Source: a virus. From it: 64,000 bases of DNA. The notes beneath the pieces are model-generated. The model saw only the letters and a list, made by a program, of their open reading frames with translations. It was not told the origin of the DNA and ran no database searches. Every line of letters begins with the position of its first letter. Positions within the stretch are counted from its first letter, which is position 1. The position numbers and the translations under genes are program-made. The DNA lies in the IMG/VR virus record IMGVR_UViG_3300043219_000566, positions 124,001-188,000 of that record, one strand, 5' to 3'. Positions 1 through 64,000 of the stretch are shown one piece after another.

Positions 1-433
1 CTCCGGAGATGCCGTTAACGCGCTCCAGAGAACCGCTGTGCACTCGATCGAAACCAATTCCGCTGCGGCAAGCAGGCACGAGCCAGTCGGGCACTCGGTT
101 GAACTCCGACGAAGTGATCCATTCCGGGATACTACCCAGCACGTAGCAATACGGCACACCGTTCGGCTGGTAACAGATCACCTTGGTATGCGCCGGGTAG
201 CAACTGCCGATCTGGCGCGGGCCAATAACACTGTTGCCCGCGCGTGACATGGGCACGCCGATAACGACGGTGTTGTTTGCCGCAGCAACCTTCATGATCC
301 CGAAGTGCGCGATGTTGTCGACAACTTCGGAGATGAAGAACGCGTCGCTCAGCAGCTTGACCGGTGGATCAGGTCGGCGGTCTTGCGCCTCGGCCGCGAC
401 GCCCAGAGGCTGGTCCTCGAAGAACGATGGCAT
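1..433 (-). CDS. Partial unknown protein downstream of tail tube (3' end outside window)
   Basis: An open frame of 144 codons runs without a stop from an ATG at 433 to the left edge, so the C-terminus is missing. An AAGGG sits six bases before the ATG. The protein begins MPSFFEDQPLGV. A beta-rich central part (VVIGVPMSRAG, then KVICYQPNGVPYCYVLGSIP) could be an OB-fold such as those of baseplate hub proteins, but that is only an impression. It follows the sheath and tube genes, so a tail or baseplate role is likely from context. I do not recognise the family. Confidence 0.7.
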   Translation of the reverse strand, partial: MPSFFEDQPLGVAAEAQDRRPDPPVKLLSDAFFISEVVDNIAHFGIMKVAAANNTVVIGVPMSRAGNSVIGPRQIGSCYPAHTKVICYQPNGVPYCYVLGSIPEWITSSEFNRVPDWLVPACRSGIGFDRVHSGSLERVNGISG

Positions 434-444
434 GGCTGACCCTT

Positions 445-485
445 AATCAAAGCGGCGACAGCGGGTCACCCACGCTGTCGCCGCT
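445..485 (-). terminator. Hairpin after the tail tube gene, possible intrinsic terminator
   Basis: On the minus strand AGCGGCGACAGCG (485-473) pairs perfectly with CGCTGTCGCCGCT (463-451) around a nine-base loop. The following bases are TTTGATTAAGG, a weak T-run. It lies between the tube stop (514) and the next ATG (433). It could be a partial terminator or a 3'-end stabiliser for the abundant tube/sheath mRNA. Confidence 0.55.
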
Positions 486-513
486 GCTGTTCAACGCGCT
501 GGCGATTTTCGGG

Positions 514-1017
514 TTAGGTGGTTCCCGAGGTTCGCCCGCCGCTGGCAGCGCTCGCGAAGATAAGCGCCATGTTGTTGTTCACGATGTAGTCGGCCACGGC
601 AATCGACATCGCAGTCGAGATCAACACCGGCTGGCTGAACGAAATCGATCCGCCCTGTTTCTGGCAGATGCCCTGCTCGTTCTCGCGGCCCTGAATCTCT
701 ATCGTGATGTTCTTGCCTTCCGCTGCTGTGCAGGGATCGCCGTACTTCTGGAGGAACGTGATGAGATTGTCCAGGTCGGTGACTACGTTGGACAACGTCA
801 TCTGGCCCTGCGGGCGGCTGGCGACGTACGCCTGAAAGTCCGCGTTCTCCAGGTCGAATAACCGGGTGACGTTCTGAGCGTAGTTGAAGTTCAGGTTCTG
901 GACCAACATGAAAGACTGGTCCTGACCTGCAATCACGATCTGGAACGCGTCCGAGCTATACGCCTGCCCGATGACCTGGGGTCTGCGCCCCAGAATGTCG
1001 AGAGTGGCATCAGCCAT
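514..1017 (-). CDS. Probable tail tube protein
   Basis: A 167-residue protein starting MADATLDILGRR, with an SD (GGAGA) just upstream. It lies directly downstream of the sheath gene, the usual place for the tube subunit in contractile-tailed phages, and its length fits the 140-200 residues usual for tube proteins. The sequence alternates hydrophobic beta strands (FQIVIAGQDQSFMLVQNLNF, ITIEIQGRE) with a helix, compatible with the tube fold, and has no membrane segment. The identity rests mainly on position and size; no diagnostic motif was recognised. Confidence 0.6.
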   Translation of the reverse strand: MADATLDILGRRPQVIGQAYSSDAFQIVIAGQDQSFMLVQNLNFNYAQNVTRLFDLENADFQAYVASRPQGQMTLSNVVTDLDNLITFLQKYGDPCTAAEGKNITIEIQGRENEQGICQKQGGSISFSQPVLISTAMSIAVADYIVNNNMALIFASAASGGRTSGTT

Positions 1018-1045
1018 GGGTGAGTCTCCTTAACGTAAGTCACTG

Positions 1046-3877
1046 TTAGACAATCAGCTTGAGTTCGATGACATTCGCCGGGTACGGAATCGTAATCGAG
1101 AGCACCGCGACCACCTGGTCGAGGTTAACAACGTGCTGGCGCAGCTCGACGATCTCCGCCGTAAGCAACTGCCCGCCCAGCGTTGGTGTCGAGCCGTTGG
1201 CCTTGAGGTAATCCACCGTCGACAGAATCTGCCGCCGGAGCTGAGCCAGGAAGCGCGGCGTGATATTCGACCGCCCGATGTACGGCTTGAGCTGGTTCAG
1301 GAAAACGTAGCTGACGGCGTCGACATTCTTGACTACCATCAGTTCCTTGCAGTTCAGGTCCGTAGTGCAGGTCGATACCTCGTGCCGCGTGAAGATCTCC
1401 CCGGTATTCGGGTCCTGATCGATGATCCAGATGCCAGCTTCCGCCATCGTGTTCAACTGCGACTCACCGAAGTACTCAGTAGTGCGCGTCACGGCGGTGA
1501 AGCCTTCGATGGCGATGTTGGTCAGGCCTTGCTGCGGAACGACACCCGAGACCAGCCCAGCGATCGCTGCGCAAGCGTAGATACCCGAGATCTGTACACC
1601 CGCGGCATCCTCGATCACGTCCGGCCAAACGTAGTAGACCCGGCGAGCCGCGAAAGCTCCGCCCAGGATGCCGAACGCCGCAGCTTCCTCGTTCTTGGTC
1701 TGCGACTTCTGGATCGAGAACAACTTGGCGATATTGACCCCTGCGCTTGGACCAGATACCAGCCGCAACCGCTGATTCGAGATCACCGCGTCGATGACGT
1801 AATCGTCGTAGGCCAGCCCACCAAAGCCGTCACCCACGTAGTTGGTGCGGAACAGGTCACCAGCGCGCACTGCCATGTCGACGAACCCACCACCGGCCGG
1901 ATAAGCCGTCGGGTCCCAATTGACGATGGTGTACTGCGTACCAGTGGTATCCACGTCGTCGTCGACGGTGGCGAGCAGATCGTCGGCCTCGTACGTGTTG
2001 TCGCCGCCAATCGGGTAGATCTCGTCCTCGCCGATCAGCGGAGTGATCGCCGACGAATCGCCGTTGAGGAAACAGATTCGCCACTGGCCCTTGGTCTCGG
2101 TGGACATCTCGTCCACGTGCCCTGCCACCAGCTGTTGAATCGTGGCCGTACGGGTCATCGGCACGACGGTGTAGATATCGCGTCGCCCGGTGGCCTTGTC
2201 GAGCACGGCGCTGTACCCCTCCAGATCGTTGGTGGGCACTGCCATGTACTTCACGTCGGTGCCGTTGGCGTTCCGTAGCGCGTGCCAAACGCCAAGCGCC
2301 AGCGGGTTGTCCGTGCTGATCTCACCCAGCAACGTAGTCACATCCGAGATGTTCTCGATGCTGCTGATGTCGCTGGCGTAGGTCTGCAGCAACGCGCGGT
2401 ACGTGACGTAGACCAAGCTGTAGAGCCCATCGGTGTCGGCGTCCAGCGTGAGCGCCACGCTATCGCCGTCTTCGTCGACGAAATCGGCATCGTAGACTTG
2501 CGCGCCGCTCTCGATGATGATTTCCGTCGCGGACTGAGTCCAGTTGACTGCCGGAGGAGCGGGGAAGTTCTCGCGCGGCAACGTAAGCTGCCGCGTGACG
2601 TAGAGATTGAGATTGAGATCCGCGGCGGCGTAGAGCGAAGACGAGGAAATCGGCCCCTCCCCGCCGACGCCGGTTTCGTGCCCTCGGAGCGCCGCTGGCA
2701 AGTTGTCGGCCAGCACCAGCGTCTTGTAGCCCTCTTCGGAGCGTCCCGTGCAGGCAAGATAGAACTTGGCCCCCTTGTAGAGGCCGTCGCCTGCCGCGGT
2801 AAAGTCCGCAAAGGTGATCTTCACGCCCTTGGTGCCGATCGAGAACTGGGTGTCCTCGGTCACAATGTGCGGACCGGACACGTCCAAGCCGTTGGTTGTC
2901 GAGATCGAGACCTCGGCGACAGCGGTAGCTCCACCCTTGGTGACCTCGATGATGTAGGTCGTGTCGACGTCGCTATCGAAGTCACCCGCGCCCGCAAGGG
3001 CCGGAACGTCGTAGTCCTGGCGCACGACCACGATGAACTGGTCACCGACGTTCCACTCGCCGGAACCGCCCCAGTCGAACGTCGCGCCGCGCGAGCCGAT
3101 CTCCTGGCCGGTAGCCGCGACTACCACGTCGTTCTCGTCATCCGTACCACTGGACGAAACAACGGAAGCCAATGCGCCGGTCTCGCTGGCGGAAGCTGTA
3201 GTAATCGTGACGGTGTAGATTTCCTCCGGGTAGCCAGCGACCAGCCCGTCGTAACCCGTCACCGAGTCGGCCGAGACCTCGCGCGAACCACCGCCGTCGC
3301 CGACGTTGGCAGCTACATCGTTACCCACCGCCAGATCCGCGAAGTTGTCGGTGTCGTGAGTAGCCGCTGCAGCAATCGTCGGGTCGGCGTAGTCAGGCAA
3401 GACAGCCGTGACTCGCGACCACACCTCGTGGATCGTGTCGTTGACGTTGGCAAACACCCGCGCGATATCGCCGACCGCCACGTCGCGGGCCGGTAGATCC
3501 GTCGACCGCGGATAGGTCGTTGCGTCAGCGGGATTGTCCGCGAAGTTGATGGCATCGGCACGAATCCGGTTGGGATAACCAGCTACGCCCTTAACCGTGT
3601 CAGCCCCGCCGCTGGCATTTTGGTAGTAGCGCAGCAGCGCGTCCTTGACATCGACCATGGTGAACGTTTGATCGACCACCGCGCCCGCCGTACGACCCGG
3701 CCAGCTGTAGGCCACGTCGTTATCAGGGTCGTATTGACCGAGATATCCTTCGTCGTCGGCATACCTCACCAGCTGGAAGTTCGGACCGATGATGAATGCC
3801 CGCAGCGGATTGGCGATGGCCGCAGGAGCTTGAGAAAACTCCTGGAACACTTTTACTTGAGGGACAACGTAGCTCAT
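1046..3877 (-). CDS. Tail sheath protein
   Basis: A 943-residue contractile sheath subunit. The N-terminus (SYVVPQVKVFQEFSQAP) is a typical handshake arm. The C-terminal 300 residues carry sheath-type sequence: GFTAVTRTTEYFGESQLNTM, a VVKNVDAVSYVFLNQLKPYIG stretch, RFLAQLRRQILSTVDYLKANG, and a final beta strand (VIELKLIV). It is roughly one and a half to two times the usual 400-700 residues. The extra length lies in the middle (about residues 130-480), rich in Asp, Gly, Thr and Ser, and probably forms surface domains. It lies immediately upstream of the tube gene, as expected for co-transcribed tail genes. Confidence 0.88.
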   Translation of the reverse strand: MSYVVPQVKVFQEFSQAPAAIANPLRAFIIGPNFQLVRYADDEGYLGQYDPDNDVAYSWPGRTAGAVVDQTFTMVDVKDALLRYYQNASGGADTVKGVAGYPNRIRADAINFADNPADATTYPRSTDLPARDVAVGDIARVFANVNDTIHEVWSRVTAVLPDYADPTIAAAATHDTDNFADLAVGNDVAANVGDGGGSREVSADSVTGYDGLVAGYPEEIYTVTITTASASETGALASVVSSSGTDDENDVVVAATGQEIGSRGATFDWGGSGEWNVGDQFIVVVRQDYDVPALAGAGDFDSDVDTTYIIEVTKGGATAVAEVSISTTNGLDVSGPHIVTEDTQFSIGTKGVKITFADFTAAGDGLYKGAKFYLACTGRSEEGYKTLVLADNLPAALRGHETGVGGEGPISSSSLYAAADLNLNLYVTRQLTLPRENFPAPPAVNWTQSATEIIIESGAQVYDADFVDEDGDSVALTLDADTDGLYSLVYVTYRALLQTYASDISSIENISDVTTLLGEISTDNPLALGVWHALRNANGTDVKYMAVPTNDLEGYSAVLDKATGRRDIYTVVPMTRTATIQQLVAGHVDEMSTETKGQWRICFLNGDSSAITPLIGEDEIYPIGGDNTYEADDLLATVDDDVDTTGTQYTIVNWDPTAYPAGGGFVDMAVRAGDLFRTNYVGDGFGGLAYDDYVIDAVISNQRLRLVSGPSAGVNIAKLFSIQKSQTKNEEAAAFGILGGAFAARRVYYVWPDVIEDAAGVQISGIYACAAIAGLVSGVVPQQGLTNIAIEGFTAVTRTTEYFGESQLNTMAEAGIWIIDQDPNTGEIFTRHEVSTCTTDLNCKELMVVKNVDAVSYVFLNQLKPYIGRSNITPRFLAQLRRQILSTVDYLKANGSTPTLGGQLLTAEIVELRQHVVNLDQVVAVLSITIPYPANVIELKLIV

Positions 3878-3893
3878 CGTTTATTCCGTCCTT

Positions 3894-4541
3894 CTAAATG
3901 TCCGTTCGCGTAACCAGCCGTTTCAGGAACGGGCTAGCCGACCAGACAGACCAGGCATCGACGTACGTGTAAGCAACCGTCACGGGCACCACGAACTTCT
4001 CCGAGGATTCTTCGACCTTGGATAGCGCGCCGATCTCCGCGACACGAAATCGGTTGAAGCCGAACTCGGTCTGAATCGCTTGGGCGTACTGAATTAAACG
4101 AATCCATACTTCGGTACTCAGCAATTCGACCTCGGCCGGGTTCGTCGCGATCGCAAAGATCGTGTGGCTTCCTACCACTGCGATCTGTGCAACAGCCTCG
4201 TGGTCCGCCGGAATCCGGTCCGCGTCTATCCCGGCTACAAGCGCCTGCCCATCGGCCAGGGCCAGTTGTCGAGGCCGTAGCGCGTTGCGCTTGACCACGA
4301 GGGCCGGGCGTGCTTCGCTGCCTGCTGTCAACCAGCGCCACACCGGCACGATTAGAATTTTACTTGTGCGCGGATCATCGTCCCAAATATAGCCCTGTAA
4401 TCGCGGGTCCTGGATTCCGCGAGTCGTCGAAAAATGGCGTGTCAACAAGCGTAGAACGACGCCTGTCAAGATGTGCGGCCGCAGCCCAGTCGAACACAGG
4501 CTGCTGACTTCGACATCAAGATTGTACGGCTCGTTGGCCAT
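3894..4541 (-). CDS. Unknown neck/tail-terminator region protein
   Basis: A 215-residue soluble protein (MANEPYNLDVEVSS) just upstream of the sheath gene. The C-terminal half ends in a probable beta strand (KFVVPVTVAYTYVDAWSVW). Position between the connector genes and the sheath, and the size, suggest a tail-completion or head-tail joining protein, but no family motif was recognised. Its ATG overlaps the stop of the 78-residue gene before it, so the two are probably translationally coupled. Confidence 0.7.
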   Translation of the reverse strand: MANEPYNLDVEVSSLCSTGLRPHILTGVVLRLLTRHFSTTRGIQDPRLQGYIWDDDPRTSKILIVPVWRWLTAGSEARPALVVKRNALRPRQLALADGQALVAGIDADRIPADHEAVAQIAVVGSHTIFAIATNPAEVELLSTEVWIRLIQYAQAIQTEFGFNRFRVAEIGALSKVEESSEKFVVPVTVAYTYVDAWSVWSASPFLKRLVTRTDI

Positions 4542-4777
4542 CAGCTACCCAAAGCCCCGTCGATCAGCGACTGCGACGGCTCGTGATCGGCCACCGATAA
4601 CGTCGGTACCATCTGGTCTGGTTTCCCGGGCAGCTGCGCAGCACGCGCCGTATCAACCGCCGCTTGCAAATTGCGCAACTCCGGATGATTTTTCACTGCA
4701 GATTTCGACACGTCTAACGGTTCCGGTTTCTGGACCGGTTCAACGCCGCCGTCTTGCTGCCGTATGCCCCAGGGCAT
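4541..4777 (-). CDS. Small unknown protein in connector region
   Basis: A 78-residue acidic, proline- and glutamine-containing protein (MPWGIRQQDGGVEP) with an SD (GGAGA) before its ATG. It contains a possible amphipathic helix (NHPELRNLQAAVDTARAAQL) and no membrane segment. Its stop overlaps the next gene's start. No family recognised; a minor virion or assembly protein is suggested only by neighbours. Confidence 0.6.
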   Translation of the reverse strand: MPWGIRQQDGGVEPVQKPEPLDVSKSAVKNHPELRNLQAAVDTARAAQLPGKPDQMVPTLSVADHEPSQSLIDGALGS

Positions 4778-4789
4778 CGTTAACGTCTC

Positions 4790-5647
4790 CTATGACGAGC
4801 TGCTGCTGGCATCGCCGCTGGATTCCAGCGGAATGTCGTACTCGATCGCGTTTGGCTCGATCATCCGGATCTCAACCGCCCACACGAGCGGAGCGCCGCG
4901 CAGCGCTACTAGCTCGCGCTTCCGTTCAATCGACCAGCGCTCACCAGTCTCAAGATTCGCCCACACGTCCTTGGCTGTCAAAAACGGGCAAGCGACCGCG
5001 CGCACCGTCTGCATCTGATCGTTGACAACCCCGATGTTTTCCTTTCGCTCCGCGCGCACGGAGAGCCGGTCCTCCCCCAGGTAAAGCACACTGGGACTGT
5101 GGTAGCCGCCGACAAACCCGGTGCCGTAACACGTGGTGCAGTGCGAATCGGTGGGCATATCAGTGTTGTAGTCGGCACACGCGGTGCAAATCTCACCCCA
5201 CTGCTTGCGCCCCAAGTAGATTCCGCGCGTGCCGCTGTAGCGCGCTAGCAGCAGGTACTCGCGCCGAACGACTTCACGGGCGACCAGGTAGTCGTGGCGG
5301 TTCCAGTTCCCCATCACCAGGTGCGGCGCGCTGTAGAAATCTCCCGAAGGCGTAGTGACTCGCACCCGGTAGACGCTGTGCGGCAACTTGCTGAAGCGCC
5401 GTTGCTCTGAGTCCGTCAGCGTGTTTTCGGAAGTCGGTCCGGCGATTTCCTCGAAGTCAGCGTCGGGGTGCTCGGCCCACTCCAGATAGAAAGTGTACGG
5501 ACCCGCTACAACGAAGCGCCGCGAGTCCAGCCAGAAAGTGACCACCGAGCCACCGCGCGTGTGCGGCATGACAACGACGCGATCGAACACACCGTTGTGC
5601 TCGATGATCGGCAGCGGGTTACGGGTTATACCGTGTTCAAATGCCAT
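4790..5647 (-). CDS. Connector-region virion protein with zinc-finger motif and poly-Ser tail
   Basis: A 285-residue protein. Residues 154-173 hold two CxxC pairs (C154/C157 and C170/C173, the second followed by YGTG), which should bind one zinc ion. The C-terminus ends in five serines, part of a poly-serine trend across neighbouring genes. It has no signal or membrane segment. Its start overlaps the stop of a small upstream gene (5637-5924). Position between capsid and sheath genes suggests a head-tail connector or neck component; that role is inference. Confidence 0.75.
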   Translation of the reverse strand: MAFEHGITRNPLPIIEHNGVFDRVVVMPHTRGGSVVTFWLDSRRFVVAGPYTFYLEWAEHPDADFEEIAGPTSENTLTDSEQRRFSKLPHSVYRVRVTTPSGDFYSAPHLVMGNWNRHDYLVAREVVRREYLLLARYSGTRGIYLGRKQWGEICTACADYNTDMPTDSHCTTCYGTGFVGGYHSPSVLYLGEDRLSVRAERKENIGVVNDQMQTVRAVACPFLTAKDVWANLETGERWSIERKRELVALRGAPLVWAVEIRMIEPNAIEYDIPLESSGDASSSSS

Positions 5648-5924
5648 CGTTATCAGGATCGGTCCAAGCCTGTTTGACCAAAGTGCGCCCTAGCTCGAAA
5701 GCAAAACTGTGCCCTCCCGATTTGACCACTGTCTGGATCTTGCGCGCGAACTTGCGGTCCTTGTCCTTCTCCTCTTCGGACAGTTCGTCGTACGGTACCC
5801 ACAACTCCCGCCAGCGCTCGCGCCAAACAGGCTTGACCCGCCGCTGGATCTGCTTCGTCCACTCTGTCCAGGCGTCATGGACCTGCTCGGAAATGCGCTC
5901 CAGCAGTGGGCCTTTCTTTGCCAT
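5637..5924 (-). CDS. Small basic protein with C-terminal FELGRxLxK motif
   Basis: A 95-residue protein starting MAKKGPLLERIS. I prefer the ATG at 5924, which has CGAGGA seven bases upstream, to an earlier possible start at 5978 inside the previous gene. It is rich in Arg, Lys and Trp, with a helix (EEEKDKDRKFARKIQTVV) followed by SFAFELGRTLVKQA. The last motif recurs in other virion-region proteins of this window (20580-20864 and 17719-18270). Function unknown; context suggests a minor virion or assembly protein. Confidence 0.7.
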   Translation of the reverse strand: MAKKGPLLERISEQVHDAWTEWTKQIQRRVKPVWRERWRELWVPYDELSEEEKDKDRKFARKIQTVVKSGGHSFAFELGRTLVKQAWTDPDNDGI

Positions 5925-5943
5925 CAGTCGTTCCTCGCCCCTG

Positions 5944-6807
5944 TCAACGTCGTCCCCTCCCGTACGCGCTGGGACCAACCGAGCCGTACCCAGCTTCGAT
6001 GTTGATCGAGACCTTCTTGCGCTCGGCCCACGCCATGAACTTGGTTTCCCCGACCTCGGCCGCCTTCGTGTACTCCTGGTACTTCTCCTGGTCGGCCACG
6101 CTGAGCCCGCCCGCGCTGTACTTCAGCGCGTTACGCCGATAACGATGAGCGATCATCTTCAACAGATGCGCAGCCGTGCCCGACATCCAGTTGGCCCGGA
6201 ACGGAAAAGCATCGTAGGAGTAGCCGCCCACCGGCGGGTTCATCTCGTTGAACTGGTCCACCGTCCAGCGCATAGCGTGGATGATCTCGGCGTCGGTGAA
6301 TTCCAGCTCGTCGAGCAGGTAGTTAGCGTCGGAGCACATGTCCATCAGCTCCATGCGCACCTCTGGGACCGTGATCGGCCCGCCGGTGTTGAGCGTGAAG
6401 TTGGTAGGCATGAACTCCAGATAGTGCATCTGGTTGAAGCGCAGAATGTCTCGGTAGAAAACCCCCACTGAAGCCACGAATATGCCGGGCGTTGCCGAGT
6501 GCTGTGGCTGGAACTGAAAGCGCACCGCACCAGTAGCGGCGTCCCGGATCTCGCCGGTCATCTCCAAGTCAACCAACGAGGCGTTTAGACAATGGCTGGC
6601 GGCGAGTCTGACTTGCAGCTCGCCGCCAGTTGCAGAGGAGGAACTCTCGTTCTCAAGCGCCTCCACAAGCTCTGTCAGGTCTTTGGGCTGTCCGTTCTCG
6701 TCGCGCAGCACCAAATCAACAAGCTGCTTTTGCCCCTGGGAGATACGGACTACTGGCGTATCCGCGCTGCAGGGACTGCGCTGATATTGTTCTTCGTCGA
6801 ACGGCAT
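5944..6807 (-). CDS. Probable head-tail connector/neck protein
   Basis: A 287-residue protein (MPFDEEQYQRSP). The N-terminal half is beta-rich with an ESSSSA tract (around residue 53) and the C-terminal half is helical (TDAEIIHAMRWTVDQFNEM; AAHLLKMIAHRYRRNALKYSAGGL). A predicted helical domain next to capsid and tail genes fits a connector or tail-attachment protein. No exact family was recognised. An SD is present before the ATG and the gene is packed between two small virion-region genes. Confidence 0.7.
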   Translation of the reverse strand: MPFDEEQYQRSPCSADTPVVRISQGQKQLVDLVLRDENGQPKDLTELVEALENESSSSATGGELQVRLAASHCLNASLVDLEMTGEIRDAATGAVRFQFQPQHSATPGIFVASVGVFYRDILRFNQMHYLEFMPTNFTLNTGGPITVPEVRMELMDMCSDANYLLDELEFTDAEIIHAMRWTVDQFNEMNPPVGGYSYDAFPFRANWMSGTAAHLLKMIAHRYRRNALKYSAGGLSVADQEKYQEYTKAAEVGETKFMAWAERKKVSINIEAGYGSVGPSAYGRGRR

Positions 6808-6816
6808 CCCGCACCT

Positions 6817-7161
6817 CTATGTTGGCATCCAGGCAGAGGACGACGAATCAAACTGCATGACGTCACATGGAATGCGCACACCCAGCGGCTCGACGACGTC
6901 GTAGTTCTCCGGGGGGTCTCCGCAGACACGGACAGCTACACGCCCGGAGCTGATGTCAGCCTGCAACTGCGCGAGCTTGACCGGATGACCCAGGACCGCT
7001 TCCAGCAAGTTGCCGTTGAACCGCACCTGTTGGCGGCCAGGCAACGTAGTGCCCCAGCTGTCCAGTTGAGCAGACGGATACCACGGCAGGAACAGATCTT
7101 GCCCCGTGAGGTTGCGCACAACGGTGCGCGTGACGCCGTGGGATGGTTCCAGCTCTGCCAT
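6817..7161 (-). CDS. Small poly-Ser protein, distant paralog of next two genes
   Basis: A 114-residue protein (MAELEPSHGVTR). It shares a layout with the two genes upstream: a V-x-N-L/T-S/T-G strand near the N-terminus (VVRNLTG), a PG turn mid-way, a Q-x-D-hydrophobic segment and a C-terminal CDVMQFDSSSSAW resembling their PCG...SSSS endings. It is probably a diverged copy. A small beta-structured capsid- or connector-surface protein is plausible but unproven. Confidence 0.65.
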   Translation of the reverse strand: MAELEPSHGVTRTVVRNLTGQDLFLPWYPSAQLDSWGTTLPGRQQVRFNGNLLEAVLGHPVKLAQLQADISSGRVAVRVCGDPPENYDVVEPLGVRIPCDVMQFDSSSSAWMPT

Positions 7162-7239
7162 GCGACCAGCTTCTTATAAGCACGGGCACGGGCTCTGACC
7201 GAGCGCCGTGCCCGCGGATTTCAACCAATCCCAACCGAG

Positions 7240-7527
7240 CTACGCGGACGGGATGAACATCGAGGACGAGCTATTCCACGTGTCGCCGCACGGAGCCGTC
7301 GGGATTGCCGTTACCGCCAGCAGCCCTGCGTCCACCTGATCACGAAACAGCTTCAGGAGACGTCGAGCTTTGATGCCGGGATGGTTTGCAGCAAGCCACG
7401 CACCCACGGTGCCCGGAATAGAAAATCTCTCGCCGTGTTCAAGCACTCGGCCACCAAACTGCGATACGCGCAGTCGCCCGCCGCTCGTGTTGAGGATCGT
7501 GGATTCGGCGCAAGAATAATCAGCCAT
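7240..7527 (-). CDS. Small poly-Ser protein, tandem paralog A
   Basis: A 95-residue protein (MADYSCAESTIL). From residue 8 it aligns with the next gene (7576-7977): ILNTSGGRLRVSQFGGRV matches ITNTSGRTLRLSNFEGKV, and LFRDQVDAGLLAVTAIPTAP matches LRDQLDAGLLQVTEIPAAP, followed in both by CG and a SSSS tract. This is a clear tandem duplication. It has no signal peptide or membrane segment. The function is unknown; location between capsid and sheath genes points to the virion. Confidence 0.7.
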   Translation of the reverse strand: MADYSCAESTILNTSGGRLRVSQFGGRVLEHGERFSIPGTVGAWLAANHPGIKARRLLKLFRDQVDAGLLAVTAIPTAPCGDTWNSSSSMFIPSA

Positions 7528-7575
7528 TGCTTACACTCCCTGTTTATCCGCCAGGCGGATTACTACCTCATCTTA

Positions 7576-7977
7576 CTAACGTGAAGACGAGCTACTCCAC
7601 ACTGATGAGGACGAGTCATTCAACACTAACCCGCATGGAGCTGCCGGGATCTCGGTGACCTGCAGCAGACCAGCATCGAGCTGATCTCGCAGATGCGCCA
7701 GCATCCTCCGTCGCTTGATCCCCTTCCACTGCGTCGCAACCCAGTCGAATACGTTGCCTGGAATCCGGAAGGTACCACGAGCGAGTACGACCTTGCCCTC
7801 GAAGTTCGACAGGCGCAAAGTGCGCCCGCTCGTATTTGTGATCTCGGACTCGAAGCACGGCGCTGCCGCCGCGGCAGCCGGTAGTCCGGCAAAAGACGAC
7901 GACGAGCCTTGTCTGCCTGCTAACGACGACGACGACGAGCTTGCCGCAACCGCTGACGATGACGATGACGGTTTCAT
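7576..7977 (-). CDS. Small poly-Ser protein, tandem paralog B with Ser/Ala-rich N-terminus
   Basis: A 133-residue protein. The first 40 residues are serine and alanine runs encoded by TCG/TCA-type repeats; the core (about 44-118) is the paralog of the 95-residue protein downstream; the C-terminus is another serine tract (SSSSVWSSSSSR). The low-complexity ends may be flexible linkers or O-glycosylation targets, the latter worth noting because this phage carries many glycosyltransferases. That link is speculative. It probably arose by duplication of its neighbour. Confidence 0.7.
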   Translation of the reverse strand: MKPSSSSSAVAASSSSSSLAGRQGSSSSFAGLPAAAAAAPCFESEITNTSGRTLRLSNFEGKVVLARGTFRIPGNVFDWVATQWKGIKRRRMLAHLRDQLDAGLLQVTEIPAAPCGLVLNDSSSSVWSSSSSR

Positions 7978-7988
7978 GACCTTCGCTC

Positions 7989-8510
7989 CTATTCAGTGTG
8001 CTGCTCGGCGATGGCAACCGGACCAATGAAAGTTCCGGAACCGTCGTCTCCGACTGCGATCTTGTACCGCCCGGCAGGCAACCACGGGAACGCGTGAGCC
8101 TGCGAGCCGTCATGCGCAGCATTGTCCATCTTGACTGCTTCGATCAGACACCAGCGGTTCTGCGCAGCGACATCTACCGCGGGCGGGCAACTCCAGTTCG
8201 ACGAACTGGAAGAATGCTCGGGCAAAGGCGGACCAGCGCACGCACGCTCGGACCACAGCCCGTCGATCCAGAGATAGATCACAGCTTCCTTCGGCAAAAA
8301 CCCGCCAGGTAGCTCCATGATGTAAGCTACCAAGGTCTGCTGGCGTGCACGATCGGTCGGTGCCCCTTGAGCGTTCACCGTGGTATCGATGATCGCTGAT
8401 TCCGGGATGTCTTCCGGATCGGTAATCAGCGCGTCCTGCTGATACAGCAGACGCCTGGGGGACAGGTACGACCAGTCCTGCGACTTTTTGCCAAAGCCTT
8501 GTCCGGACAT
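7989..8510 (-). CDS. Unknown virion-region protein with Ser tract
   Basis: A 173-residue protein (MSGQGFGKKSQDWS). It has beta strands in the middle (EAVIYLWIDGLW), a SSSSSNW tract around residues 104-110 and a Gly/Asp-rich C-terminus (FPWLPAGRYKIAVGDDGSG) that reads like an immunoglobulin-like or jelly-roll strand pair. No family was recognised. It sits between the capsid gene and the poly-Ser paralogs and is probably structural. Confidence 0.65.
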   Translation of the reverse strand: MSGQGFGKKSQDWSYLSPRRLLYQQDALITDPEDIPESAIIDTTVNAQGAPTDRARQQTLVAYIMELPGGFLPKEAVIYLWIDGLWSERACAGPPLPEHSSSSSNWSCPPAVDVAAQNRWCLIEAVKMDNAAHDGSQAHAFPWLPAGRYKIAVGDDGSGTFIGPVAIAEQHTE

Positions 8511-8521
8511 TGTTGGTCTCG

Positions 8522-8911
8522 TTACGCTGCGATCTCTTCCGGAGCGACGTTCAGGCTAGCGAGCAAAGCGGCAGCCTTGAGCGCGCCTTCGCCGACTTCC
8601 AGCGATTCGGTAACCGCGGTGACCTGAGCTACGTCAGACGCCTGCTTCTCAGCCGCTTCGACATCTTCTCCAAACCGCTGACGCAGCAGAAGATTGGCGG
8701 TCTTGTGCAGGTTGGTCGATGCCGCGGACTGCTCCTGGGTCTGAGCGCTCTTGAGCAACAGGACGTTCTGCAGCCCCAACTGTAGCTCCTCGGGCGAGGA
8801 GAACGTGATGCCGCGCGCCTCGCACTGCTTGCAGAACGCCGGGATGTAGATCTCGTCGAACAGCGTTTCGCCCGCCTGCTCGACTACTTTGGAATCGACC
8901 GTATCCGGCAT
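8522..8911 (-). CDS. Unknown helical protein following the capsid gene
   Basis: A 129-residue, acidic, mostly helical protein (MPDTVDSKVVEQ) with a CKQC pair near residue 28. The long helix (SAQTQEQSAASTNLHKTANL) and small size are compatible with a head-tail adaptor or a packaged assembly factor, but no motif confirms it. It is transcribed directly after the major capsid gene, separated by a large hairpin (8936-8975). Confidence 0.6.
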   Translation of the reverse strand: MPDTVDSKVVEQAGETLFDEIYIPAFCKQCEARGITFSSPEELQLGLQNVLLLKSAQTQEQSAASTNLHKTANLLLRQRFGEDVEAAEKQASDVAQVTAVTESLEVGEGALKAAALLASLNVAPEEIAA

Positions 8912-8935
8912 TGGTTCATCTCCTAGCAGAAGTCA

Positions 8936-8975
8936 GCAACGGGCCTTCGACCGTTCGAGCCGTCAGGCCCGCTGC
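8936..8975 (-). other. Large hairpin after the major capsid gene
   Basis: On the minus strand GCAGCGGGCCT (8975-8965) pairs with AGGCCCGTTGC (8946-8936), ten Watson-Crick pairs plus one G-T, around an 18-base loop that itself holds two TCGA boxes. There is no T-run after it, so it is not a standard terminator. It may protect the 3' end of capsid mRNA or lower expression of the next gene. Confidence 0.5.
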
Positions 8976-8993
8976 ACACTCGCTGCGTTCTGG

Positions 8994-9938
8994 TTACACG
9001 TAGACCGCGCGCCCGATGGCCGCGACGTTCGCGATAGCCGAACCGATGCTCTCGTACGCGAAGAATTCGAGCATGAATGCCTCACGTTTGATGTGCATAG
9101 TTGTGTCCTCTAGGACAAAGAATTTGCCCATGAACTTCGGCTCTGCGAAAAAGTACATCTGGTTATCAACGACCAGACGCGTCTTGATCGTGACGATCCA
9201 GCGGCAGTTGAGCAGGTTCCGCTCGGCAAAGCCCTGCCGCAGAATCTCCTCGGACAGCTCGCCACCGATTTCATCGTAGCCCCACTTCTGCACGTCCTTG
9301 ATGGTGATGTTGTTCACCAGGACAGTCGCGGTCTCCAAGTGCGCCGGAGTACCGGGCAGAATCTTGAGGGCGTCGTTGACGGAATCGCGACTGATGCCAC
9401 CAGCGATAGTCTGGTACTGCGCGACACCGGTCTCCGGCACAGCGACGTCCGGAGTTGCGCCGAGCAGCGTGTTGACCGTAGCGATGGCCTTACCGTCCTC
9501 TTCAGCGAGCATGTCCTTGACAGCGTTGTCGCTGAGGATCTGACGGATGTCCATGTCGTACGTCCGCAGCTCGCCGACGTCCTTCATGAACTTGGGGGTC
9601 ACGATACGGTCGAACATGACACGGAACCGGGGCGCGCGGATGTAGCGCGCGAACGGCTGCGTGGCGTACGGAATCGACGCGGCGGCTGGGGAGTTGGGCT
9701 CCTTGTCCAGCACGATGACCGGCTTGTCCGTGTCGACCTGACGATCAAGATCGTCGTTGGAAACTGGAACAGGCGGAAGAATCTTCCGCCAAAAGCCGTC
9801 TTCACGCATCTTCACGCGGATGAATGCGTTGACGGCGTCCTCGGCGTTCTTCACGATCGCGGGATTAGTGCTGGAAATGTGATCCCAGAACTGCTCGCTC
9901 GTGATCCGCGAGGTCGGGTCAGTCGTCATGCCAGGCAT
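8994..9938 (-). CDS. Major capsid protein (HK97-like)
   Basis: A 314-residue protein (MPGMTTDPTSRITSE) preceded by a strong SD (GAGGTGCAATA then ATG). The layout fits an HK97-fold capsid subunit: an N-terminal helix (VKNAEDAVNAFIRVKMREDGFWRKI), a long spine region, a probable P-domain with RTYDMDIRQILSDNAVKDML and a C-terminal beta/A-domain (YFFAEPKFMGKFFVLEDTT). It is followed by connector genes and preceded by a possible decoration protein, probable scaffold and protease, the standard head-gene order. No long N-terminal scaffold-like extension is seen. Confidence 0.85.
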   Translation of the reverse strand: MPGMTTDPTSRITSEQFWDHISSTNPAIVKNAEDAVNAFIRVKMREDGFWRKILPPVPVSNDDLDRQVDTDKPVIVLDKEPNSPAAASIPYATQPFARYIRAPRFRVMFDRIVTPKFMKDVGELRTYDMDIRQILSDNAVKDMLAEEDGKAIATVNTLLGATPDVAVPETGVAQYQTIAGGISRDSVNDALKILPGTPAHLETATVLVNNITIKDVQKWGYDEIGGELSEEILRQGFAERNLLNCRWIVTIKTRLVVDNQMYFFAEPKFMGKFFVLEDTTMHIKREAFMLEFFAYESIGSAIANVAAIGRAVYV

Positions 9939-9986
9939 TATTGCACCTCTCTTTGAAAGCCTCGTAGCCTCTACCGATCCGCGCCG

Positions 9987-10544
9987 CTAGGACGCAGTCA
10001 AGGCACTCGGGAACCAGCAGGTCCAGAAGCGGACCACATCCTGTCCATGTTCGTTCTCGAAGCTCAAGTCCGAGTTGAGACCGGCCTCGCTGACGACACC
10101 GCAGATGGTGTCGGTACCCAGCGTGCCCGGGGTCAGCGCACCCGTAGCAGATCCGCCAGAGTCGGCGGTCAGGTACACACCGGGGGTAAACGTCTGGCTG
10201 GCAGCGAACTCGGTCGATTCCAGCTCGAACGCACCCAGGCTACTGAGCGCCATGAGCACCCCACCGGCAATGTTGCCCAGATCCGGGTTGACGTCGAAGT
10301 CGTTCTGGTTCTGGAACGCGAACAGCGGCGGGTAGCCCTGCGCGGTCGTCTCGGTGCCTACGCCAAGAACGAACTCGTTGTTGCTGTCGATGTACACCAC
10401 ACAACCGGCGGATACATCGTTGGTTTGGCTTGCCTTGATCGGCAGAACCTTCTCCAGGCAGCCAGGTGAGCCAGGCCCCCAACCCTTGCGCGGGTTGAGT
10501 TCATGGTCGAACATCTGGCCATAATCATTTCTGGTACCAGGCAT
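9987..10544 (-). CDS. Possible capsid decoration protein
   Basis: A 185-residue protein (MPGTRNDYGQMFDHE). It is rich in Gly, Ala, Thr and Ser with short beta strands (GCVVYIDSNNEFVLGVG; FTPGVYLTADSGGSATG; DTICGVVSEAGL), typical of small head-decoration or head-stabilising proteins. It sits immediately upstream of the major capsid gene and its leader (GAGGTGCGATA, ATG, CCTGG) is nearly identical to the capsid gene's, suggesting matched high translation. The call is from position and composition. Confidence 0.6.
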   Translation of the reverse strand: MPGTRNDYGQMFDHELNPRKGWGPGSPGCLEKVLPIKASQTNDVSAGCVVYIDSNNEFVLGVGTETTAQGYPPLFAFQNQNDFDVNPDLGNIAGGVLMALSSLGAFELESTEFAASQTFTPGVYLTADSGGSATGALTPGTLGTDTICGVVSEAGLNSDLSFENEHGQDVVRFWTCWFPSALTAS

Positions 10545-10584
10545 TATCGCACCTCATGCTTAACACAGGTTTACGGTCAATCCA

Positions 10585-10956
10585 TCACGACTCGTTATCG
10601 GGTGAGCCAAGAGTCTCACGAAAGATACGATCCGATTCTTTCTCCGGCGGGTTCTGGGGATCGCTCTCTCCAGCCGCCGTCTTGGCTGTGCCCATCGAGC
10701 GCGGCTGCGCCGCCTGCTTGGAGAGCCGAACGATCATGTCCTGCATCGCTCCCGGGTCGATGCACAGCTGTTCCGTGGCCGCCTTGTCGATCGGATCGAC
10801 AAGTCTGTTCTCGATCAGAGCGTCTGCTACCAGCGGAGCCTTGGCTTCGAGAGCAGACTGATCAGCCGCCACTTTTTCAGCAAGCGCGGCGGCCTCGGTC
10901 ATGATGTTCACGCCCTCGCGAGCCAGCTCGACCGGCATTGGCATTGTTGAACTCAT
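10585..10956 (-). CDS. Unknown head-region helical protein
   Basis: A 123-residue protein from the ATG at 10956 (MSSTMPMPVELA), chosen because GGAGT lies seven bases upstream; a GTG at 10965 is the alternative. It is helical and acidic, with an alanine-rich segment (MTEAAALAEKVAADQSALEAKAP) and a disordered charged C-terminus. Located between the probable scaffold and decoration genes, it may be a second scaffold or assembly component. No family recognised. Confidence 0.65.
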   Translation of the reverse strand: MSSTMPMPVELAREGVNIMTEAAALAEKVAADQSALEAKAPLVADALIENRLVDPIDKAATEQLCIDPGAMQDMIVRLSKQAAQPRSMGTAKTAAGESDPQNPPEKESDRIFRETLGSPDNES

Positions 10957-10970
10957 GTAAGTCACTCCTG

Positions 10971-12254
10971 TTACATAGCCGCTGCAGGAGCCAACTCCGG
11001 CGCGGCTCCTTCTTCAGGCGGGACACCCATCTCAGGCGCGCCCAGCTCAGGTGCGCCCATCATTGCTTCCTCTCCCCCACCGCCGCCCTGCATCTCGGCG
11101 ATTGCTTCCGCCAAGTCAGCAGGATCGATCTCCGCCAGGATATTGGGGTCAATTCCAGCCTGGACCAGAGCTTGGATGATCTGCTCGATCTCCCCGCCAC
11201 CAGCCCCGGCTGCGGCACCAGCGCCCGGATCGGTAGCGCCCGGTTGCTCGCCTTCTCCGCCAAAAGCCATAGCGTCGGCACCAGCGTCGGCACTACCAAG
11301 ACCACCAGCACCACCGGCGGCCATCTCGGTTTCCATGGCCGTCTTCACGCCGTCGTAAGCGACGGTCGCCTGCGCACGCGCAGTCTTCACGCGCGCTTCC
11401 TTCTCCGCCTCGGTCGCGCCTGCCGCGATGCCCTCGTACATGTCGCCCAGCAAATTGGCGTCAGCACAAGCGTGCTTCGCGAGCGCCGTGACCAGTTCGG
11501 CAGAAGTCTGTTTCCCGCTTGCCAACTTGACCAACTGAGCTACGGCAGTCTCCGCGGCTTGTTTCCCAGCTGCGACGTCGGCGTCGGGCGAAGCTGCTGC
11601 TTCCTTGGTCGCGTCCTCACCTTTGCCCTCGGCAGGCGGTTCCGGCGGAGGATCGGCAGCTGATTCCGCGGAAGCGCCCGGCTCAGGAGGGTCCGCCGTA
11701 GCGGGCTCCGCGGCAGCAGCTTTGCTAGCAGCAGCCTTCTTGGCATCCGGCTTCGGCGGAATGTCGAGCGCCGCGAGCTTGGCGTTATACGCATTGATCC
11801 TGCTGGTCAGCCCAGCAGCTGCCTCTTTGATCGACGCGTACTTGCCGCCAAAGTCCACTTTGGCGGGATGCGTGGTGTCCTTGCCCGATGAATCCTTGCC
11901 CGCCTCGCCACCGATCAGGCCATCGGTCGACGAAGTCTCGTTGGCCGGGTCCTCGCCGGTTGGCTTGGCAGTCGTAAGCGGATTCTCCGAGGCACCATCC
12001 AGCTTGTCTTCTTTGGCAGCGTCCACCGGCTGCCCAGGAACATCGCTTTTCACATCGGCGGTGTTCTCGGCCGAACGCGAGCCCTCGGTCGCCTCCTGCG
12101 TACCGTCATCGACGGACTTCGACGGGTGCGAAGTTCCGCTGTCGCCTTGATTCTGGACGTGTCCTGCGGTGGACGCAGCTTCGGCGGCCTTGTTGGTCGT
12201 GACGGATTCAAGAAAACCGTCAAGCGCCTTCAATAGATTCTGGCCGTTTCTCAT
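10971..12254 (-). CDS. Probable capsid scaffolding protein
   Basis: A 427-residue low-complexity protein, very rich in Ala, Glu, Gly, Pro and Asp. The N-terminal 170 residues are disordered and acidic; residues about 190-330 hold Ala/Lys/Glu helices (ATKEAAASPDADVAAGKQAAE); the C-terminus is Gly/Glu/Pro-rich (GGGGGEEAMMGAPEL). Composition and its place between the prohead protease and the capsid genes match scaffolds removed during maturation. An SD (GAGGAGA) precedes the ATG. The role is inferred. Confidence 0.6.
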   Translation of the reverse strand: MRNGQNLLKALDGFLESVTTNKAAEAASTAGHVQNQGDSGTSHPSKSVDDGTQEATEGSRSAENTADVKSDVPGQPVDAAKEDKLDGASENPLTTAKPTGEDPANETSSTDGLIGGEAGKDSSGKDTTHPAKVDFGGKYASIKEAAAGLTSRINAYNAKLAALDIPPKPDAKKAAASKAAAAEPATADPPEPGASAESAADPPPEPPAEGKGEDATKEAAASPDADVAAGKQAAETAVAQLVKLASGKQTSAELVTALAKHACADANLLGDMYEGIAAGATEAEKEARVKTARAQATVAYDGVKTAMETEMAAGGAGGLGSADAGADAMAFGGEGEQPGATDPGAGAAAGAGGGEIEQIIQALVQAGIDPNILAEIDPADLAEAIAEMQGGGGGEEAMMGAPELGAPEMGVPPEEGAAPELAPAAAM

Positions 12255-12317
12255 TGAACAATCTCCTCGTCAAGTTCTGACGACAACGGCACGAAAAAGT
12301 TTTTACGCGACTTGAAG

Positions 12318-13691
12318 TTAAGCAAGCGCGCTGAGTGCCGTCAAATTTCGCACAAAGTTGGTTTCGCCAGAAGAACGCCCATCTGTCGCCGCACGTGCGA
12401 ACGACACGACGTAGGCCGCGTACTCACCGGCGATAACGTCGGCTTGCGGCGGAACAGCGCCCGCGGACTTTGTCAACTGCGGTTCGCTAATTCCTTCGCA
12501 GGCGGCCTTGACTAGCGTGCGCCGGTGTGCAACCTCCGGCAGCAAACTGTAGTTGTTTCTGATGCCCCGAATCGTCGAGGCAACTTTGTTTGTAATTGGC
12601 CGAGTTGTACCGTCGTACGAACCATTCGCACACACTAGCTCGGTACAACCCGCCCGCGGCGAATTAGCAAATACGTCCCGCAACCCAACGCGGATCTGGT
12701 CATCAGAGACGTCCGCCGGTTTTTCGATGCCAGCCAGCGTCATGAAGCTGTTCAGCGGCAGGCAAATACCAGCGCGGTGCAACGCAGCCCAGAGGGCTCC
12801 ACGGTCCTCGCTGGCCTTCAAAATCGTTGCTACAGGCTCATCCAGCTCATGTAATTTCGCGACTCCGGCCATTTTCTGTAGCGCGCTACCATCCAGCATC
12901 TCAGCCAGCTGGCGCAACACCGCAGCCTTCTGTAACGCATAGGCCGAGCGAGTTACCGGAGCCAAGACATCCACTATGCCCATTAACTCGGCCAGCTCGG
13001 CTCCACCCAGCGTAGCGCCGTCAGCTGCGGCCTTTTCCAGCTTGCGGAAAGTGAACGCCACGCGATCGGCCCCGCGCCAGACTTTCGAGATGTCAAAGAA
13101 GTCCGGATGGTCGTTGATCACGCAGGCGATCTTGCCGTTCTCCATGATGCGACCCATGGCGCTGGCAGCGTGCTTGCAGTACTCCTTCCGGGTGCGCGCC
13201 TGATTGCCGCAGATGTAGCACACGTCGTACGGCACTCGGCAACTCATACTGACCGGAAACTCTCCGCGCTTTTCCAGCTCGTCCAGATCACTCGCGCATC
13301 TGTTGGAATCCAGCCCGACGATCAGCTCGACCCGGCCCATCGGCTCGTTGTAAGCCGCTGCCACTACCCGCCCGTGTGCTTTGGCTGGATCTCGGTTGTC
13401 GTGATTGTGGAAGTAGTGCGCCTTCATGAATGTCGGGTGGTACTTCATGTTGGCAGCCTTGGGGAACCAGTCCCCGTTGCGGTTCGGGCCGATAGTCTCG
13501 CCGTCACCCAACGCCAACAGATGCACCAGTTCCTCGCCTGGACGAGACGAGAGCTTACTGAAATCGAAGACCTGCGCTGCAGCGCGCTTGTGTAACCAGG
13601 CCGCATCGACCACGCCGCGCCCGTGTAACGGCACGATGGACGCTACCGCATCGTCGAATTGGAACGATCCGCTAAGCACAGACTTGATCAT
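12318..13691 (-). CDS. Prohead maturation protease (HK97/S78-like) with zinc-finger-like insertion
   Basis: A 457-residue protein. Residues 93-151 follow the caudoviral prohead protease pattern: a histidine motif (YFHNHDN, H95/H97), a GRV strand, MGRVELIVGLD, and a serine motif (FPVSMSCRV, S148 or S150). Just after the serine lies C158xxC161 with C172 and H174, a likely zinc site not usual in this family. The C-terminal 250 residues are helical and of unknown role, perhaps a scaffold-like delta domain cleaved on maturation. Its ATG overlaps the previous stop (ATGA). It lies immediately upstream of the probable scaffold. Confidence 0.75.
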   Translation of the reverse strand: MIKSVLSGSFQFDDAVASIVPLHGRGVVDAAWLHKRAAAQVFDFSKLSSRPGEELVHLLALGDGETIGPNRNGDWFPKAANMKYHPTFMKAHYFHNHDNRDPAKAHGRVVAAAYNEPMGRVELIVGLDSNRCASDLDELEKRGEFPVSMSCRVPYDVCYICGNQARTRKEYCKHAASAMGRIMENGKIACVINDHPDFFDISKVWRGADRVAFTFRKLEKAAADGATLGGAELAELMGIVDVLAPVTRSAYALQKAAVLRQLAEMLDGSALQKMAGVAKLHELDEPVATILKASEDRGALWAALHRAGICLPLNSFMTLAGIEKPADVSDDQIRVGLRDVFANSPRAGCTELVCANGSYDGTTRPITNKVASTIRGIRNNYSLLPEVAHRRTLVKAACEGISEPQLTKSAGAVPPQADVIAGEYAAYVVSFARAATDGRSSGETNFVRNLTALSALA

Positions 13692-14614
13692 GACTGATCC
13701 CCGAAAGCGCTCTCAGCCCCAAGGCCCGCGCCGATCGCGGCCGGAACACCCAACCACCAGCCCCAGCGTCCTTTGCCGCCCTTAGCAGCACCGGCGAGCA
13801 GATTGCGAAATCCCTTGCCGAGTGCTTTGGTATTTTTCACCGCGTCCGGAGGACTCATCGACCAACCAGGTCCATGCGCACGCACGTTCTTGTTGATCGC
13901 GGACTCCATCCCGGGGTGAATACCTGCGTGCGCCAGCCACTTTCTCCAGCGCGGCATGTTCCCGTAGTGTTCCCCAGCTTGCTGCTGCGTCAACACGTCG
14001 CGCATCTTGTGACTCGCGAGCCCGAAGTCCGCCTTACTCGCGGCAGTTCCTGCCCGCGCGTGAGTATCGTAGGCCTTCTGCATCCGTGACTGTTGCGCGG
14101 CGACGTCGGTGGGGCCTACGGCGGTGCCTTTCTCTAGCAAACTACGGAAAGCATCGCGCCCCGTCAGATAGCGCCCTACCGTGCTCTTTCCCGCCAACCC
14201 AACCGCGCCACCACCGGCAGCTCCACCGAGGCCGCGCGAGAACGGGTTAGAGCCAGCGCGCGCCTGCTCGACTGCTCCCCACTGCTGCGGCGTAATCTGG
14301 TTGCTGGGAATCGGAGTGCGCCCGGAGAAGTAATCGTACGCCCTGGTTCCCCCGTAACCAGCTACCCCGCCCAGCGCGACACCTAGTAGCGTGTCGAGCA
14401 GCACGTTGCCGCCAGTCATGGATGATGCGATTCCGGTGCCCGCTCCGGCCCCCAAGCTGCCGATAAGCGCCGCCTGCTCCTCGCGCGAGCGACTATGGAA
14501 CCATTCACGAATCTGGTCGATCATGTCCTGAAGATCCTGCGCCGTCAGGGCACGTTTCTCTATGGCGCGCTTGGCCAGAGTCGAAGCCAGCTTGATTGCA
14601 GCAACCTTGGTCAC
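13688..14614 (-). CDS. Glycine-zipper protein, candidate internal virion protein
   Basis: A 308-residue protein (MTKVAAIKLASTL). Residues about 48-90 form a glycine-zipper hydrophobic stretch (LIGSLGAGAGTGIASSMTGG, then LLGVALGGVAGYGG), and the C-terminus has another (WWLGVPAAIGAGLGAESAFG). The middle is basic and helical. Proteins of this type in phage head operons can be packaged and ejected to help DNA cross the membrane; here that is inference from composition and context. It overlaps the protease start by ATGA. Confidence 0.65.
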   Translation of the reverse strand: MTKVAAIKLASTLAKRAIEKRALTAQDLQDMIDQIREWFHSRSREEQAALIGSLGAGAGTGIASSMTGGNVLLDTLLGVALGGVAGYGGTRAYDYFSGRTPIPSNQITPQQWGAVEQARAGSNPFSRGLGGAAGGGAVGLAGKSTVGRYLTGRDAFRSLLEKGTAVGPTDVAAQQSRMQKAYDTHARAGTAASKADFGLASHKMRDVLTQQQAGEHYGNMPRWRKWLAHAGIHPGMESAINKNVRAHGPGWSMSPPDAVKNTKALGKGFRNLLAGAAKGGKGRWGWWLGVPAAIGAGLGAESAFGDQS

Positions 14615-15930
14615 TATTTCACCGGTATCCCGGGGCCTTCGATGCGCTTGAGACCAGTCTCGGCGTCGATCGCCTGCGAGGCCTCGAAGGGCTCTGTGCG
14701 CCCCATCTCCAGGCGGCGGGCCAGCATCCCGCGCAGCAACGCGGGCTGCTGAGACACCCGCGGAGTCATCTGCGAGATCTCGTTGAACGCAGTCAATACC
14801 TGATCCGGCGGATAGCCCGAGATCACCGGATCGGTAGACATAAACTCGTTCAGGATCGCCTTCACGCGCGGGGCCTGCAGCGCCGTTTCCTGGTCTGGGT
14901 CGATCGAACGTTGGACGTCCATCTCGAATTTGCGCGGATCGTCTTCGTTGTCACCGAACATTTCGGCTGCCGCGCGGCCGATGACAGTAGCACTAGCTAC
15001 CGGACCCAAGCCGATCGCTGACTTGGAGATCCCCTCAAAAGGGAAGGGGATGCTCCTCTCAGTCCCGCGCAACTCAGCGAGCTTTTTCATCCGGGTATCT
15101 AATCCGGACCTGAACGAGTTCAATTCTTCGCGCAACGCTTCCGTCTCTCCCGCCGACTTTCTCCACCTATCGGCCCAAGTCACCGCGTCGTTCAGCGACT
15201 TGTAGGGCTCGACGTCTTGTGGAAAAACGCGCTGTGTATCGTAGGCCTGCCCTCGCTTCTCCCCGAAGCGCTCTCCGCGGCAAGCGAGAAAGACAGCGTC
15301 CATCAAAGGTTTGGCTACTGCGCCGTGCGTTGTCAGGACATTGCTATCCACGGCCTCGAAAGGCACGTGGTCGAGCGAACGAAAATACTCGGCCGCTTTC
15401 ACGATAGCGCACCGGGCCATCTCGCGGTGGTACTCGTCATCAGTGCGCGCTACGTCAATCTGGCTGCGCAACGCATCCTCGTGATTGCGAGCGCGCTTGA
15501 GTAGTAAGTCGAGGTCCGGTTGCCCGTGCGTAGGCAACAACTCGGCGGGAGCCAACGCGGCCTTCTCCAGCTCCGGCGGAGTCGTGAAGTTCGGAGGTGC
15601 GTCGAACCAGGTCGAATGACAGTGTGCGCTAGCAGCTTTGACCCCGGCTGCCTCTACCTTCTCCGGGTACATGCGGCCCATGACCGCGGCAGCGCTAGCC
15701 AGCGGGAACTCGTCCGCTCGCTTCTCCGGCGGTGCCGTCTGGAAGTGAGCCAACATCCTGCTGGTATTGAAGACCTCAGTGAGCCGCTTGACGTACTCGG
15801 GAGTCAAGTCGTAGTCGATGGCGATCTTGAACATGGCATCGTTGGGATGCGATCCCTGACTAACCAGATCAACCACCGCTTCCGCGGCTTTGATGATTCT
15901 CTGCTCTTGGTCTTTGGGCAGCGTCTTCAT
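14614..15930 (-). CDS. Unknown large virion-region protein
   Basis: A 438-residue mostly helical protein (MKTLPKDQEQRI). The N-terminus (AAEAVVDLVSQGSHPNDAMF followed by DYDLTPEYVKRLTEVFN) looks like a small HTH-like helical domain. Later parts hold charged helices and a short small-residue segment (GLGPVASATVIGRAAAE). No catalytic motif was seen. Position in the head cluster and length suggest an internal or structural virion protein. It may be a protease target. Function unknown. Confidence 0.65.
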   Translation of the reverse strand: MKTLPKDQEQRIIKAAEAVVDLVSQGSHPNDAMFKIAIDYDLTPEYVKRLTEVFNTSRMLAHFQTAPPEKRADEFPLASAAAVMGRMYPEKVEAAGVKAASAHCHSTWFDAPPNFTTPPELEKAALAPAELLPTHGQPDLDLLLKRARNHEDALRSQIDVARTDDEYHREMARCAIVKAAEYFRSLDHVPFEAVDSNVLTTHGAVAKPLMDAVFLACRGERFGEKRGQAYDTQRVFPQDVEPYKSLNDAVTWADRWRKSAGETEALREELNSFRSGLDTRMKKLAELRGTERSIPFPFEGISKSAIGLGPVASATVIGRAAAEMFGDNEDDPRKFEMDVQRSIDPDQETALQAPRVKAILNEFMSTDPVISGYPPDQVLTAFNEISQMTPRVSQQPALLRGMLARRLEMGRTEPFEASQAIDAETGLKRIEGPGIPVK

Positions 15931-15939
15931 TTTGCGTCC

Positions 15940-16806
15940 CTACGCGTACATGTTCGGATTTATTTGATGAGCGAACCCGCGCGTCAGCGCCTGCCACATC
16001 TTCGGAGTAATCTCACCGCCCAGACCCTGCAATTGCTGGATGTACTGCGTGATCGCGCCGGGATCACGCATATCACCGACCATGTCAGCCATGGACTCCA
16101 GAGCACGCCGTTCACCGGCCGGAGCGCCATACTGGCCGTATAGCCCGCTCACGCCCTTACCCGCCCCTCTCATCCCGAGCCAGCCACCTGCGCCGATCGC
16201 CAACGTCTTTGCGGTGCCGCCAGGTCCGCTCAATGACCTGCCGATGCGCCCAGCAGCTTGCCCGGCACCACGCGCAAGCCCGCCGCCGCCCTTCGCAGCA
16301 AACGGAAACATCTGTTGAACACCCTTCGCTGCTGCTCCGCCTCCGCCGCCTAACAATCTTCCGAGCCCAGGGACTTTGCCGAGCATACCTAGCCCCTTGG
16401 CAGCTATCCCGGCTGCGCGCTTCTCCAGCTCAGCCATGAGCGCGGCGTCTTCGGTGGAAGCTACCTTCTGTCCGTCCAGCAGAACCAAGGTGGCACGAGT
16501 TAGAGCCTGGTCGTTGTCGGCAGCTTGCTTGATCCCGGCGATGAGCGAATCGGTCTTGCGGTCCTTGAGAAATCGGCTCAGCGCGAGTTTGATCAACTCG
16601 TCGGTCGAGAGCGTGCTGTAGCTCTCGAAGAAACGAGCGAACTTCACGAGGTAGTCAGTTTCTGCTGCGTCGACACCAGCCCGCTTGCAAAGCTGCGCGA
16701 TTCCGTCGGCTGTCGATGAACCGGTGTTAGCAGCCTCAGCCACCTTCTCAAACCGGTCCAGTACAGCCAAAGCATCATGAGCTGTCGGGCTCTGGAACTT
16801 CGACAT
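15940..16806 (-). CDS. Glycine-rich helical protein, candidate internal virion protein
   Basis: A 288-residue protein. The ATG at 16806 (MSKFQSPTAHDA) has AGGAG seven bases upstream and is preferred to an upstream ATG at 16863 that lies deeper inside the previous gene. The N-terminal half is helical; residues about 150-230 are Gly/Ala-rich with zipper-like repeats (AAKGLGMLGKVPGLGRLLGG; GLARGAGQAAGRIG), which may form membrane-active helices. The C-terminus is a normal helical segment. The start overlaps the upstream gene by 32 bases. Confidence 0.65.
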   Translation of the reverse strand: MSKFQSPTAHDALAVLDRFEKVAEAANTGSSTADGIAQLCKRAGVDAAETDYLVKFARFFESYSTLSTDELIKLALSRFLKDRKTDSLIAGIKQAADNDQALTRATLVLLDGQKVASTEDAALMAELEKRAAGIAAKGLGMLGKVPGLGRLLGGGGGAAAKGVQQMFPFAAKGGGGLARGAGQAAGRIGRSLSGPGGTAKTLAIGAGGWLGMRGAGKGVSGLYGQYGAPAGERRALESMADMVGDMRDPGAITQYIQQLQGLGGEITPKMWQALTRGFAHQINPNMYA

Positions 16807-17719
16807 GTTTCTTCTCCTGAGACGCGCCCTGCAGACGCCGCAAAACCGCGGGACCTTGCGCAACCGCTGCTGTCATCTCGATATACGCCTGCTCCGATCC
16901 CGCACCGACTGGAGCTATTGAAAATTGTACGGCGTGTACTAAACCTGCAACAAATTCCTGTACAACGTCTCCTCCGAGCCCCATCTCAGTTTCCACGCGC
17001 TGGCGGTCAATTTCGTTCTTGAAAATAGCTACCCACTCTTCGACGATCTCGTGCGCATTCATCGGGTTGATGTCACGCACCCGCATCGCTTCCGTGGCAT
17101 TTCGACGAGCCTGAGATGCCAACAGGTCATCGAACCGACGACGGTCATCGGGCTCCATGATTCCGTCGTCCCACAGAGTGAACAGAAAAATAGACCCCTC
17201 CGCCAAAGCAATGCGCTTCCAGAACGGGTCCGGGTGCATGTCCCGCAACCCGCGCGCCTTGGCGCGCGCCGTAATGTAGGCCTTGACCGCTCCTGCTTTG
17301 TCCAGATGACGGCGCATGTCGAAGAAGCAGGCTTCGTAAGCCAGCACTACCGCGTCCGGCAAATCCAGATAGTTGGCAACTTCGTCCAGCGGCATGCTCG
17401 CTACGATCAGCGCTTCGAGATGGTAGCGAGGACCCCGCATCTCGGCGCTGTGTAACTGGAACGCCCAATGCAGATCCGGGTACTGATCCTCGACTTCCTC
17501 GCGGTTCTCGATCGTAGACTCGTCCCAGGCATGCAAGAAGCTCGTCAGCAACGTAACCCAGCGATCCTCGGTCGAGCGGAAGCGCCGGACACCGTCGGAC
17601 TTGAGTGCGCGTGCCCGCGTGTAGCGCCAGGCCGGGTCGAGCAGCGAACGGACCTCGCGGTGGCGTCGTCGGACGACGTCGAGATCGCTCTCCATGCGGG
17701 TAGCTAGCGCGGTTGTCAT
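16775..17719 (-). CDS. Unknown helical virion-region protein
   Basis: A 314-residue, strongly helical, charged protein (MTTALATRMESDL). It contains a segment resembling an HTH (MPLDEVANYLDLPDAVVLAYEACFFDMRRHL), so DNA contact or terminase-small-subunit-like activity cannot be excluded, but its place between virion genes makes a structural or packaged role likelier. It begins with a TAATG overlap on the previous stop, so it is co-translated. No family recognised. Confidence 0.6.
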   Translation of the reverse strand: MTTALATRMESDLDVVRRRHREVRSLLDPAWRYTRARALKSDGVRRFRSTEDRWVTLLTSFLHAWDESTIENREEVEDQYPDLHWAFQLHSAEMRGPRYHLEALIVASMPLDEVANYLDLPDAVVLAYEACFFDMRRHLDKAGAVKAYITARAKARGLRDMHPDPFWKRIALAEGSIFLFTLWDDGIMEPDDRRRFDDLLASQARRNATEAMRVRDINPMNAHEIVEEWVAIFKNEIDRQRVETEMGLGGDVVQEFVAGLVHAVQFSIAPVGAGSEQAYIEMTAAVAQGPAVLRRLQGASQEKKHVEVPEPDSS

Positions 17720-18270
17720 TACTTCTGCCCCTGGAGCCGGTTCGTCAATTCGGCCAGAAACTGAGCCTGGTCGTCACCATCAGCCGCCCTTCCCGCACCG
17801 TATGCGCCCCCTACCGCGCCACCTATCGCTCCACCTTGCAGCATCCGCTTGAGCACGTGTAAGAGCCGCTTGCGCTTACCTTCCGGACCAGTCACTGCGC
17901 CAACTGCCCCGCCGCCCAACATTCCGACGCCCGCGCCAACGAGCCCGGACCTGGCCGCAGGATGGCTGAGCATGTCCTGCAATCCCGAGTCCTTAACCAA
18001 GCCCCGCCCCAGCTCGAACGCCGCCGACTTCCGCGCCTGCCGTCGCTTTTTCTTCTTGCTACTACGCGCGGCACATGAACGCTTTTCCTCAGAAAGCTGC
18101 TTGCCGATCCAGTGTCCCAGCCCGCGCATACCCAGCTCATTGAAGAACGTCACCTTCTGCAAATCACCAGAGTTCTCGTGGTAGCGCGCGCCCTTCCGGT
18201 AGATATCCATACCGCCCATGCTCGGCGGCGAGCGCTTCACGACAAGATCCCCAGCGTCGAGACTGCCCAT
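17719..18270 (-). CDS. Glycine-zipper small protein with FELGRxLxK motif
   Basis: A 183-residue protein (MGSLDAGDLVVKR). A basic segment (SSKKKKRRQARK) is followed by SAAFELGRGLVKDSG, a motif shared with other proteins here (5637-5924, 20580-20864). Two glycine zippers follow: SGLVGAGVGMLGGGAVGAV and LQGGAIGGAVGGAYGAG, likely membrane-inserting hairpins. The combination suggests a packaged, membrane-active virion protein, by inference. TAATG coupling to the previous gene. Confidence 0.65.
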   Translation of the reverse strand: MGSLDAGDLVVKRSPPSMGGMDIYRKGARYHENSGDLQKVTFFNELGMRGLGHWIGKQLSEEKRSCAARSSKKKKRRQARKSAAFELGRGLVKDSGLQDMLSHPAARSGLVGAGVGMLGGGAVGAVTGPEGKRKRLLHVLKRMLQGGAIGGAVGGAYGAGRAADGDDQAQFLAELTNRLQGQK

Positions 18271-20549
18271 TAACGCGCTCCCATCCGGACTTCCATGGCA
18301 TCGAAGTTCGGCGAGCCCTCGACCGGGCGCTGCTTGAGGAAGATCACCAGGTCGCCCAGCGACTTGCCGACGTTCTTGAGCTGATCCTCCAGCTCACCCA
18401 GGTTCTCCTGCCCGAAGCGATCGCGGAACTGCTCGTTGAGCCAGTAGTACATGAACAGAATCCGGTTGACCCGGTCCAAGCCCAGGATGATGTCCGATAG
18501 GTACTGCGTGATCATGTCGTCGCTGTCGGACGTGCGCACCAGCGAAGCGATCGCGCTGGTATCGAAGATCTCCTTCTGCCCCGTCTGCGCCGCTTCCATG
18601 ACCTGCTGCTTCTCGGGCTTGCCGAGGTAGCCCTGGACGTCCTGGCCCACCCCCATGTCAATCGGCAGAGTCTCATCCTGCGGATACTGCTCCATTGCCC
18701 CCGAGTAGTCGTCGTATCCCATCGGCGGCTCGGGGATCGGCGGAGCGTAGCCGATGTTGTTCTTCACGATGAAACGTACCCGCTTGCCCAGCTTCAAACC
18801 GTCGACAATGGACAATGCCTCGTTGGCACGCAACCCAGCGTCCTTGACCAACGACGTGATAATCTGGACGCGATTAAACGGCCCAACGTTGTCGACGTAG
18901 ACTCCCTCGGGCCTGCAGAACATAGTGAACTGCTCGGCCCCGGCCTTCAGCAGATTGGCTTCGACGTCGAGCAAGCTGGACGGATCGCTGAGCCCCCAAG
19001 TCTCGAAGCCGTCGCCGGTCTTCAACGTGAGCGCCTTGGCCTCGTCCGACACGAACAGCGTATTGCCGACCACGCGCAGCCCCCGATGGTCGTTGGTAAT
19101 CACCAGATGACTCAGCTCGGGAAAAGACTTGGGCGAGGTAGGTTCCTCACGCGTCGGGTCATTCGACGAGTTACGATCTACATCCCCGACAAACGGCAAT
19201 CGGTCTCCCTGCCCAAATTGCGTGATATCCTCGGCATTCGCTACCTCGGGCAACGCGCGCGGCTTGGTACCGGGATCGACCAACTGCGGGTCGACGTACA
19301 GCTCAACCTGACCGTCCTGTCCAGAAACCTTTCTCTTCACCTCGAACGCGACTGTGCTGCGCCCATTGGTAGCGATGATAGTCGCAATGTCGCCGACCTT
19401 CAGTTCCTTAACCGCTTTCGTCCCGGGCATAGTGGCATACTCGGGTAGGTCGTTGCCGGGCTTGTCCAGCGGCTTGCACCACAGGTTCTCCGGCCAGTTG
19501 TAGCTGAAGTTCTTGCTGTCGGTATCGACGACCAGCGCCGCTCGCGCGTAGCCCTTCCCGACTGCTACCGGACCAGGCATAATGAAAGCATCGACATACT
19601 CCCCGTCCGCCAGCAGCAACTGGTAGATCCCCGGCTCGGCCGGGTTCTGCAGTTTGGTGCCCTCGTCAGAGTGATAAGCCTGGTTCGCCTTCGCGCGCGC
19701 GTCCTTGACGACAACCCCGCCGCGCAGCAGCTGCTCGCAGTCCGCATCGCTCATTAGCCGCTGCGGCGCGCCGTGGTAGACGTTGACCAACCCAGGATGA
19801 CTGTTGCGTACGTCCTCCGCCATGTCGAACAAGATCGAGGAGCGCTTGACCGGATACGTGCGCCGCCGCGGCGCGGCCGCGGACTTCTCGCGCTTTTTCT
19901 GCACAGCAGGCTTGTGCATCAGCGTCTTCAGTTCGTGGAACCGCAGCACCGTGTTCGCGAAATCAGGATCGTCGCGCATGGTGCGAGCCAAGTGAACCGA
20001 GGTCCCGTAGTTGGCAGTCTTCTGCAGGAAAGTCGGCAAGTCGAGCAAGTCGAGGTACCGCTCGTCCAGCTTATCGAACATCCGCTCCGCTCCGGCAGCC
20101 CAAGGCTCCCAGTTGGCCTGGCGCGTGCTGAACAGCGAAGCCGGATTCCCGCCGCTGATCGTGTTGGACAACGTCGCTAAGTTCGGCTGCATTATCCCCA
20201 GCTGCTGCTCTTTCTGCGGCTCGCCTTCGCCCATGATGAACGGGCGGCGGTTGAGCAGGTAAGTCACCCAGTTGTCCTGGAGCGGAACGAACAGATCTTG
20301 GTTCTTGATGTAGATCAAGTTCTGCTTCAACTCGCCGTTCAGGAAGAACGACGGAACGAACAACATCTGCTCGCCGATCTTGAAGCCAAGTACCCCGACC
20401 CCGTGGGTCTGTTCCTCGTTGGAATCGATCACCTGGAATCCCAGCAAGTAGTCCAGAAGCGCTGGAGCCTTGTCCCGGAGCTGCGCGTGAGCCAGGTCGG
20501 CAAAAGTGATCTCGAAATCGCGGTCGGCCGGTTGAGCGATTGACGGCAT
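18270..20549 (-). CDS. Large unknown virion-region protein next to RNA polymerase gene
   Basis: A 759-residue soluble protein (MPSIAQPADRDFE). The N-terminal part is alpha/beta (FKIGEQMLFVPSFFLNGELK); residues about 210-240 are a basic linker (KKREKSAAAPRRR); the central part has SH3-like or beta-barrel strands (AVKELKVGDIATIIATNGRS); a linker rich in Pro and Asp leads to a helical C-terminal domain (SLVRTSDSDDMITQYL; LDRVNRILFMYYWLNEQFRD). No catalytic motif was identified. It is the first large gene downstream of the beta-prime C-terminal gene and could be a virion component associated with the polymerase; that is speculative. Confidence 0.65.
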   Translation of the reverse strand: MPSIAQPADRDFEITFADLAHAQLRDKAPALLDYLLGFQVIDSNEEQTHGVGVLGFKIGEQMLFVPSFFLNGELKQNLIYIKNQDLFVPLQDNWVTYLLNRRPFIMGEGEPQKEQQLGIMQPNLATLSNTISGGNPASLFSTRQANWEPWAAGAERMFDKLDERYLDLLDLPTFLQKTANYGTSVHLARTMRDDPDFANTVLRFHELKTLMHKPAVQKKREKSAAAPRRRTYPVKRSSILFDMAEDVRNSHPGLVNVYHGAPQRLMSDADCEQLLRGGVVVKDARAKANQAYHSDEGTKLQNPAEPGIYQLLLADGEYVDAFIMPGPVAVGKGYARAALVVDTDSKNFSYNWPENLWCKPLDKPGNDLPEYATMPGTKAVKELKVGDIATIIATNGRSTVAFEVKRKVSGQDGQVELYVDPQLVDPGTKPRALPEVANAEDITQFGQGDRLPFVGDVDRNSSNDPTREEPTSPKSFPELSHLVITNDHRGLRVVGNTLFVSDEAKALTLKTGDGFETWGLSDPSSLLDVEANLLKAGAEQFTMFCRPEGVYVDNVGPFNRVQIITSLVKDAGLRANEALSIVDGLKLGKRVRFIVKNNIGYAPPIPEPPMGYDDYSGAMEQYPQDETLPIDMGVGQDVQGYLGKPEKQQVMEAAQTGQKEIFDTSAIASLVRTSDSDDMITQYLSDIILGLDRVNRILFMYYWLNEQFRDRFGQENLGELEDQLKNVGKSLGDLVIFLKQRPVEGSPNFDAMEVRMGAR

Positions 20550-20579
20550 GGTTCAATTCCTCGATCAGGTGCGCTGGCC

Positions 20580-20864
20580 CTAACGATTGGCCGTCTGCCA
20601 CAGTTGCGTCCCGGACTGCGCAAAGACATTTTTCATCTTCGGAGCCATACTTTTCGTGCGCGGTGCCAGCCCGTGCTGCAAACCCTGGCCCAACCCACCG
20701 CTGCCAATCGCGTTGCCTAGTCCTAGGGACATGCCGGACGTGCTCCGTAAAGCAGTGCGCCCGACTGTTCCGAGGGCCTGCCCGAGGACGCCGGACTTGT
20801 CAAATCCGGCCCCTTTCGCCAAGCACCGTCCCAATTCATAAGCGAACGACTCTTCCATAATCAC
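20580..20864 (-). CDS. Small FAYELGRxLxK protein, possibly from a leaderless mRNA
   Basis: A protein of 92-94 residues. The start is either GTG at 20864 or ATG at 20858 (MEESFAYELGRCLAKGAG). No SD is visible, but a promoter-like pair (TTGAGG, 18 bases, TATACT) ends five bases before the GTG, so the mRNA would start at or within a few bases of the initiation codon. The N-terminal FAYELGRCLAK motif recurs in neighbouring virion-region proteins. The rest is Gly-rich and basic (GLGNAIGSGGLGQGLQHGL). Function unknown. Confidence 0.6.
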   Translation of the reverse strand: MIMEESFAYELGRCLAKGAGFDKSGVLGQALGTVGRTALRSTSGMSLGLGNAIGSGGLGQGLQHGLAPRTKSMAPKMKNVFAQSGTQLWQTANR

Positions 20865-20869
20865 GCGTC

Positions 20870-20899
20870 AGTATATCTGTGCTGCTCGCGCACCCTCAA
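20870..20899 (-). promoter_or_regulatory. Sigma70-like promoter upstream of 20580-20864
   Basis: Minus strand: -35 TTGAGG (20899-20894), 18-base spacer, -10 TATACT (20875-20870). The predicted start site near 20863 coincides with the start codon of the next gene. The palindrome GTAGCGCGCTAC (20918-20907) lies seven bases upstream of the -35 box. The same layout is seen at 35776-35824. Confidence 0.5.
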
Positions 20900-20906
20900 A
20901 AATCAC

Positions 20907-20918
20907 GTAGCGCGCTAC
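20907..20918 (-). repeat. Palindrome GTAGCGCGCTAC, copy after beta-prime C-terminal gene
   Basis: A perfect 12-base palindrome two bases after the stop of the beta-prime C-terminal gene, followed on the minus strand by GTGATTTTTG. Further perfect copies are at 12878, 35813, 49258, 50495, 57376 and 61584; near copies occur at 5228, 27531 and the end of the gene at 49123. Confidence 0.75.
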
Positions 20919-20920
20919 GA

Positions 20921-22774
20921 TCAGTAGACGCCCTGGGTCTCCAGCTCGCGCCCGAAAGTCTGCCCGCGCGCCAGCGAATGGCCCCAGTTCTGCCCGTGTA
21001 TCTCGGAAGTTCCCCCGCGTTGCGCCGCGTCCATGAAACCCTTGCCGATGTAAAATCCTTGGAGCCTGCGGAACCAGTCCGGATCGTGCAACGTGGTCTC
21101 CATGGCCCGGACCATGTGCGGCACAAACGGCGGTGGATCGTCGTGAACCGTGACACTGCCGACCTTGTGTTTCCGCATTGTCTTGAGCACGCTTGGCGTC
21201 AGACGCGTCCCGATCGAGTAATGCAACATCGGGCGCTCCAGGTACTTGCCGCGCGCCAGCGGTGGCGTCAGCGTCACGTTCCCGAACCGCGGCTGGTAAT
21301 TACGCGCCAGCTGGTCGTAGGAGATGATGTCGTCCGGCAGCGCTCCCTCTACCCCGTCCGGCTCAACCACGCGGACATGGTTGATGAGACCTCGGGCAAT
21401 GAGTTCGAGATTGCGGCGATTGACACCGATGCCTTGCTCCCGCAAGGTACGGCCCAGCTGCTGAACCAGATAGCGTCGTCCCTCTCCGACGTGTTTGTGC
21501 CGAACCACGTCAGCCGGGTTGGGAATTCCATCAGAAAGAACATCTCCAGCCTCCACCGCATCGCCCACCTTGACGTGCACAGGTAGATCAGGATGAACGT
21601 AGTGGCGCTCGGAATTCACCCAAACGTAACGCCCACCCTGGGGAGCATCTTCGATACGGCTCACCCGACCGTCGATGTCCGCTAGCGCCGCAGCGTTCTG
21701 GAACGACTTGGGTATCTGCACCAACTGATTGATCGCTTTGAAACCCTGAACTCCCGTTTCGCGTGCTGCACCGACCACTCCGGCCGCATGCTTCGCAGAT
21801 AGCTGCGCCTGAGAGATCGGCTCGCTGACAGCTTGAGACGCGGCGAGACCGATGTTATCGCCAATCGGCGACCAGCCCCCGCGCTCGCGGATACCAGCAG
21901 CAAGACGAGGCACCCCACGGCCACCAGCGGCAATAGGGGAATGAACAACAATTTCGTCATGACCGGAACGTATGAGTGCTTTAAGAATCGAGGGGGTGAG
22001 TACCGTCCCGGTAGCGAACTTCCCGTAGCCGCGGGCCAAGACTGCGCCCTCGTTGTCCTCATCGTCGGTCTCCACCGGCATGCCGGTCTCGGGCAACGGG
22101 TCCTCGTCCGTCACGATCAACGGGCTGGTGGCGTTCGAGAGCTGCTTGCCCAAAAACCCGGCGTCGGCCGTAGCCATCTTCAACGACACAATCCCCTTGC
22201 GGGTTCCGTAAGCTCCAGCAAAATACTCTGCCGGGCTCAGCCCCTCGCTGAAGTTGTGCGTAATCGGAATCGGGATAGGCCGGTCCTTGTGGTCCAGGAC
22301 CATCAGATCCGCCCCGCGGAGTGAAGAGAGATTCGCCGGGTTACCGCGCGCCCCGGACTCGATCGCGCGCGAGAAGCTATTGCCCTCCTCGACGCCCTCG
22401 GCATGCGTGCCTGCGCGCATCTCGTCCATGCGACTTGCCAGCAACTCGACGATCTTCTGGTCCTTCTGTTCGTCGCCCAACCGTTGATTCTGCATAATAC
22501 GCTGGAGCTGCGCATTGACCTCGCGCACGATACGCTGCTTCGTTTGACTGGATTTAAGATCGTCGAGAGAGAAGCTAGAACCGGTGCTGTAGGAAACATC
22601 GGCTCCAATCTGGTTCAAGGCATGAACGATGTCTTTGTAGCGCTCAGGATACCGGTCGGCGACCTCGCGCAGCAGTTGCTTCATTCCCTTTTTGTCCAAC
22701 ACACGAGCGTAGTCCTGCAACTCCTGCGGGAGCGCCTCGTTCACGAGCAGTTGTCCCACGGTTACAGTTCGCAT
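20921..22774 (-). CDS. RNA polymerase beta-prime subunit, C-terminal half (split)
   Basis: A 617-residue protein that begins where cellular beta-prime continues after the active-site region (TVTVGQLLVNEALP). In order it shows the GARGN motif (141-145), the bridge-helix region (FSEGLSPAEYFAGAYGTRKG, from 175, then MATADAGFL), a trigger-loop region (IGLAASQAVSEPISQAQLSAK, about 308-328, with H329), and a C-terminal region with RTLREQGIGVNRRNLELIAR matching the conserved clamp-side end. It supplies half of the catalytic centre; the other half is in the 24901-29298 product. It lies among virion genes, so it may be packaged. SD is weak; a strong hairpin sits just upstream. Confidence 0.93.
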   Translation of the reverse strand: MRTVTVGQLLVNEALPQELQDYARVLDKKGMKQLLREVADRYPERYKDIVHALNQIGADVSYSTGSSFSLDDLKSSQTKQRIVREVNAQLQRIMQNQRLGDEQKDQKIVELLASRMDEMRAGTHAEGVEEGNSFSRAIESGARGNPANLSSLRGADLMVLDHKDRPIPIPITHNFSEGLSPAEYFAGAYGTRKGIVSLKMATADAGFLGKQLSNATSPLIVTDEDPLPETGMPVETDDEDNEGAVLARGYGKFATGTVLTPSILKALIRSGHDEIVVHSPIAAGGRGVPRLAAGIRERGGWSPIGDNIGLAASQAVSEPISQAQLSAKHAAGVVGAARETGVQGFKAINQLVQIPKSFQNAAALADIDGRVSRIEDAPQGGRYVWVNSERHYVHPDLPVHVKVGDAVEAGDVLSDGIPNPADVVRHKHVGEGRRYLVQQLGRTLREQGIGVNRRNLELIARGLINHVRVVEPDGVEGALPDDIISYDQLARNYQPRFGNVTLTPPLARGKYLERPMLHYSIGTRLTPSVLKTMRKHKVGSVTVHDDPPPFVPHMVRAMETTLHDPDWFRRLQGFYIGKGFMDAAQRGGTSEIHGQNWGHSLARGQTFGRELETQGVY

Positions 22775-22789
22775 GCTCTACCAATACAA

Positions 22790-22813
22790 CGGGGCACGGC
22801 TAACCGCGCCCCG
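22790..22813 (-). other. Strong hairpin before the beta-prime C-terminal gene
   Basis: On the minus strand CGGGGCGCGG (22813-22804) pairs with CCGTGCCCCG (22799-22790) around TTAG: nine Watson-Crick pairs and one G-T. It is followed by TTGTATTGG, a weak T-run, and ends 15 bases before the ATG at 22774. It may be an attenuator or a translational control of the polymerase gene. Confidence 0.5.
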
Positions 22814-22844
22814 GCATTAACCTGGATGCAAGAAAGCGCGTGAA

Positions 22845-23072
22845 CTACGTCGGAACAGTGACGCACCGCACGTCTGAGCGCTTATGCAAACCCATCTGCT
22901 CACTAAGTTTGACGAAATCAGGTTCTCCTGCGCGAGTCAACGCAATCGTTCCGTCTTCGCGCGTCCACGTGATCAACAACAACGAGTCCTGGTCGTTGTA
23001 GACCGCCAACTGGTTCACGCCGTCGACGGACACCGGGGACGCTAATGCAGACTGTTGCAACACGATTTTCAT
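22845..23072 (-). CDS. Small unknown protein between RNA polymerase genes
   Basis: A 75-residue protein (MKIVLQQSALASPV) that looks like a small beta sandwich or Tudor-like fold (NQLAVYNDQDSLLLITWTRED) with a helix near the end. No family recognised. Its ATG overlaps the previous stop (ATGA), so it is translationally coupled. Lying in the polymerase cluster, it could be an accessory polymerase factor, but nothing in the sequence proves that. Confidence 0.6.
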   Translation of the reverse strand: MKIVLQQSALASPVSVDGVNQLAVYNDQDSLLLITWTREDGTIALTRAGEPDFVKLSEQMGLHKRSDVRCVTVPT

Positions 23073-23761
23073 CGGCTCAGATTCTTCAGTACGCGACCGA
23101 TTCTGTCCGCCGGTGCACCAGTGCCGGTCTTGGCGCTCGCGGAAGTTGTCATAGGACCAGCGGCCGCGGGGGAACCGGGCATACCAGGTACTGCGCCGAC
23201 ACCGACCGAAGGCATACCTGCGCCCATCGAGCCACCGCCGCCGCTGGGATCAGCGCCCATCGGAGGCGCGATGCCCATACCACTCGCGATCTGCTGCAAC
23301 AACCCCATCACTTCCTGATTGCCACCGCTGCCGCCGCCACCGCCACTGCTCTTGCCGCCCGACTGCTGACCCATCAAGAAGCCGTTGAGCGTGCCGATCA
23401 CCTGATCCATTTTGCTGTTCAGGCTCATCAGCTGCTCTTGCGGACTACCTCCGCCCTCGGGTCCTGGCGGCGGAGCGCCACCGTCGGGTCCTGGAGGAGG
23501 AGGAGGCAGAGCGCCACCCCCGGGTCCGGGGATTGGTCCGGCCCCCGCAGCATCCGGAGGCATAGGCATGCCCTCGGCACCCGGAGGCATCGCGCCCGGC
23601 GGCGGAGCGCCTGGGGGCATTGCGCCTGGCGGAGGTGCTCCACCTGCGCCGGGCTCTACCGGAGCAATTCCGCCCGCGTCTGCTGGGATGAAGGCGGACT
23701 TGTCGATCCGAGCCAGCTTCTCCAGCGCGACTTCCGCCAAACTGAGATTGAAATTACTCAC
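23069..23761 (-). CDS. Pro/Gly-rich low-complexity protein in RNA polymerase cluster
   Basis: A 230-residue protein. A short N-terminal helix (FNLSLAEVALEKLARIDKSAF) is followed by about 90 residues of Pro, Gly and Ala (GAGGAPPPGAMPPGAPPPGA), a short helix (SLNSKMDQVIGTLNGFLMG) and a Gly/Ser-rich tail with more Pro. It is probably disordered and a structural or scaffold-like virion component. The N-terminal LEKxARxDKSA pattern resembles the beginnings of other proteins here. No enzymatic motif. Confidence 0.65.
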   Translation of the reverse strand: MSNFNLSLAEVALEKLARIDKSAFIPADAGGIAPVEPGAGGAPPPGAMPPGAPPPGAMPPGAEGMPMPPDAAGAGPIPGPGGGALPPPPPGPDGGAPPPGPEGGGSPQEQLMSLNSKMDQVIGTLNGFLMGQQSGGKSSGGGGGSGGNQEVMGLLQQIASGMGIAPPMGADPSGGGGSMGAGMPSVGVGAVPGMPGSPAAAGPMTTSASAKTGTGAPADRIGRVLKNLSR

Positions 23762-24323
23762 CGGTTGTCTCCGAGTCGCACAAGCTCGCGGCTACCTTGA
23801 GGATACATAAAGCAACGGAACCCGGCGAGCTGGCCTGGTCTTGAGCTTGCTTGCCGAGATCCGCTTCCAATTTCGTCACTGCCAACGCAGCACCTTTGGC
23901 AAACAACTCCAGTTCCCGCCCCGCGTACGGATCGACCAAGCCGAGCGCAAACGACACCGAGTTTCCGACTTCGGCTTCCTTCTCGACGATGGCCAACTTC
24001 GCGCCCTTGGTGAAGATCGCCAACGCTTCGCTCAGCGTGTACCGGTGCTCGTCACTAGATTCTTTGGCTGCAGCTCCGACCGGGGGAGCAGAAATTCCCC
24101 CAGACGCGCCACCAGGGGCAGCAACTGGCGGTCTGGGTTGATCGTCGGACCTCCGCCTCTTGGGGTCACCGCCGCCCGTGAGCACCGGATCAATGCTGCC
24201 GCCGTTGCCGCTTTTCTTGCCTGCTTCCAGCTTGGACCCCCCGCCAACCGGGAAGTGCTCCCGCGGCTTACGGGTCCTTTTTAGCTCAGCGGCCCGCTTG
24301 AGAATTGTCTGCACATTGACCAA
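23754..24323 (-). CDS. Unknown protein with disordered N-terminal half, likely TTG start
   Basis: A 189-residue protein from a TTG at 24323, chosen because AGGAGGT lies five bases upstream and overlaps the previous stop; ATGs further upstream would overlap the previous gene heavily and lack an SD. The first 95 residues are basic, Gly/Pro-rich and probably disordered. The last 95 form a helical domain (SEALAIFTKGAKLAIVEKEA; ALAVTKLEADLGKQAQDQAS) with two similar repeats of GAxLA. Function unknown. Confidence 0.6.
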   Translation of the reverse strand: MVNVQTILKRAAELKRTRKPREHFPVGGGSKLEAGKKSGNGGSIDPVLTGGGDPKRRRSDDQPRPPVAAPGGASGGISAPPVGAAAKESSDEHRYTLSEALAIFTKGAKLAIVEKEAEVGNSVSFALGLVDPYAGRELELFAKGAALAVTKLEADLGKQAQDQASSPGSVALCILKVAASLCDSETTGE

Positions 24324-24333
24324 AGGACACCTC

Positions 24334-24636
24334 CTAACGATCAGTGAGCCCAGCGTCGACTGTCTTCTTGCCGGAGCCACGGCCCATGTAGCCGTCATGG
24401 TCGACTTCGGCATCCGTGGTGATATTGACCGGTGTACCAGGCACACCGTCGCGGCGCTGATCCGGATGTGGATTCGGCTGATCTGTGTGCTCGCCCGACA
24501 CGCGACTTACGGCTTCGTCGTCGCCGCGGTACGCGGGCAAAGTGCTACGCTTGGCCCCGTCGGAATGCGAACCCTTCACATTCCCGGTCGGCGCATCGAT
24601 GCCGAGAATATCGGCAGCAGTTCTTCCAACGGCCAT
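24334..24636 (-). CDS. Small protein with RTAxDILG N-terminus (pair member 1)
   Basis: A 100-residue hydrophilic, probably disordered protein (MAVGRTAADILGIDAPTG) with AAAGGAGAT upstream of the ATG. The RTAxDILG motif at its N-terminus is shared with the 62-residue protein encoded immediately upstream (RTAKDILG), suggesting a short recognition peptide or a duplication. The rest is rich in Asp, Gly, Pro and His. Function unknown; it lies between the two RNA polymerase genes. Confidence 0.6.
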   Translation of the reverse strand: MAVGRTAADILGIDAPTGNVKGSHSDGAKRSTLPAYRGDDEAVSRVSGEHTDQPNPHPDQRRDGVPGTPVNITTDAEVDHDGYMGRGSGKKTVDAGLTDR

Positions 24637-24651
24637 GAGCTATCTCCTTTG

Positions 24652-24840
24652 CTACCTGGACGAATCCCAAAACGGCGGGAACGGCTTGCCGCCCGGCAAC
24701 GCGTCCTTTTGAGCTTTGAACGTATCTTGGTCACGACCCGTCGCGCTGATCTCGGGGTCGGTATTGCCTTGAATGTAGTCACCCCGGACGTCAGCTAGTC
24801 CGAGAATGTCCTTCGCTGTGCGTGGAACTGTTGAAGCCAT
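24652..24840 (-). CDS. Small protein with RTAxDILG N-terminus (pair member 2)
   Basis: A 62-residue protein (MASTVPRTAKDILGLAD) with a GGAGA SD. It shares RTAxDILG with the next gene (24334-24636) and is otherwise polar with a Trp-containing C-terminus (GKPFPPFWDSSR). It is the first gene after the fused beta/beta-prime gene and could bind the polymerase; that is speculation from position. Confidence 0.55.
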   Translation of the reverse strand: MASTVPRTAKDILGLADVRGDYIQGNTDPEISATGRDQDTFKAQKDALPGGKPFPPFWDSSR

Positions 24841-24900
24841 GACAAATCTCCGTGCCCATTCTGTCCCGGCGTAACCAAGCCTGTCAAAAAAGTCGTCTGG

Positions 24901-27900
24901 CTACCCCATTACTTTCACCCGGTCGCTGGCATTAATTTCGCCCCGACGATAAGCCCTCCGCACGTCGCCAGCACTCTGAAAAACACGCACTTGCTTATCA
25001 CTGGGCTTGCCGGTGGCTTCATAGAGCCCGTGCAAAAACTCCTGCCCCGGCAGATAGTGTACGTCGAAGGAACGCACGTTCAACAAATTGCGGCTAGGCA
25101 TCAACTTGTCAATCGACTCCTGCACCGCCTCGTCGGACACGGGTACGTGAAATTGCTCAGCATCTCCGTCAAAGTCCGCGCCGAAGCCCCCGGTTGTAAT
25201 CGGCGGCACCTGCAGAGTTTTGCCCTTCGTCAATACCGGGTAAGCCGCCATGATCCCGTAACGGTGCAACGTCGGAGCCCGATTGATAATAACCGGGCGA
25301 CGTTCCATCTCTCGCAGCAACGACTCGCGCGCCTTGGGGTCTTCGTCCGCGATCAACTGCGCCGCGCGCATAGCAGGCATGCCCCGCCGGACCAGATCGC
25401 GCATGATAAACGGACGGTAGAGCACCCAGGCTTTCTCTTCAGGCAACCCCACGTGGTCCATGTCGAGCGACGGATTGGGCGTAATCACGGCCCGCCCTAC
25501 CAGATCCGAAGAAGTCCCGATGACCTTTCGCTGAAATGCACTGAACTTGGGCGAGGACCTGAGCCCCAACGAATGCGCCAAAATGCCGCGGACATTTTTC
25601 TCTTGCAATTTGGGCTGAATCGGATCGCTAAAGCCGGTTAGAGACCTGAACGTGTCGTAGAGCGCCAGCCGCTCGTCTCCGACAGAATCAGGACCCAATT
25701 CGTCCGATAAATCCCGCAGGTTGTTGTTAGCGAGCATCAGCTCCTTGTAGAGATAATTCGGGTGCGCAATCGCGGTGCGCGTGGACTGCTTGACAATCGG
25801 GCGGTACTGCGGCGGCAACACCGGTATCTTGGACAGCACCAGCTCAGCAGGCTTGATCCCGGTCTTCTCGAACATCGTCAACGTGCGCAGACGTTTTACT
25901 GCATCGTCACGTTTGCTCTTAGCTCCGCTGCGGATAAGCTGCTTCTGGGTCTCGATCTGCTTGGGAACGTCGATTGCTTCCAGCGCGCGCTTGATCGCCT
26001 GACCACCGGTGCCCCCACCGCCGACTTCGCGCTGACCAGACAGAACTTCACGATACTGCTTGACGGTCAACCCTAGCAATCGCCTGATCGGGTCCTCCAT
26101 GACCGGGTTCGGCAGCGGCTCGTGGAGGTCGATATGGGACCAGCCCGTCCCGCTATGACCTCCAGTCCGCGCCATGTCGAACAGCCCGCCCGGCAGCGGA
26201 TTCATCGTGTCGAAGTTCAACATCTCGGGAGACGTCACCGGACCGCGGGATAGCTGATCGATATCCTTGTCGGTCAGCGCCATGATGTGCACGTAGTTGC
26301 CCGACTTCTTCACGTTGATTCCCGCGGCTTTAAGATCGTCGAGGAACTTCCGGTAGACGAAAGGCACCTCGGGCGTAGGCGGAGGATAGCCCAACCGGAA
26401 AGCTCGCCAGAAGTCATCGTTCCGCTGCCCCCGGATCAGCTTGGCGTCGCGCAACACCTCGGTCGCCCCGGCGCTGAGCAGACTGGTCGTTTCCAAATTC
26501 CCAAGGCGCTTGGCAGACTGCCCCTTCTGCCGACCAGGCACCATGTCGGCCGTGTACCCAGCCTCGTCCCCACGCCCCGACAGCTTCGACTCGGCGGTGT
26601 GATGTAGCTTCATGAAAAACTGGTTGCCGACGAAGACCTTGGGGATCTTGGCGTTGCGCACCGGGTCGTGCAGATCCTCGGTATCGGACATTCCATGCTT
26701 CTTCAGCTCGTGTTGCACGAACTCCAGCATGTTGACGTCGCTGAACCCGGAAACCTTGTAAGGCTGCCCCGTGCGCGCCGCGACCTTGCCGAGCGCCGCC
26801 TCCAGCATGAGCGCCGGATTGGTTCTGGAAATCACCCCGAACGGATGGATCAAAACCTGTAGCGGGTTGCCTTCGGCATCGCGGGGCATCTGATCATCAG
26901 GAACCACACGACTGACAACACCCTTGCTAGCGAAGCGATTGCTCAACTTGTCCCCGACCTGCATGGGATGGTAGCTCTTGACCACGACGTTCACGGTCCG
27001 CGGCCCGCGATGCACGTCGGTTACGACGCCCGAGACATCATGCTCCCACGTGCGCGTCGTGTTCATCCAGCGGTCCTTGGCCAAACGGTGCAGCACGCCC
27101 TGGCCCTTTGGTTGCCGCTTGGTCAACGACAGCACCAACGGATCGTCCTTCTTCACGATAGAGCCCGGTTTGATGACGCCGTTGTCATCGAACTGGTCCA
27201 TGATGACCCGCGGGTACTTGGCTGGGAACTTCGCCAGGAAAGAGCGCTTAGCCACCCGCTCGCCGGGCTCCAGATCCACGTCGTGCTGGTACATGTGCTC
27301 GGACGTTAGCTTCTTCGCCGCGCCCTCGCTGATCACGATCGCGTCCTCGTAGGTCATGCCCTTGAAGGGCAGGTAACCAACGCGCAGATTCTTGCCGATC
27401 GCCAGCGTGCCTTCGTCGTCGGTGAAGTTGCTCTTGGCCAGCAGCTGGCCAGGCTGCACCTGCTGCCCCGGAGAGACCAGCGGAGTCGAATGGACAAATG
27501 ATTTTCTGTTGAAGGGAAAGTTAGTGTACAAATCGTAGCGCGTTACGCCCTTCGGCGTCTGAATCGCGATATGGTCTTTGGCGATCTTCTTCACCACTCC
27601 GGCCGCGCCAGAACGCACCACCCCCATCCGCGATCCGAAATGACGCTCGAACGAATCGTCGCCGTCATCGCCGAGCCGCGCCGTCTGCACCAACGGGGCC
27701 TCGGGCTTCTGCATCGCCAGCGCCTGGGTCAGCATCCGGCTGGTCATCAGCATGCGATGACCCTTGATAGCGGACAAGAACGGTACCAGATGCGCCGGAC
27801 TGGACATCATGTCCTCGTGCGACGGCACCTGGTAGTCCACCTGCTCCGGGTCGACGAACTTCAACCGCCCGCGCACCATGGCCCGCGCCGGGCGTTCCTC

Positions 27901-29298
27901 GTCTCTAGCTTTCTCCACCTCGCCCGGAAACGCGATAACCGAGCGCGCAGCGTCCATCGAAGAAACCAATCGGGTACGCCCGGCCTTGTCGAGCATGGGA
28001 GTATAGAGCTGCCCGTCGTCGCCTTTGACCGTCTTGTAGGCCAGCCTGTTGTCCACCCCTGCTTTGCCGGACTCCGACGTACGAATCGGATCGATGAACC
28101 CCAGATACGACGGTTGCACCGCCCGGCTCTCGTCGGGAATCGCGTCCATCGAAGGAATCCCGCCCGCGCCCATACGCGAGATGCGCTGGAGCTGGTCGTG
28201 AATGTCGATCGGATTAACTTCCTCCAACGGCATGCCGAGCCCAGAGTCCAATAGCGCTGATTGCAGCTGACGCGTTCGCGCGTCCGTATTGACAAGCGGG
28301 TCCAGCGAGCGACGGAACGTAGCGCGCCACAACAGATTGCGCGTCGTGCGCCCCGCGTCCTTGCGCACCCGCTCGGAAATCAGATCCTCGGGACCCATGA
28401 CCGTCTGGTAGGCAATGTTGTCGCGGTCGTCGGTGTCGCCGGTGCCCTGCGAGATCGCAACTAGCTTCTGAGTTGCCTTGAGAATCGCCTCGGGAGTCAC
28501 GTTGGTATAGCGCTCGCCCAGCGTTTCCTGAGTGACTTCGGGGTCCAGCTGCATCTTCGCAAACGTTTCCTGCAGATCCCTCACCTTGTTGACGGGATCG
28601 TCGGGCGAACGCTCGCCGTCCCCCAGCGCCGCCCGCCGCTGGGTGAATTTGGCCCAGGCTTTATCGAGATGCCGGACGTTGTCCTGCAGGGAATTGCTAG
28701 CCAGTAGATCGCGGCCCCAGGCCTTCGATAGCTGCTCGTTGGTCACACCCAACGAACGCAGCAACGTGTAAAGCGGAAATTTCGACTGCCCAACCCGTAC
28801 ATGAAACACGCCGCTCTCCGCGTCCATAAAGACCCGGAAGCCCGGCCCGGAGCCAGGCATGATATTGAAGTGGCTCTCCAGCTCACCAGTCTCTTTCTTG
28901 CGCGTGTAAACGCCGGGCTTGAGGCGCATCTGGTTGGCGAGCGTGTACTCGTTACCTCTGTAGATGAACGTGCCGCGGTCGGAGACGTGCGGAACCATCG
29001 CAACCCGGCTTCGCCGCTCATCGATCACCTGCCCAGTCGCCTTGTCGATCATGCGCCAGGTGCCAGACAGCGAGCGGTGCATCGTCTTTCCGCCGATGAT
29101 CGCGCGCTTCTGCCGCTCCAGCCCGGCGGGCTCAGGCTGATCGTAATCGACATCGCCCAGCTCCACGCGGTACTGCGTGTTCTCGATCGGATAGTGATCC
29201 TGAGATGATTGACGTACGTTAGCGTAGACGCGCTGGCGCAAGGCGCTCACATCGTCGAAAGCCCGAGTCGTTGGTTCCTTGGTTCCAAGCACATCCAC
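24901..29298 (-). CDS. RNA polymerase beta plus beta-prime N-terminal half, fused
   Basis: A 1465-residue protein joining bacterial-type beta and the first half of beta-prime. Beta landmarks in order: RGTFIYRGNEYTLANQMRLK (lobe/protrusion start), a rifampicin-region match (QLQRISRMGAGGIPS then YLGFIDPIRTSESG), LRVGYLPFKGMTYEDAIVIS, GDKLSNRFASKGVVSRVVPD and FFMKLHHTAESKLSGRGD near the beta end. Beta-prime landmarks follow: KIPVLPPQYRPIV, LVGRAVITPNPSLDM, INRAPTLHRYGIMAAYPVL, and the catalytic loop GADFDGDAEQFHVP with the three Asp at 1375, 1377 and 1379. It ends after RRGEINASDRVKVMG, where cellular beta-prime runs on into the part encoded at 20921-22774. Start is GTG with a poor SD, so the exact N-terminus is uncertain. 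No alpha or omega gene is visible. Confidence 0.95.
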   Translation of the reverse strand: MDVLGTKEPTTRAFDDVSALRQRVYANVRQSSQDHYPIENTQYRVELGDVDYDQPEPAGLERQKRAIIGGKTMHRSLSGTWRMIDKATGQVIDERRSRVAMVPHVSDRGTFIYRGNEYTLANQMRLKPGVYTRKKETGELESHFNIMPGSGPGFRVFMDAESGVFHVRVGQSKFPLYTLLRSLGVTNEQLSKAWGRDLLASNSLQDNVRHLDKAWAKFTQRRAALGDGERSPDDPVNKVRDLQETFAKMQLDPEVTQETLGERYTNVTPEAILKATQKLVAISQGTGDTDDRDNIAYQTVMGPEDLISERVRKDAGRTTRNLLWRATFRRSLDPLVNTDARTRQLQSALLDSGLGMPLEEVNPIDIHDQLQRISRMGAGGIPSMDAIPDESRAVQPSYLGFIDPIRTSESGKAGVDNRLAYKTVKGDDGQLYTPMLDKAGRTRLVSSMDAARSVIAFPGEVEKARDEERPARAMVRGRLKFVDPEQVDYQVPSHEDMMSSPAHLVPFLSAIKGHRMLMTSRMLTQALAMQKPEAPLVQTARLGDDGDDSFERHFGSRMGVVRSGAAGVVKKIAKDHIAIQTPKGVTRYDLYTNFPFNRKSFVHSTPLVSPGQQVQPGQLLAKSNFTDDEGTLAIGKNLRVGYLPFKGMTYEDAIVISEGAAKKLTSEHMYQHDVDLEPGERVAKRSFLAKFPAKYPRVIMDQFDDNGVIKPGSIVKKDDPLVLSLTKRQPKGQGVLHRLAKDRWMNTTRTWEHDVSGVVTDVHRGPRTVNVVVKSYHPMQVGDKLSNRFASKGVVSRVVPDDQMPRDAEGNPLQVLIHPFGVISRTNPALMLEAALGKVAARTGQPYKVSGFSDVNMLEFVQHELKKHGMSDTEDLHDPVRNAKIPKVFVGNQFFMKLHHTAESKLSGRGDEAGYTADMVPGRQKGQSAKRLGNLETTSLLSAGATEVLRDAKLIRGQRNDDFWRAFRLGYPPPTPEVPFVYRKFLDDLKAAGINVKKSGNYVHIMALTDKDIDQLSRGPVTSPEMLNFDTMNPLPGGLFDMARTGGHSGTGWSHIDLHEPLPNPVMEDPIRRLLGLTVKQYREVLSGQREVGGGGTGGQAIKRALEAIDVPKQIETQKQLIRSGAKSKRDDAVKRLRTLTMFEKTGIKPAELVLSKIPVLPPQYRPIVKQSTRTAIAHPNYLYKELMLANNNLRDLSDELGPDSVGDERLALYDTFRSLTGFSDPIQPKLQEKNVRGILAHSLGLRSSPKFSAFQRKVIGTSSDLVGRAVITPNPSLDMDHVGLPEEKAWVLYRPFIMRDLVRRGMPAMRAAQLIADEDPKARESLLREMERRPVIINRAPTLHRYGIMAAYPVLTKGKTLQVPPITTGGFGADFDGDAEQFHVPVSDEAVQESIDKLMPSRNLLNVRSFDVHYLPGQEFLHGLYEATGKPSDKQVRVFQSAGDVRRAYRRGEINASDRVKVMG

Positions 29299-29314
29299 AA
29301 TTCACCCAACACCT

Positions 29315-30508
29315 CTACGAGTACGCCGGAGCCCCGTAGCCCGGCCACTTCTGCTGCTGTCGAGGATTATTCAGCAAATAGGCCATCAAGCGCCCCACCA
29401 CCGGGCGCTGCTGAGTCATGCGCTGCGTAATCGCGGGCATCATCTGCTGGTAGATCTGGCCCATAACGTGCGGATTACTCAACATGTGCTGAGTTTGCGA
29501 GCGCATGAACTTCGGGTCCTTCATCAGATCCTTTGTCCGCGCAGAAGCCCACCGTCTTCCCAGATCCGTGTTCGTCATCAGCCAACTCAGACCGAGCCCC
29601 GTGCCCGCCGACGTCCCCAAATGACGCAAAGCACGTCCAATTGCAGCGCGCTTATCGTACGCAGTCTTGGATAGATCGCTGTCGCGGTAAGGATTATCGT
29701 TGGGTTTCTCTTCCTCGTCGTCGTCGGTCTGCGTGTGAGACTCCACCTGGGGGCGAGCCATCAAGCTAACCGGGCGCTCGGCCCGCCGACGACGCTGCGC
29801 CTCGCGGTAGGCCTTCAACTCGTCGGCCTGATCGCCCGCGCCGACCATACGCCAGCCGCCGTAAGCCCCCAGCCCAGCCATGATCGCCGCAATTGTTATC
29901 GCAGTAGGCTTAATGCCTCTGCCCACATTGCCGACTGCTTTCACTGCCGACGAACCCGGTATCCAATCCGCGACCTTCCCCAGCGTCTCGTTCAACTCGC
30001 CCTGCTCGTACGCCTCGGCCAAAGCGTGCAAGTCCACCGAGAACTTCAGCGTGCGCTCCTCGGCCAGCGCATCCTCGAACTCCTGCTTGGCTTTGTCCAG
30101 CTCTTGCTGCTCGCGATGACGACGATAGGTCTTCATCAGCTTGCCCATTCCGGCCCAACCAGCAGCTCCCGCCAGCGGCGGGCCGATTACTGCAGCCGGA
30201 GCGAACCAGTCCGGACGTGGCTTACCGTCGAACAACGCCGACTTCACCGGCAACGAGATCTCGTAGCGCGGCTTCTCGTCCAGATCGCGGTCACGTTTGC
30301 GCCGAAGATTCCGCGCTATGTTTCCGTAGACCCCAACCGCGCCACGTGTCGCGGCTCCAGCAGCCAGCATAGCCAGCAGCAACTTGCCGAGATCCTTAGC
30401 AGCGTACTGGTTCACAAAAGTGTCGGCTTGCCCGCGCGTCATAGACGAACGCGACTGCGTCGGCTGCGTCGCAGATGAGCGTGCACAACGTTTCGTTAAA
30501 GCCAGCAT
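29315..30508 (-). CDS. Membrane-segment-containing virion-region protein
   Basis: A 397-residue protein with GGAGGT before the ATG. It has several hydrophobic Gly/Ala segments (LLLAMLAAGAATRGAVGVYG; FAPAAVIGPPLAGAAGWAGMG; ITIAAIMAGLGAYGG), a coiled-coil-like charged helix (EQQELDKAKQEFEDALAEER), an acidic linker (TDDDEEEKPND) and a Gln/Met-rich C-terminus (IYQQMMPAITQRMTQQ). Packed before the polymerase gene in the virion cluster, it may be an ejected, membrane-active protein; the role is inferred. Confidence 0.65.
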   Translation of the reverse strand: MLALTKRCARSSATQPTQSRSSMTRGQADTFVNQYAAKDLGKLLLAMLAAGAATRGAVGVYGNIARNLRRKRDRDLDEKPRYEISLPVKSALFDGKPRPDWFAPAAVIGPPLAGAAGWAGMGKLMKTYRRHREQQELDKAKQEFEDALAEERTLKFSVDLHALAEAYEQGELNETLGKVADWIPGSSAVKAVGNVGRGIKPTAITIAAIMAGLGAYGGWRMVGAGDQADELKAYREAQRRRRAERPVSLMARPQVESHTQTDDDEEEKPNDNPYRDSDLSKTAYDKRAAIGRALRHLGTSAGTGLGLSWLMTNTDLGRRWASARTKDLMKDPKFMRSQTQHMLSNPHVMGQIYQQMMPAITQRMTQQRPVVGRLMAYLLNNPRQQQKWPGYGAPAYS

Positions 30509-30512
30509 CCGG

Positions 30513-30971
30513 TTACCTCCGGCGAAGAATACCGGGCTCAGCCTGCGAGTACTGTCGCTGGCTCATGGTGTCGTAGGTAAACACCTCGACCCACTCTAAC
30601 AAGATCGTCCAGTTGTCATTGACAAACTGCCGATCGACCGCCGTGATAATAGCACTGCCGCGTTGTGCCATCGAGTAAACCAAAGACGCCACCATCTCGT
30701 ACCGCTTCTTGTCCTCAGCATTTCCGATATTGAACAACTCGCAACGGATACGACCGGCCGTCTGCGGTTGCAAGTGCTCCGGATCATCCTTCCGCAGGTA
30801 ACGAACACCGCGTGCTCGATGCGGTACACCGTCGAGCCCTTGAAAGGTCTGGTACCCATTGTCGTTCTCGCCACTCAGCGAGGAAATTACGCTCGCCAGC
30901 GGATCGCCCGGGTTAACCGAAGCAACCGGCTGTGAGTGGTGACCACTACCCTGTTCTCCGTTCTCGTTCAC
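30513..30971 (-). CDS. Unknown 152-residue protein, GTG start
   Basis: A soluble protein starting with GTG at 30971 behind a GGAG. The N-terminal 50 residues are disordered; the rest is alpha/beta (RYEMVASLVYSMAQRGSAII; DNWTILLEWVEVFTYDTM). No membrane segment or known motif. Its start overlaps the upstream small gene by 26 bases. Position suggests a head- or portal-proximal structural role but nothing more can be said. Confidence 0.6.
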   Translation of the reverse strand: MNENGEQGSGHHSQPVASVNPGDPLASVISSLSGENDNGYQTFQGLDGVPHRARGVRYLRKDDPEHLQPQTAGRIRCELFNIGNAEDKKRYEMVASLVYSMAQRGSAIITAVDRQFVNDNWTILLEWVEVFTYDTMSQRQYSQAEPGILRRR

Positions 30972-31266
30972 GTCGTGTACGCTCCCTGACCTCTTGAGCC
31001 AGTTGTCGGTACTGAGCCGCCAACTCCTGCGTCTTTAGCTCGCTCACATCGAGGTCGTCGGCCCGCGAAGCATGTCGGGCACCCATGCCCACAAGCGCGC
31101 CGCCAGCCAACGGTAAGCCCAGCGCTAGCGCCAAGCCGCCCTTTCCGAGTGAGCCAAGCAGCGAGTTGGCTACCTTCTCCACCGCTACTTCGATGTCGCC
31201 GGGAGTGAGCCCTATTTCCGCCAGCTTGGTCAAAAATCCGATTTTGAACTGCTCTGCGTTCCGCAC
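30946..31266 (-). CDS. Small glycine-zipper membrane-type protein, GTG start
   Basis: A 106-residue protein starting with GTG at 31266 (GGAG eight bases upstream). An N-terminal helix (FKIGFLTKLAEIGLTPGDIE) precedes one hydrophobic Gly/Ala/Leu stretch (SLGKGGLALALGLPLAGGAL), then a highly charged Arg/Glu helix (YRQLAQEVRERTRRERERR). One membrane span with a charged tail is likely. Similar small zipper proteins occur through this cluster. Function unknown. Confidence 0.6.
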   Translation of the reverse strand: MRNAEQFKIGFLTKLAEIGLTPGDIEVAVEKVANSLLGSLGKGGLALALGLPLAGGALVGMGARHASRADDLDVSELKTQELAAQYRQLAQEVRERTRRERERRTG

Positions 31267-31375
31267 GGGCTCTGCTCCACAGCTCCAGGCTATTCGCCTG
31301 GGTCCTTACGTCGTAGTCTTCCGCGACTTTACCCTAACCAGCTCCCGACCCCAAATCACGACTCCTCGCTACTAG

Positions 31376-31780
31376 CTACGGACCAGCCGACGAGCTTTCC
31401 TCAGCAGGCGACGCAGCAGCCGACGAGCTTTCCTCAGCAGGCGACGCAGCAGCCGAGGAGCTTTCCTCAGCAGGCGACGCAGCAGCCGAGGAGCTTTCCT
31501 CAGCAGGCGACGCAGCAGCCGAGGAGCTTTCCTCGTCCGGCGGCACCACGGCGATCGGAGGAAGCCGAGACTCAAACTTCGGCTTCACGCCGCTAGGACC
31601 GCCGCCACGTCCGCCGTAGGTCTCGTGCTGGGCCAAATCGTCCAGCGGAATATCCACCCCCGCACCCGGCCGTCCGCCACGGCGCGTATCCGGCAGAATC
31701 TGCCCGATCGGCGTAGCTTCCTGCTGCTGCCCGGTGCGGTCGCTCACTCGCGGCTTAACATGTTCGTCAGAACTACTCAT
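31376..31780 (-). CDS. Acidic low-complexity protein with 11-residue tandem repeats
   Basis: A 134-residue protein (MSSSDEHVKPRVSD). The C-terminal 55 residues are nearly five copies of AEESSSAAASP, encoded by a 33-base tandem repeat (31385-31538). The N-terminal part is polar and probably disordered. A flexible virion linker or scaffold-like role is possible. The repeat number may vary between related phages. SD (GAGGT) present. Confidence 0.65.
   Translation of the reverse strand: MSSSDEHVKPRVSDRTGQQQEATPIGQILPDTRRGGRPGAGVDIPLDDLAQHETYGGRGGGPSGVKPKFESRLPPIAVVPPDEESSSAAASPAEESSSAAASPAEESSSAAASPAEESSSAAASPAEESSSAGP
31385..31538 (-). repeat. 33-base tandem repeat, about 4.6 copies
   Basis: Direct copies begin at 31385, 31418, 31451, 31484 and 31517 (the last is partial). 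Copies 3-4 are nearly identical; copies 1-2 carry GACGAG or GACGAC in place of GAGGAG. The period is a multiple of three and stays in frame, giving AEESSSAAASP. Confidence 0.9.
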
Positions 31781-31794
31781 TTTGCTTACCTCAC

Positions 31795-33552
31795 TTAGCG
31801 AAAGTGTTTGTTCGCGCGCTCAGACTCCATGCGCTTCAACCACGCGCAGTGACCATCCGACCAGTCTTTGTTGTGCATAGGAATGCGCACAGCGAAATCC
31901 GGGTCCATGGCTTGCTCTGTTACCGCGCGCATGGCGCGCAAGTATAGCTGGCCAGGCTCCGACGCGGTTTTCTTCAACTCGTTACCGCTACCCGTCGGTT
32001 TGTAACCCTGCCGCCCGTAAAAACCCGTCAGCTGCTCGTTGTTTAGCGGACGGTCACTAAAGGCGTCGACCTTCAGGCACAACGATTTACCTTTGTGCTC
32101 ACCCTCGGCCACGGCTAGCAGATACTTGGCTAGCCCCTGCCGACGATGAGGCTTGCGTACTTGCAAGCTGCCAACAGTGAGCTTGCCGTTACCGCCCCGC
32201 ATAACTCGTACCGCGCCAGCCAACTTGCCGTCGTCGGTATCAACGTAGTAGCTCTTGAGCGACGGGCGCTCCGAGCGCCGCAACTTGTACCCGTCGGGAG
32301 TGGCCACAGATCGTTTGGTCATGAAGCTCTTGAGCGCTGAGTAAATCAGCGCCGAGCCGATATTCGTGTTCTTCAACCAGCGCGGAGCACCTAGCAGCTT
32401 GGAAACGGCCCAAGCACCCCCGGCCGCCGGGACCGCGTGGACCACGACCTTGGGCAACGCCTTTATCAAAGCTCCGGCGCTGGCTAACCCAGTTCGTCCA
32501 ACACCTTGTTCCTGTCCAGCTTGCGCGACAAGCTGCTTCATCAGCACCCGGTGGCTACCGGGGATCGCCGGGTTCGTAGCGATCTCGTCCATGGCTTGCG
32601 CCACAGGAAACGTCGGGTTCCAAAGCGCCTCGCTGTAGACCATCGGGTCCGCCGCGCCTTCCTTGATCTCCTCGGGCGCTCTGGTCGCGCGTGGGCGGCC
32701 CAACGAAGCTCGCAAGAAGCGCATCATCTCCTGGGGATTCTGCGGCGCACCGCCGGGGTGGAAGAACTTCCCGTAGACTCCCTTGCGCGACAAACCGAGC
32801 ACGGCACCGGGGGTAAGCCCGGCACCGAGCCCAGCAAGAGTGAAGAATCGACGCGCCGCTCGACGGTCTAAGCCAAGCAGACGCGAGAGCAGGGGGGCCG
32901 CCAGATAGCGGCCAGCCAGAGCACCACCAGCCCCGCCAGCAGCCAACCAAGCTGGTACGTTAGTCTTCCAGCTAGGCTTGCCGTACACGGATGGATCATC
33001 TCCGGCAGTTTTCAACGCGCGCAACGAAATCGAAGTCTTCCGCCCGCCCTTCTGGGCAAACAACACCTCGTTGAACGTGTGGGTTCTTCCCTCCAGATCA
33101 TTGCGGTCTGCGTACCGTTGACCGCGCCCCTTCTTGACCCGGGCTACAGTCACGTGCGGCTGGTACTGAGGATGATTCTCCGTGTGCGGCAACAGCCGCT
33201 TGAGCCGCGCGTTGATCCGCCGCAGATCCGGGCTGAAGACCTTCACCACAACCACATCGTCGCCGTCGGTGTGCTTCGAGGCCGGGAAGCACTCGGTGCG
33301 CCCGAAGCGCACGTGGATCGACGGCTCGGCAGTCAGAATAGCGCGCACCGGCTCAGCATTCGCGGTGTGCAGCCCGTATTTCAACGTGATGTGATGACTC
33401 GTCCGTACAGCAGAAACCAGATCCTCAGACCGGATGTCCTGCGCGATTCGCCGTACCGCGGCCGACAACTCCTCCGGCAAGTTGACTTGAGTCGAAGCGA
33501 ACTCGTAAGCCGACTTTTCGATCGCGTCGAGATAGCACAGGAACGAACGCAT
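31795..33552 (-). CDS. 2H phosphoesterase - hydrophobic region - GNAT acetyltransferase fusion
   Basis: A 585-residue multidomain protein. Residues about 45-150 carry both 2H phosphoesterase (2'-5' RNA ligase-like) motifs: HHITL (H54-x-T56) and PHVTVAR (H133-x-T135). Residues 200-260 and 355-385 are Gly/Ala-rich hydrophobic stretches. Residues about 430-530 match a GNAT N-acetyltransferase, with the acetyl-CoA motif QVRKPHRRQGLAKYLL and a C-terminal FYGRQGYKP. 2H enzymes cut 2',5' or cyclic nucleotide bonds; one known phage branch (Acb1) destroys CBASS signals. Position among virion genes suggests it may enter the cell with the DNA. Substrates are unknown. The start overlaps the previous stop region. 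Confidence 0.8.
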   Translation of the reverse strand: MRSFLCYLDAIEKSAYEFASTQVNLPEELSAAVRRIAQDIRSEDLVSAVRTSHHITLKYGLHTANAEPVRAILTAEPSIHVRFGRTECFPASKHTDGDDVVVVKVFSPDLRRINARLKRLLPHTENHPQYQPHVTVARVKKGRGQRYADRNDLEGRTHTFNEVLFAQKGGRKTSISLRALKTAGDDPSVYGKPSWKTNVPAWLAAGGAGGALAGRYLAAPLLSRLLGLDRRAARRFFTLAGLGAGLTPGAVLGLSRKGVYGKFFHPGGAPQNPQEMMRFLRASLGRPRATRAPEEIKEGAADPMVYSEALWNPTFPVAQAMDEIATNPAIPGSHRVLMKQLVAQAGQEQGVGRTGLASAGALIKALPKVVVHAVPAAGGAWAVSKLLGAPRWLKNTNIGSALIYSALKSFMTKRSVATPDGYKLRRSERPSLKSYYVDTDDGKLAGAVRVMRGGNGKLTVGSLQVRKPHRRQGLAKYLLAVAEGEHKGKSLCLKVDAFSDRPLNNEQLTGFYGRQGYKPTGSGNELKKTASEPGQLYLRAMRAVTEQAMDPDFAVRIPMHNKDWSDGHCAWLKRMESERANKHFR

Positions 33553-34107
33553 CTACCTCGGTCTTCCGAAGACCGCCTTGAAGTAGTTAGGAATTCGAGG
33601 GCGCGCGTACTGCGCCGCGTTGTACCCCATCGGCAACATGCCGGGTCCGACAGCGTTCATGTACTGCTGCGCTTGCGGACCTATCCCGGCTATTCTCCGA
33701 CTTCTAGGATCGCCAACCGGAAAGCCGTGAATATTCCTCTCGCCTTGATTCGCGTCCGGCGGCTGACCACCAAACAGTTTTCCGAGTCCCGCCGCGCCCG
33801 CCGCGAAACCAACTGTGGACTTCGGGTACTTGTAGAGCCAGTACGCCGAGCTAAGCGGATTGGGAATTACCCCGGCTACACTGCCACCGAATGCAGCCAA
33901 GTCGGCTTTGCCGCCTCGGAGCATCTTCGGTAGCAGCGGCTCAGGCGTAGCCTTCCCGAACGTCGTCGCGCGCTGCGCCCAGTTCTTAGCAACCGGCGCA
34001 GCCTTTTGCGCTTTAGAAGCCAGCCATGGCAATGCTTTGCTAGCAAAGCGGCCTGCAGACTTGTCCATGGCCAACCGCTCACCAAGTTGGTAAGCGTAGC
34101 TCGGCAT
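33553..34107 (-). CDS. Unknown virion-region protein with N-terminal YAYQLG motif
   Basis: A 184-residue basic protein (MPSYAYQLGERLAMDKSAG). The N-terminal YAYQLGERLA resembles the FAYELGRxLxK motif of 20580-20864 and relatives. A Gly/Ala segment (TVGFAAGAAGLGKLFGG) lies mid-way. The C-terminus is Pro/Tyr/Arg-rich. SD AGAGGT. No family recognised; a packaged protein is suggested by the shared motif and neighbours only. Confidence 0.65.
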   Translation of the reverse strand: MPSYAYQLGERLAMDKSAGRFASKALPWLASKAQKAAPVAKNWAQRATTFGKATPEPLLPKMLRGGKADLAAFGGSVAGVIPNPLSSAYWLYKYPKSTVGFAAGAAGLGKLFGGQPPDANQGERNIHGFPVGDPRSRRIAGIGPQAQQYMNAVGPGMLPMGYNAAQYARPRIPNYFKAVFGRPR

Positions 34108-34116
34108 GAACCACCT

Positions 34117-34533
34117 CTACAGAGTTTTCTTTTCGCTCTGCGCAGGCGGGTCGCCCGCTGGAGCAGGCGCACGCGCCCGCAAGCGGCCTACCAACCCGGC
34201 AGCGCCGATCGGCGCAGAAGCCCCTGCCGCCGCCGCCACTGGTGCCGGGGCTGGCGGCGGAGCAGGCGGCATCGGCATAGAATGCTTGAGCAAGCCCGCC
34301 TGTTTGAGCAACGTGAAATTCGTCACGAGGTTAGCCGCTCTGCGAACCGCGGCAACTTTCTCTTCCTTCTTCATGGGAAGTCCCTTGTGCTTGGTCTTGG
34401 CGAAATCCAACGCATCAGACTTAGAGATCGTCTTCGCCGTCTCGGCGACCTCCTTGGACGGTGGGCTGATGTCGCCCTTCTGCACAGCGTGTACCATCCC
34501 GAAAAAAGCGCTGTTGCTTGCGTGATTTAGCAG
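34117..34533 (-). CDS. Unknown protein, possible CTG start
   Basis: A helical protein with an Ala/Pro-rich middle (MPMPPAPPPAPAPVAAAAGA). The strongest SD in the region (AAGGAGGT) sits nine bases before an in-frame CTG at 34533; the first ATG (34497) has no SD, and the only upstream alternative is a TTG at 34575 before the SD itself. From the CTG the product is 138 residues and includes the N-terminal helix NHASNSAFFGMVHAVQKGD. The start is therefore tentative. Function unknown. Confidence 0.6.
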   Translation of the reverse strand: MLNHASNSAFFGMVHAVQKGDISPPSKEVAETAKTISKSDALDFAKTKHKGLPMKKEEKVAAVRRAANLVTNFTLLKQAGLLKHSMPMPPAPPPAPAPVAAAAGASAPIGAAGLVGRLRARAPAPAGDPPAQSEKKTL

Positions 34534-34580
34534 GAACAGTACACCTCCTTCCGCAACCGCGCACACGCGGCACAAGCTAC

Positions 34581-34805
34581 CTAGATTTGCGGCCGCGCAA
34601 CACCCGGCGCAGCCACTGTGGGCTTGCCAGCCTTGGGAGACTTACGCGCCAGAAGCTGACCGGCCAAGTGGCCAAATTGCCCAATCTGGCCTCCGCCCCC
34701 GCCTACCTCGGGTCCAACAACCTTGTCTCCAGCAGGCGGAATCCCGGCAGCCTTCATCAACTCGACGTTGACAACCGCTGCAGCCAAATCATCCATATCA
34801 CTCAT
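34581..34805 (-). CDS. Small unknown protein with Gly tract
   Basis: A 74-residue protein from the ATG at 34805 (MSDMDDLAAAVVN) with GAGGAG upstream; a longer frame to 34901 would lie inside the previous gene. It has a short helix (AAAVVNVELMKAAG), a glycine run (EVGGGGGQIGQFG) and a basic C-terminus. Function unknown; possibly a minor virion protein. Confidence 0.6.
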   Translation of the reverse strand: MSDMDDLAAAVVNVELMKAAGIPPAGDKVVGPEVGGGGGQIGQFGHLAGQLLARKSPKAGKPTVAAPGVARPQI

Positions 34806-34815
34806 GCTCGTCTCC

Positions 34816-35769
34816 TCAAAATCGTTCTCCGCGCTGATGGCGCGCCCACAAATCCGGGAACATGCCCGGCATGTTAGCCTGCAACACATCCGGCCTGCCA
34901 CGATAATCGCGCAGCCACCGATTAAACGAATTTACGCGTTGTTTCGCCGGGTCGGTTTCCGCCGCTTCGCGATTGGCCCGCAGTGTCTTCGCTACGTTAC
35001 CGCTAATTTCAGGAATATCGTGCGTTACTGCTTTCGCCGTCGCAAGAGGCGCATAAATCATTCGCTGCTCAAACGACGGACCCGGCAACTCCGCTCCAGC
35101 CATCGCTAATCCGGCTCGCGCTTTCCAACCTATACCAGGAACGAAATGAAGCGCACCCTGGCCAGCTGCGCCTACTCCTTCACCAACTCGGCGTGACCAT
35201 GACTTTTGCCGCTCTGTGTCGTTGTAAGCATCTACCGCACCATGCAAATCGCCTTTCCATACTTTCTGAAAAAACGGCGACCAGAAAGGTTCATCACCTG
35301 AGTCTTGCGCGCTTTGAGCAGGCTGCTCCTCGCGCATGATCTTCAACCCGCGGCCCAGCTGGCTGCCCAGCGTGTTCCGCGGCATGGACTGCAAACCTTG
35401 ATGTACGATATGGTTAAACGCCATCGCTCCGGCGTTGGGCACCGGCTTCCCCAGATCTGAGTAGTTGAAGCCTCCAGACTTGATCACTGACGGCGGCGTC
35501 GAACGACGTTTCTTCTTCAGCAACATTTTCCAATGCCGCTGCCGATCAGCTTCCGAGACCGACGCACGCTTGCGAACCGACCCGACCAACTGCACGTAGA
35601 ATTCAGCCACGTCGCTGCGCTTGGGCATCGGCTTGCGCCCGGAACGCCAGGGCATGATCTTGTTATGCACCCGGGAATCGATGTCGGCATGCGCCTTGGC
35701 CGATTCACTGGCCGGAACCGTCGCCGAGACGCTGACAGCCGACTTTACCAATTCAAGCAGCGTGAGCAT
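34816..35769 (-). CDS. Unknown virion-region protein, possibly leaderless
   Basis: A 317-residue protein (MLTLLELVKSAVSVS). It has basic N-terminal segments (MLLKKKRRSTPP), a Gly-rich centre (VGEGVGAAGQGALHFVPGIG) and a helical C-terminus with Arg/Trp (VNSFNRWLRDYRG). No enzyme motif. It is the first gene after the portal. No SD is seen, but a promoter-like sequence (35776-35805) ends six bases before the ATG, so the mRNA may be leaderless. Confidence 0.65.
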   Translation of the reverse strand: MLTLLELVKSAVSVSATVPASESAKAHADIDSRVHNKIMPWRSGRKPMPKRSDVAEFYVQLVGSVRKRASVSEADRQRHWKMLLKKKRRSTPPSVIKSGGFNYSDLGKPVPNAGAMAFNHIVHQGLQSMPRNTLGSQLGRGLKIMREEQPAQSAQDSGDEPFWSPFFQKVWKGDLHGAVDAYNDTERQKSWSRRVGEGVGAAGQGALHFVPGIGWKARAGLAMAGAELPGPSFEQRMIYAPLATAKAVTHDIPEISGNVAKTLRANREAAETDPAKQRVNSFNRWLRDYRGRPDVLQANMPGMFPDLWARHQRGERF

Positions 35770-35775
35770 GGTGTG

Positions 35776-35805
35776 ATTCTACGTCTGCCGCTCGGCAGCT
35801 CCCAA
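35776..35805 (-). promoter_or_regulatory. Sigma70-like promoter upstream of 34816-35769
   Basis: Minus strand: -35 TTGGGA (35805-35800), 18-base spacer, -10 TAGAAT (35781-35776), then CACACC and the ATG at 35769. The predicted start would be at the ATG itself. The palindrome GTAGCGCGCTAC lies seven bases upstream of the -35, the same layout as at 20870-20918. Confidence 0.5.
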
Positions 35806-35812
35806 AAATGCC

Positions 35813-35824
35813 GTAGCGCGCTAC
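35813..35824 (-). repeat. Palindrome GTAGCGCGCTAC at portal gene stop
   Basis: A perfect copy whose TAG is the stop codon of the portal gene. It is followed on the minus strand by GGCATTTTTGG, like the copies at 20907 and 50495. Confidence 0.75.
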
Positions 35825-37635
35825 ATCCCGCCCGGTGCCCCGCCCGGTGCCCCACCCGCCATCTGGGCGATGACCTGGTCCTGACCAACGCTCCGGGCTT
35901 GGCTGCGCATGTTCTGGAGCTTCTGCTTCACCACGGCATGCAGAGTCTCGTCGGTCTGCCGCAACTGGTTGAGCTGGCGTCGTCGCTCACCTTCCGGCAT
36001 CGCCAGCAGCTGCTGAGCCATCTGCTCAGCCTGATCGAGCACATCTCCCGGCTGCATCGCCCCTCCGCCACCGCCGCCGCCCGGCATCCCCGGCGCACCA
36101 CCACCAGCAGCCATCGGTGGCATCCCCTGACGGGCCGCGCTGGTTTCGTTCAACCGTCGCTGCATATCCTGCGCCTGCATCTCTTCCTTCTCGATCTTCT
36201 GCTGCTCCTCGCGCAACATGCGTTGCTCGTCGAAGATGCGCCGGATCTCGTCGCGCACGTCGATCCCAAACGGAGCCAACGCCGTCTGATCCGAGATCTT
36301 GTTCGCAGCCGACAACTGCAACCGGACCAACCGCGCTTCCATGTCGTCAGCGCGAGTGACCGGAGTCATACGCCCACGCGCTCGCTCCCAGTTGAAAACC
36401 ATCGAGAGATTTTCGAGCAGCCAGTTTATCCAGTTGTTGAACCCGGCAACCAGGTGCGGCCACGTTGCCTCGAACAGCCGCAAAGCCGGAGGCATGGCCT
36501 TTAGCTCCAACGAGCCCTTGTAGAGATCTGCCGGGACGCCGCACGAATTAAGCAGCTCGTCCAGCGCCACCGTTATCAGCTCGTGCGGTGCAAGCTGATT
36601 AGCCTCGCCGCCCAGCGCCTGATACTCAATTGGAAAAGGCAAACTGTGCATCGCGAGTGGATCACGCCGATGCTCGGCAATCATGCCGCGCACCCGCGAC
36701 GAGAAATTGCCCAAGTTAGCGTTCAGCAGCGGATCGACTTTGCCCTGCGGACCGCCCGGACGTCCGGGCGTAACTACGCGCCAGGGCACGATGTAGTCCA
36801 TGGCCAGCGCCTCGTTGTAGCGCTTGAGCACCTGGATGTAGAACCCCTGCTTGAAATTCGACAAGGCCCGTGGGATACCCCAGCCGCGGTTGTGCAGCCC
36901 CGCCAGCGTGTCCTCCTTGAGATGGAACACGATGCCGTCGTTGAACCCGAACAACTGATCCTTCTGGATCGCTTCAATGTATTCCCAGGGGGTGTACTGC
37001 AAATAGAACGGCACGCCACGCTGGATCTGACTTTTGAAATCTTGAGGAATACGCCACAAGTAACGGTGGTCGTGGCTAAGCGGATGGAACAAAATCTCCA
37101 TCTGGTGCGGGCTCCAGCGGATGATCCGCAACCGGTCCTGCTCCATCGAGCGGCGGTCCACCACATCGAACTCGCCGTTGCATTTACACTTCGGGCACTG
37201 CCCGTAGAACTTAAAGCCCCGGAACGTATAGAGCATACGCTCGATCGGACGATCCAACTTGCAGCTCTTGCAACGCAGATAGCGTCGGAACGGAACGAAA
37301 ATGCTCGTAAACGAGTTACCGTAGAACAGAAAATCGAGCCCCACCATCCGCAGTTGCGCAGCGACTCGCAGCGTATCGTCCAGAAATTCGTTGTACTGCT
37401 TCTTGATCTCGTCGGCGACGTCCAGGATCTCGACCTTGGTCAGGAAATACGCACACACGCGCTCCAGCGCCATCCGGTACGTACCGTTGTGCGCCCAGAA
37501 CAACTCACACCAGCGGAGCATGCTCCGCAAGTTGCGAGGCGTGTACATCCCGGAGTAGTCGAGGAAAGGGTCGGGAAACCACTGAACCCCGCCGCTGGAC
37601 CCGGACGATGAGTTAGGAACAATGCTATCTGGCAT
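35821..37635 (-). CDS. Portal protein with zinc-finger insertion
   Basis: A 604-residue portal-like protein. The N-terminal and middle parts have the helical/clip/stem layout of large portals (YRMALERVCAYFLTKVEILD; WEYIEAIQKDQLFGF; ALRLFEATWPHLVAGFNNWI), with a long helical barrel-type C-terminus (MLREEQQKIEKEEMQAQDM). Unusually, residues 122-150 hold CxxC...CxxC (C122, C125, C147, C150), a probable structural zinc site. The C-terminal 100 residues are Gly/Pro/Met-rich. Position upstream of the head gene block supports it. The large terminase was not found in the window. Confidence 0.75.
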   Translation of the reverse strand: MPDSIVPNSSSGSSGGVQWFPDPFLDYSGMYTPRNLRSMLRWCELFWAHNGTYRMALERVCAYFLTKVEILDVADEIKKQYNEFLDDTLRVAAQLRMVGLDFLFYGNSFTSIFVPFRRYLRCKSCKLDRPIERMLYTFRGFKFYGQCPKCKCNGEFDVVDRRSMEQDRLRIIRWSPHQMEILFHPLSHDHRYLWRIPQDFKSQIQRGVPFYLQYTPWEYIEAIQKDQLFGFNDGIVFHLKEDTLAGLHNRGWGIPRALSNFKQGFYIQVLKRYNEALAMDYIVPWRVVTPGRPGGPQGKVDPLLNANLGNFSSRVRGMIAEHRRDPLAMHSLPFPIEYQALGGEANQLAPHELITVALDELLNSCGVPADLYKGSLELKAMPPALRLFEATWPHLVAGFNNWINWLLENLSMVFNWERARGRMTPVTRADDMEARLVRLQLSAANKISDQTALAPFGIDVRDEIRRIFDEQRMLREEQQKIEKEEMQAQDMQRRLNETSAARQGMPPMAAGGGAPGMPGGGGGGGAMQPGDVLDQAEQMAQQLLAMPEGERRRQLNQLRQTDETLHAVVKQKLQNMRSQARSVGQDQVIAQMAGGAPGGAPGGM

Positions 37636-37640
37636 AGTTA

Positions 37641-37832
37641 CTATCCGTGACGATTGACAAACCGCGGATTCGAGCCGAGTTCACTCAGCGACTGCTGGCA
37701 ACGGGCTTGCTTCTCCGACGCGCACCGTGGGCACTTCGCCGCGCCGTCTACCAGCACGTTCGCAGTCCCGGCGCAATCAGGCGTGCTGCAAGGCGTCACA
37801 GATGGTTCAACCACGTTCTTCTTGTTCATCAT
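37641..37832 (-). CDS. Small zinc-ribbon protein
   Basis: A 63-residue protein from the ATG at 37832 (MMNKKNVVEPSVTPC) with GGAGG nine bases upstream. It has two CxxxC/CxxC knuckles (CSTPDC and CPRC) about 20 residues apart, a likely zinc ribbon, and a basic C-terminus. It overlaps the upstream gene by 26 bases. DNA or RNA binding, or assembly, is possible; the function is unknown. Confidence 0.65.
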   Translation of the reverse strand: MMNKKNVVEPSVTPCSTPDCAGTANVLVDGAAKCPRCASEKQARCQQSLSELGSNPRFVNRHG

Positions 37833-38646
37833 GCTCAACAGCCTCCGGCTGCTCATCTGCGCGGGGCAAAACAACCAGGGTACCGACGCCTGGGATAACT
37901 GTCGTCAGTCCAAAATGCCGAACGGTGAACTCCTTGAAGCTACTGTCGTCCATCGGCACCTTGAGCTTAAACGTCTGGTCCATAGGCGGTTCGTACGCCA
38001 AGTCTCCGTCACCTACCCCGGCAGTATACAAAAGCGCGATGTGTTTCTCGCAAATAATAACGTCCGTCGCCTTAGAGCGGAAGCGACCAAACCCTCCCTC
38101 CAAAACGACCAGCACGAACAACTTAGCGCTTTCTTCCCCCGGCGATTTACGCTCGTCCTCCCGGTCGGGCGACAACGCGGCGCGCAACGTAGCCGCCACG
38201 TTCGGATCAGATAACGCAGCCGCTAGCGCCGTCGCGTCGACCGGCGGCGTAGAAACGACCGCTGGACCAGGAACCGCGACTGGCGTAGTTGTTGCCGGAG
38301 CTGATGGTTGATCACCCACGGGAGCCTCCCTTGCGGGTCGTCCGCTAGTTGGTAGAGGTGGTAACGCACGCGGCACAGCTTGCGCGCAACTCGGCTCGGA
38401 ACGCGATGCCGCCGGATCAGGCGCTGAAGCAGGTTGAACCGGCGACGCGACTGCCTGGCGAACAGGCTCGCCGTCCATCGGCGGATCATCGATCGGCGGC
38501 GGCAAGATCGTCGCGCCCGTGAGCCCCGGCCGACCACCGAAACTGTCCTCGAACGCGTTGGGCACCTTGGTGCCTACGGCCCCAACTTCGACTTCGGAAA
38601 CGACTTCTTTCTTCCAGCCTTGCCCGATGTCTTTGAACTCGGTCAT
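37807..38646 (-). CDS. Unknown protein with Pro/Ala-rich middle
   Basis: A 279-residue protein (MTEFKDIGQGWKKE) with GGAGGAG before the ATG. The first 60 residues and the last 100 look folded (AKLFVLVVLEGGFGRF; VIICEKHIALLYTAGVGDGD; GLTTVIPGVGTLVVLP), with a disordered Pro/Ala/Thr linker between. No family recognised. It follows terminator 38683-38726, so it starts a new expression unit by position, although no clear promoter was found. Confidence 0.65.
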   Translation of the reverse strand: MTEFKDIGQGWKKEVVSEVEVGAVGTKVPNAFEDSFGGRPGLTGATILPPPIDDPPMDGEPVRQAVASPVQPASAPDPAASRSEPSCAQAVPRALPPLPTSGRPAREAPVGDQPSAPATTTPVAVPGPAVVSTPPVDATALAAALSDPNVAATLRAALSPDREDERKSPGEESAKLFVLVVLEGGFGRFRSKATDVIICEKHIALLYTAGVGDGDLAYEPPMDQTFKLKVPMDDSSFKEFTVRHFGLTTVIPGVGTLVVLPRADEQPEAVEHDEQEERG

Positions 38647-38682
38647 TTTTCTCCTCCGCGTGAGTTCGTTGTACCTGATAGC

Positions 38683-38726
38683 TAAGAAAAAAGAAAACGG
38701 TTACCCCGCCAAAAGCGAGGCAACCG
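38683..38726 (-). terminator. Rho-independent terminator
   Basis: Minus strand: CGGTTGCCTCGC (38726-38715) pairs with GCGGGGTAACCG (38709-38698) over 12 positions (10 Watson-Crick, two G-T), loop TTTTG, followed by TTTTCTTTTTTCTT (38697-38684). It lies directly after the stop of 38736-39536. Confidence 0.85.
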
Positions 38727-38735
38727 TTGAGCAAT

Positions 38736-39536
38736 TCATACCGTCGCGCTACTACGCCCGCGTTGCTGGCGCGCGCCACTCAAGCGCACCGGTGGACGCA
38801 AACTGACGCGAAATGATCCCGCCTCGACATCCAGCGCAGCCGGATTTGAGAAGTGAAGCACAGACGGAACATCTGCTACTACCACTACGGCATCGTGCGA
38901 GACAATGTGGCTAAGCCAGCGCGCCGGAACCAGTGTCATTCCGTGCTCGTTCTCGGTGTGCTCCCTCAGCAGATCCCGTATCAGAGTCATGATCGTGTTG
39001 TTCGGTATCACGCTACGGAAATGATCCTCCAGATCGAGGAAGGGAATTTCCGGCAGGATGCGCGGGCGCATCCGACGTGACAACTTGTAATCGAACGGCA
39101 CCATGCCATTCAGCCCACGCATCACGTCGTACTCCAGCATATCCCAATCCAGCGGACCAGACCGAGATGTGGAACTGTCGACGTATATCGGCAAATCCAC
39201 GCCAAATGGTGCGCGAAGGTCGCGCTGCAACGCGTTTTGCAGCGTCACCAGCGCGTGGTGCGCGCCCCCTAGCCCCCGCACTTGCTTTTTGTACGCTGCG
39301 CTTAAAGCATCTGTATCCCACCACTTGAGACAATGACTTACCAACTTTCCGTGCTCATCCAAGCTCAAGCGCATGCGCGCCAGCCGATAACGAACCACGG
39401 TGTGGCCGCGCCTCCGAATCGGGTCAGGGTACAGACAAAATAACGATGCTTCGCCGAGCGGCACGTACTGCGTCTGATGCCGCGACATCGCTACAACGGC
39501 AACTGGGTGTCCCATCAACTCTCGATTGTCCTGCAT
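38736..39536 (-). CDS. Unknown 266-residue protein
   Basis: A soluble alpha/beta protein (MQDNRELMGHPVAV) with GGAAGGAG upstream. It has an Arg-rich region (RRRGHTVVRYRLARMRLSLD), a helix (HHALVTLQNALQRDLRA) and a C-terminal beta part ending Arg/Ser-rich. It is flanked by two terminators (39554-39586 before, 38683-38726 after), so it is expressed as a near-single unit or by read-through. No family recognised. Confidence 0.65.
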   Translation of the reverse strand: MQDNRELMGHPVAVVAMSRHQTQYVPLGEASLFCLYPDPIRRRGHTVVRYRLARMRLSLDEHGKLVSHCLKWWDTDALSAAYKKQVRGLGGAHHALVTLQNALQRDLRAPFGVDLPIYVDSSTSRSGPLDWDMLEYDVMRGLNGMVPFDYKLSRRMRPRILPEIPFLDLEDHFRSVIPNNTIMTLIRDLLREHTENEHGMTLVPARWLSHIVSHDAVVVVADVPSVLHFSNPAALDVEAGSFRVSLRPPVRLSGARQQRGRSSATV

Positions 39537-39553
39537 CGCAGACTCCTTCCACG

Positions 39554-39586
39554 AAAAAAAACCCGATGGGCTGCAGTCCCATCGGG
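39554..39586 (-). terminator. Rho-independent terminator
   Basis: Minus strand: CCCGATGGG (39586-39578), loop ACTGCAG, CCCATCGGG (39570-39562), then eight T (39561-39554). A perfect nine-pair GC-rich stem with a long T-run; one of the strongest terminators in the window. Confidence 0.92.
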
Positions 39587-39613
39587 CCAGGTCACGTTGA
39601 CAACGCGTCGACG

Positions 39614-40048
39614 TTATTCGCTAGGTGGTTCCGGAGTTGTAATCGGTGTAATGACATCACCCGACACATTCACGGAATGATCAGCGCTAGACAGCTGCAC
39701 ACGCGTCGTTTGCACGACGTTGCCCGTCAGCTGGTGCCCGTAAAAGGCGTAAGTCGTCACCGCGTCCCGGCGCTGGCGAGCCGCGGCAAAAGCCTCCAAA
39801 AAAGCCTCTTCGTCGTCAAAGACTGTTAGTTCGTCCCGGCGCTCACCCACGATCAGCAAGTGGTATTGCTCGCCGAGCGAAGCATCCGCTTCCCCAGCAA
39901 CTTGCGGTTCTCCGGAACTCTCCTCCAGAAGAGGCGACTCCAGGCCAGGAATCTCAGCCGCCGTGGGTGAAGGCAGCGAGCTATCGTGGTCCGCCAGCGC
40001 CTCGGCAAAACCGGGCGCGACCTGATCATCTGGGGTTTTCTTAACCAC
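39614..40048 (-). CDS. Unknown acidic protein, GTG start
   Basis: A 144-residue protein starting with GTG at 40048 behind GGGAG. The first 60 residues are acidic and disordered, the middle is alpha/beta (EQYHLLIVGERRDELTVFDD; EEAFLEAFAAARQRRDAV) and the end is beta-rich with Thr/Pro. Overlaps the previous stop by eight bases. It is the last gene before terminator 39554-39586. Function unknown. Confidence 0.6.
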   Translation of the reverse strand: MVKKTPDDQVAPGFAEALADHDSSLPSPTAAEIPGLESPLLEESSGEPQVAGEADASLGEQYHLLIVGERRDELTVFDDEEAFLEAFAAARQRRDAVTTYAFYGHQLTGNVVQTTRVQLSSADHSVNVSGDVITPITTPEPPSE

Positions 40049-40583
40049 CGTGCGCTCCCGGATTAGGCAGCGGAGCCGCTGGGAAAGTCGCAGCTCCTTC
40101 AGCAGCGCCTGGTGCTACCGGAGCAGTATCACCCAACTGGTCTACCTTGACAGGCGTGATGCCACCACCAACAGGCGGCGTACCGGCCGGGGCCGCATTT
40201 GCTGCCTGTCCAGTAGGCAACGGACCAGGAGCTGCACCCGGAGCACCTCCGCCAGGCGAATTGATCCCACGTAGCAGGCGCTCCACCTGCTCGCGGTAAG
40301 ACAACTCCAGCATTCCCTGGTCCCGACGGCTCATAACAGACGCGCACAGTACGTGCAACATTGTGATCCGGTTCGGAGCTTCCTGAATCTGAAGCGTCGT
40401 AATGGAACACGCGCCGTGCGGGTTCATGTCCCGCGAATCAGCCCATTCGTTGAACTGCTCGCTCACCGGCTTGTCCCGGGAAATCACGGTCCACTGATTA
40501 GACTGCGCGTCCAGCTCCCACGTTTCACGTGCAGTCATCTCGACCAGGCGCACCTCGGCGTTAAGCATTGGCTGTGCTGACAT
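40041..40583 (-). CDS. Unknown protein with Gly/Ala/Pro-rich C-terminus
   Basis: A 180-residue protein from the ATG at 40583 (MSAQPMLNAEVRL), with GGGA just upstream; GTG/ATG starts at 40598 are alternatives. The first 105 residues are folded (SITTLQIQEAPNRITMLHVL; MLELSYREQVERLLRG), the rest is a Gly/Ala/Pro tail. No family recognised. Co-transcribed with its neighbours. Confidence 0.6.
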   Translation of the reverse strand: MSAQPMLNAEVRLVEMTARETWELDAQSNQWTVISRDKPVSEQFNEWADSRDMNPHGACSITTLQIQEAPNRITMLHVLCASVMSRRDQGMLELSYREQVERLLRGINSPGGGAPGAAPGPLPTGQAANAAPAGTPPVGGGITPVKVDQLGDTAPVAPGAAEGAATFPAAPLPNPGAHGG

Positions 40584-40594
40584 CGTTCCCTGCC

Positions 40595-40861
40595 TCACTT
40601 GCTAGAAGAATCTGGTCTCTCTTCTCCCCGCTCAATAACGGGCTTAACTTCCTCGTTGCGATGCAAGATCGTGAGCTTGCCCTTACCACTTACCTGGAAG
40701 ACACCACGATCAAGCACGTTACCCTTGCTGTCAGCCACCACTAGCGTGCCCAGTACGGCCGGACCAACGGAGCTGTAGAACCGCGGAGTAATCGTCATGC
40801 TCTTGGCGTCGCCCTTAACGCCCGCGTCGATTTCGGACGGTGGCAGAAATCTAACTTCCAC
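40595..40861 (-). CDS. Small unknown beta-rich protein, GTG start
   Basis: An 88-residue protein starting with GTG at 40861 inside the end of the previous gene (GGGAG upstream). It appears to be a small beta protein (SMTITPRFYSSVGPAVLGTL; GVFQVSGKGKLTILHRNE) with a charged C-terminus. No family recognised. Confidence 0.6.
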   Translation of the reverse strand: MEVRFLPPSEIDAGVKGDAKSMTITPRFYSSVGPAVLGTLVVADSKGNVLDRGVFQVSGKGKLTILHRNEEVKPVIERGEERPDSSSK

Positions 40862-41444
40862 TTTCGATTCTCCCTTGGCACTTTAGAACCATGTCGGACA
40901 TCTCGACAATCCGCTGATGCGGCTTATTCCACCACAACTTAGCGGGATAGCCGCCTTTGACGTTCATGCGGCCGCGATTGCCGTCTGGCAGAAACACGGT
41001 CAAGCGCACCGGCAACTGCCGCGGACGCACAACCGCCCCCACGTCAGCGGTGCCCTCTACGTTAATCGCTTGCGCTGAAACTTGCCACACGACTTGCTTC
41101 GTGAACGAAACAAACAAGACCGTCGACAGGTAGTGACAGAAATCATCCCAGACCTCCGTAGCAAGACCCTCGACATAACGACCCCAGCGGCCCAGACCCG
41201 CGACCACAGTGCGCTGGTAGTCCACCAGAAGACGCTTCTGCTCTCCAGCCTCGATCTCAAACTGGTCCGGCATCGAGTAGCCCACCCCGGCGTGAACGTA
41301 CAGGGGCGCTAACGTGAAGAACGTGTACTCCTGCAAGTAGGGCTCGATCGACATGGTGCGCACCATCTGCACCTTGCGCCGTCCCGCCCTGGTCTTGTGC
41401 GAAAACTCCTTCTTCCACTGATCTCCGCGCCCAAGCAAATACAT
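40851..41444 (-). CDS. Unknown 197-residue protein
   Basis: I start it at ATG 41444 (MYLLGRGDQWKKEF), which shares its A with the previous gene's TGA (TGATG coupling) and has GAGGT upstream; a longer frame to 41498 would overlap that gene by 55 bases. It has beta strands (FFTLAPLYVHAGVGYSMPDQ; QLPVRLTVFLPDGNRG), a helix and a central Lys/Trp-rich patch. No family recognised. Confidence 0.6.
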   Translation of the reverse strand: MYLLGRGDQWKKEFSHKTRAGRRKVQMVRTMSIEPYLQEYTFFTLAPLYVHAGVGYSMPDQFEIEAGEQKRLLVDYQRTVVAGLGRWGRYVEGLATEVWDDFCHYLSTVLFVSFTKQVVWQVSAQAINVEGTADVGAVVRPRQLPVRLTVFLPDGNRGRMNVKGGYPAKLWWNKPHQRIVEMSDMVLKCQGRIESGS

Positions 41445-41668
41445 CAGATCGCGACTACCTCGACTTCGCAAAGACAGCGAGTCTCCGGCCGCTGCCACCC
41501 GTCACGATAGCGCTCGTTCTCCGAAGTAACGACTCGGCAGAAATAGCGCCGTTGCTGACGTTGAAAATACGACAGATCGCCGGGGTAAAGCAAGCGCCGC
41601 CGACCCGTCCGGATCGTAAAGCGCTCGCCCACCGCCAGCGGGAAGTTGTTCGGCGGGCGAGCGCTCAT
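41444..41668 (-). CDS. Small unknown protein
   Basis: A 74-residue basic, aromatic protein (MSARPPNNFPLAVGE) that looks like a small beta barrel (RFTIRTGRRRLLYPGDLSYF; RRYFCRVVTSENERY). Upstream of the ATG is GAGGAG. Its stop overlaps the next ATG by TGATG. Function unknown. Confidence 0.6.
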   Translation of the reverse strand: MSARPPNNFPLAVGERFTIRTGRRRLLYPGDLSYFQRQQRRYFCRVVTSENERYRDGWQRPETRCLCEVEVVAI

Positions 41669-41689
41669 ATCGCACTCCTCTCAGAAGGT

Positions 41690-42343
41690 TCAAATGCCGT
41701 ACGCTTTGTCGAGCCCGAAGGATCGCCACACGCCCCGAACAAACTGGGCCTGTTGCTCCGGATTCTCCGGATTGAACACTGCGCGCAGAGAACCACTCTG
41801 GCGCTGCGCCAGGTGCTTCTCCAGCAGCTCCACCTTAGCGATCGAGAGACCTTCGGAACCCAGTACCAGCCGCGCCGGGTCCCAGACCTCGACGACGTTC
41901 CTGATTGGCTGCGGCATGGACATGAACGCTTCCAGATACAAACCCCAGGACGCAATCAGCTTGCCCTCGCGTGCAGCTTGCACCGCGCATAAGTGCAGCA
42001 GCTTCCGCCCCTCAATGGCCCATAGCCGTAGCGGCGGCACATCGGCATCTCGGTAGTCGGCCAAACGGCCGCTAAGCGAGGTATACAGCTCAACGCCGGT
42101 ACCGTAACCAACTTGTTGACCATCCGCGTCGATCACGCAAGCCGCCTGCACGTCGCCAGCCAGCGGCATTTGAGCTGCCTGCTCCTGACGCAGCTTCCAG
42201 GCCACTTGTAGCCAGTTCTCGATGGTTTCCGGTTTGGTGTAGTTCTTGGGTACCTGGGGCTCGGTCACCAGATCTTTCCAGTTGCTGACCGGCACACACG
42301 TGAAGCCCAGAAACAAATCCTCGTAAAGATCCTTGTTATCCAC
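41690..42343 (-). CDS. Unknown 217-residue protein, GTG start
   Basis: Starts with GTG at 42343 behind GAGGAG. A soluble alpha/beta protein (MDNKDLYEDLFLGF) with beta strands in the middle (QAACVIDADGQQVGYGTGVE) and helices at the end (IAKVELLEKHLAQRQSGSLR; QQAQFVRGVWRSFGLDKAYG). It overlaps the RuvC-like gene's stop. No family recognised. Confidence 0.6.
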   Translation of the reverse strand: MDNKDLYEDLFLGFTCVPVSNWKDLVTEPQVPKNYTKPETIENWLQVAWKLRQEQAAQMPLAGDVQAACVIDADGQQVGYGTGVELYTSLSGRLADYRDADVPPLRLWAIEGRKLLHLCAVQAAREGKLIASWGLYLEAFMSMPQPIRNVVEVWDPARLVLGSEGLSIAKVELLEKHLAQRQSGSLRAVFNPENPEQQAQFVRGVWRSFGLDKAYGI

Positions 42344-42971
42344 TGGTCATCTCCTCTGCTACCGGCGCGCCAGGCGCGCCAACGCCGTGAATGAACACCC
42401 GGCGGCAGTACTCGGCAATGAGCAACGCCGCCGCTTTTTCCGCACTCTTCTGAAGTCGTAGATCTACGCTCGGAAACATCTTGCGAGCCTTAGACAGGTA
42501 AGCCGCGCGCAGCATCTTGGGATCGTCGTGCGCGATCCCCTGCAACATCACTGCCTGCCAAGCCTTGGGCTTGACCAGCTCGTAGCCGACCCCGCGGTCA
42601 GCTAGCGCTTGCTGCAACGCCCAGAACGAGCCACCGAAGGTAAAGGCCCCCGTGACCGAGTCGCGAGGCATAGATGCGACCGCTTCGACCATACCCAGCA
42701 CCTTGCCGGGCAGCGTCACGATACGATCGAACAGACTGGCAATCCCGTTGAAATCGAACTCGCGGTTGTAGCCCTGTACCCGAACGCTTTTCAGCTCGCC
42801 GGTCTTCTTGTCCTTGCGCTTCTTGTAGCGCGCAGCCTTCGGGCTCTCGTTGATCGGAAAGTCCTCGCAGACCAAAACCAAACGATCCCGGCGAATCGCG
42901 GCAACTGCGCCATGTAAGCCGGGATCGATGCCGAGAAAAACGAACTCTGTCTCATCAATTGGTGAACTCAT
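42336..42971 (-). CDS. RuvC-like Holliday junction resolvase
   Basis: A 211-residue RNase H-fold nuclease. The first strand carries FLGIDPGLHGA with catalytic Asp16; the second acidic site is Glu96 in MVEAVASMP; the C-terminal helix KSAEKAAALLIAEYCRR matches the last RuvC segment, where Glu178 replaces the usual HxxD pattern, as in some phage RuvC-like proteins. It probably cuts branched DNA to resolve recombination or replication intermediates before packaging. Start overlaps the previous stop (ATGA). Confidence 0.85.
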   Translation of the reverse strand: MSSPIDETEFVFLGIDPGLHGAVAAIRRDRLVLVCEDFPINESPKAARYKKRKDKKTGELKSVRVQGYNREFDFNGIASLFDRIVTLPGKVLGMVEAVASMPRDSVTGAFTFGGSFWALQQALADRGVGYELVKPKAWQAVMLQGIAHDDPKMLRAAYLSKARKMFPSVDLRLQKSAEKAAALLIAEYCRRVFIHGVGAPGAPVAEEMTSG

Positions 42972-43648
42972 GCTGCTAATTCCGCAAACCTTTCTCGCAT
43001 CTCCTTGTAGAGATAATGCGTCATCAGCGTATCCGCGGCCGCGTCGTGTGCAGCGCTGGTATCGATACTGTGCTTCTCCACCAACCCATACTCACGCACA
43101 GCGAACGCTAAATTCCACAACACGCCTCTGGCTCGAATGTCGCGTACCCGGCAGAAGAAATCCCAAACGGGCTCGTCATCGCGCGGTAACAGGCCCAGTC
43201 GATTGGCCTTGAACATCGCGCCGGTGTCGAACACACGCTCGCGGTCGAACTTGAACGGGAACCCTTCTTTCTGCATGTGGTATTCGACAAACGGGATATC
43301 GAAACCCGTTAAGTTGTGGCCCACCACGACTGCTTCCGGCAGCTGCATCGTTGTCTGCAGCAACTCCCGCAGCACGTGGTAAACCTTGGGGCGAGACACG
43401 CCGTGCTGGCGCACGTCAGCGGCTTTGACATAGCCATCGTTACCGTCGCGGATCTGCCGCTGCACGTACGAACCCTGCTCGTACATGCGCAGCTCGTCCT
43501 CGGGGCACGCTACAAAAATGCCGCCACGGCTAGTGACCTCGGCGCGTATGCACTGCAACCAGCCAAACTGCAGGATACAACCCTGAGCCGGTTGCAACGA
43601 AGTCGTCTCGATGTCCAGCACTAGATAACTATCTGATAGGTTCATGTC
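42968..43648 (-). CDS. DnaQ-like 3'-5' exonuclease
   Basis: A DEDDh-family exonuclease. Exo I is YLVLDIETTSL, Exo II is GHNLTGFDIPFVEY and Exo III is a C-terminal HDAAADTLMTHYLY with the catalytic His and Asp. The ATG at 43648 (MNLSDSYLVLD) has TGAGGA upstream and would give 226 residues; an ATG at 43738 with GGAG ten bases before it is an alternative and would add 30 residues. Likely roles are proofreading, repair or degradation of single strands. It lies next to the RuvC-like nuclease, which suggests a shared DNA-repair/recombination function. Confidence 0.85.
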   Translation of the reverse strand, partial: DMNLSDSYLVLDIETTSLQPAQGCILQFGWLQCIRAEVTSRGGIFVACPEDELRMYEQGSYVQRQIRDGNDGYVKAADVRQHGVSRPKVYHVLRELLQTTMQLPEAVVVGHNLTGFDIPFVEYHMQKEGFPFKFDRERVFDTGAMFKANRLGLLPRDDEPVWDFFCRVRDIRARGVLWNLAFAVREYGLVEKHSIDTSAAHDAAADTLMTHYLYKEMRERFAELAA

Positions 43649-43706
43649 TCGCGTCCTCAGAATTTGAGCGATTAGTTGCCACTGCCGTTCGTACGGCATT
43701 TCCCAA

Positions 43707-44216
43707 TCACCCACGTGAGTCGGACGCTTCTCCGTCATTACATGGTTGCTCCGCAAACGCTTCCAACATTGCCAAACACTCTTTCAGATCCTTCTGATTC
43801 GGGTCATGCTCGCCACGATGAAGAGTCTCGCCGTACTTGGAGCAGAACAACGTCGTGAACTGCTCCAGCGCGACAGCACCCACCAACGCGTAAACGCGAT
43901 GCGCGCAGAACCCGGACGTCTCGATTGCGCTTTGTAGATCCTCACCCCGCTTGATCACACAGACGATGATCTTGGCAAACATGCGCGCCGCGTTCCCGAG
44001 TTCCTCCTCGGTAATTCCCATGCGCTGCTTGATCGCTCGCCAAGACTCAGGCCAGTCCTCTTCCGGCTGGCTGAGAAGCTGGAAGACCTGCCGCAATAAC
44101 CCCGGGTAAACAACGGTGATATCGCGGTTAGGAGACCACCATCGGCCATCGCCGCTACGCTGATCGCGTATCTGCAATAACCCGCGCTTCTGCTGTTGCT
44201 TCGAGCGGCTACCCAT
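43707..44216 (-). CDS. Unknown helical protein
   Basis: A 169-residue helical protein (MGSRSKQQQKRGL) with a basic N-terminus, a helix with AIKQRMGITEEELGNAARMF and a Cys/Tyr-containing middle (SGFCAHRVYALVGAVALEQF). Resemblance to a small DNA-binding protein is possible but weak. No family recognised. Confidence 0.6.
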   Translation of the reverse strand: MGSRSKQQQKRGLLQIRDQRSGDGRWWSPNRDITVVYPGLLRQVFQLLSQPEEDWPESWRAIKQRMGITEEELGNAARMFAKIIVCVIKRGEDLQSAIETSGFCAHRVYALVGAVALEQFTTLFCSKYGETLHRGEHDPNQKDLKECLAMLEAFAEQPCNDGEASDSRG

Positions 44217-44226
44217 GAATTGCCTC

Positions 44227-45120
44227 CTACTGCAGCGACACCTTCACGCTCGGAGGGCGTCTCCGACAGTCGGCACACTCGCGCCCGTCGTGATAGGTCT
44301 CTTTACCGCACACCGCACAGGAGACTAGCTTTAACGTCTGCGGCCTGCAAGCGCGCTTGGGCTCCGGGCACGCATCTGCCAGATCGGTGGCATCCGCACC
44401 CAGAGTGCAATTGTGGCAAGACCAGCCGCAACCCACCGGACACAGCTTGACCCGCAGCTCCATCAAATTGCGGTTGTACCCGCCAAACTGGCCGAGCTTG
44501 ACTCGATCGAACGTGATCGCGTTGGTCTCGTACTTCGAGTTAGTCAGCGTAGCTACGAAACGCATGCCGACCAGCTGCGTGCGGTGCCCGGCATAGCGCC
44601 GCCGCGCGCGGTAGTTACCGATACCCAGCTCACGCGCTAACACCCACAGAAAATTGTTCGGAAACCAGCGCAAGAACTGAAACGGGCAATACTCGCCGTC
44701 GATGACCTTGAAGGTCAGCGTCGTACCGACTCGCGGGTGCGCCCCCCGGCTCCAACCAACCTTGGCATGCACGATCTGCAGCGGTGCGATCACCGCCTGA
44801 AATACGCCCCGCATGGGTGTAAGAGCGATACCAGCCTTGAGATGTTCGTAATTTGCCGCCAGCCGCCAGCAAACGAACTCGATCTCCTTTTGATCCAGCT
44901 CACCGCCGTGCAACGCCGCCATCGAAGAATGAATCACACGGAGATCGAGATCGCCGCCCAGCGATCTAGCTGCTTGCTCTGCCAGCTCGAACTGCTGGGC
45001 GATGTCTTTGCTCAGATCAACTGTAACCCAGGAATTGACCAGCCCGGACTCGCCGGGACCTGCGAACGCCAGACGCTTCGCCCGACGTTCGGTGACGTGG
45101 GGGCGAAACTCCGCGCCCAT
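44227..45120 (-). CDS. Unknown protein with cysteine-rich zinc-binding C-terminus
   Basis: A 297-residue protein from the ATG at 45120 (MGAEFRPHVTER), which has AAGGAG six bases upstream; an earlier ATG at 45162 is less likely. Residues about 1-230 are a folded alpha/beta domain of unknown family. The last 65 residues carry at least eleven Cys in CxxC and CxxxC knuckles (CPVGCGWSCHNC; CAVCG; CADC), probably two or three zinc sites. It may bind nucleic acid or a partner protein. It lies just downstream of the ribonucleotide reductase. Confidence 0.6.
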   Translation of the reverse strand: MGAEFRPHVTERRAKRLAFAGPGESGLVNSWVTVDLSKDIAQQFELAEQAARSLGGDLDLRVIHSSMAALHGGELDQKEIEFVCWRLAANYEHLKAGIALTPMRGVFQAVIAPLQIVHAKVGWSRGAHPRVGTTLTFKVIDGEYCPFQFLRWFPNNFLWVLARELGIGNYRARRRYAGHRTQLVGMRFVATLTNSKYETNAITFDRVKLGQFGGYNRNLMELRVKLCPVGCGWSCHNCTLGADATDLADACPEPKRACRPQTLKLVSCAVCGKETYHDGRECADCRRRPPSVKVSLQ

Positions 45121-45215
45121 CACGATCTCCTTTTTCGTCGGGATGAATGTACCGACCGGCACGGTCCGCGGACGTCACTGGCGCTTGTTCGCACAGGCTC
45201 CGGCAGGGTCGTCAG

Positions 45216-48200
45216 CTAACCACACGCGCCTTCGCCACAGACAGAGCACTTCTGACAACCTTCGGCCCATACCAGCTCTCCCAGACAATCGAGTGTCTGA
45301 CAAGGCACCCGATACGTGCCGGTCATCGCCATAGCGCTATTCACGCGATCCAAAAAAGCCTGAGAGCGCTCGACCCCGTGTCCGTTGCCGCCAGAGACCT
45401 GCGCCGCAGCTACAACAGAAGAAGCGACAGGCTCGGGCCGCTTGTTCGGACCAGGGCGCACATCGGGCAGCTGGGTCAGAAAACCGTCGTCGTCGCGGAA
45501 AGCCTGGGTCTTAGCGAAATAGCTCAACAGCGCCATAGCCAGCTCGTTGGGTGGGCTAGTAGCCTTGTTGCTGCTGCCGTTACGAGAGGGGTGGTTGCCC
45601 AGCACGTGACTACGCATCTGCTCGATAACCAATTCCAGGCTACCGTCCAAGCGCAAGATCAAACTAGCTAAGCGCCCAAAGACCTCGATCATCGGGTGTA
45701 CGCCGTCGCCGGACCGCCCCAGGTTGAAGAACAGCTCTCGCTCGCGATAGCGCCCATCCGGGGTCAGCTCCAGCGAGATCTGCATGTGCAGATTACCGTA
45801 AGCGCTGTGGTAACGCGTGCGTGTCGCGTGCATGAACTCCGGGATCTCGACCGGAACACGGAAGTGCGGAACATCCGGTACGACCAGGACCTCGTCTTGC
45901 TCGCTGGATTTACTCAACGCCATCGGCTGATTCGCTCGACAGCCGTTTCGGTACACCGTCACGCCCTTGCAACGACTCGCGTAAGCCAGAATGTACGCCT
46001 CGCGCACGCTGCTCTCAGTAGCTTCGTGCGGCATGTTGATCGTCTTGCTGATCGAACTCGTCGTATGTCGCTGAAACGCGGCCTGCATCCGCACGTGCCA
46101 CTCCGGGCTCACATCGCGCGCCGTACGGAAAATCTCCTTCATCGGAGCGGGTACCTTCTTGGCATCCTGCAACGTGCCGTTGTCGAACATGTGCTGCTGT
46201 AGCTCCGGGCTATCGAACTGCTGTTGCTGCGCCAACTCAGCGAAATCGGGATGGCACTCCATCATCGTCTCGCCCCCGAGTATCTGGCGCTGGAACACGA
46301 AGCTGAACAACGGCTCGATGCCGCAGCTAGCGTTGGCGATGATGCTGATCGTGCCGGTCGGGGCCACGCTGGTCACGCAGGCATTACGCAGCGGGCGATC
46401 GAGACGCGCAGCCCAACGACTTTGCTCGTAGTTCTCGAACGCACCCCGTTCCTCTGCTAGACCCTGGCTAGCGCTAATCGCATTGTCGTTGACGAACTTC
46501 ATAAAGCGTTCGCCCCACCGCAAGCCCCCCTCCGAGTCGTAACGCACCCCCAGCCGAATCAACGCATCGGCAAAGCCCATGACGCCCAAGCCGATTTTGC
46601 GATTGGTGTGGCAAATCCGCTCGATGTTCTCAGTGGGGTAGCGATTCACCGATACCACGTTGTCAAGAAGCCGCGTAGAAGTGCAGATGTCATCCTGCAG
46701 CCGGTCCCAGTCCACCAGATCATCACGCTCGTCCGCGCTAAGACTATCCGGGTTACAGGCATCGGGATGCTCGATGTAAAACGGACGCACGTAGCGCCCT
46801 AAGTTGAGCGAGCCCAAGTTACAGGACTCGTTCGGCATCAGCGGCTGTTCCCCGCAGTTACACGACACCACGCCCGACCACAAGCCCGCAGCAGAATCGC
46901 CGCGGTATTCCGGGTCAACGATCACGTAAGTATGCACATCATCGACGGTCCCGTTGTACACGGCAGCACGCCCAGCTGATCGAATCGCAACCACCTTGTG
47001 GTTGTCTCCGTAATAGCGCCTTACACCATCAGCAATCTTGGCATGCACCTCGGCCGCAGCAGTCTTCCAGCCGTGGCGTCCAAACCCGCCTGCCTCGCGC
47101 TCCGGGTAATGACGGCTATTATGTTCTTCCGGCGTCATAACCCGCAGGTTCTCGGGGCGATTGTTGTCCGGGTTTCTATCGATATGGTCGGTTACAAGGC
47201 CCTCGGGTATTTCTACGCCGAAGCAATCCAGCGCCATGCGATGGACCCACTGATGCGCGCAGCGATTAGCCACCCACGCGTGAGCACGCTGGTGGCCGTC
47301 GCGATGCCGCGAGACTGCGTAAGCCCGAACTGACTGCCCGATCCGCAGGTCTTGCGCCGTGATCTTATTGCCACGAAACGTCCGAAAGTTGTGGCCCGCC
47401 GTACAGCGAACTTTGAGCCCGCTGTCGAACTCGACCTCGATGATGTCTGCGGCGTGCTCTGTTCGCCGAATATCACGCATCATGCGGATTACAGGCAGCT
47501 TAGTATCGGAGTCCCACGCATGAACCAACGTGCTCCCGACGCCGGATTCGACCAGCTCCTCAAATGAACGCGGGCCGTCAATAGTCAAGATCTGCGTATC
47601 GCCAGTTACGCATGGATTAGTAGCTTGGATCAACCCCGCCGCAGGCGTAGCTTCCGACTCCCGGATACGGTCGATGAAGAACAACCCCGGTTCACCGGTC
47701 TGCCAGGCATTCTTGACGATCAAGTCCATCACATCGCCAACCGTCAGATATTGATCCTGCTCTCCAGCGACAATTGCCTGGCCCGTCAGCGTCAGATCCT
47801 GAATGCCGTAGCAAATATCCATCTCCCGCGGCTGCCCGTCGCTGGCAACTCCCGCCTGCACCGCTTTACGGCACCGCTCAACGATCTCTTTGGGTATAAG
47901 CCAGCCGTCCCCCTCGCGATCCGGCCAAGTCACGATGAAAGGCGCTCCCGGACGCTTGGTAACGAGTTCCATGAACTCGTCGTCGACCTTCACGCTGATG
48001 TTGTAGTTCTCGAACTGGCGCAAGTCCTGCTTAGCGAACAGGAACTTGATGATATCGGGATGGTTGACCCGCATCATCGCCATGTTGGCTCCCCGGCGGA
48101 AACTGCCCTGCTGGATCGCCGACGTAGCCTCGCTGAACACGCGCCAGAACGCAATCGGGCCGCTGGACTGCCCGCCGCTCGAACTGACGAACGCCCCACA

Positions 48201-48608
48201 GGGGCGTAATTCGTCGAAAGCAAAACCGGTGCCACCCCCGGCCTTCTGGATGATGGCCGTGTCCTTGATCGCCTGAAAAATGCCACGAGTATCGTCTGGC
48301 ACCGGCAGCACGAAGCACGCGCTCAACAACCCCATCCGTCTGCCGCTGTTCATCAGCGTTGGACTATTGGGCATGAAGCGGCCGGAGCGCATCAGTTCGT
48401 AGAACCGCCCGCTCCACTCGTCACGCTGCGCCTCGTCCTCGCATCCAGCGACGTGGTCAGCCACGCGCTTGAACATCTCGTCGGGCGTTTCCGTGATCTC
48501 CCGTTCGTTCCGTATGAGATAGCGATTACGCAGAACTCGAACTGCGTTTTCAGTGAGAACTGGAACTTCGGGAACAATAGCCGACGCGGTACGTGACAAT
48601 GTTGACAC
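45216..48608 (-). CDS. nrdJ: Class II (adenosylcobalamin-type) ribonucleotide reductase with intein
   Basis: Reduces ribonucleotides to deoxyribonucleotides. I start it at GTG 48608 (SD AAGGAGT), giving 1130 residues; of these 252 are an intein (see separate entry). Landmarks: SPTLMNSGRR, LSACFVLPV with a catalytic Cys, GGGTGFAFDELRP, ATNP/CGEQPLMPNESCNLGS once the intein is removed, VAPTGTISIIANASCGIEPL, and a C-terminal GELVWAEGCQKCSVCGEG with redox/zinc Cys. No small-subunit gene is nearby, as expected for class II. Two 11-base direct repeats and a promoter at 49012-49040 lie upstream. Confidence 0.93.
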   Translation of the reverse strand: MSTLSRTASAIVPEVPVLTENAVRVLRNRYLIRNEREITETPDEMFKRVADHVAGCEDEAQRDEWSGRFYELMRSGRFMPNSPTLMNSGRRMGLLSACFVLPVPDDTRGIFQAIKDTAIIQKAGGGTGFAFDELRPCGAFVSSSGGQSSGPIAFWRVFSEATSAIQQGSFRRGANMAMMRVNHPDIIKFLFAKQDLRQFENYNISVKVDDEFMELVTKRPGAPFIVTWPDREGDGWLIPKEIVERCRKAVQAGVASDGQPREMDICYGIQDLTLTGQAIVAGEQDQYLTVGDVMDLIVKNAWQTGEPGLFFIDRIRESEATPAAGLIQATNPCVTGDTQILTIDGPRSFEELVESGVGSTLVHAWDSDTKLPVIRMMRDIRRTEHAADIIEVEFDSGLKVRCTAGHNFRTFRGNKITAQDLRIGQSVRAYAVSRHRDGHQRAHAWVANRCAHQWVHRMALDCFGVEIPEGLVTDHIDRNPDNNRPENLRVMTPEEHNSRHYPEREAGGFGRHGWKTAAAEVHAKIADGVRRYYGDNHKVVAIRSAGRAAVYNGTVDDVHTYVIVDPEYRGDSAAGLWSGVVSCNCGEQPLMPNESCNLGSLNLGRYVRPFYIEHPDACNPDSLSADERDDLVDWDRLQDDICTSTRLLDNVVSVNRYPTENIERICHTNRKIGLGVMGFADALIRLGVRYDSEGGLRWGERFMKFVNDNAISASQGLAEERGAFENYEQSRWAARLDRPLRNACVTSVAPTGTISIIANASCGIEPLFSFVFQRQILGGETMMECHPDFAELAQQQQFDSPELQQHMFDNGTLQDAKKVPAPMKEIFRTARDVSPEWHVRMQAAFQRHTTSSISKTINMPHEATESSVREAYILAYASRCKGVTVYRNGCRANQPMALSKSSEQDEVLVVPDVPHFRVPVEIPEFMHATRTRYHSAYGNLHMQISLELTPDGRYRERELFFNLGRSGDGVHPMIEVFGRLASLILRLDGSLELVIEQMRSHVLGNHPSRNGSSNKATSPPNELAMALLSYFAKTQAFRDDDGFLTQLPDVRPGPNKRPEPVASSVVAAAQVSGGNGHGVERSQAFLDRVNSAMAMTGTYRVPCQTLDCLGELVWAEGCQKCSVCGEGACG
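46857..47612 (-). other. Intein with HNH homing endonuclease in ribonucleotide reductase
   Basis: A 252-residue in-frame insertion interrupts the conserved NP|CGEQPL site of the reductase, residues 333-584. It begins with Cys in CVTGDTQILTIDG (block A), has a TAGHNFRT block B, an HNH-type endonuclease (TDHIDRNPDNNRPENLRV plus HNSRHYPE) and a block F (GTVDDVHTYVIVD). The final residues are SCN followed by the extein Cys, so the penultimate residue is Cys, not the usual His. It should splice out to restore the enzyme and may home to empty alleles. Confidence 0.92.
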
Positions 48609-48618
48609 AACCCACTCC

Positions 48619-48643
48619 TTCGACGCTATGGGTTCGACGCTAT
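48619..48643 (-). repeat. Two 11-base direct repeats before the reductase start
   Basis: TTCGACGCTAT (plus strand) occurs at 48619-48629 and 48633-48643, spaced 14 bases centre to centre, overlapping the reductase SD. It could be an operator, but two copies can arise by chance. Confidence 0.45.
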
Positions 48644-48924
48644 TAGCGACCGTACATAAGGTGTACGGCGTCACTCTTGCTGGCAGTCATTAGGTAGTAG
48701 CAAACTGAGATAAACCGACCGATCCCCGGTAACTCTGTACTGGCATGCACTGTTGCGGGCTGAAAAACGATATGCTCGGCGCGCTCCATCCACCGCTGCA
48801 TCTGGGGCACAACTGGCTCGGTGAGCATGACGTCGGTCTGCTCGTCGATCAACGACCCCTGCACCGGTTTACGCACTCTGCATTCGTTGAATTCCTGAAG
48901 ACGCAACCTGGGGAAAACAAACAT
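48643..48924 (-). CDS. Small unknown protein upstream of the reductase
   Basis: A 93-residue protein (MFVFPRLRLQEFNE). GGAG occurs a short distance before the ATG. The C-terminal half (GIGRFISVCYYLMTASKSDA) is mildly hydrophobic. No family recognised; it could be a non-coding stretch of the leader that happens to be open. It lies directly after the promoter at 49012-49040. Confidence 0.45.
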   Translation of the reverse strand: MFVFPRLRLQEFNECRVRKPVQGSLIDEQTDVMLTEPVVPQMQRWMERAEHIVFQPATVHASTELPGIGRFISVCYYLMTASKSDAVHLMYGR

Positions 48925-49011
48925 TTGCTCCGCTCCACACTAGCACACACCAGCGACCGTTCTTTAGTCGACACTGCTCAAATGCGCCCAGATAGACGAC
49001 GCGCACCAAGC

Positions 49012-49040
49012 AGTATACTCGACCAGGCAAGCCCGTCCAA
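49012..49040 (-). promoter_or_regulatory. Strong sigma70-like promoter
   Basis: Minus strand: -35 TTGGAC (49040-49035), a 17-base spacer, -10 TATACT (49017-49012). It reads into the small gene at 48924 and the ribonucleotide reductase. It lies in the largest intergenic space of the window (48925-49122), just past the stop of 49123-49731; nothing else was recognised there. Confidence 0.7.
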
Positions 49041-49122
49041 TCGAGCCAGTCAAGCGCACACACCCCTCCGGTTCCCGCTCCCCGCACAGTTCCAGCCGCC
49101 ACCACCAACCGCCGGAAGCGCG

Positions 49123-49731
49123 CTACTGCAGCTGCCTATACGGAGCAGCCAAGATACGAGAAACCGGAGGGGCGATTTCAACTTGGAAATCGTTCAGCCT
49201 GAATCTCTCGATCCACGCCGAATTACACTTCCCGCAACGCGCGGTGCAACGCGCCAAGTAGCGCGCTACGATTTTGGTCGTCAAGTGCACCGGGCTACCG
49301 TCCTCCAGCCCACACAACGGGCAGGTAAGCTGCGGAATCGCATCGAACTTGAACAACTGCTTCCAAAGCTGCGGTTTCCAGCGCCGGGACGGAGCTGGAG
49401 GATCGATCGATTGATGATCGCCAGATGGAGACAACGCCTCCATAGAGATGACCTGATGCAGACGCCAGTTGAGTTTCACATCCGAACCGCGGCAACCAAG
49501 TTCGACCTCGTGTCGAATAAAAACCTCGGTGATCTCTCCGCCACAAGAAGCACAACGCACTCGCATCAGCACCGCGTTGGACAACTCTTTGCAGCGCTCA
49601 GGCGGCAGCAGCAGCATGAGCGCTGCCTCACAAAATGGACAGAAACGCTCCTCGCTTTCGAGATAACGAGCGCGGGTCTCCAAGTCGACCGCCGCGTTGA
49701 TGTCGAGTTTATCGACCGCGGACAAGATCAT
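49123..49731 (-). CDS. Zinc-ribbon protein, unknown function
   Basis: A 202-residue protein from the ATG at 49731, which overlaps the upstream stop (ATGA). It has three Cys pairs: CPFC near residue 32, CASC near residue 59 and CPLC/CGKC towards the end (PLCGLEDGS ... CGKCNSAW). Two zinc ribbons are likely. An Arg/Trp-rich linker separates them. Adjacent small zinc proteins suggest a nucleic-acid-binding set. Palindrome copies lie inside it (49258) and, imperfectly, at its stop. Confidence 0.6.
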   Translation of the reverse strand: MILSAVDKLDINAAVDLETRARYLESEERFCPFCEAALMLLLPPERCKELSNAVLMRVRCASCGGEITEVFIRHEVELGCRGSDVKLNWRLHQVISMEALSPSGDHQSIDPPAPSRRWKPQLWKQLFKFDAIPQLTCPLCGLEDGSPVHLTTKIVARYLARCTARCGKCNSAWIERFRLNDFQVEIAPPVSRILAAPYRQLQ

Positions 49732-50168
49732 GACCAAAGCCCCCGCGGATGCGTCTTCAGCACCCGCAAATTGGCCTTGCTGGGACGTACGCCCGCATAA
49801 CGTCTTCTGCGCTTGTTCCGTACCCGGCGGATCTTGCGGGGATCACCGGCGCGGCGAGCCACTTGCCCAGAGACGCTGCCTTCCTGAATCACCACAACAT
49901 CGACCAGCTTCATCATGTCGTGCCAAATAGCGCCGCAAGTCAAACACTCGTGCTCGATGTAGATCGCGCGATTGTGGAAATCTTCGTGATCAAGGTGAAC
50001 TTGGCGACCGTCCAGGTAGACCCCCGGACGCCGCTTCCCGACTTGCTCGTCAATCAGCTCTGTACGCGGGAAATCCAAAACACGCTGACCGATCCGCCCG
50101 CAGTAGGGACAATGATCAGGACGCGACAGGTACAGAGCTTTGGCCGCGTTCATCTGCATTCGATCCAT
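49728..50168 (-). CDS. Zinc-ribbon protein with basic C-terminus
   Basis: A 146-residue protein (MDRMQMNAAKAL) with GGAGT before the ATG. CPYC and CLTC (about 57 residues apart) form a probable zinc site, and an Arg/Lys-rich segment (RKIRRVRNKRRRRYAGVRP) follows, suggesting nucleic-acid binding. It overlaps the upstream gene by 53 bases. Function unknown. Confidence 0.6.
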   Translation of the reverse strand: MDRMQMNAAKALYLSRPDHCPYCGRIGQRVLDFPRTELIDEQVGKRRPGVYLDGRQVHLDHEDFHNRAIYIEHECLTCGAIWHDMMKLVDVVVIQEGSVSGQVARRAGDPRKIRRVRNKRRRRYAGVRPSKANLRVLKTHPRGLWS

Positions 50169-50463
50169 GCGTAGACTCCGTAGACTCTGTGCTCCTTCCT
50201 CGCTGTGCCGCTAGCTCCTTGTTGTAGGAGCCAAGCGCGACGCGTAGCTCAGGATAAAGCCACGTGTCGTACTGGGAAGACCGTTGCGAAGGTCCAAACG
50301 CCTCCGTAGCTACAACCGCAGCTTTGTCAGCAAGACGCTTCGCCTGGTCGAGATCGTCCGTGAGTTCCTTCACCCTCTGACGCAATGCGACCCGGTCCTC
50401 CTCGTCGATTTCGCCTAACGTTGGTTGTCCAGGCGGAGGACCAAATCCGTCGTTCGTACTCAT
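50116..50463 (-). CDS. Unknown acidic helical protein
   Basis: A 115-residue protein (MSTNDGFGPPPGQP) with GAGGAG before the ATG. A heptad-like helix (VALRQRVKELTDDLDQAKRL) suggests a short coiled coil. The C-terminus is disordered. It lies directly after ThyX. No family recognised. Confidence 0.55.
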   Translation of the reverse strand: MSTNDGFGPPPGQPTLGEIDEEDRVALRQRVKELTDDLDQAKRLADKAAVVATEAFGPSQRSSQYDTWLYPELRVALGSYNKELAAQRGRSTESTESTHGSNADERGQSSVPVAS

Positions 50464-50494
50464 CAGTCTCTCCTCGTTTTAGAAACCAAAAATC

Positions 50495-50506
50495 GTAGCG
50501 CGCTAC
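50495..50506 (-). repeat. Palindrome GTAGCGCGCTAC at ThyX stop
   Basis: A perfect copy in which TAG is the ThyX stop codon. It is followed on the minus strand by GATTTTTGG. Same layout as at 20907 and 35813, but no good -10 box was found after it. Confidence 0.7.
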
Positions 50507-51318
50507 ACCTTGTCGTGCTCGGGCACCCAGGCCCCGTCCTTCTCGACGAAGTCGCCGAACAGGTTGGGCTCGTTGCGGACCAGCTCGCGCGCGATCTTGC
50601 GAAAGACGTGAGCGATCTCCTCCTCAGCCGCCGGGCTAGTGCGCATCGTGACGATGTGGCGCATGGCCCGGACGTTCATCGACCAGAACCCGCCGGTGCA
50701 GCAGCCCATTGGCAATATCCGCCGGAGCATCGAGGTGACTTTCTTCTTCTCGGACATCGGCAGCTTGTCGATTTCCCACGCGCCCGCCAGCTCCTGGTAC
50801 ACGTCCTCGATCGTAGTGAATATCTTCACAAAGCTGCGGCGCGTTATCCGCTTCTTCGCGGCCAACACCTCGTCATCGTCGGCGCACTCGCGAAGCGACA
50901 GCGGCAGCCAGACGTCGATACCGCGCTCGATGTTCTGCAAAATGAAGCGCATCGAGCCCTCGCTGATCGCCACGCCCGCCCGGTGCCGGTTCATCTCTCC
51001 GGTGAAAACCCGCGTGACGCCCTCGATCGCGAAGGTGTAGCTGGAGTGCTCCAGAATGCTGCCGTGCTTCGAGCGCAGCACGTTCGCAAAGAACTCTCCC
51101 AGGTCGCGACGCACCCGGGTAACGTTCAGATTAGCTCCAGGCTCGAAACTCATATAACAGCGCTTCGCCGCGCAAGCCGGAACCAGCTCCATGTCAGTCG
51201 CGTTTTCTGGAAGCGCGTGGCTTTCGCACTCCGGAAATTCCCTGATGTAAGCGAGAAGCGCCTCGCGATCGGGAACGCTGTGCTGCACCATCCACACTCG
51301 GATGTCTTTCCAGTTCAT
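50503..51318 (-). CDS. thyX: FAD-dependent thymidylate synthase ThyX
   Basis: A 271-residue flavin-dependent thymidylate synthase that makes dTMP from dUMP. The signature is RHRAGVAISEGSMR (from Arg111), matching the ThyX RHR...S motif and the following SxR. The N-terminal TRVRRDLGEFFANVLRSKHG and SSYTFAIEGVTRVFTGEM match substrate/FAD-binding regions, and the C-terminus has SMNVRAMRHIVTMRTSPAAE. Together with thymidylate kinase (56164-56874) and the reductase it would supply dTTP for phage DNA. Confidence 0.93.
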   Translation of the reverse strand: MNWKDIRVWMVQHSVPDREALLAYIREFPECESHALPENATDMELVPACAAKRCYMSFEPGANLNVTRVRRDLGEFFANVLRSKHGSILEHSSYTFAIEGVTRVFTGEMNRHRAGVAISEGSMRFILQNIERGIDVWLPLSLRECADDDEVLAAKKRITRRSFVKIFTTIEDVYQELAGAWEIDKLPMSEKKKVTSMLRRILPMGCCTGGFWSMNVRAMRHIVTMRTSPAAEEEIAHVFRKIARELVRNEPNLFGDFVEKDGAWVPEHDKV

Positions 51319-51320
51319 AT

Positions 51321-51446
51321 CTACCTCTCGATATAGTCGGCTACTTCACAGCGGCGGCAGCGCACGAACGCCACAGTCCCGCTGCGATGCACCTCGTCCC
51401 AGCTGTGCCAGCCCAGCCAACACAGCAACCGGCCGAACCACTTCAT
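51321..51446 (-). CDS. Tiny zinc-binding protein
   Basis: A 41-residue protein from ATG 51446 (MKWFGRLLCWLGWHSW), coupled to the previous gene by TGATG. It has a hydrophobic Trp-rich start, GWHS, and CRRC, a pattern (WH...CxxC) like tiny phage zinc proteins of the DUF1660 type. Its upstream neighbour shares GWHS and a CxxC. Function unknown. Confidence 0.55.
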   Translation of the reverse strand: MKWFGRLLCWLGWHSWDEVHRSGTVAFVRCRRCEVADYIER

Positions 51447-51682
51447 CAGAACAGATTTCCCTGGCTGTCGATCATGCCCTCGTAGCCACACCACTTGCAA
51501 CGCGCATGTTGCGAGCAACCATCGTGAGATGACAGATCGTAATTTCTGCTGTGCCAGCCCCTTCGGCAAAGATAGATCTTCGCCAGACGCGAGCTAAACG
51601 GCCAGATCACATACGGCGTGATCGCCCATCCCGCGAGTCCGCCCACCGCCGTAACAAGGATCAATATCAGAATGTCTCCCAT
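51446..51682 (-). CDS. Small membrane protein with zinc-binding tail
   Basis: A 78-residue protein. One N-terminal membrane segment (ILILILVTAVGGLAGWAITP) precedes CRRGWHSRN and CKWCGYEG, probably a zinc site on one side of the membrane. It is coupled to the next gene (TGATG), whose product shares the GWHS...CxxC pattern. Function unknown; an early membrane-associated phage protein is possible. Confidence 0.6.
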   Translation of the reverse strand: MGDILILILVTAVGGLAGWAITPYVIWPFSSRLAKIYLCRRGWHSRNYDLSSHDGCSQHARCKWCGYEGMIDSQGNLF

Positions 51683-51696
51683 AGGTCACCTCATTC

Positions 51697-52284
51697 CTAC
51701 CTGTCGTCGAGCGCTTGTTCAAAACATCGGCACCGCACCGGATGCTGCAGCTTGCGTATAGCCTGCGCCTCTATTTGCCGCGCCCGTTCTCTAGACACGC
51801 CGATGATTTTGCCTATTTCCTCCCACTCATGGGGTTCGGTAACCGAGCCAAGCCCCAACCGCAATTCGATCACCAAACGATGTCGCTCGGACAATGTCCA
51901 CTTGACCCTGTCCCAGATCTCGCTGACCGTGGCTTCGGTAGAGGACAACACGGCCAACGGAGACGGAGCCACCAGCCGCGCCTGCGCGCCCGCGGCAGCA
52001 AGCAAACGCTCGGTAGTCGCGTGCTTGTACATCACGCGCTCCATCCCGAGCTTCATCCCGCCGAGTTCAGGAGGACAAATATCCTCGGGCTCCGAGCCAA
52101 GCAATGAAGCAATCGCAACGAGGCTACTCAACGACGTTTGACTGAAGTCCATCCGTTCAACAGCGCCCCAGGATGTTGTAGAAACCCCGGCCAAGCTCGC
52201 CGCGGCACTCTGGCTCAATTTGCGCTGACGACGAAAGCGGATCAACGATCCGCTCCGTGTTTTAGCAATTACGGCAATTTCCAT
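51697..52284 (-). CDS. XRE HTH - sigma70 region 4 fusion, candidate transcription factor
   Basis: A 195-residue protein with GAGGT before its ATG. Residues about 12-66 are an XRE/Cro-type HTH (RFRRQRKLSQSAAASLAGVS). Residues about 129-183 match sigma70 region 4 (TLSERHRLVIELRLGLGS, then EEIGKIIGVSRERARQIEAQ and AIRKLQHP). Region 2 of sigma is absent, so it is unlikely to be a complete sigma factor. It could recruit host or phage polymerase, or compete for the -35 box. Because the phage carries its own RNA polymerase this gene is worth testing as its specificity factor. Confidence 0.8.
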   Translation of the reverse strand: MEIAVIAKTRSGSLIRFRRQRKLSQSAAASLAGVSTTSWGAVERMDFSQTSLSSLVAIASLLGSEPEDICPPELGGMKLGMERVMYKHATTERLLAAAGAQARLVAPSPLAVLSSTEATVSEIWDRVKWTLSERHRLVIELRLGLGSVTEPHEWEEIGKIIGVSRERARQIEAQAIRKLQHPVRCRCFEQALDDR

Positions 52285-52291
52285 AGCTACC

Positions 52292-53020
52292 TCACTTCAC
52301 AATCTTGGTGATTTCATCCGGCGGGAACCGCAGCCGCTGCACACGGTTGGCCTCAAACAGATGAATCTCGCAGTCGTCCTGACAAACCTTCAAGTGCTGC
52401 ATGAACGTCTTCGGGGCGCGCGGGTCGTGCTCGTCGCAAAAATGCCGCGAGCGCACGCTGTCCTCATGAGTGATGTGACGCAGCATGGCAGGTGGATAGC
52501 CCGAAACACGGCCGCCCGCTTTCTGCGACCGGACAATCAAGTCCGTGTCCTCGTAGCCCCAGGCATAGTCGAGATTCTCGTTGTAGCCCCGAATCCGCTC
52601 GAACAGCCAACGCTGGATCGCCAGAGTGCCAGTCGCGCCGCCCATATCCTTGCTACTGAGCAACGGCGAGTTCACCACGATATCAAACCGCCGCTTCAAC
52701 TGCGCCACACAGAAACTCACCCAGTTGGGGTCCAGCGCAATATCGGCATCGACGAAGCACAGGATCTCGCCGGTAGCGGCCAGCACCCCCAAATTACGCA
52801 TGTAGCTCGCCCGGTAGTGCGGGGCATTGCGCACATGCAATAGAGTACCGTGGAAGTACTCATTCTGCGGCAACAGTTTCAATCCGTCGTCCTGGGGTCC
52901 GCCGACGATCACGTATTCGACCTGGGGGTAATCCTGCCGGTACCAAGACTGCACCGAATGCTGCAAGTGATGCCACCGATCGTAGCACACAGTGATAATG
53001 CTAGCCTTCCGGAAGAACAT
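52292..53020 (-). CDS. Family 2-like glycosyltransferase
   Basis: A 242-residue GT-A fold enzyme. ATG 53020 (MFFRKASIITVCYD) has GGAGGAG upstream. It has the nucleotide-binding start ASIITVCYDRWHHLQHSVQS, a VGGPQDDG segment, NLGVLAATGEILCFVDADIA containing the DxD (metal/sugar-nucleotide) motif, and YAWGYEDTDLIVRSQKAGG for the acceptor-side ED. It transfers a sugar from an NDP-sugar; acceptor unknown. It is one of five or six glycosyl- and sugar-related genes here. Confidence 0.85.
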   Translation of the reverse strand: MFFRKASIITVCYDRWHHLQHSVQSWYRQDYPQVEYVIVGGPQDDGLKLLPQNEYFHGTLLHVRNAPHYRASYMRNLGVLAATGEILCFVDADIALDPNWVSFCVAQLKRRFDIVVNSPLLSSKDMGGATGTLAIQRWLFERIRGYNENLDYAWGYEDTDLIVRSQKAGGRVSGYPPAMLRHITHEDSVRSRHFCDEHDPRAPKTFMQHLKVCQDDCEIHLFEANRVQRLRFPPDEITKIVK

Positions 53021-53516
53021 CACTCTCCTCCGCGCGCCAGTGCTCGAAGTACAAATCGAGTTCTTTCAACCCGAACACCACGTCCCGGGACTGTAGCGTC
53101 GCGATCATCACGTAGAAAACACCCGACATGAACGGGCGGTAACCAGTGCGCAGCAATGAGGAATACAGCTCGGCCTGCTTGCCTTTCAGTTTGGCAGCGC
53201 GCTTGCCCTCGGACAACACCCTGCTGATCGCGTCGGCTCGCCGAGTCCAACCACGACGCACCAGCAGCCTGAGACAGTTCATAATGTAGTCGGTGTCCAT
53301 CTCGTCGACATGCACATACTCCATGTTGGATGTGAACCAGACGTGAGCACGCATCTGCAGGCGCGAAGGCGTATGCTGGAACAAAAGATCTTCGGTAGCA
53401 TCGAAAAAGTAGCCGCAGTGCTGACACACCCGGCCGCTCGCGCTGTCTTGGTCGCAATGCTGACAATGGCAGCGGCGGCCCGAGTCGGGTCGCGCCGTAA
53501 ACCGACGTTTCGACAT
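53001..53516 (-). CDS. Unknown protein with N-terminal zinc finger
   Basis: A 171-residue protein. The N-terminus has RCHCQHC...VCQHC, a likely zinc knuckle. The rest is a helical domain (NCLRLLVRRGWTRRADAISR; KAAKLKGKQAELYSSLLRTG; IATLQSRDVVFGLKELDLYF). It overlaps the glycosyltransferase start by 20 bases. Function unknown; no enzyme motif. Confidence 0.6.
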   Translation of the reverse strand: MSKRRFTARPDSGRRCHCQHCDQDSASGRVCQHCGYFFDATEDLLFQHTPSRLQMRAHVWFTSNMEYVHVDEMDTDYIMNCLRLLVRRGWTRRADAISRVLSEGKRAAKLKGKQAELYSSLLRTGYRPFMSGVFYVMIATLQSRDVVFGLKELDLYFEHWRAEESDVLPEG

Positions 53517-53525
53517 GGGCAGCTC

Positions 53526-54275
53526 CTACCACACTTGTCCCCAGTCCTGTCCGCGATTGGCCTCCCAACCGATCTCTTGGCGATACCACGCCGAGTAGGC
53601 TTCGTGAGCCTGATAGCTGGCTCGAAGATCTGGCGCATCGTACGGAGCAGAACGCTCCTCGTCGGAATGCAACAATACGGCAACAGTCTCAGTGAGATAA
53701 TCGCCGATTGAGCAACCAGCCGTTTTCAACATGGCCTCGGCACGCAGCCGATAGTCGATGCACTCGTAACCCCAACCGTGTGGATTCTCCATCAACGGCT
53801 CGTGGAACCCGCGAAGCCGGGTATGGACCCAACGCTTGACAGCAACCAGACCCTCCAACGTCGGGTCGTAAGGCACGCGGCGAGTAATCCCCTCTGCCAC
53901 CCACATGTCAAAATCGTCCCAGTGCACCATCAGCCGAGCAATAAACTCCGGGTCCACCAGAAAATCAGCAGTAGTGAAAATCAACAGCGTGCCGTACGCG
54001 TTGCGTGCTCCCAGATTTCTGGCTCGACACGGATTCCAACGCGTATCCTGCGGACGAAGCAAACGCACACGGCTCAAATCGACAGACGAAGGTTCATCCG
54101 AGAAGTCCACGACCACGATACCGATGTGACCGGTATACTTCTGCTGGAACCACGCTTCGAGAGCCTGGTTGAGATGCTTCTCTCGATCCAGGTAAGGAAT
54201 GACAACAGTGACCGGCGCGCTAGTCGTCCTTGTCTGGTCCAAAGAAGTTTTCTGGCTCTGGGTAACTATCTTCAT
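53526..54275 (-). CDS. Family 2-like glycosyltransferase
   Basis: A 249-residue GT-A enzyme from the ATG at 54275 (MKIVTQSQKTSLDQ); an earlier ATG at 54293 lies further inside the previous gene. It shows APVTVVIPYLDREKHLNQAL, the conserved ARNLGARNAYGTLLIFTTAD with a TAD in place of the usual DxD, and GWGYECIDYRLRAEAM. The TAD could weaken metal binding. Probably adds sugar to a phage or host surface; acceptor unknown. Confidence 0.8.
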   Translation of the reverse strand: MKIVTQSQKTSLDQTRTTSAPVTVVIPYLDREKHLNQALEAWFQQKYTGHIGIVVVDFSDEPSSVDLSRVRLLRPQDTRWNPCRARNLGARNAYGTLLIFTTADFLVDPEFIARLMVHWDDFDMWVAEGITRRVPYDPTLEGLVAVKRWVHTRLRGFHEPLMENPHGWGYECIDYRLRAEAMLKTAGCSIGDYLTETVAVLLHSDEERSAPYDAPDLRASYQAHEAYSAWYRQEIGWEANRGQDWGQVW

Positions 54276-54495
54276 CGGGATCGGATACCTCACCGAAGTC
54301 CTCCCCAGACTGCGGCCCCGCGCTGCACTGATCTTGTTGGGCTTGTTGGTCCGTTAACACTTGCTGAATCGCGCCGAAGACCCGCTTCGGATCTATGTTG
54401 GTAGCGACCTCTTTTAACTCCTCCTCATCACCGTATCCGGTATCGACATCGTCGACGGGCTCAGGCAAGACTCCCATCGCGTCTTTGTAACTCAT
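54220..54495 (-). CDS. Small acidic unknown protein
   Basis: A 91-residue protein from ATG 54495 (MSYKDAMGVLPEP), coupled by ATGA to the previous gene with GAGGAG upstream. It is strongly acidic and disordered with a helix (IDPKRVFGAIQQVLTDQQAQ). The glycosyltransferase start overlaps its 3' end. Function unknown. Confidence 0.6.
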   Translation of the reverse strand: MSYKDAMGVLPEPVDDVDTGYGDEEELKEVATNIDPKRVFGAIQQVLTDQQAQQDQCSAGPQSGEDFGEVSDPDEDSYPEPENFFGPDKDD

Positions 54496-55169
54496 CTCGT
54501 TCTCCTCGCGATGCGCTTCAGCTGATTGCACATGATGTTCGCCAGAAAAGAATGTGCCCACTCAACGCAGTACCCGGCCGGATCACGCTCGTCCGCCTGC
54601 TGTATCCGCACCTTCGTCGAAGCGAAACGGACCAGCGGAGTGCCGGGGTAGTGGGTGAACACGATCACAGGGATCTTCAACTCTTTGCTGGCGCGCGTAG
54701 CTACACCCAGTAAAGCGCGCGAACCAGGATCGCTGGCGAAGCACCACAGTGCATCTCCACGGCGACCCTGAACCATCAATTCAGCCCCCAGGGACTCGTC
54801 GGTTCCGCACTTGCCGTACGAAGTGGTGGAAGTCGCGACGTTCAGTCCCAAAACACTGGCGCGCGTAGGCCGCTCGTACTTGGACGTGGTCGTCGAGAGC
54901 TTATGGCACACGTCGACCGCCAAGCAAAATCCCGGGCCGTTGCCCGCCAGCCATAAGCTGCCGCAGTTCTCCACAGTTAAGGACATGGCTTCGAGCGCGC
55001 GCTCGATTTCTCTCAGCACAAGCTCGTCTCTGATCTGCCGAGCAGCTGTGTCGCAGGCTTTCCCGGTCGCGCGGATCTCCTCCCGAACGCTGATAAGCCG
55101 AGATAGCGCTCGCCGAGTAGACTTAGTTGCTGCTACTTTTTTCTTGGACACGGCGCTCACTTTGGCCAC
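54492..55169 (-). CDS. SIS-domain sugar phosphate isomerase, GmhA-like
   Basis: A 225-residue SIS-domain protein. After a basic N-terminus it has SLWLAGNGPGFCLAVDVCHK (like the GmhA GNGGSAADAQH loop), YERPTRASVLGLNVATSTTS, the second phosphosugar loop GDALWCFASDPGSRALLGVA, and RIQQADERDPAGYCVEWAH, matching IQEAHI...H of GmhA. GmhA makes D-glycero-heptose precursors from sedoheptulose-7-phosphate. Here it may feed a heptose-type or related sugar for the nearby transferases. The substrate is inferred. Confidence 0.75.
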   Translation of the reverse strand: MAKVSAVSKKKVAATKSTRRALSRLISVREEIRATGKACDTAARQIRDELVLREIERALEAMSLTVENCGSLWLAGNGPGFCLAVDVCHKLSTTTSKYERPTRASVLGLNVATSTTSYGKCGTDESLGAELMVQGRRGDALWCFASDPGSRALLGVATRASKELKIPVIVFTHYPGTPLVRFASTKVRIQQADERDPAGYCVEWAHSFLANIMCNQLKRIARRTR

Positions 55170-55172
55170 AGA

Positions 55173-55586
55173 TCAAACCTCCGAGTCGTCGGACTCCCGT
55201 AACTCGCCGCCCTTGAAGAACTTAGCGAGCAACATCGATGTCGCCGATTGACCTTTCGCTCTCTCGGCCAGTTGATCCCGAATGTCCTTGACCTCGGAGT
55301 CTACCGTAAATTCTCTCGCGCCGCTGAGGAAAGCAGCTGTAGATCGGTCGAATATGCCGCTCACCAGAGCCAGCAACTGCGCAAATAGCTGAGACAGCTC
55401 GCAATGTTCGGCCTTGGTAGCTTTGGCAACGTACTCGAACGGATTAAGTGCCAGCTCCTTGTGGAGAGTCGCGATCTCCTGCATGACCCCGGTCAGTTCC
55501 AGGATCGACTGCGGCGTCAGCGTCTCGGGCATCCGCTCCAGCACGTCCAGGAGCTTGCCGCGAAGGCGGTACCGGCTGTAAGCCAT
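55173..55586 (-). CDS. Unknown helical protein
   Basis: A 137-residue protein from ATG 55586 (MAYSRYRLRGKLL), with GGGAG seven bases upstream. It is helical and charged (EIATLHKELALNPFEYVAKA; QLAERAKGQSATSMLLAKFF). Its 5' part overlaps the 3' part of 55444-55911 by 143 bases in another frame, which is unusual and raises the possibility of a frameshift or misread in one of them. No family recognised. Confidence 0.55.
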   Translation of the reverse strand: MAYSRYRLRGKLLDVLERMPETLTPQSILELTGVMQEIATLHKELALNPFEYVAKATKAEHCELSQLFAQLLALVSGIFDRSTAAFLSGAREFTVDSEVKDIRDQLAERAKGQSATSMLLAKFFKGGELRESDDSEV

Positions 55587-55911
55587 GTTGATCACTCCCG
55601 AACAGCTCCGCGAGGCCGGTCTCGGCGACCACCATCTCGGAGCTATGGTGTAAACGCCAAACCTCGATCCAGGCCTCGCCCTCATCGTCATTCCATTCGC
55701 AGCCCTCGATGAGCGCGGCCAAACGCGTGTGAACCTGCTGCTCCCATAGCTGATCTATGTCTGCAAGCTGCGCAGACGAACCGCGAACATTGAACAAGCG
55801 CTCGATCGCGAGCTTGCCGAGCACCGCCTCGTAGCGGCTAACCCGCTTGGCGTCCAGACGCCGCTGAAGCGCCAGTAGCACCGTCCACTTGTTGGTTAAT
55901 CGCGCAGCCAT
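55444..55911 (-). CDS. Unknown protein, C-terminus uncertain
   Basis: A 155-residue frame from ATG 55911 (MAARLTNKWTVLLAL), with AAGGT eight bases upstream. The first 107 residues look like a real helical protein (LDAKRVSRYEAVLGKLAIER). The last 48 (HGLQPVPPSRQAPG...) look like out-of-frame translation of the next gene, so the gene may really end near 55590, or a frameshift may be present. Function unknown. Confidence 0.5.
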   Translation of the reverse strand: MAARLTNKWTVLLALQRRLDAKRVSRYEAVLGKLAIERLFNVRGSSAQLADIDQLWEQQVHTRLAALIEGCEWNDDEGEAWIEVWRLHHSSEMVVAETGLAELFGSDQHGLQPVPPSRQAPGRAGADARDADAAVDPGTDRGHAGDRDSPQGAGT

Positions 55912-56147
55912 TTCTTCGCACCTTCCAGCCAGTTCTCGGCCGCCCCAAGCTGTCCCGGCGTAACTCGCTCGTCCGCGCATATTCGCTCGTCCATACTCGT
56001 AGCTTGCTCACGGACGCTCTCAACAAAATCCTGCGCCGGGTCGCCAACTTCCTCCTCTACACGATCGAGAGTCTCGAATAAATCCTTCAACGTATCCAGC
56101 ACATCCCCGTAATCGGGACCCTCTGGACGACGTATTCCAAAGCCCAT
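55896..56147 (-). CDS. Small acidic unknown protein
   Basis: An 83-residue protein from ATG 56147 (MGFGIRRPEGPDYG) with GGAGA upstream. It is acidic and helical (DLFETLDRVEEEVGDPAQDF) with a Lys/Trp C-terminus. The end overlaps the next gene's start by 16 bases. Function unknown. Confidence 0.6.
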   Translation of the reverse strand: MGFGIRRPEGPDYGDVLDTLKDLFETLDRVEEEVGDPAQDFVESVREQATSMDERICADERVTPGQLGAAENWLEGAKKWLRD

Positions 56148-56163
56148 AGTTACTCTCCAGCAG

Positions 56164-56874
56164 TCACACGCAGCACAGCCGACAAATACGGTGCTCCAGC
56201 ACCTCATTCCACAGCTCACGACTTAGCTGCTCCGCGCGCTTGTGAGGACCAAACTCGATCGCAACACAATCTTCCCCGAGGTAAGGATACTCCGCCCGCA
56301 CCGCCAGCATCCGCCGGTAACAGGCGTCCAGCTGCTCCATGCGCCGTCGGCCTTCCTGCTCAAACACGTCCGGGCGATCTCCAGACACCTGGTGCCAGCG
56401 TTCGATAGCCAACTCGACGTCCGCCAACAACACAATCGTGATGTCGGGGACGAAGGAATTGCAGATCCGCAACAACGCCGTGATGTTCTCACGCCCTGAG
56501 TAATCGCCGAATTTCTCTCGATACTCTCTAGTTCCAGCCGCCTGCTCGAAGGCATCCTCACCGTAGGCGTAGAAGCTCGCTGAATAGCGATCGAGCACAA
56601 CGATATCGCCCACAGCAACATAATGACGCACCGTGGTGATCAACTCGCACCGCGCAGCCATGTACAACATCATCCGCGTCATCGGGTTGCCCCAGTCCGC
56701 GAACCGCGCCAGCGGACGAAGCTGCAAATGCGCGGAATGCTGCTCGTGCACACCGGGGTCCTGCAGCAGATGAACACCCCGGTCGGGATACTCGTCACGC
56801 AACCGAGCAAGCAGTGCTCGGGCCTGAGTAGTCTTGCCTACGCCGTTTAGCCCTTCAAAACAAACGATCGCCAT
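56164..56874 (-). CDS. tmk: Thymidylate kinase
   Basis: A 236-residue thymidylate kinase converting dTMP to dTDP. It has the P-loop FEGLNGVGKTT near the N-terminus, the DRYSASFYAY DR(Y/H) motif and VLLADVELAIERW near the lid side. It pairs with ThyX and the ribonucleotide reductase in dTTP supply. Its start overlaps the upstream gene stop by one base (TGATGG-type junction). Confidence 0.92.
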   Translation of the reverse strand: MAIVCFEGLNGVGKTTQARALLARLRDEYPDRGVHLLQDPGVHEQHSAHLQLRPLARFADWGNPMTRMMLYMAARCELITTVRHYVAVGDIVVLDRYSASFYAYGEDAFEQAAGTREYREKFGDYSGRENITALLRICNSFVPDITIVLLADVELAIERWHQVSGDRPDVFEQEGRRRMEQLDACYRRMLAVRAEYPYLGEDCVAIEFGPHKRAEQLSRELWNEVLEHRICRLCCV

Positions 56875-57365
56875 CAGTGGTCATCCTCCTGCTCGAACAG
56901 ATCAAATGGATCGCGCACTCCGTCCGGCAGAGCTTCCTTGAGTAAAAAGGCCAGCTGAGACCTCCGCTGGTCCCACAGCTTCTTCACCTCCGGGTTCCGC
57001 AGCTGCGCGCTGTTCTCCAGCAGCGCCAACAAGAACACGACGTCGCAGGCTGGCAGACTCAGCACCAACACCTTATCAACGTCGTCAACCTCCTCACCGA
57101 CGAGGCACGGGAGACGCGCCTCCAACCGCGTCACCGCCAGTTTCTTACCCCGGATCTCGCCGAGCAACAAGCGATAGCTAGTGCCCGTGGCATCCCGCGT
57201 GCGCTCCAGAGTAAATCCCCCGAACTTGGCCTCACGCAAGTGCCGCGCGCGGCGAACACCCTTCTCTCCGCAGCGCCGCCGTAGCTCATCGGCAGAGTGC
57301 CACTTCCCGTCCTTCAGCACCGCGAACGCACCGTACGCGCTGCCATCAATGGTCTTGGTAGGCAT
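56874..57365 (-). CDS. Winged-helix-like unknown protein
   Basis: A 163-residue protein (MPTKTIDGSAYGAF). The first 65 residues (AVLKDGKWHSADELRRRCGE then VRRARHLREAKFGGFTLER) resemble a winged-helix DNA-binding domain with a YRLL beta strand. The rest is helical and acidic, ending DLFEQEDDH. An SD (GGAGGT) lies before the ATG, together with the palindrome at 57376. It may be a regulator; target unknown. Confidence 0.6.
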   Translation of the reverse strand: MPTKTIDGSAYGAFAVLKDGKWHSADELRRRCGEKGVRRARHLREAKFGGFTLERTRDATGTSYRLLLGEIRGKKLAVTRLEARLPCLVGEEVDDVDKVLVLSLPACDVVFLLALLENSAQLRNPEVKKLWDQRRSQLAFLLKEALPDGVRDPFDLFEQEDDH

Positions 57366-57375
57366 GAGTACCTCC

Positions 57376-57387
57376 GTAGCGCGCTAC
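57376..57387 (-). repeat. Palindrome GTAGCGCGCTAC at DUF4406-gene stop
   Basis: A perfect copy whose TAG is the stop of the gene 57384-58229; immediately followed by GGAGGTACTC and the next ATG, so here it abuts the SD, not a T-run or promoter-like sequence. Confidence 0.7.
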
Positions 57388-58229
57388 GCAGACGGTTCCT
57401 TGGCCGCATCGTCGCTGTCCACCCCCGGGCCGCTATGCACAACGCAATCCACGAACTGTGGGGGAAGCTCGGTCATAACACGCATTTCGCACTCGACTAC
57501 CGGCATCCCCGCGGCCAGCCGCCGCTTGCGCTCCTCGGTGATCATGTCGATCACGCCCCAGTAGCCAGCTCCATCAACGCGATTACCGCGCTTCGCGCAA
57601 TGAACCTCCCTGCCGAGCTTCATGCACTCGACAATCATCGGAATGTGCTCAGCCTTGAACGCGCGGCCGGGCTTGAGCATCTCGTGGAACAACCCCGTGA
57701 CCATCGTGGACACTTTGGTGTAGTCGTCGAGCGGATGACCGTAGCTGTCGCGCCGCGCACCATGGATCAAGCTCTCGGCTACCTGCAAAATCGAGCGCAG
57801 ATCGCGATCGTCGTCGGTATCGGTGCTGTACGGCCGCCGCTCGGGGATCAGGTCAACCGGCGTCAGCTCGAATTCGTCCGGCCTGCGCTCGGGTCCTTCT
57901 GGACCAGCTGGCGCGGTGGGCCAACAAAGCAAGAACCCCGGCTTGCCGCACTGCCAAGCCACCATTGCTTCGGTATTCGCGCCGTCGGACTCGGTCCATT
58001 CCTTCAGGAACACGATCCCGTCGGCCTCGATAACCTTGGGGATGTCCCGTTTCATGAAAAACGCTCGATCGGTGATACCTTGCTTGAGCGGCTCCTCGCT
58101 CATCTCGCCCGGGCAAAAGACAGTATGACCCGCTGCGCGCAACGCCTCGCGCGCCCGCTTAAACGCGGGCATGTTGTGATCTGCGAAACCGGTCATCGGC
58201 CCGGCCAAGTACAATTTCATAACGTCCAT
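57384..58229 (-). CDS. DUF4406 nucleoside-deoxyribosyltransferase-like / DUF6378 fusion
   Basis: A 281-residue protein (MDVMKLYLAGPMTG) with GGAGA before its ATG. Residues 1-105 resemble DUF4406: YLAGPMTGFADHNMPAFKRA, FMKRDIPKVIEADGIVFLKE and TEAMVAWQCGKPGF. Residues about 150-250 resemble DUF6378, common in phages: HGARRDSYGHPLDDYTKV and REVHCAKRGNRVDGAGYWGV. DUF4406 is thought to be related to nucleoside 2-deoxyribosyltransferases, fitting base or nucleotide metabolism near Tmk and ThyX. Catalysis is not shown. Confidence 0.7.
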   Translation of the reverse strand: MDVMKLYLAGPMTGFADHNMPAFKRAREALRAAGHTVFCPGEMSEEPLKQGITDRAFFMKRDIPKVIEADGIVFLKEWTESDGANTEAMVAWQCGKPGFLLCWPTAPAGPEGPERRPDEFELTPVDLIPERRPYSTDTDDDRDLRSILQVAESLIHGARRDSYGHPLDDYTKVSTMVTGLFHEMLKPGRAFKAEHIPMIVECMKLGREVHCAKRGNRVDGAGYWGVIDMITEERKRRLAAGMPVVECEMRVMTELPPQFVDCVVHSGPGVDSDDAAKEPSA

Positions 58230-58238
58230 AGCCTCTCC

Positions 58239-59147
58239 TCACACTGCGGATTCCATACGGGCTCGTCTCCGGGAGTCCGTCTCCGGATTGTCCGACATGC
58301 GCAAGAGTGCTTTCTGCAGCGTCTTGCCGTCCATCGCGAATTTGTTGGTCAAGTGGTTCACCGGAGTCTTGAACGGATTCCACTCCTTGAGGTACCGGTT
58401 ACGTACGTCGCTGCGCCCGCCACCCCAGACCACGTGCGGTGTACCAGTAGCCGCAGCCAGGTGCATCGGCCCCGAAGAGGAACCGACCACCATTCCACCC
58501 AAATGGAAAATGGCCAGCAAATCGTCGAGGCTGGTCTTGTTCAACAGATCGATCCCGCGGATCTCGAACAGCGGAGCGAACCCGGCCGTGCGCCCGACAG
58601 TGACGAACTGACGCTTGTGCTTGCGTGCCCACCGATAAGCCGCTTCGTACGCGCCCAGCGGCGTGTTCTTCTTCTTGCTGCGCGAGATATGCCGAAGATG
58701 AAAAATCACCGCCTTGGGCTTGATCGTCTCAGCCCAGTGCTCCAGCTGCTCATCTGACGGCCGTAGCAACGCGAAAGCCCGGTGCCGCATCTTGAAGCGA
58801 TGGTAGCGGTACTTCGACTTGGGCAAACGCACCGACACAACGTCGTGCCCGCTGGCCACCAGCTTCTCGACCTGCTGATCGCAGCGCACACAGTGCGCCT
58901 TGTAGTGGTTGTAGGCATCAGGGCGGTGCAGCACGAAAGCGTTGCCCTCGGTGCAATCTTCGTGCTCGGCGAAGGTGTCGAACTCCGCAACGAAGTCGCG
59001 GTAAATACCCTCGTGCCCAGAACGAACCACGGCGAACGTGTGCTCGAACGGACCTTGCTCCTGGAACACAAACCGGCAGTGAGTTGCCCAATTTGTCAAT
59101 TCCCATCCTAATTCTCCATAGAACGGGTAACAATACAACACACGCAT
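58239..59147 (-). CDS. GT9/heptosyltransferase-like glycosyltransferase
   Basis: A 302-residue protein starting MRVLYCYPFYGELGWELTNW. GELGWEL and the C-terminal GSSSGPMHLAAATGTPHVVW match the donor-side signature of family 9 (ADP-heptose:LPS heptosyltransferase) and related GT-B transferases. The middle (PKAVIFHLRHISRSKKKNTP; FVTVGRTAGFAPLFEIRGID) fits the second Rossmann half. With the GmhA-like isomerase this suggests a heptose or related sugar is added to some acceptor. No signal or membrane segment. Confidence 0.8.
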   Translation of the reverse strand: MRVLYCYPFYGELGWELTNWATHCRFVFQEQGPFEHTFAVVRSGHEGIYRDFVAEFDTFAEHEDCTEGNAFVLHRPDAYNHYKAHCVRCDQQVEKLVASGHDVVSVRLPKSKYRYHRFKMRHRAFALLRPSDEQLEHWAETIKPKAVIFHLRHISRSKKKNTPLGAYEAAYRWARKHKRQFVTVGRTAGFAPLFEIRGIDLLNKTSLDDLLAIFHLGGMVVGSSSGPMHLAAATGTPHVVWGGGRSDVRNRYLKEWNPFKTPVNHLTNKFAMDGKTLQKALLRMSDNPETDSRRRARMESAV

Positions 59148-59151
59148 ATTG

Positions 59152-59979
59152 CTACTCGATCCCGAACTGGTGCTTCAGCTCGTCGGTTAACGGCACTTGC
59201 CCGCTCCCGGTCTGCTTGATACCGGAGTAGTTGAAGCCAGTTCCGGTCACGTAGATCGCTGCGCGGAAAGGCAACTTGGCCGTATCACGCCCCGTATTAC
59301 GCAGCCGCTTGAACACGGACGCGTGCCCCGCAAACAGCCAGTGGGTCTTGCGCTCGAACGTGTTGACGCTGTGCGTCGCAGCGAACTGGTCCTTCTCCCA
59401 CTGAACCAGCCGCACGACGTTGCAAGTCCCGCAGATCTTGTGGAACCCGTTCACCTCGCGAAGAGAGTCCTCACCCACCCGCCAGGAGTAGCCGCGCGTC
59501 ACAGTATGCCCGCCCGGCCACTCGCCGTCATGCGCCAGCGCGTGCGCTACCACGTCGCGGTGCACCAGGTCGTCCGAGTCGACGAACATCACCCACTGCG
59601 CCTCGGGGTCAGCAAGCGCCGCGCTCAAGTTGATCTTGAGCTTCGAGTATTTATCGCCTATGCGCCGACGACGCACGTCCGGCAATTTGTCCAGCACCTT
59701 GCCAGCCAGCTGATTGTACATGTCCAGATTGATATCGGGCGGCCTCGGGAAATCAGCAGAATGAACTGCTATGCGCTGCGGATCTGCCACGTGCAACGGC
59801 GGCAACTCATGCGCCGCCAGGTGAATCATAAAGTCTCGCTCGCTCTGATTAAGCAGCGACTTCAAGCAACGGTCCAGCGTCGCCTCGACACTGCCGCCGC
59901 CTGGAGCATCGGACGCGTCCCAACGCCCGCGCGCCATCACCGACGACATCACCGGCACGCAGAAATGGAATCTAGCCAT
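59152..59979 (-). CDS. Family 2-like glycosyltransferase
   Basis: A 275-residue GT-A-like protein. It has TLDRCLKSLLNQSERDFMIH at the start, and NLSAALADPEAQWVMFVDSD with DSDD as the likely metal-binding motif. The rest carries HKICGTCNVVRLVQWEKDQF and LFAGHASVFKRLRNTGRDTA. SD is GGGGGAG. It lies next to the GT9-like gene and is probably part of the same glycan-building set. Acceptor unknown. Confidence 0.8.
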   Translation of the reverse strand: MARFHFCVPVMSSVMARGRWDASDAPGGGSVEATLDRCLKSLLNQSERDFMIHLAAHELPPLHVADPQRIAVHSADFPRPPDINLDMYNQLAGKVLDKLPDVRRRRIGDKYSKLKINLSAALADPEAQWVMFVDSDDLVHRDVVAHALAHDGEWPGGHTVTRGYSWRVGEDSLREVNGFHKICGTCNVVRLVQWEKDQFAATHSVNTFERKTHWLFAGHASVFKRLRNTGRDTAKLPFRAAIYVTGTGFNYSGIKQTGSGQVPLTDELKHQFGIE

Positions 59980-60175
59980 GCCGCTCCCCCAGTACCAGTA
60001 GCACGATCATCGTAACCAGCGTTGCTACACCGACTACGACCACCAAGATAGCAAGAAAGCTGGGCTCGGGTTTCCCAGCCGCACGAAACCCAGACACCTT
60101 GATCATCTCCGGCTCAAAGTCGAACTTCGGAGGCTCAGAGACGTTATCACAATCCGGCAATTTCACCGGGGGCAT
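59972..60175 (-). CDS. Small single-pass membrane protein
   Basis: A 67-residue protein from ATG 60175 (MPPVKLPDCDNVS) with GGAGGT upstream. A soluble polar half is followed by one C-terminal membrane segment (FLAILVVVVGVATLVTMIVL). It overlaps the GT2 start by eight bases. It sits beside a lipoprotein gene and another small hydrophobic gene; lysis-related roles are possible but unproven. Confidence 0.65.
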   Translation of the reverse strand: MPPVKLPDCDNVSEPPKFDFEPEMIKVSGFRAAGKPEPSFLAILVVVVGVATLVTMIVLLVLGERHG

Positions 60176-60188
60176 GATCACCTCCGCA

Positions 60189-60413
60189 TTAGAACAGCGC
60201 GTTGAACAAAACGTCCATCGCGCTCTCTCCCCCGAACATCTCTGTGTTGTCCTGGAACAGCTGCCAACAGGTCTCGCGCCCAGACGAAGACTCCAAGCAC
60301 GCCGACAGATCCATGCCATCGACGTCCTCGGCAAACGGAGCGAACGGCGTCAGCAAGCAGCCGGGAAAAGCCAACAGAACCACGGGTAACAACCAACGCA
60401 GCTTGCGTCTCAT
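60189..60413 (-). CDS. Small lipoprotein
   Basis: A 74-residue protein with a type II signal peptide: MRRKLRWLLPVVLLAFPGC, a positively charged start, hydrophobic core and LAFPGC lipobox. The mature part is acidic with three further Cys. It should be lipid-anchored in a host membrane. With a partner membrane protein next door it might be an outer-membrane spanin, but typical spanin pairing features are absent. Confidence 0.65.
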   Translation of the reverse strand: MRRKLRWLLPVVLLAFPGCLLTPFAPFAEDVDGMDLSACLESSSGRETCWQLFQDNTEMFGGESAMDVLFNALF

Positions 60414-60415
60414 AG

Positions 60416-60535
60416 CTACTCCACCTTTCTATGCGGCCACCGCCACAGCGCGAGGCCAAGCACCCACGGCGCGAGACGCCCCAGCGGGACGTCCCACGCA
60501 ACCCAAATCAGAAATCGCTGCAACATCCTCCTCAT
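60416..60535 (-). CDS. Tiny hydrophobic protein
   Basis: A 39-residue frame whose ATG at 60535 overlaps the upstream stop (ATGA), starting MRRMLQRFLIWVAWD. The centre (VPLGRLAPWVLGLALWRW) is Trp/Leu-rich, so a membrane peptide is possible. It is too short to be sure it is made; a second ATG at 60526 is an alternative start. Confidence 0.45.
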   Translation of the reverse strand: MRRMLQRFLIWVAWDVPLGRLAPWVLGLALWRWPHRKVE

Positions 60536-60795
60536 GCGCCGACCTCGAACCAGTCCTCGGCCAGCACGTCGGTCTGGCTCGCGAGCCACGGGACCAGATC
60601 GCCCTGCACAGTCGTGATGAAGATGTACGGCAAGCTCATCTTGAAAACAATCTTGCCTTCGCGAGCAATGCGGGTGTCGCTCTCGGGTACTTGAAGCATG
60701 AGATTCTGGTTCGGACCGTTCCATCCCTTCCGTGCCACTCGTTTACCTGCCTTCAGTCGAGCAATTGCCTCTCCAAAACCAAAGTCCGGTTCCAT
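60532..60795 (-). CDS. DUF2829 protein (Tad2 anti-Thoeris family)
   Basis: An 87-residue protein with the family pattern: FGFGEAIARLKAGKRVARKG followed by WNG at the start, SLPYIFITTVQGDLVPWLAS and SQTDVLAEDW at the end. DUF2829 includes Tad2, a phage protein that sequesters the signalling nucleotide of Thoeris defence. Whether this one acts against Thoeris or another signal is untested; the family assignment is by pattern recognition. SD AGGAGA. Confidence 0.8.
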   Translation of the reverse strand: MEPDFGFGEAIARLKAGKRVARKGWNGPNQNLMLQVPESDTRIAREGKIVFKMSLPYIFITTVQGDLVPWLASQTDVLAEDWFEVGA

Positions 60796-60822
60796 CTGTG
60801 TTCTCCTGATAGAAATCCAACC

Positions 60823-61797
60823 TCATACCGCGCCCCCGATTATTCGCAGAATGTGTCTAGCCGCGACCGGAAGCGACAACTCCCGCTCATAGTACTCCCG
60901 CGGGCGGAACGATCTCCAGTCGCCCAGCACTTCGGAGAGAACTTTCACAAACGTGTCCTTGGTGAAGGTACGTCCCGTCTCAGGCGTGATGTATTGGCTG
61001 TGCCAGAGCCGCGTGCCCTCCGAGACAACGATCGGAGTATCGCAGGCCAGAGCCTCGGGAATCACCCGCGGGCAGCTGTCCTTGCCCGCCGTCATCACTA
61101 CGGCGACCTTGGCGCGCGCGTACAGACTCGGCAAGTCAGCACGCCGTACCCAGCCAGTGAAGCTAGTATTGGGAAATTTAGCAGGCCAGCCCCGCCGTCC
61201 GATTCCCACGTGCAGCAAACGCACCCCGCGCAAATTCGGCAACAGAAAACGATGGCCCTTATTGGCGTTGTGGTTGAAATTGGCCACGTAGATCACGTCG
61301 AACTCGGGATGAGCAGATATCGGGGAAGCAGGCCGGAAGATATTGTCGGCCGCCGGTTTGACGAACAACTGCGCGTTGTAGCCGTTAGCTTGCGCCCGCT
61401 CCAGCTGCTCGGGTGTGTCTACCAGCACCAGATCCCAGTGCTGCCTCGGCCCGGGGATCACCCGCTGCCCGGCCCCGTAGTGGATCTTGAAGGCCTTCGG
61501 GAACTGCGCAGCCTTGGCCCGATGGATTTTGAAGCCGCCGCGGGTGAACACGACATCCGGGTCAAAGGACACCGGCGTCTGAGCGTAGCGCGCTACCCAG
61601 CGCTCCACGAAGTTCTCGCGGTACTGCGCCCTCCGCTTGCCCTTCTCGTACCACACCTCGCCGTAGCCGCCCGTCTGGTTGACCAGCTCCCAGGCCAGTT
61701 GCGTCCACATGTCGTCGTTCTGCTCCAGCTTGTCGAACATGATCTGACGCGCCGGACGATCGCTAGGCACTTGCCCGCGCAGGAATAACAGTTTCAT
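60823..61797 (-). CDS. Family 4-like glycosyltransferase
   Basis: A 324-residue GT-B enzyme from ATG 61797 (MKLLFLRGQVPSDR), with GAGGA upstream. The C-terminal half carries GWVRRADLPSLYARAKVAVV and SCPRVIPEALACDTPIVVSE, the GT4 donor-binding E-x7-E region, and an N-terminal half with WDLVLVDTPEQLERAQANG. It most likely adds a sugar to a polysaccharide or glycan; acceptor unknown. Confidence 0.82.
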   Translation of the reverse strand: MKLLFLRGQVPSDRPARQIMFDKLEQNDDMWTQLAWELVNQTGGYGEVWYEKGKRRAQYRENFVERWVARYAQTPVSFDPDVVFTRGGFKIHRAKAAQFPKAFKIHYGAGQRVIPGPRQHWDLVLVDTPEQLERAQANGYNAQLFVKPAADNIFRPASPISAHPEFDVIYVANFNHNANKGHRFLLPNLRGVRLLHVGIGRRGWPAKFPNTSFTGWVRRADLPSLYARAKVAVVMTAGKDSCPRVIPEALACDTPIVVSEGTRLWHSQYITPETGRTFTKDTFVKVLSEVLGDWRSFRPREYYERELSLPVAARHILRIIGGAV

Positions 61798-61839
61798 GCA
61801 GTTTCCTCGACGAGAACCGATCACCACAGCTCAACGACG

Positions 61840-62178
61840 TTACATCGACTTCTCTTGCTTCCGCTGCAACCGCAAGCGGACAAATTGCATCGACTCCCAA
61901 CACGCCCGCAACCAGAGTTTCTCTCCCTGGTTCAACACAATTCCGCCGCCGTCCTCGTCGTCCAAACGCAACGGATCAGGTTTCAACGTCAGCTTCTTCT
62001 CCCAACCGCAATCGCCCATTCGCACAACGATTTCGCCGGTCTCCAAATTACCCTCGAAGACCGCCTGTTCGCCGTGTTCGTTTTCGTAGTAACCGTGCTG
62101 AATTTCCTGTCGGTCACCATCGATCTCGGGCGGTGGGCCACTATCCTTGCACTGGTGATTAGAAACTCTGAACAGCAT
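61840..62178 (-). CDS. Unknown 112-residue protein
   Basis: A soluble acidic beta-rich protein (MLFRVSNHQCKDSG) with GGGAGA before the ATG. It has a possible beta hairpin (EQAVFEGNLETGEIVVRMGD) and a basic C-terminal helix (LWLRACWESMQFVRLRLQRK). No family recognised. Confidence 0.6.
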   Translation of the reverse strand: MLFRVSNHQCKDSGPPPEIDGDRQEIQHGYYENEHGEQAVFEGNLETGEIVVRMGDCGWEKKLTLKPDPLRLDDEDGGGIVLNQGEKLWLRACWESMQFVRLRLQRKQEKSM

Positions 62179-62193
62179 ACCGATCTCCCTTTG

Positions 62194-62964
62194 TCAAAAC
62201 CATTCGTCAACGCGCCCGCCCATGATCTCGAACAACTTCCGATTCCACGGTTTGTAAAACTTCCGCAGCTCGGCCCGTAAGCCGGGGTCCATGTCGCAGC
62301 CGTGATCCGTCTTCCAATTGCGAAACGCGCCTGCCACCGGAGCAGGCCGGTCCCGCTCAACGAACTTCATCTCGACTGTCTTGGGGGTGTAGGGATCAAC
62401 ACCCAGCCACGCGAACAGCTTATTGGTCTCGACAGTCGTGTTAGCCGCCATGCGCTCCTGCACCAAGAAGTACAGCTGCGCGCGCCAGTCGGAGAAAAAT
62501 GGGAATACCGCCCGCTCCAACTGCTGGAAATACTGCCCACGTTTCCGTGGGCTCGACCCAGCCGAGAACCGCTTGAACTTCTTGATCTTCACCGGCTTGA
62601 GATGGTGCATCCAGAACTCGCTCAACATCCGGTCCACCGGCTCACGCACACAGAGAATCAGCTTCACCCCGGGGATCTGGCTGCTGATCCGGCGCAGAGC
62701 CATCGGGCTCTCGATGTAGTTGGCGCACTTCTCCCCGGCCAACTGCGTTGCGTTGCTGAAGCAACCCTGATACCAGCCGGTACCCCGGGAGAAAACGTGA
62801 TACGGCCCATCGTTGTTCCAGAAGCGGATCTCCGTCGAAGTCCGCTTCGGGTCCTCCGCATTCTTGCCCATCGTGATCTGCGGGTGCTCATTCAAATTCC
62901 GCCACAGCGCAGTCGTCCCGCACTTCATGGAACCAACAATGATGAAATCAGGAAACTTGGGCAC
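62194..62964 (-). CDS. Sulfotransferase
   Basis: A 256-residue PAPS-dependent sulfotransferase, starting at GTG 62964 (GGAGA six bases upstream). It has the 5'-phosphosulfate loop FPDFIIVGSMKCGTTALWRN and the 3'-phosphate region IPGVKLILCVREPVDRMLSE. It would transfer sulfate to a sugar or protein, perhaps the glycan made by nearby enzymes. A second sulfotransferase-like gene lies further right. Confidence 0.85.
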   Translation of the reverse strand: MPKFPDFIIVGSMKCGTTALWRNLNEHPQITMGKNAEDPKRTSTEIRFWNNDGPYHVFSRGTGWYQGCFSNATQLAGEKCANYIESPMALRRISSQIPGVKLILCVREPVDRMLSEFWMHHLKPVKIKKFKRFSAGSSPRKRGQYFQQLERAVFPFFSDWRAQLYFLVQERMAANTTVETNKLFAWLGVDPYTPKTVEMKFVERDRPAPVAGAFRNWKTDHGCDMDPGLRAELRKFYKPWNRKLFEIMGGRVDEWF

Positions 62965-62997
62965 GCCGGATCTCCAGAGCACAACGAGTATGGCTTA

Positions 62998-63318
62998 CTA
63001 CGTACCCGACTCGCGCTTTCGCCGGTCCAGTTCAATGCGTAGTCTTTTGCCCGCAGTAAGCATATTCGTAAGCAACGCTTGCAAGCGCGCGTCGTACGCG
63101 GCCGGAGTAGCGCACTCGTGCTCGTACGGAACGGGCACAAAATGGTCAGGTTCAAACCACATGCGGTTGATAAATTTTGAATCCACCGGCAAATTGCCGC
63201 TCTCATCGCGCGCAAAAATACGATTGGCCAATCGATCCACTTCGTCCTTGAACTTGTTGAACGCGAGATCAAACTCTCGCGGATCAGCATCCCCGCCTAG
63301 TCCGCCACTTTTAGCCAT
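62998..63318 (-). CDS. Small unknown protein
   Basis: A 106-residue charged, helical protein (MAKSGGLGGDADPR) with GGAGGT upstream. It has a helix (FDLAFNKFKDEVDRLANRIF) and a basic end. It sits between the two sulfotransferase-like genes. No family recognised. Confidence 0.6.
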   Translation of the reverse strand: MAKSGGLGGDADPREFDLAFNKFKDEVDRLANRIFARDESGNLPVDSKFINRMWFEPDHFVPVPYEHECATPAAYDARLQALLTNMLTAGKRLRIELDRRKRESGT

Positions 63319-63339
63319 CGAACACCTCCATCATGCGTA

Positions 63340-64000
63340 TCAATGGGCTGCAACGCCCAAATCGACCTCGATTGGTCCGAATACCGCGTCGCTCAGGCGA
63401 CGCACCTCCGCGTCATCCACTACGCGCTGCAGCGGGCGTGCTAGCCCGCGATGCTCCCCGGTGAGCTGCTCCCAGCGCCGCAACACGTTCATGTCCTGGC
63501 CGCGTCCGTCCAGATCCAAGTAGTCGAACGAACTGCCTTGCCCGTGACGAGACACACGCTGCAGCCCAGCGTCGCTGAACGGTACGTCCAGCCATTCGGC
63601 CAACTCACGCCGGTACTCCTCGTCGACGAACCAGCGGTTGTAGTTCACCCGGAGCGCGTCTGGGTAGTGCTCCAGCTCGCCCAGGAACTCGCGCGCGTGC
63701 GCCTTCCACAGCTCCACAGCCCAGTCCAGATGCAGCGGGCTCATCGCTATTCGCAAAGGAAGTTTCTCGGGGGTCTGATTCCACGGAGCCACTGACCACA
63801 CCAGACGGCTAGCAAACGTGTTGTACGGATCTCGCAGCACCAAGATGCAGCGCCGACGACGAGCGCGCCCCAAATGCAGTTGTTCGTAAGCCCCGTAGCG
63901 TGAATTAGCCGCGATCTGCGACGGAATCACGTGAGGAAAGTACTCCTCGAAATTGACGATTGCGGTATTCAGAAATCCGGGACGGCGCGCAGTCTGCCGA
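63340..64000 (-). CDS. Partial sulfotransferase-like protein (5' end outside window)
   Basis: The frame is open to the right edge, so the N-terminus is missing; the codons before the GTG at 63930 read FLNTAIVNFEEYFPHV and belong to the same protein. Near the edge RRCILVLRDPYNTFASRLVW matches the 3'-phosphate-binding region of sulfotransferases. Later parts have VNYNRWFVDEEYRRELAEWL. The 5'-phosphosulfate loop is not in the window. It may be a second sulfotransferase or a relative acting on phage or host glycans. Confidence 0.7.
   Translation of the reverse strand, partial: RQTARRPGFLNTAIVNFEEYFPHVIPSQIAANSRYGAYEQLHLGRARRRRCILVLRDPYNTFASRLVWSVAPWNQTPEKLPLRIAMSPLHLDWAVELWKAHAREFLGELEHYPDALRVNYNRWFVDEEYRRELAEWLDVPFSDAGLQRVSRHGQGSSFDYLDLDGRGQDMNVLRRWEQLTGEHRGLARPLQRVVDDAEVRRLSDAVFGPIEVDLGVAAH

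Follow-up and report, generated by a model that had tools for sequence, protein, structure and literature searches.

The palindrome GTAGCGCGCTAC most probably (roughly 85–90%) represents the genome-wide sites of one dimeric protein that co-evolves with them, and not an operator specific to a promoter. In the sequence, this was seen as an enrichment over the whole genome, a strict dyad, a preference for gene junctions, positions conserved between relatives and a concerted change of letters. A protein would read the palindrome, and this reader is probably phage-encoded since the specificity differs from phage to phage.

A total of 20 exact copies of GTAGCGCGCTAC were found in the 216,501-bp record of the home phage (G000), a jumbo phage, where Markov models of order 1 to 5 expected 0.02–0.13 copies. 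Seven of these were located in the window, a 64,000-nucleotide stretch of this record. The excess of approximately 150-fold or more over the Markov expectation, and the 0 copies found of the reversed-pattern control, left practically no room for chance or a compositional artefact as the explanation. The second commonest palindromic 12-mer of G000 had 2 copies. Six copies of GTAGCGCGCTAC carried one mismatch, and among all copies with at most one mismatch the central CGCG was invariant and positions 4 and 9 formed the most variable pair (three of the six one-mismatch copies). In addition, a C was present at −1 in 28 of the 40 flanks, and the consensus with flanks was CGTAGCGCGCTACG. A search for GTAGCGCGCTAC in viral contigs produced scattered single matches.

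G000 encodes its own RNA polymerase. One gene (24901–29298, minus strand) joins beta to the N-terminal portion of beta', and a separate one (20921–22774, minus strand) encodes the C-terminal portion. Both served in the search for relatives, and 29 contigs were obtained through the polymerase, G001 and G002 included. The beta-beta' protein was 1465 aa in G000, 1813 aa in G001 (L026:9992-15433) and 1911 aa in G002 (L027:9941-15676), possibly due to inteins. The nearest relative was G001, an 85-kb contig collinear with G000 whose RNA polymerase proteins were 71–72% identical. It had no GTAGCGCGCTAC and eight exact copies of GTAACGCGTTAC, a palindrome with 0 copies in G000. Between the two, both half-sites were changed together at homologous places, from GTAG..CTAC to GTAA..TTAC. 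For five of the eight G001 sites, the base-by-base alignment gave a G000 counterpart with differences at positions 4 and 9 only; this counterpart was GTAGCGCGCTAC in three cases and the half-changed GTAACGCGCTAC in two. From the distribution of window identities, approximately 1.6% of 12-mer windows were estimated to differ only at these positions, and in the aligned DNA 14% of 12-base windows kept at least 10 letters. One aligned pair was within the RNA polymerase gene, where the half-switched form GTAGCGCGTTAC (27535–27546) of the beta-beta' gene was replaced by GTAACGCGTTAC at the same codons of G001. The form GTAGCGCGTTGC (4277–4288), with two mismatches, was homologous to the G001 site GTAACGCATTAC. 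The alignment of G001 sites with G000 sites argues against a recent insertion of an element, and the aligned pairs are as expected of sites whose dimeric reader is changing. The sequence-only reading had proposed a dimeric regulator on the palindrome, and a dimeric trans-acting factor was indeed suggested by the perfect dyad and the joint change of the half-sites in G001; its role as an operator of a promoter was not upheld, as described below.

The self-complementarity of the palindrome, and a change in G001 that keeps the pairing, would also be accounted for by an RNA hairpin or terminator, and three copies were followed by ATTTTTG. However, the folds of these three T-run copies were no better than those of shuffled sequences (z = −0.45, 0.21 and 0.53), by which an intrinsic terminator was rejected, and most copies had no T-run. 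Unlike a free hairpin, the copies within a phage showed no variation of pairs, with the central CGCG strict. An RNA element was considered very unlikely.

In three of the phages, the sites were enriched at the borders of genes. In G000, 13 of the 20 copies were intergenic or at most 20 bases from a gene end or start compared to 17% of random places (P = 2.5e-6), and the palindromes of two other relatives described below showed the same preference (10 of 14 sites in G027, P = 6.9e-6; five of six in G013, P = 0.001). Seven of the 20 copies in G000 were inside genes, as were six of the eight in G001, which had two sites at junctions. The genes were called by a home-made caller, whose calls for a further relative, G022, were unreliable. 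The TAG of the palindrome was the stop codon of a gene at eight G000 copies, one of which served two convergent genes; of the 40 GTAG words within palindromes, 9 were real stop codons, versus 38 of 1384 elsewhere (P = 2.7e-6).

Five of the seven exact copies in the window had no promoter and had been missed by the sequence-only reading. The copy at 12878–12889 was inside a 457-aa gene, in which G001 also had a site at a different codon, and the copies at 49258–49269 and 61585–61596 were inside coding sequences as well. The copy at 50495–50506 contained the TAG stop of thyX (50503–51318) and was followed by ATTTTTGG and an SD with ATG, and the copy at 57376–57387 contained the TAG stop of the gene at 57384–58229, directly upstream of the GGAGG-ATG of the gene at 56874–57365. 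Elsewhere in G000, an inverted repeat of TATATATACTGCGC (72385–72456 of the record), possibly a divergent promoter pair, was found directly next to an exact copy.

The remaining two copies in the window were the only ones of the 20 with a plausibly positioned promoter-like pair. At copy 1, direct reading of the minus strand (20918–20856) confirmed the reported layout. The exact palindrome (20907–20918; CGTAGCGCGCTACG with flanks) was located 2 nt past the stop codon of the gene for the C-terminal part of beta' and 7 bases from a promoter on the minus strand (20870–20899) with a −35 box TTGAGG (20899–20894), an 18-bp spacer and a −10 box TATACT (20875–20870). The −10 box was followed by GACGC and then by GTG ATT ATG, with GTG at 20864 and an in-frame ATG, six further, at 20858. 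These two codons are the alternative starts of a 94-aa ORF directly after copy 1 (20580–20864, minus strand), the reality of which is uncertain because it matched no family. Its product and the otherwise different small proteins of 5637–5924, 17719–18270 and 33553–34107 had in common a motif of the type F/Y-A-F/Y-x-L-G-x-x-L-x-K, which may be a signal for sorting or encapsidation. The recurrence of the copy-1 layout at 35776–35824 was also found correct on direct reading (minus strand, 35824–35767). Here, the exact palindrome (35813–35824) held the TAG stop of a 604-aa gene (35821–37635) and was again 7 bases from a minus-strand promoter (35776–35805), with TTGGGA (35805–35800), an 18-bp spacer and TAGAAT (35781–35776), which was followed by the six nucleotides CACACC and the ATG at 35769. 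An SD-like word preceded 178 of the 267 called genes versus approximately 10% of random positions and, as reported, was absent at the starts of both copies.

Both promoters had counterparts in G001. At copy 1, TTGAGG-18-TATACTGACG was kept and the palindrome was absent, and the gene behind the promoter was a different one, with a short ORF followed by a LAGLIDADG-like frame that was recognised by eye (L015, approximately 11900–13090) and replaces or interrupts the gene. At copy 2, GTAACGCGTTAC with a TAA stop was followed by TTGGAA-18-TAGGAT-6-ATG, so that the palindrome, −35 box, 18-bp spacer, −10 box and ATG six bases on were all kept in both phages, with a distance from palindrome to −35 box of 7 in G000 and 4 in G001. 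The conservation of the −35 box, spacer and −10 box at both copies points to real promoters that leave almost no leader, and this part of the proposed near-leaderless promoter was retained. Features of a sigma70-type leaderless promoter (hexamers, a 16–19-bp spacer, a start at approximately +1, no SD and conservation) were found at copy 2 in both phages and at copy 1 with a conserved promoter and a differing downstream gene. The transcripts would thus start at the start codon, a layout that is well supported for copy 2 and less so for copy 1.

The other part of the proposal, in which the palindrome is part of the promoter and serves as the binding site of a protein combining an XRE domain with sigma70 region 4 (51697–52284, minus strand; HTH_3 at residues 16–68 and region 4 at residues 130–181), was not retained. 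It would be favoured by the identical 7-bp gap at the two copies, the conservation of both promoters and the presence of HTH_3 and Sigma70_r4 in the candidate. However, 18 of the 20 copies had no such promoter, and the copy-1 promoter survived in G001 without a palindrome, which indicates that the promoter does not need one. Together with the change of distance at copy 2, the absence of the copy-1 palindrome indicates that the leaderless layouts are independent of a fixed position of the palindrome beside the −35 box. Thus, the reading restricted to promoters was rejected, and an operator of this kind is improbable. HTH_3 was found in G000 and weakly in the relatives G013 and G023, and was not found in G001 (a partial record), G022 or G027. 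The XRE protein was not common to most palindrome-bearing relatives and was therefore rejected as the reader. No relatives of the XRE-sigma4 protein were found apart from matches to the sigma region. The protein exists, but no result links it with the palindrome.

The search for a reader by other means gave no convincing candidate, neither in Pfam scans of most phage proteins nor when the gene content of palindrome-bearing phages was compared with that of the others. The ParB N-terminal domain (PF02195) had no match in G000, G001 and G002, with 11 of 14 controls matched, and a ParB/KorB-type system was rejected on this ground. No tyrosine integrase was found in any palindrome-bearing record searched, so lysogeny and immunity were not indicated. 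Other observations were made on the proteins of these phages. The protein of 8994–9938 is likely the major capsid protein, and two small ORFs at 25102–25483 of the G000 record (L006:9603-9984) had short stretches that resembled it, as if copied fragments. A tandem 33-bp repeat (31394–31525) in the ORF at 31376–31780 (minus strand) encoded repeated ESSSAAASPAE. One small protein of alignment A3 (window, L227, L228, L012 or L231) matched the Tad2-like anti-Thoeris domain in Pfam, and an IS110-type transposase match was present in the phage genome (L225:3371-4495).

The palindrome GTAGCGCGCTAC was absent from the 26 other records scanned, several of which carried a dispersed palindrome of their own. 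G022 (224 kb, 71% G+C) had 25 exact and 10 one-mismatch copies of AAAACCGGTTTT, G027 (62% G+C) had 11 exact copies of AAAAGTACTTTT in 198 kb, G013 had seven exact copies of CCAAGGCCTTGG in 122 kb and G023 had six exact copies of TCTCGCGCGAGA. In addition, G008 and G009 may share AAATCCGGATTT, with two copies each in the part covered. The palindromes of G027 and G022 differed in their centres (GTAC and CCGG, respectively), and for six to seven of nine comparable G027 sites a G022 site was found within 700 bases of homologous DNA. The G000 sites were not clearly at the same places as those of the distant G022, G027 and G013. No enriched palindrome was found in approximately 125 kb of G002, 61 kb of G005 and 53 kb of G017, or in 50-kb portions of Salmonella phage Arash and of Vibrio phage D69. 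Dispersed palindromes were therefore a trait of several relatives and perhaps not of the whole clade. The palindromes of G020 and G010 were rejected as dispersed sites because they formed local clusters. In G020, the ACTTAANNNTTAAGT palindromes (91.7–97.8 kb; L401) were clustered next to several XRE-type genes (94.6–97.0 kb) and formed an operator region that, in contrast to the dispersed sites, is local, and in G010 the CCCCTTATCCACGCACGCGTGGGTGAGAC repeats (13.6–13.8 and 29.0–30.5 kb; L441, L395) were clustered with a spacing of approximately 61 bp.

The phages with differing palindromes covered a wide range of G+C content (41–71%), which would also fit a lineage-specific host protein as the reader, with every phage matched to the host it infects. 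However, the palindromes differed even between G000 and G001, which are fairly close relatives. Among the matches listed for CGTAGCGCGCTACG in bacterial genomes, the copies were spread over many phyla and almost all were one per stretch, a weak argument against a host factor. Reading by a host protein is unlikely, although slightly less so than an operator tied to the promoters.

The spacing of the sites was more even than random in three phages. In G022, the 35 sites with at most one mismatch had a spacing CV of 0.37, and none of 50,000 random sets was as even; the one-mismatch sites filled gaps between the exact ones. The spacing was also evener than random in G027 (P = 0.0004) and G001 (P = 0.003). 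Even spacing and conserved intragenic sites, such as the one in the RNA polymerase gene, would fit sites that organise the genome equally well or better, for which reason this was kept as the main rival of a silencer. A phage protein similar to MatP, Noc or ParB would bind the evenly scattered palindromes and so fold the large genome, segregate it or package it, and gene junctions would be the places where sites disturb coding least. On the other hand, the ParB N-terminal domain was not found as stated above, the exact sites of G000 were not evener than random (P = 0.14; P = 0.025 with one-mismatch sites), and a rapid change of specificity would have no obvious reason. Organising sites are thus possible but doubtful. 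The fuller form is a shade more doubtful, namely that jumbo phages of one clade, with a multisubunit RNA polymerase of their own, possess a system for organising the genome. Its palindromes would be evenly scattered, phage-specific and conserved in position, and the dimeric protein reading them, itself fast-changing, would fold, tether or segregate the viral chromosome.

As the most likely function, a silencer or roadblock acting genome-wide was tentatively favoured, at somewhat less than even odds, because of the analogy with the stoperators of mycobacteriophages L5 and Bxb1. One dimeric and highly sequence-specific protein would bind 20–26 places over the whole phage genome and would stop or dampen transcription at gene boundaries, as proposed for the L5 and Bxb1 repressors, and relatives would come to differ in site specificity in the way that immunity specificities diverge. 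The conserved, near-leaderless promoters of sigma70-like type at copies 1 and 2 would have the dimer just upstream and could be modulated by it. Against a silencer, no reader was found by domain scans or comparison of gene content, the sites within genes are many in G000 and G001, no tyrosine integrase was found in the palindrome-bearing records searched, and the even spacing in G022, G027 and G001 is not required.

If the main reading is true, each giant phage carries, over its whole genome, many copies of a private address label for one protein, and between relatives this label can change at many sites without any shift of the sites themselves. A switch of protein-DNA specificity would be visible as a natural experiment. 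One short DNA duplex would then be a handle for identifying a global regulator or chromosome organiser in phages mostly known from metagenomes. The open-licence papers that were searched contained no description matching these sites.

Known dispersed sites resemble the palindromes in part. The operator of the KorB protein of plasmid RK2 is TTTAGCSGCTAAA. KorB operators are short palindromes, dispersed on the plasmid, through which one protein silences at a distance (PMC11790492), and resemble the sites here in this respect; KorB, however, is a ParB-family protein. The matS sites of Escherichia coli, bound by MatP, are 13 bp, are repeated 23 times and organise DNA (PMC3330122). They are likewise a short site repeated many times on one DNA, but are confined to one chromosome domain whereas the palindromes are spread over the phage genome. 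SPBRE of Bacillus phage SPbeta, which is bound by MrpR and was known from sequence long before its reader (PMC10516654), likewise recurs at several positions in a large phage genome; it is in promoter regions, whereas most sites here were away from promoters. The cluster A mycobacteriophages L5 and Bxb1 have 24 and 34 sites of 13 bp, respectively, which are mostly intergenic and bound by the repressor, and heteroimmune phages have a different consensus (PMC3029335). The palindromes share with these stoperators the many short sites over one phage genome (20 exact in G000, 25 in G022 and 11 in G027) and a site sequence that differs between related phages. However, stoperators are asymmetric, oriented with transcription and found in temperate phages, whereas the sites here are perfect palindromes of 12–18 bp, partly intragenic, in phages that encode a multisubunit RNA polymerase themselves. 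The palindromes were assigned neither to the stoperators nor to KorB-like operators because they lack the asymmetry of the former and the ParB feature of the latter. Overall, copy 1 is one member of a dispersed, phage-specific set that resembles known dispersed repressor sites in its possible action.

Follow-up and report, generated by a model that had tools for sequence, protein, structure and literature searches.

The window analyzed here, a stretch of 64,000 nucleotides from IMG/VR virus record IMGVR_UViG_3300043219_000566, encodes a phage-borne, bacterial-type RNA polymerase in which beta is fused to the N-terminal half of beta-prime, while the C-terminal half of beta-prime is encoded by a separate gene (Table 1). 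The two genes lie on the same strand, 2126 bp apart, the first one with a GTG start and the second with an ATG start. The long frame matches beta and then beta-prime up to about E. coli/Salmonella position 550 (Pfam RNA_pol_Rpb2_6, E 3.8e-44, and Rpb1_2, 9.4e-22; NCBIfam rpoB, 3.8e-81, and rpoC, 4.4e-68), whereas the short one matches beta-prime from about position 569 on (rpoC_TIGR, E 6.5e-63), E-values that exclude chance. The initial annotation, which had proposed a fused-then-split polymerase of distinct architecture, lying between portal and capsid genes and possibly ejected from the virion into the cell, is confirmed as to the arrangement and mostly supported as to its interpretation, with the corrections given below.

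Table 1. Features of the polymerase locus and of the neighboring head genes (positions in the window).
Coordinates	Strand	Feature	Basis
24901..29298	-	Fused gene, beta followed by the N-terminal half of beta-prime, 1465 aa	Profile matches; model of residues 266-1465, pLDDT 87.6, pTM 0.81
26275..29298	-	Beta part, about residues 1-1008 of the fused protein	Profile match to residue 1008; structure match to bacterial beta, Z 40.4 over 639 residues, rmsd 2.7
24910..26193	-	N-half of beta-prime, residues 1036-1463; no zinc ribbon, clamp helices kept	Profile matches
25162..25176	-	DFDGD catalytic Asp motif, residues 1375-1379	Within GADFDGD, residues 1373-1379
24652..24840	-	Small ORF between the halves (62 aa), function unknown	Homologue at the same place in L001
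24334..24636	-	Small ORF between the halves (100 aa)	Homologue at the same place in L001
23754..24446	-	ORF between the halves (230 aa as listed; the true start may be internal)	Only a weak match in L002, E 0.002
23069..23761	-	Pro/Gly-rich ORF between the halves (230 aa)	Homologue at the same place in L001; no Pfam match
22845..23072	-	Small ORF between the halves (75 aa)	Homologue at the same place in L001
20921..22774	-	C-half of beta-prime, 617 aa	Profile matches; model pLDDT 89.5, pTM 0.80; Z 32.0 over 544 residues, rmsd 4.8, to S. aureus beta-prime 557-1185
22127..22234	-	Bridge helix, residues 181-216 of the C-half	Helix of the predicted model
21716..21853	-	Trigger loop with its helices, residues 308-353; H329 at 21788-21790	Predicted helices 308-330 and 344-353; H329 equivalent to E. 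coli H936
35821..37635	-	Portal-like protein (604 aa), upstream of the polymerase	24.6% identity to Arash Gp204, E 8.7e-71
18270..20549	-	Homologue of Arash virion protein Gp218 (759 aa), next after the C-half	E 3e-6 over 92 residues
12318..13691	-	Homologue of Arash structural protein Gp222	38% identity, E 6e-44; weak PHROG head maturation protease match (PHROG 18299, E 2.9e-5)
8994..9938	-	Major-capsid-like protein (314 aa)	31% identity to Arash Gp226, E 7.6e-38

The key catalytic residues are conserved. The Asp triad is present in 120 of 120 split-type rows of the alignment, and the equivalents of beta K1065 and K1073 in 233 of 233 phage rows. The trigger-loop His is found in 108 of 109 and 113 of 113 rows, the former being the split-type rows with a letter at that position, of which one carries S. 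Nevertheless, the trigger loop is altered, since no split-type row of 109 keeps R933 and F935 is K in 104 of 109, and N458 is G in the window. The predicted folds match bacterial beta and the C-half of beta-prime, although the structural alignment of the fused model with VIA-align covers mainly its beta part (model residues 1-735), and its beta-prime part is barely tested there. That DFDGD on one chain and the bridge helix and trigger loop on the other would form a single active site is inferred from homology and from separate models of the two chains, which were not folded together.

Of the five ORFs located between the halves, four have a homologue, in the same order, between the halves in the nearest relative, L001. 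Pfam and PHROG scans gave no firm name to the portal, capsid and protease-like genes, which were recognized by homology to Salmonella phage Arash. Notably, the order portal, polymerase, Gp218 and capsid is shared with this phage.

The arrangement is not restricted to this genome, but belongs to a whole phage clade. After discarding 7 incomplete records, as well as rows under 60% filled and rows over 95% identical to another, 287 inputs yielded 243 rows. Among the 233 dereplicated phage relatives, 101 share the fused-and-split layout, 113 have beta-prime unsplit and fused to beta (median frame 2090 aa), 9 carry a further cut that leaves a beta-prime stub on beta, and 10 end before the C-half. 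Of the 113 rows considered as single chains, 109 hold the beta start and both halves of beta-prime in one frame, while in the other 4, one of which is the record L164, the beta start is not in that frame. In the trees, the split type forms one clade (support 100, 100 and 99), and the fused clade is exclusive of the phages Carin-5 and Y65 (support 100), being apart from the cells and from the one phage with separate beta and beta-prime that could be included. However, support for the single-chain forms as one group is only 69, 71 and 89, so their exact place is uncertain, and L164 and another record, L168, are long branches. Both of these, together with L184, were left out of a 35-row IQ-TREE analysis, and a further one used 25 chosen rows, with Y65 as beta-prime only. 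Altogether, the likely order of events would be a single fusion of beta and beta-prime into one chain, a later cut at the seam after the catalytic barrel and, in one sub-branch, a second cut.

Evidence on the biological role comes from the published virion proteomics of Arash (PMC10585845), whose Gp206 and Gp216 show the same layout, at the same place behind the portal gene, with 31% and 27% identity, respectively. Both proteins were found in virions together with the sigma factor Gp10: Gp206 has the most spectra of all and 128 unique peptides, more than capsid (30) and portal (32), and Gp216 and Gp10 are also well covered. Nonetheless, the evidence comes from a relative, its authors also allow carry-over, and several non-structural enzymes are on the same list, some with many spectra but only 2 unique peptides (e.g., Gp183, 932 spectra). 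A homologue of Gp10 is encoded elsewhere in the present record (G000:C1:112537-113394), in which Sigma70_r3 and Sigma70_r4 proteins were detected, but not Sigma70_r2. Sigma region 3 was found in 44 of 48 long records, though not all of these hits are necessarily Gp10 homologues, and in 0 of 5 other phages. In contrast, the alpha domain PF01193 was detected in 0 of 22 records, including this one, whereas 13 of 14 control genomes gave a match; the records may be incomplete, but that of Arash is titled complete.

We therefore consider it probable, with reasonable though not full confidence, that these genes encode the catalytic core of a two-chain, alpha-less, sigma-dependent virion polymerase. 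In this view, the beta-beta-prime fusion would take over the scaffold role of the alpha dimer, the phage sigma factor would dock on the retained clamp helices, and the holoenzyme would be packaged and enter the cell with the DNA to transcribe early genes without host polymerase. Ejection, as put forward in the initial annotation, is plausible, and it remains, like assembly and promoter use, an inference.

Other explanations could be considered. It is possible, though unlikely, that the enzyme is made in the infected cell for middle or late genes and that its presence in Arash particles reflects carry-over of an abundant enzyme. The Arash authors name this alternative, metabolic enzymes appear in the same virion list, and phiKZ and AR9 have a separate non-virion enzyme (PMC7598289). 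However, the location of the genes in the head module and the peptide coverage of Gp206 speak against it, and no second polymerase of this type was found in the record. Even less likely is a hybrid of the phage chains with host alpha, omega or sigma, for which the lack of a detected alpha gene in 22 records, the near-bacterial sequence and the clamp helices could be invoked, since the clade has its own sigma region 3 proteins in most of the long records, Gp10 is found in Arash virions, and jumbo phage enzymes also work without alpha (PMC7598289).

Rejoining of the halves by a split intein can be practically dismissed for the window. Although intein-like inserts are common in this polymerase, and L168 looks like a naturally split intein at DFDGD, the fused chain ends 2 residues after, and the C-half starts 4 residues before, the conserved domain, leaving no room for intein halves; over the split rows, the tail after the domain has a median of 3 residues. 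An assembly error or a decaying rpoB/rpoC pair, suggested only by the unusual layout itself, is refuted by the same layout in 100 other dereplicated records, among them the cultured phages Arash and D69 (the Vibrio phages D148 and D181 show it too, D69 being also a Vibrio phage), and by the conserved catalytic residues. A programmed frameshift was likewise rejected, given that the halves are 2.1 kb apart with other genes between them.

In the literature searched, we found no description of beta fused to the N-half of beta-prime with the C-half separate; in the main text on Arash, a word search showed that fusion and split are not mentioned, the proteins being annotated as beta and beta-prime subunits or hypothetical. 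Nevertheless, only the combination is new. The beta-prime cut site is the one described for the phiKZ/AR9-type jumbo phage polymerases, which are also phage-encoded and lack alpha and omega, but in which beta is split too and no sigma is recognizable (PMC7598289); here beta is whole and sigma genes are present. In cyanobacterial RpoC1/RpoC2, where beta would be separate and alpha present, the C-half begins 12-20 residues further on, and the phage C-half matches other bacteria better (137-140 bits) than cyanobacteria (92-99 bits). The fused beta/beta' models PRK09603 and PRK14844, presumably those of Helicobacter and Wolbachia, in which beta-prime would not be split and alpha would be present, match the long frame best (E 1.6e-96 and 1.3e-94).

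The mReC phages (Weinheimer and Aylward 2020, PMC7481178) are metagenomic tailed phages with bacterial-type beta and beta-prime, apart from cells, and fusion is mentioned there only for crAss-like phages. Their detected capsids, 8 out of 97 contigs, are all PF07068, a family found in 0 of 48 and 0 of 8 records tested here, some of which are fragments. As the first of these searches was silent even in its control genomes, T4, Y65, Carin-5 and IME392 were added to the second, and all gave a match. Interestingly, two of our records, L246 and L372, come from metagenome 3300017989, as do two of the three named mReC representatives, although identity is not shown. Finally, the single-chain polymerases crAss-like gp66 and P23-45 also carry both barrels in one chain and are carried, or proposed to be carried, in the virion, but they are very divergent enzymes of another clade (PMC10770324), while the sequences described here are close to bacterial ones.

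From a broader perspective, it seems slightly more likely than not that a large phage lineage turned a bacterial beta/beta-prime pair into one alpha-free, sigma-dependent chain of about 2100 residues carried in the virion, and that a sub-lineage cut it again at the seam that cyanobacteria and jumbo phages use, constituting a natural series of fusion, fission and second fission. This would imply that a beta-beta-prime fusion can stand in for the alpha scaffold, and that the cut can arise independently on a fused chain, so that a shared split site need not mean cyanobacterial ancestry of phage polymerases. The unsplit single chains are sister or basal to the split clade, but in trees that hold no cyanobacteria. 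This clade, with single-chain, two-chain and three-chain versions side by side, bears on whether fusion replaces alpha in assembly, on how a cut inside beta-prime is tolerated, and on how an enzyme of roughly 260 kDa with sigma (our estimate from chain lengths) is packed and delivered.

Inteins were also considered as the cause of the splits. Inserts were detected in 43 of 233 rows, which is a lower bound because only inserts inside one domain model are seen (that of L002, for example, was missed), and not all of them look like inteins. No insert was seen near the stub site (column 65), and 76 single chains have only 5-36 residues at the seam.

The IMG/VR virus record holding the window (positions 124001-188000) comprises 216,501 bases, and the two polymerase frames are encoded on the minus strand of the window, 2126 bases apart and with five small ORFs between them. 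The long frame matches bacterial beta and then beta-prime, both in Pfam (RNA_pol_Rpb2_6, E 3.8e-44; Rpb1_2, E 9.4e-22) and in NCBIfam (rpoB, E 3.8e-81; rpoC, E 4.4e-68). Notably, the short frame takes over where the first one stops: in the rpoC_TIGR profile the first ends at position 533 and the second begins at 550, and against Salmonella RpoC the first ends at about residue 550 while the second starts at about 569. The arrangement proposed in the initial annotation, i.e., beta fused to the N-terminal half of beta-prime with the remainder of beta-prime encoded separately, is thus confirmed.

Coordinates of the polymerase genes and of the other features discussed in the text (window positions unless otherwise indicated)
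Feature	Location	Strand	Length
Beta followed by the N-half of beta-prime (long frame)	24901-29298	-	1465 residues
C-half of beta-prime (short frame)	20921-22774	-	617 residues
Portal, by homology to phage Arash	35821-37635
Major capsid, by homology to phage Arash	8994-9938
Homologue of Arash sigma factor Gp10 (same record, outside the window)	G000:C1:112537-113394
Ribonucleotide reductase large chain	45216-48674	-
Second sigma-like factor	51697-52284	-	195 aa
Protein with 2'-5' RNA ligase and acetyltransferase matches	31795-33552	-	585 aa
Broken beta-prime of locus L168	L168:4786-9162

To evaluate whether a working enzyme could be encoded, positions expected to be catalytic were counted over 243 dereplicated rows, the E. 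coli numbers being taken from the alignment with Salmonella. The three Asp of DFDGD are present in 120 of 120 split-type rows, and in 113, 111 and 110 of the 113 single-chain rows, the rest reading N, perhaps misaligned at inserts that sit there. The two beta lysines (K1065, K1073) are present in 233 of 233 phage rows and R1106 in 232 of 233, whereas the trigger-loop His (H936) is present in 108 of 109 split-type and 113 of 113 single-chain rows. Nevertheless, some positions differ from bacteria: R933 is found in 0 of 109 split-type rows (28 of 113 single-chain), F935 is K in 104 of 109 split-type rows but F in 104 of 113 single-chain rows, and N458 is N in only 56 of 120 split-type rows, being G in the window. 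Furthermore, in the ten-sequence seed alignment the beta-prime zinc ribbon is missing in all eight phage sequences, while the sigma-binding clamp helices are kept.

AlphaFold2 gave confident models both of the short protein (pLDDT 89.5, pTM 0.80) and of residues 266-1465 of the fused one (pLDDT 87.6, pTM 0.81). The former aligns with the C-half of bacterial beta-prime (Z 32.0, 544 residues, rmsd 4.8, to 8x6f_D 557-1185) and its model has a 36-residue bridge helix and the trigger helices. The latter aligns with beta (Z 40.4, 639 residues, rmsd 2.7, to 9dvs_C), although its beta-prime part is barely tested by this comparison and rests on sequence. As the two chains were modeled separately, the existence of a shared active site is inferred.

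The distribution of this layout was addressed through six scans of viral contigs and one of genome contigs, and the fetched loci with polymerase hits were classified with profiles built for this purpose. In a first census, in which loci of the same record were merged where known, we found 129 fused and split, 12 fused without a C-half on the contig, 11 with a stub of beta-prime left on beta, 4 single chain, 10 cell-like and 7 incomplete. A second set of 160 loci comprised 149 single chain, 3 fused and split, 5 fused without a C-half and 3 undecided. Together, and dereplicated at 95% identity, these correspond to 113 single chain, 101 fused and split (the window included), 10 fused without a C-half, 9 stub and 10 cell-like rows. 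In this set no phage row had complete separate beta and beta-prime genes, although more distant phages do, as exemplified by Cobetia phage Carin-5. The single-chain forms (loci L090, L091, L093 and most of L215-L374), with beta and unsplit beta-prime in one frame of median 2090 aa, constitute a large group of which we found no description. In 76 of them where both ends were aligned, the N and C parts of beta-prime are 5 to 36 residues apart (median 5), so the split lies at a natural seam. In 94 records besides the window the halves lie in one locus and on one strand, 609 to 5874 bases apart (median 1586), while in 6 of 101 they lie in different loci of the record, for instance 34 kb apart in L116. 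Importantly, the layout is present in cultured phages, namely Salmonella phage Arash and Vibrio phage D69, as well as in Vibrio phages D148 and D181. In D181 (locus L018) the beta part of the fused gene is interrupted by a homing endonuclease gene in comparison with D69, and D148 shows the same pattern.

The polymerase genes of this group are also frequent sites of insertion. In 43 of 233 phage rows (e.g., L001, L127, L130 and L321), a figure that is a lower bound, and also in L002, there are in-frame inserts of over 120 aa, many of them with intein hallmarks although some are not intein-like, at hot spots such as DFDGD, the bridge helix and the trigger loop. In locus L168 beta-prime is broken within the DFDGD region by what look like two halves of a split intein with a 358-aa ORF between them. 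In the window itself, the ribonucleotide reductase large chain carries an HNH_3 domain and a weak intein-splicing match inside it (E 4e-4).

Regarding the history of the layout, a FastTree phylogeny of 243 rows and an IQ-TREE phylogeny of 35 rows (LG+C20, short search) agree that the phages are one clade apart from the cell-like rows and that the split forms are one clade (support 100 in both). The single-chain forms are their sister or a grade at the base (support 71 and 69, and 89 in a further tree). With Carin-5 (separate beta and beta-prime) and Rhizobium phage Y65 (beta-prime only) added in this further tree, the fused clade is exclusive of both (support 100). Eight of the nine stub forms (L145, L147, L149, L151, L156, L157, L165 and L171) nest as one group beside Arash and D69 (support 99), while the ninth, L168, is a long branch elsewhere. 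These are three-piece forms, with beta carrying a beta-prime stub of about 60-74 profile columns (49 in L168), a separate beta-prime N core of about 385 aa (333 in L168), and the C-half. Bearing in mind the long branches (L164, L168, Carin-5), the uneven sampling and the absence of cyanobacteria in the trees, the simplest order is one fusion, then one split, and then a second split that leaves about the first 60-74 beta-prime columns attached to beta, such a stub being hard to explain without an earlier fusion.

The beta-prime cut is at the place described for jumbo phages (PMC7598289) and 12 to 20 residues before the cyanobacterial one. The coliphage IME392 (L379) also has separate N and C beta-prime genes, so this seam is reused. 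The initial annotation regarded the layout as a distinct architecture, and this is supported with the correction that the cut site is already known and that the layout belongs to a whole clade: what is new is the fusion to beta combined with that cut, and the single-chain sister group. In the parts of the mReC study that we examined, fusion is mentioned only for crAss-like phages (PMC7481178). The capsids detected in that study are PF07068, which 0 of 56 records tested here have, whereas T4, Y65, Carin-5 (L378) and IME392 have it; among these, Carin-5 presents separate unsplit beta-prime and beta genes beside a sigma gene. Another work speaks of a gene encoding RNA polymerase beta and beta prime at the base of the mReC branch (PMC10159854), so a fused phage polymerase may have been met before without discussion of its layout. 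Derivatives of multisubunit enzymes with fused barrels have also been mentioned (PMC10770324), without naming this group in the sections examined. No description of the fused-then-split layout was found in literature searches that did not cover preprints and most subscription papers, which is no proof of absence.

By homology to Arash, the pair sits between the portal and major capsid genes and is followed by the homologue of virion protein Gp218. In the published Arash virion proteome (PMC10585845), Gp206 has the most spectra of all (3516; 128 unique peptides), whereas Gp216 has 1210 (40), sigma factor Gp10 467 (24), portal 877 (32) and capsid 1333 (30). Divided by chain length, this amounts to 2.3, 2.0, 2.0, 1.5 and 4.3 spectra per residue, respectively, which is compatible with a 1:1:1 holoenzyme. 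However, spectral counts are rough, and other listed enzymes have hundreds of spectra with only 2 unique peptides. The authors of that work suggest a role in early transcription and, as an alternative, carry-over.

Interestingly, the record also encodes, outside the window, a homologue of Gp10 (27% identity, E 3e-18; Sigma70_r3, E 4e-12). A Sigma70_r3 match occurs in 44 of 48 long records of both architectures, 36 of them above the curated cut-off, and in none of T4, phiKZ, Y65, Carin-5 and IME392, although Carin-5 has an annotated sigma beside its polymerase genes. In turn, RNA_pol_L (alpha) is found in 0 of 22 records, while 13 of 14 control genomes gave a match. Hence, the model that we propose is an alpha-less two-chain core plus a phage sigma, packaged and delivered with the DNA, in which packaging in this phage, delivery and promoter use are inferred. 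In this sense, the suggestion of the initial annotation that this is a virion polymerase is supported as probable. Within the window, a second sigma-like factor of odd make-up combines a Cro/C1-type helix-turn-helix (HTH_3, E 2.7e-5) with a sigma-70 region 4 (E 8.5e-14), and the protein with 2'-5' RNA ligase and acetyltransferase matches also presents a weak Acb1 (anti-CBASS) match (E 0.0016).
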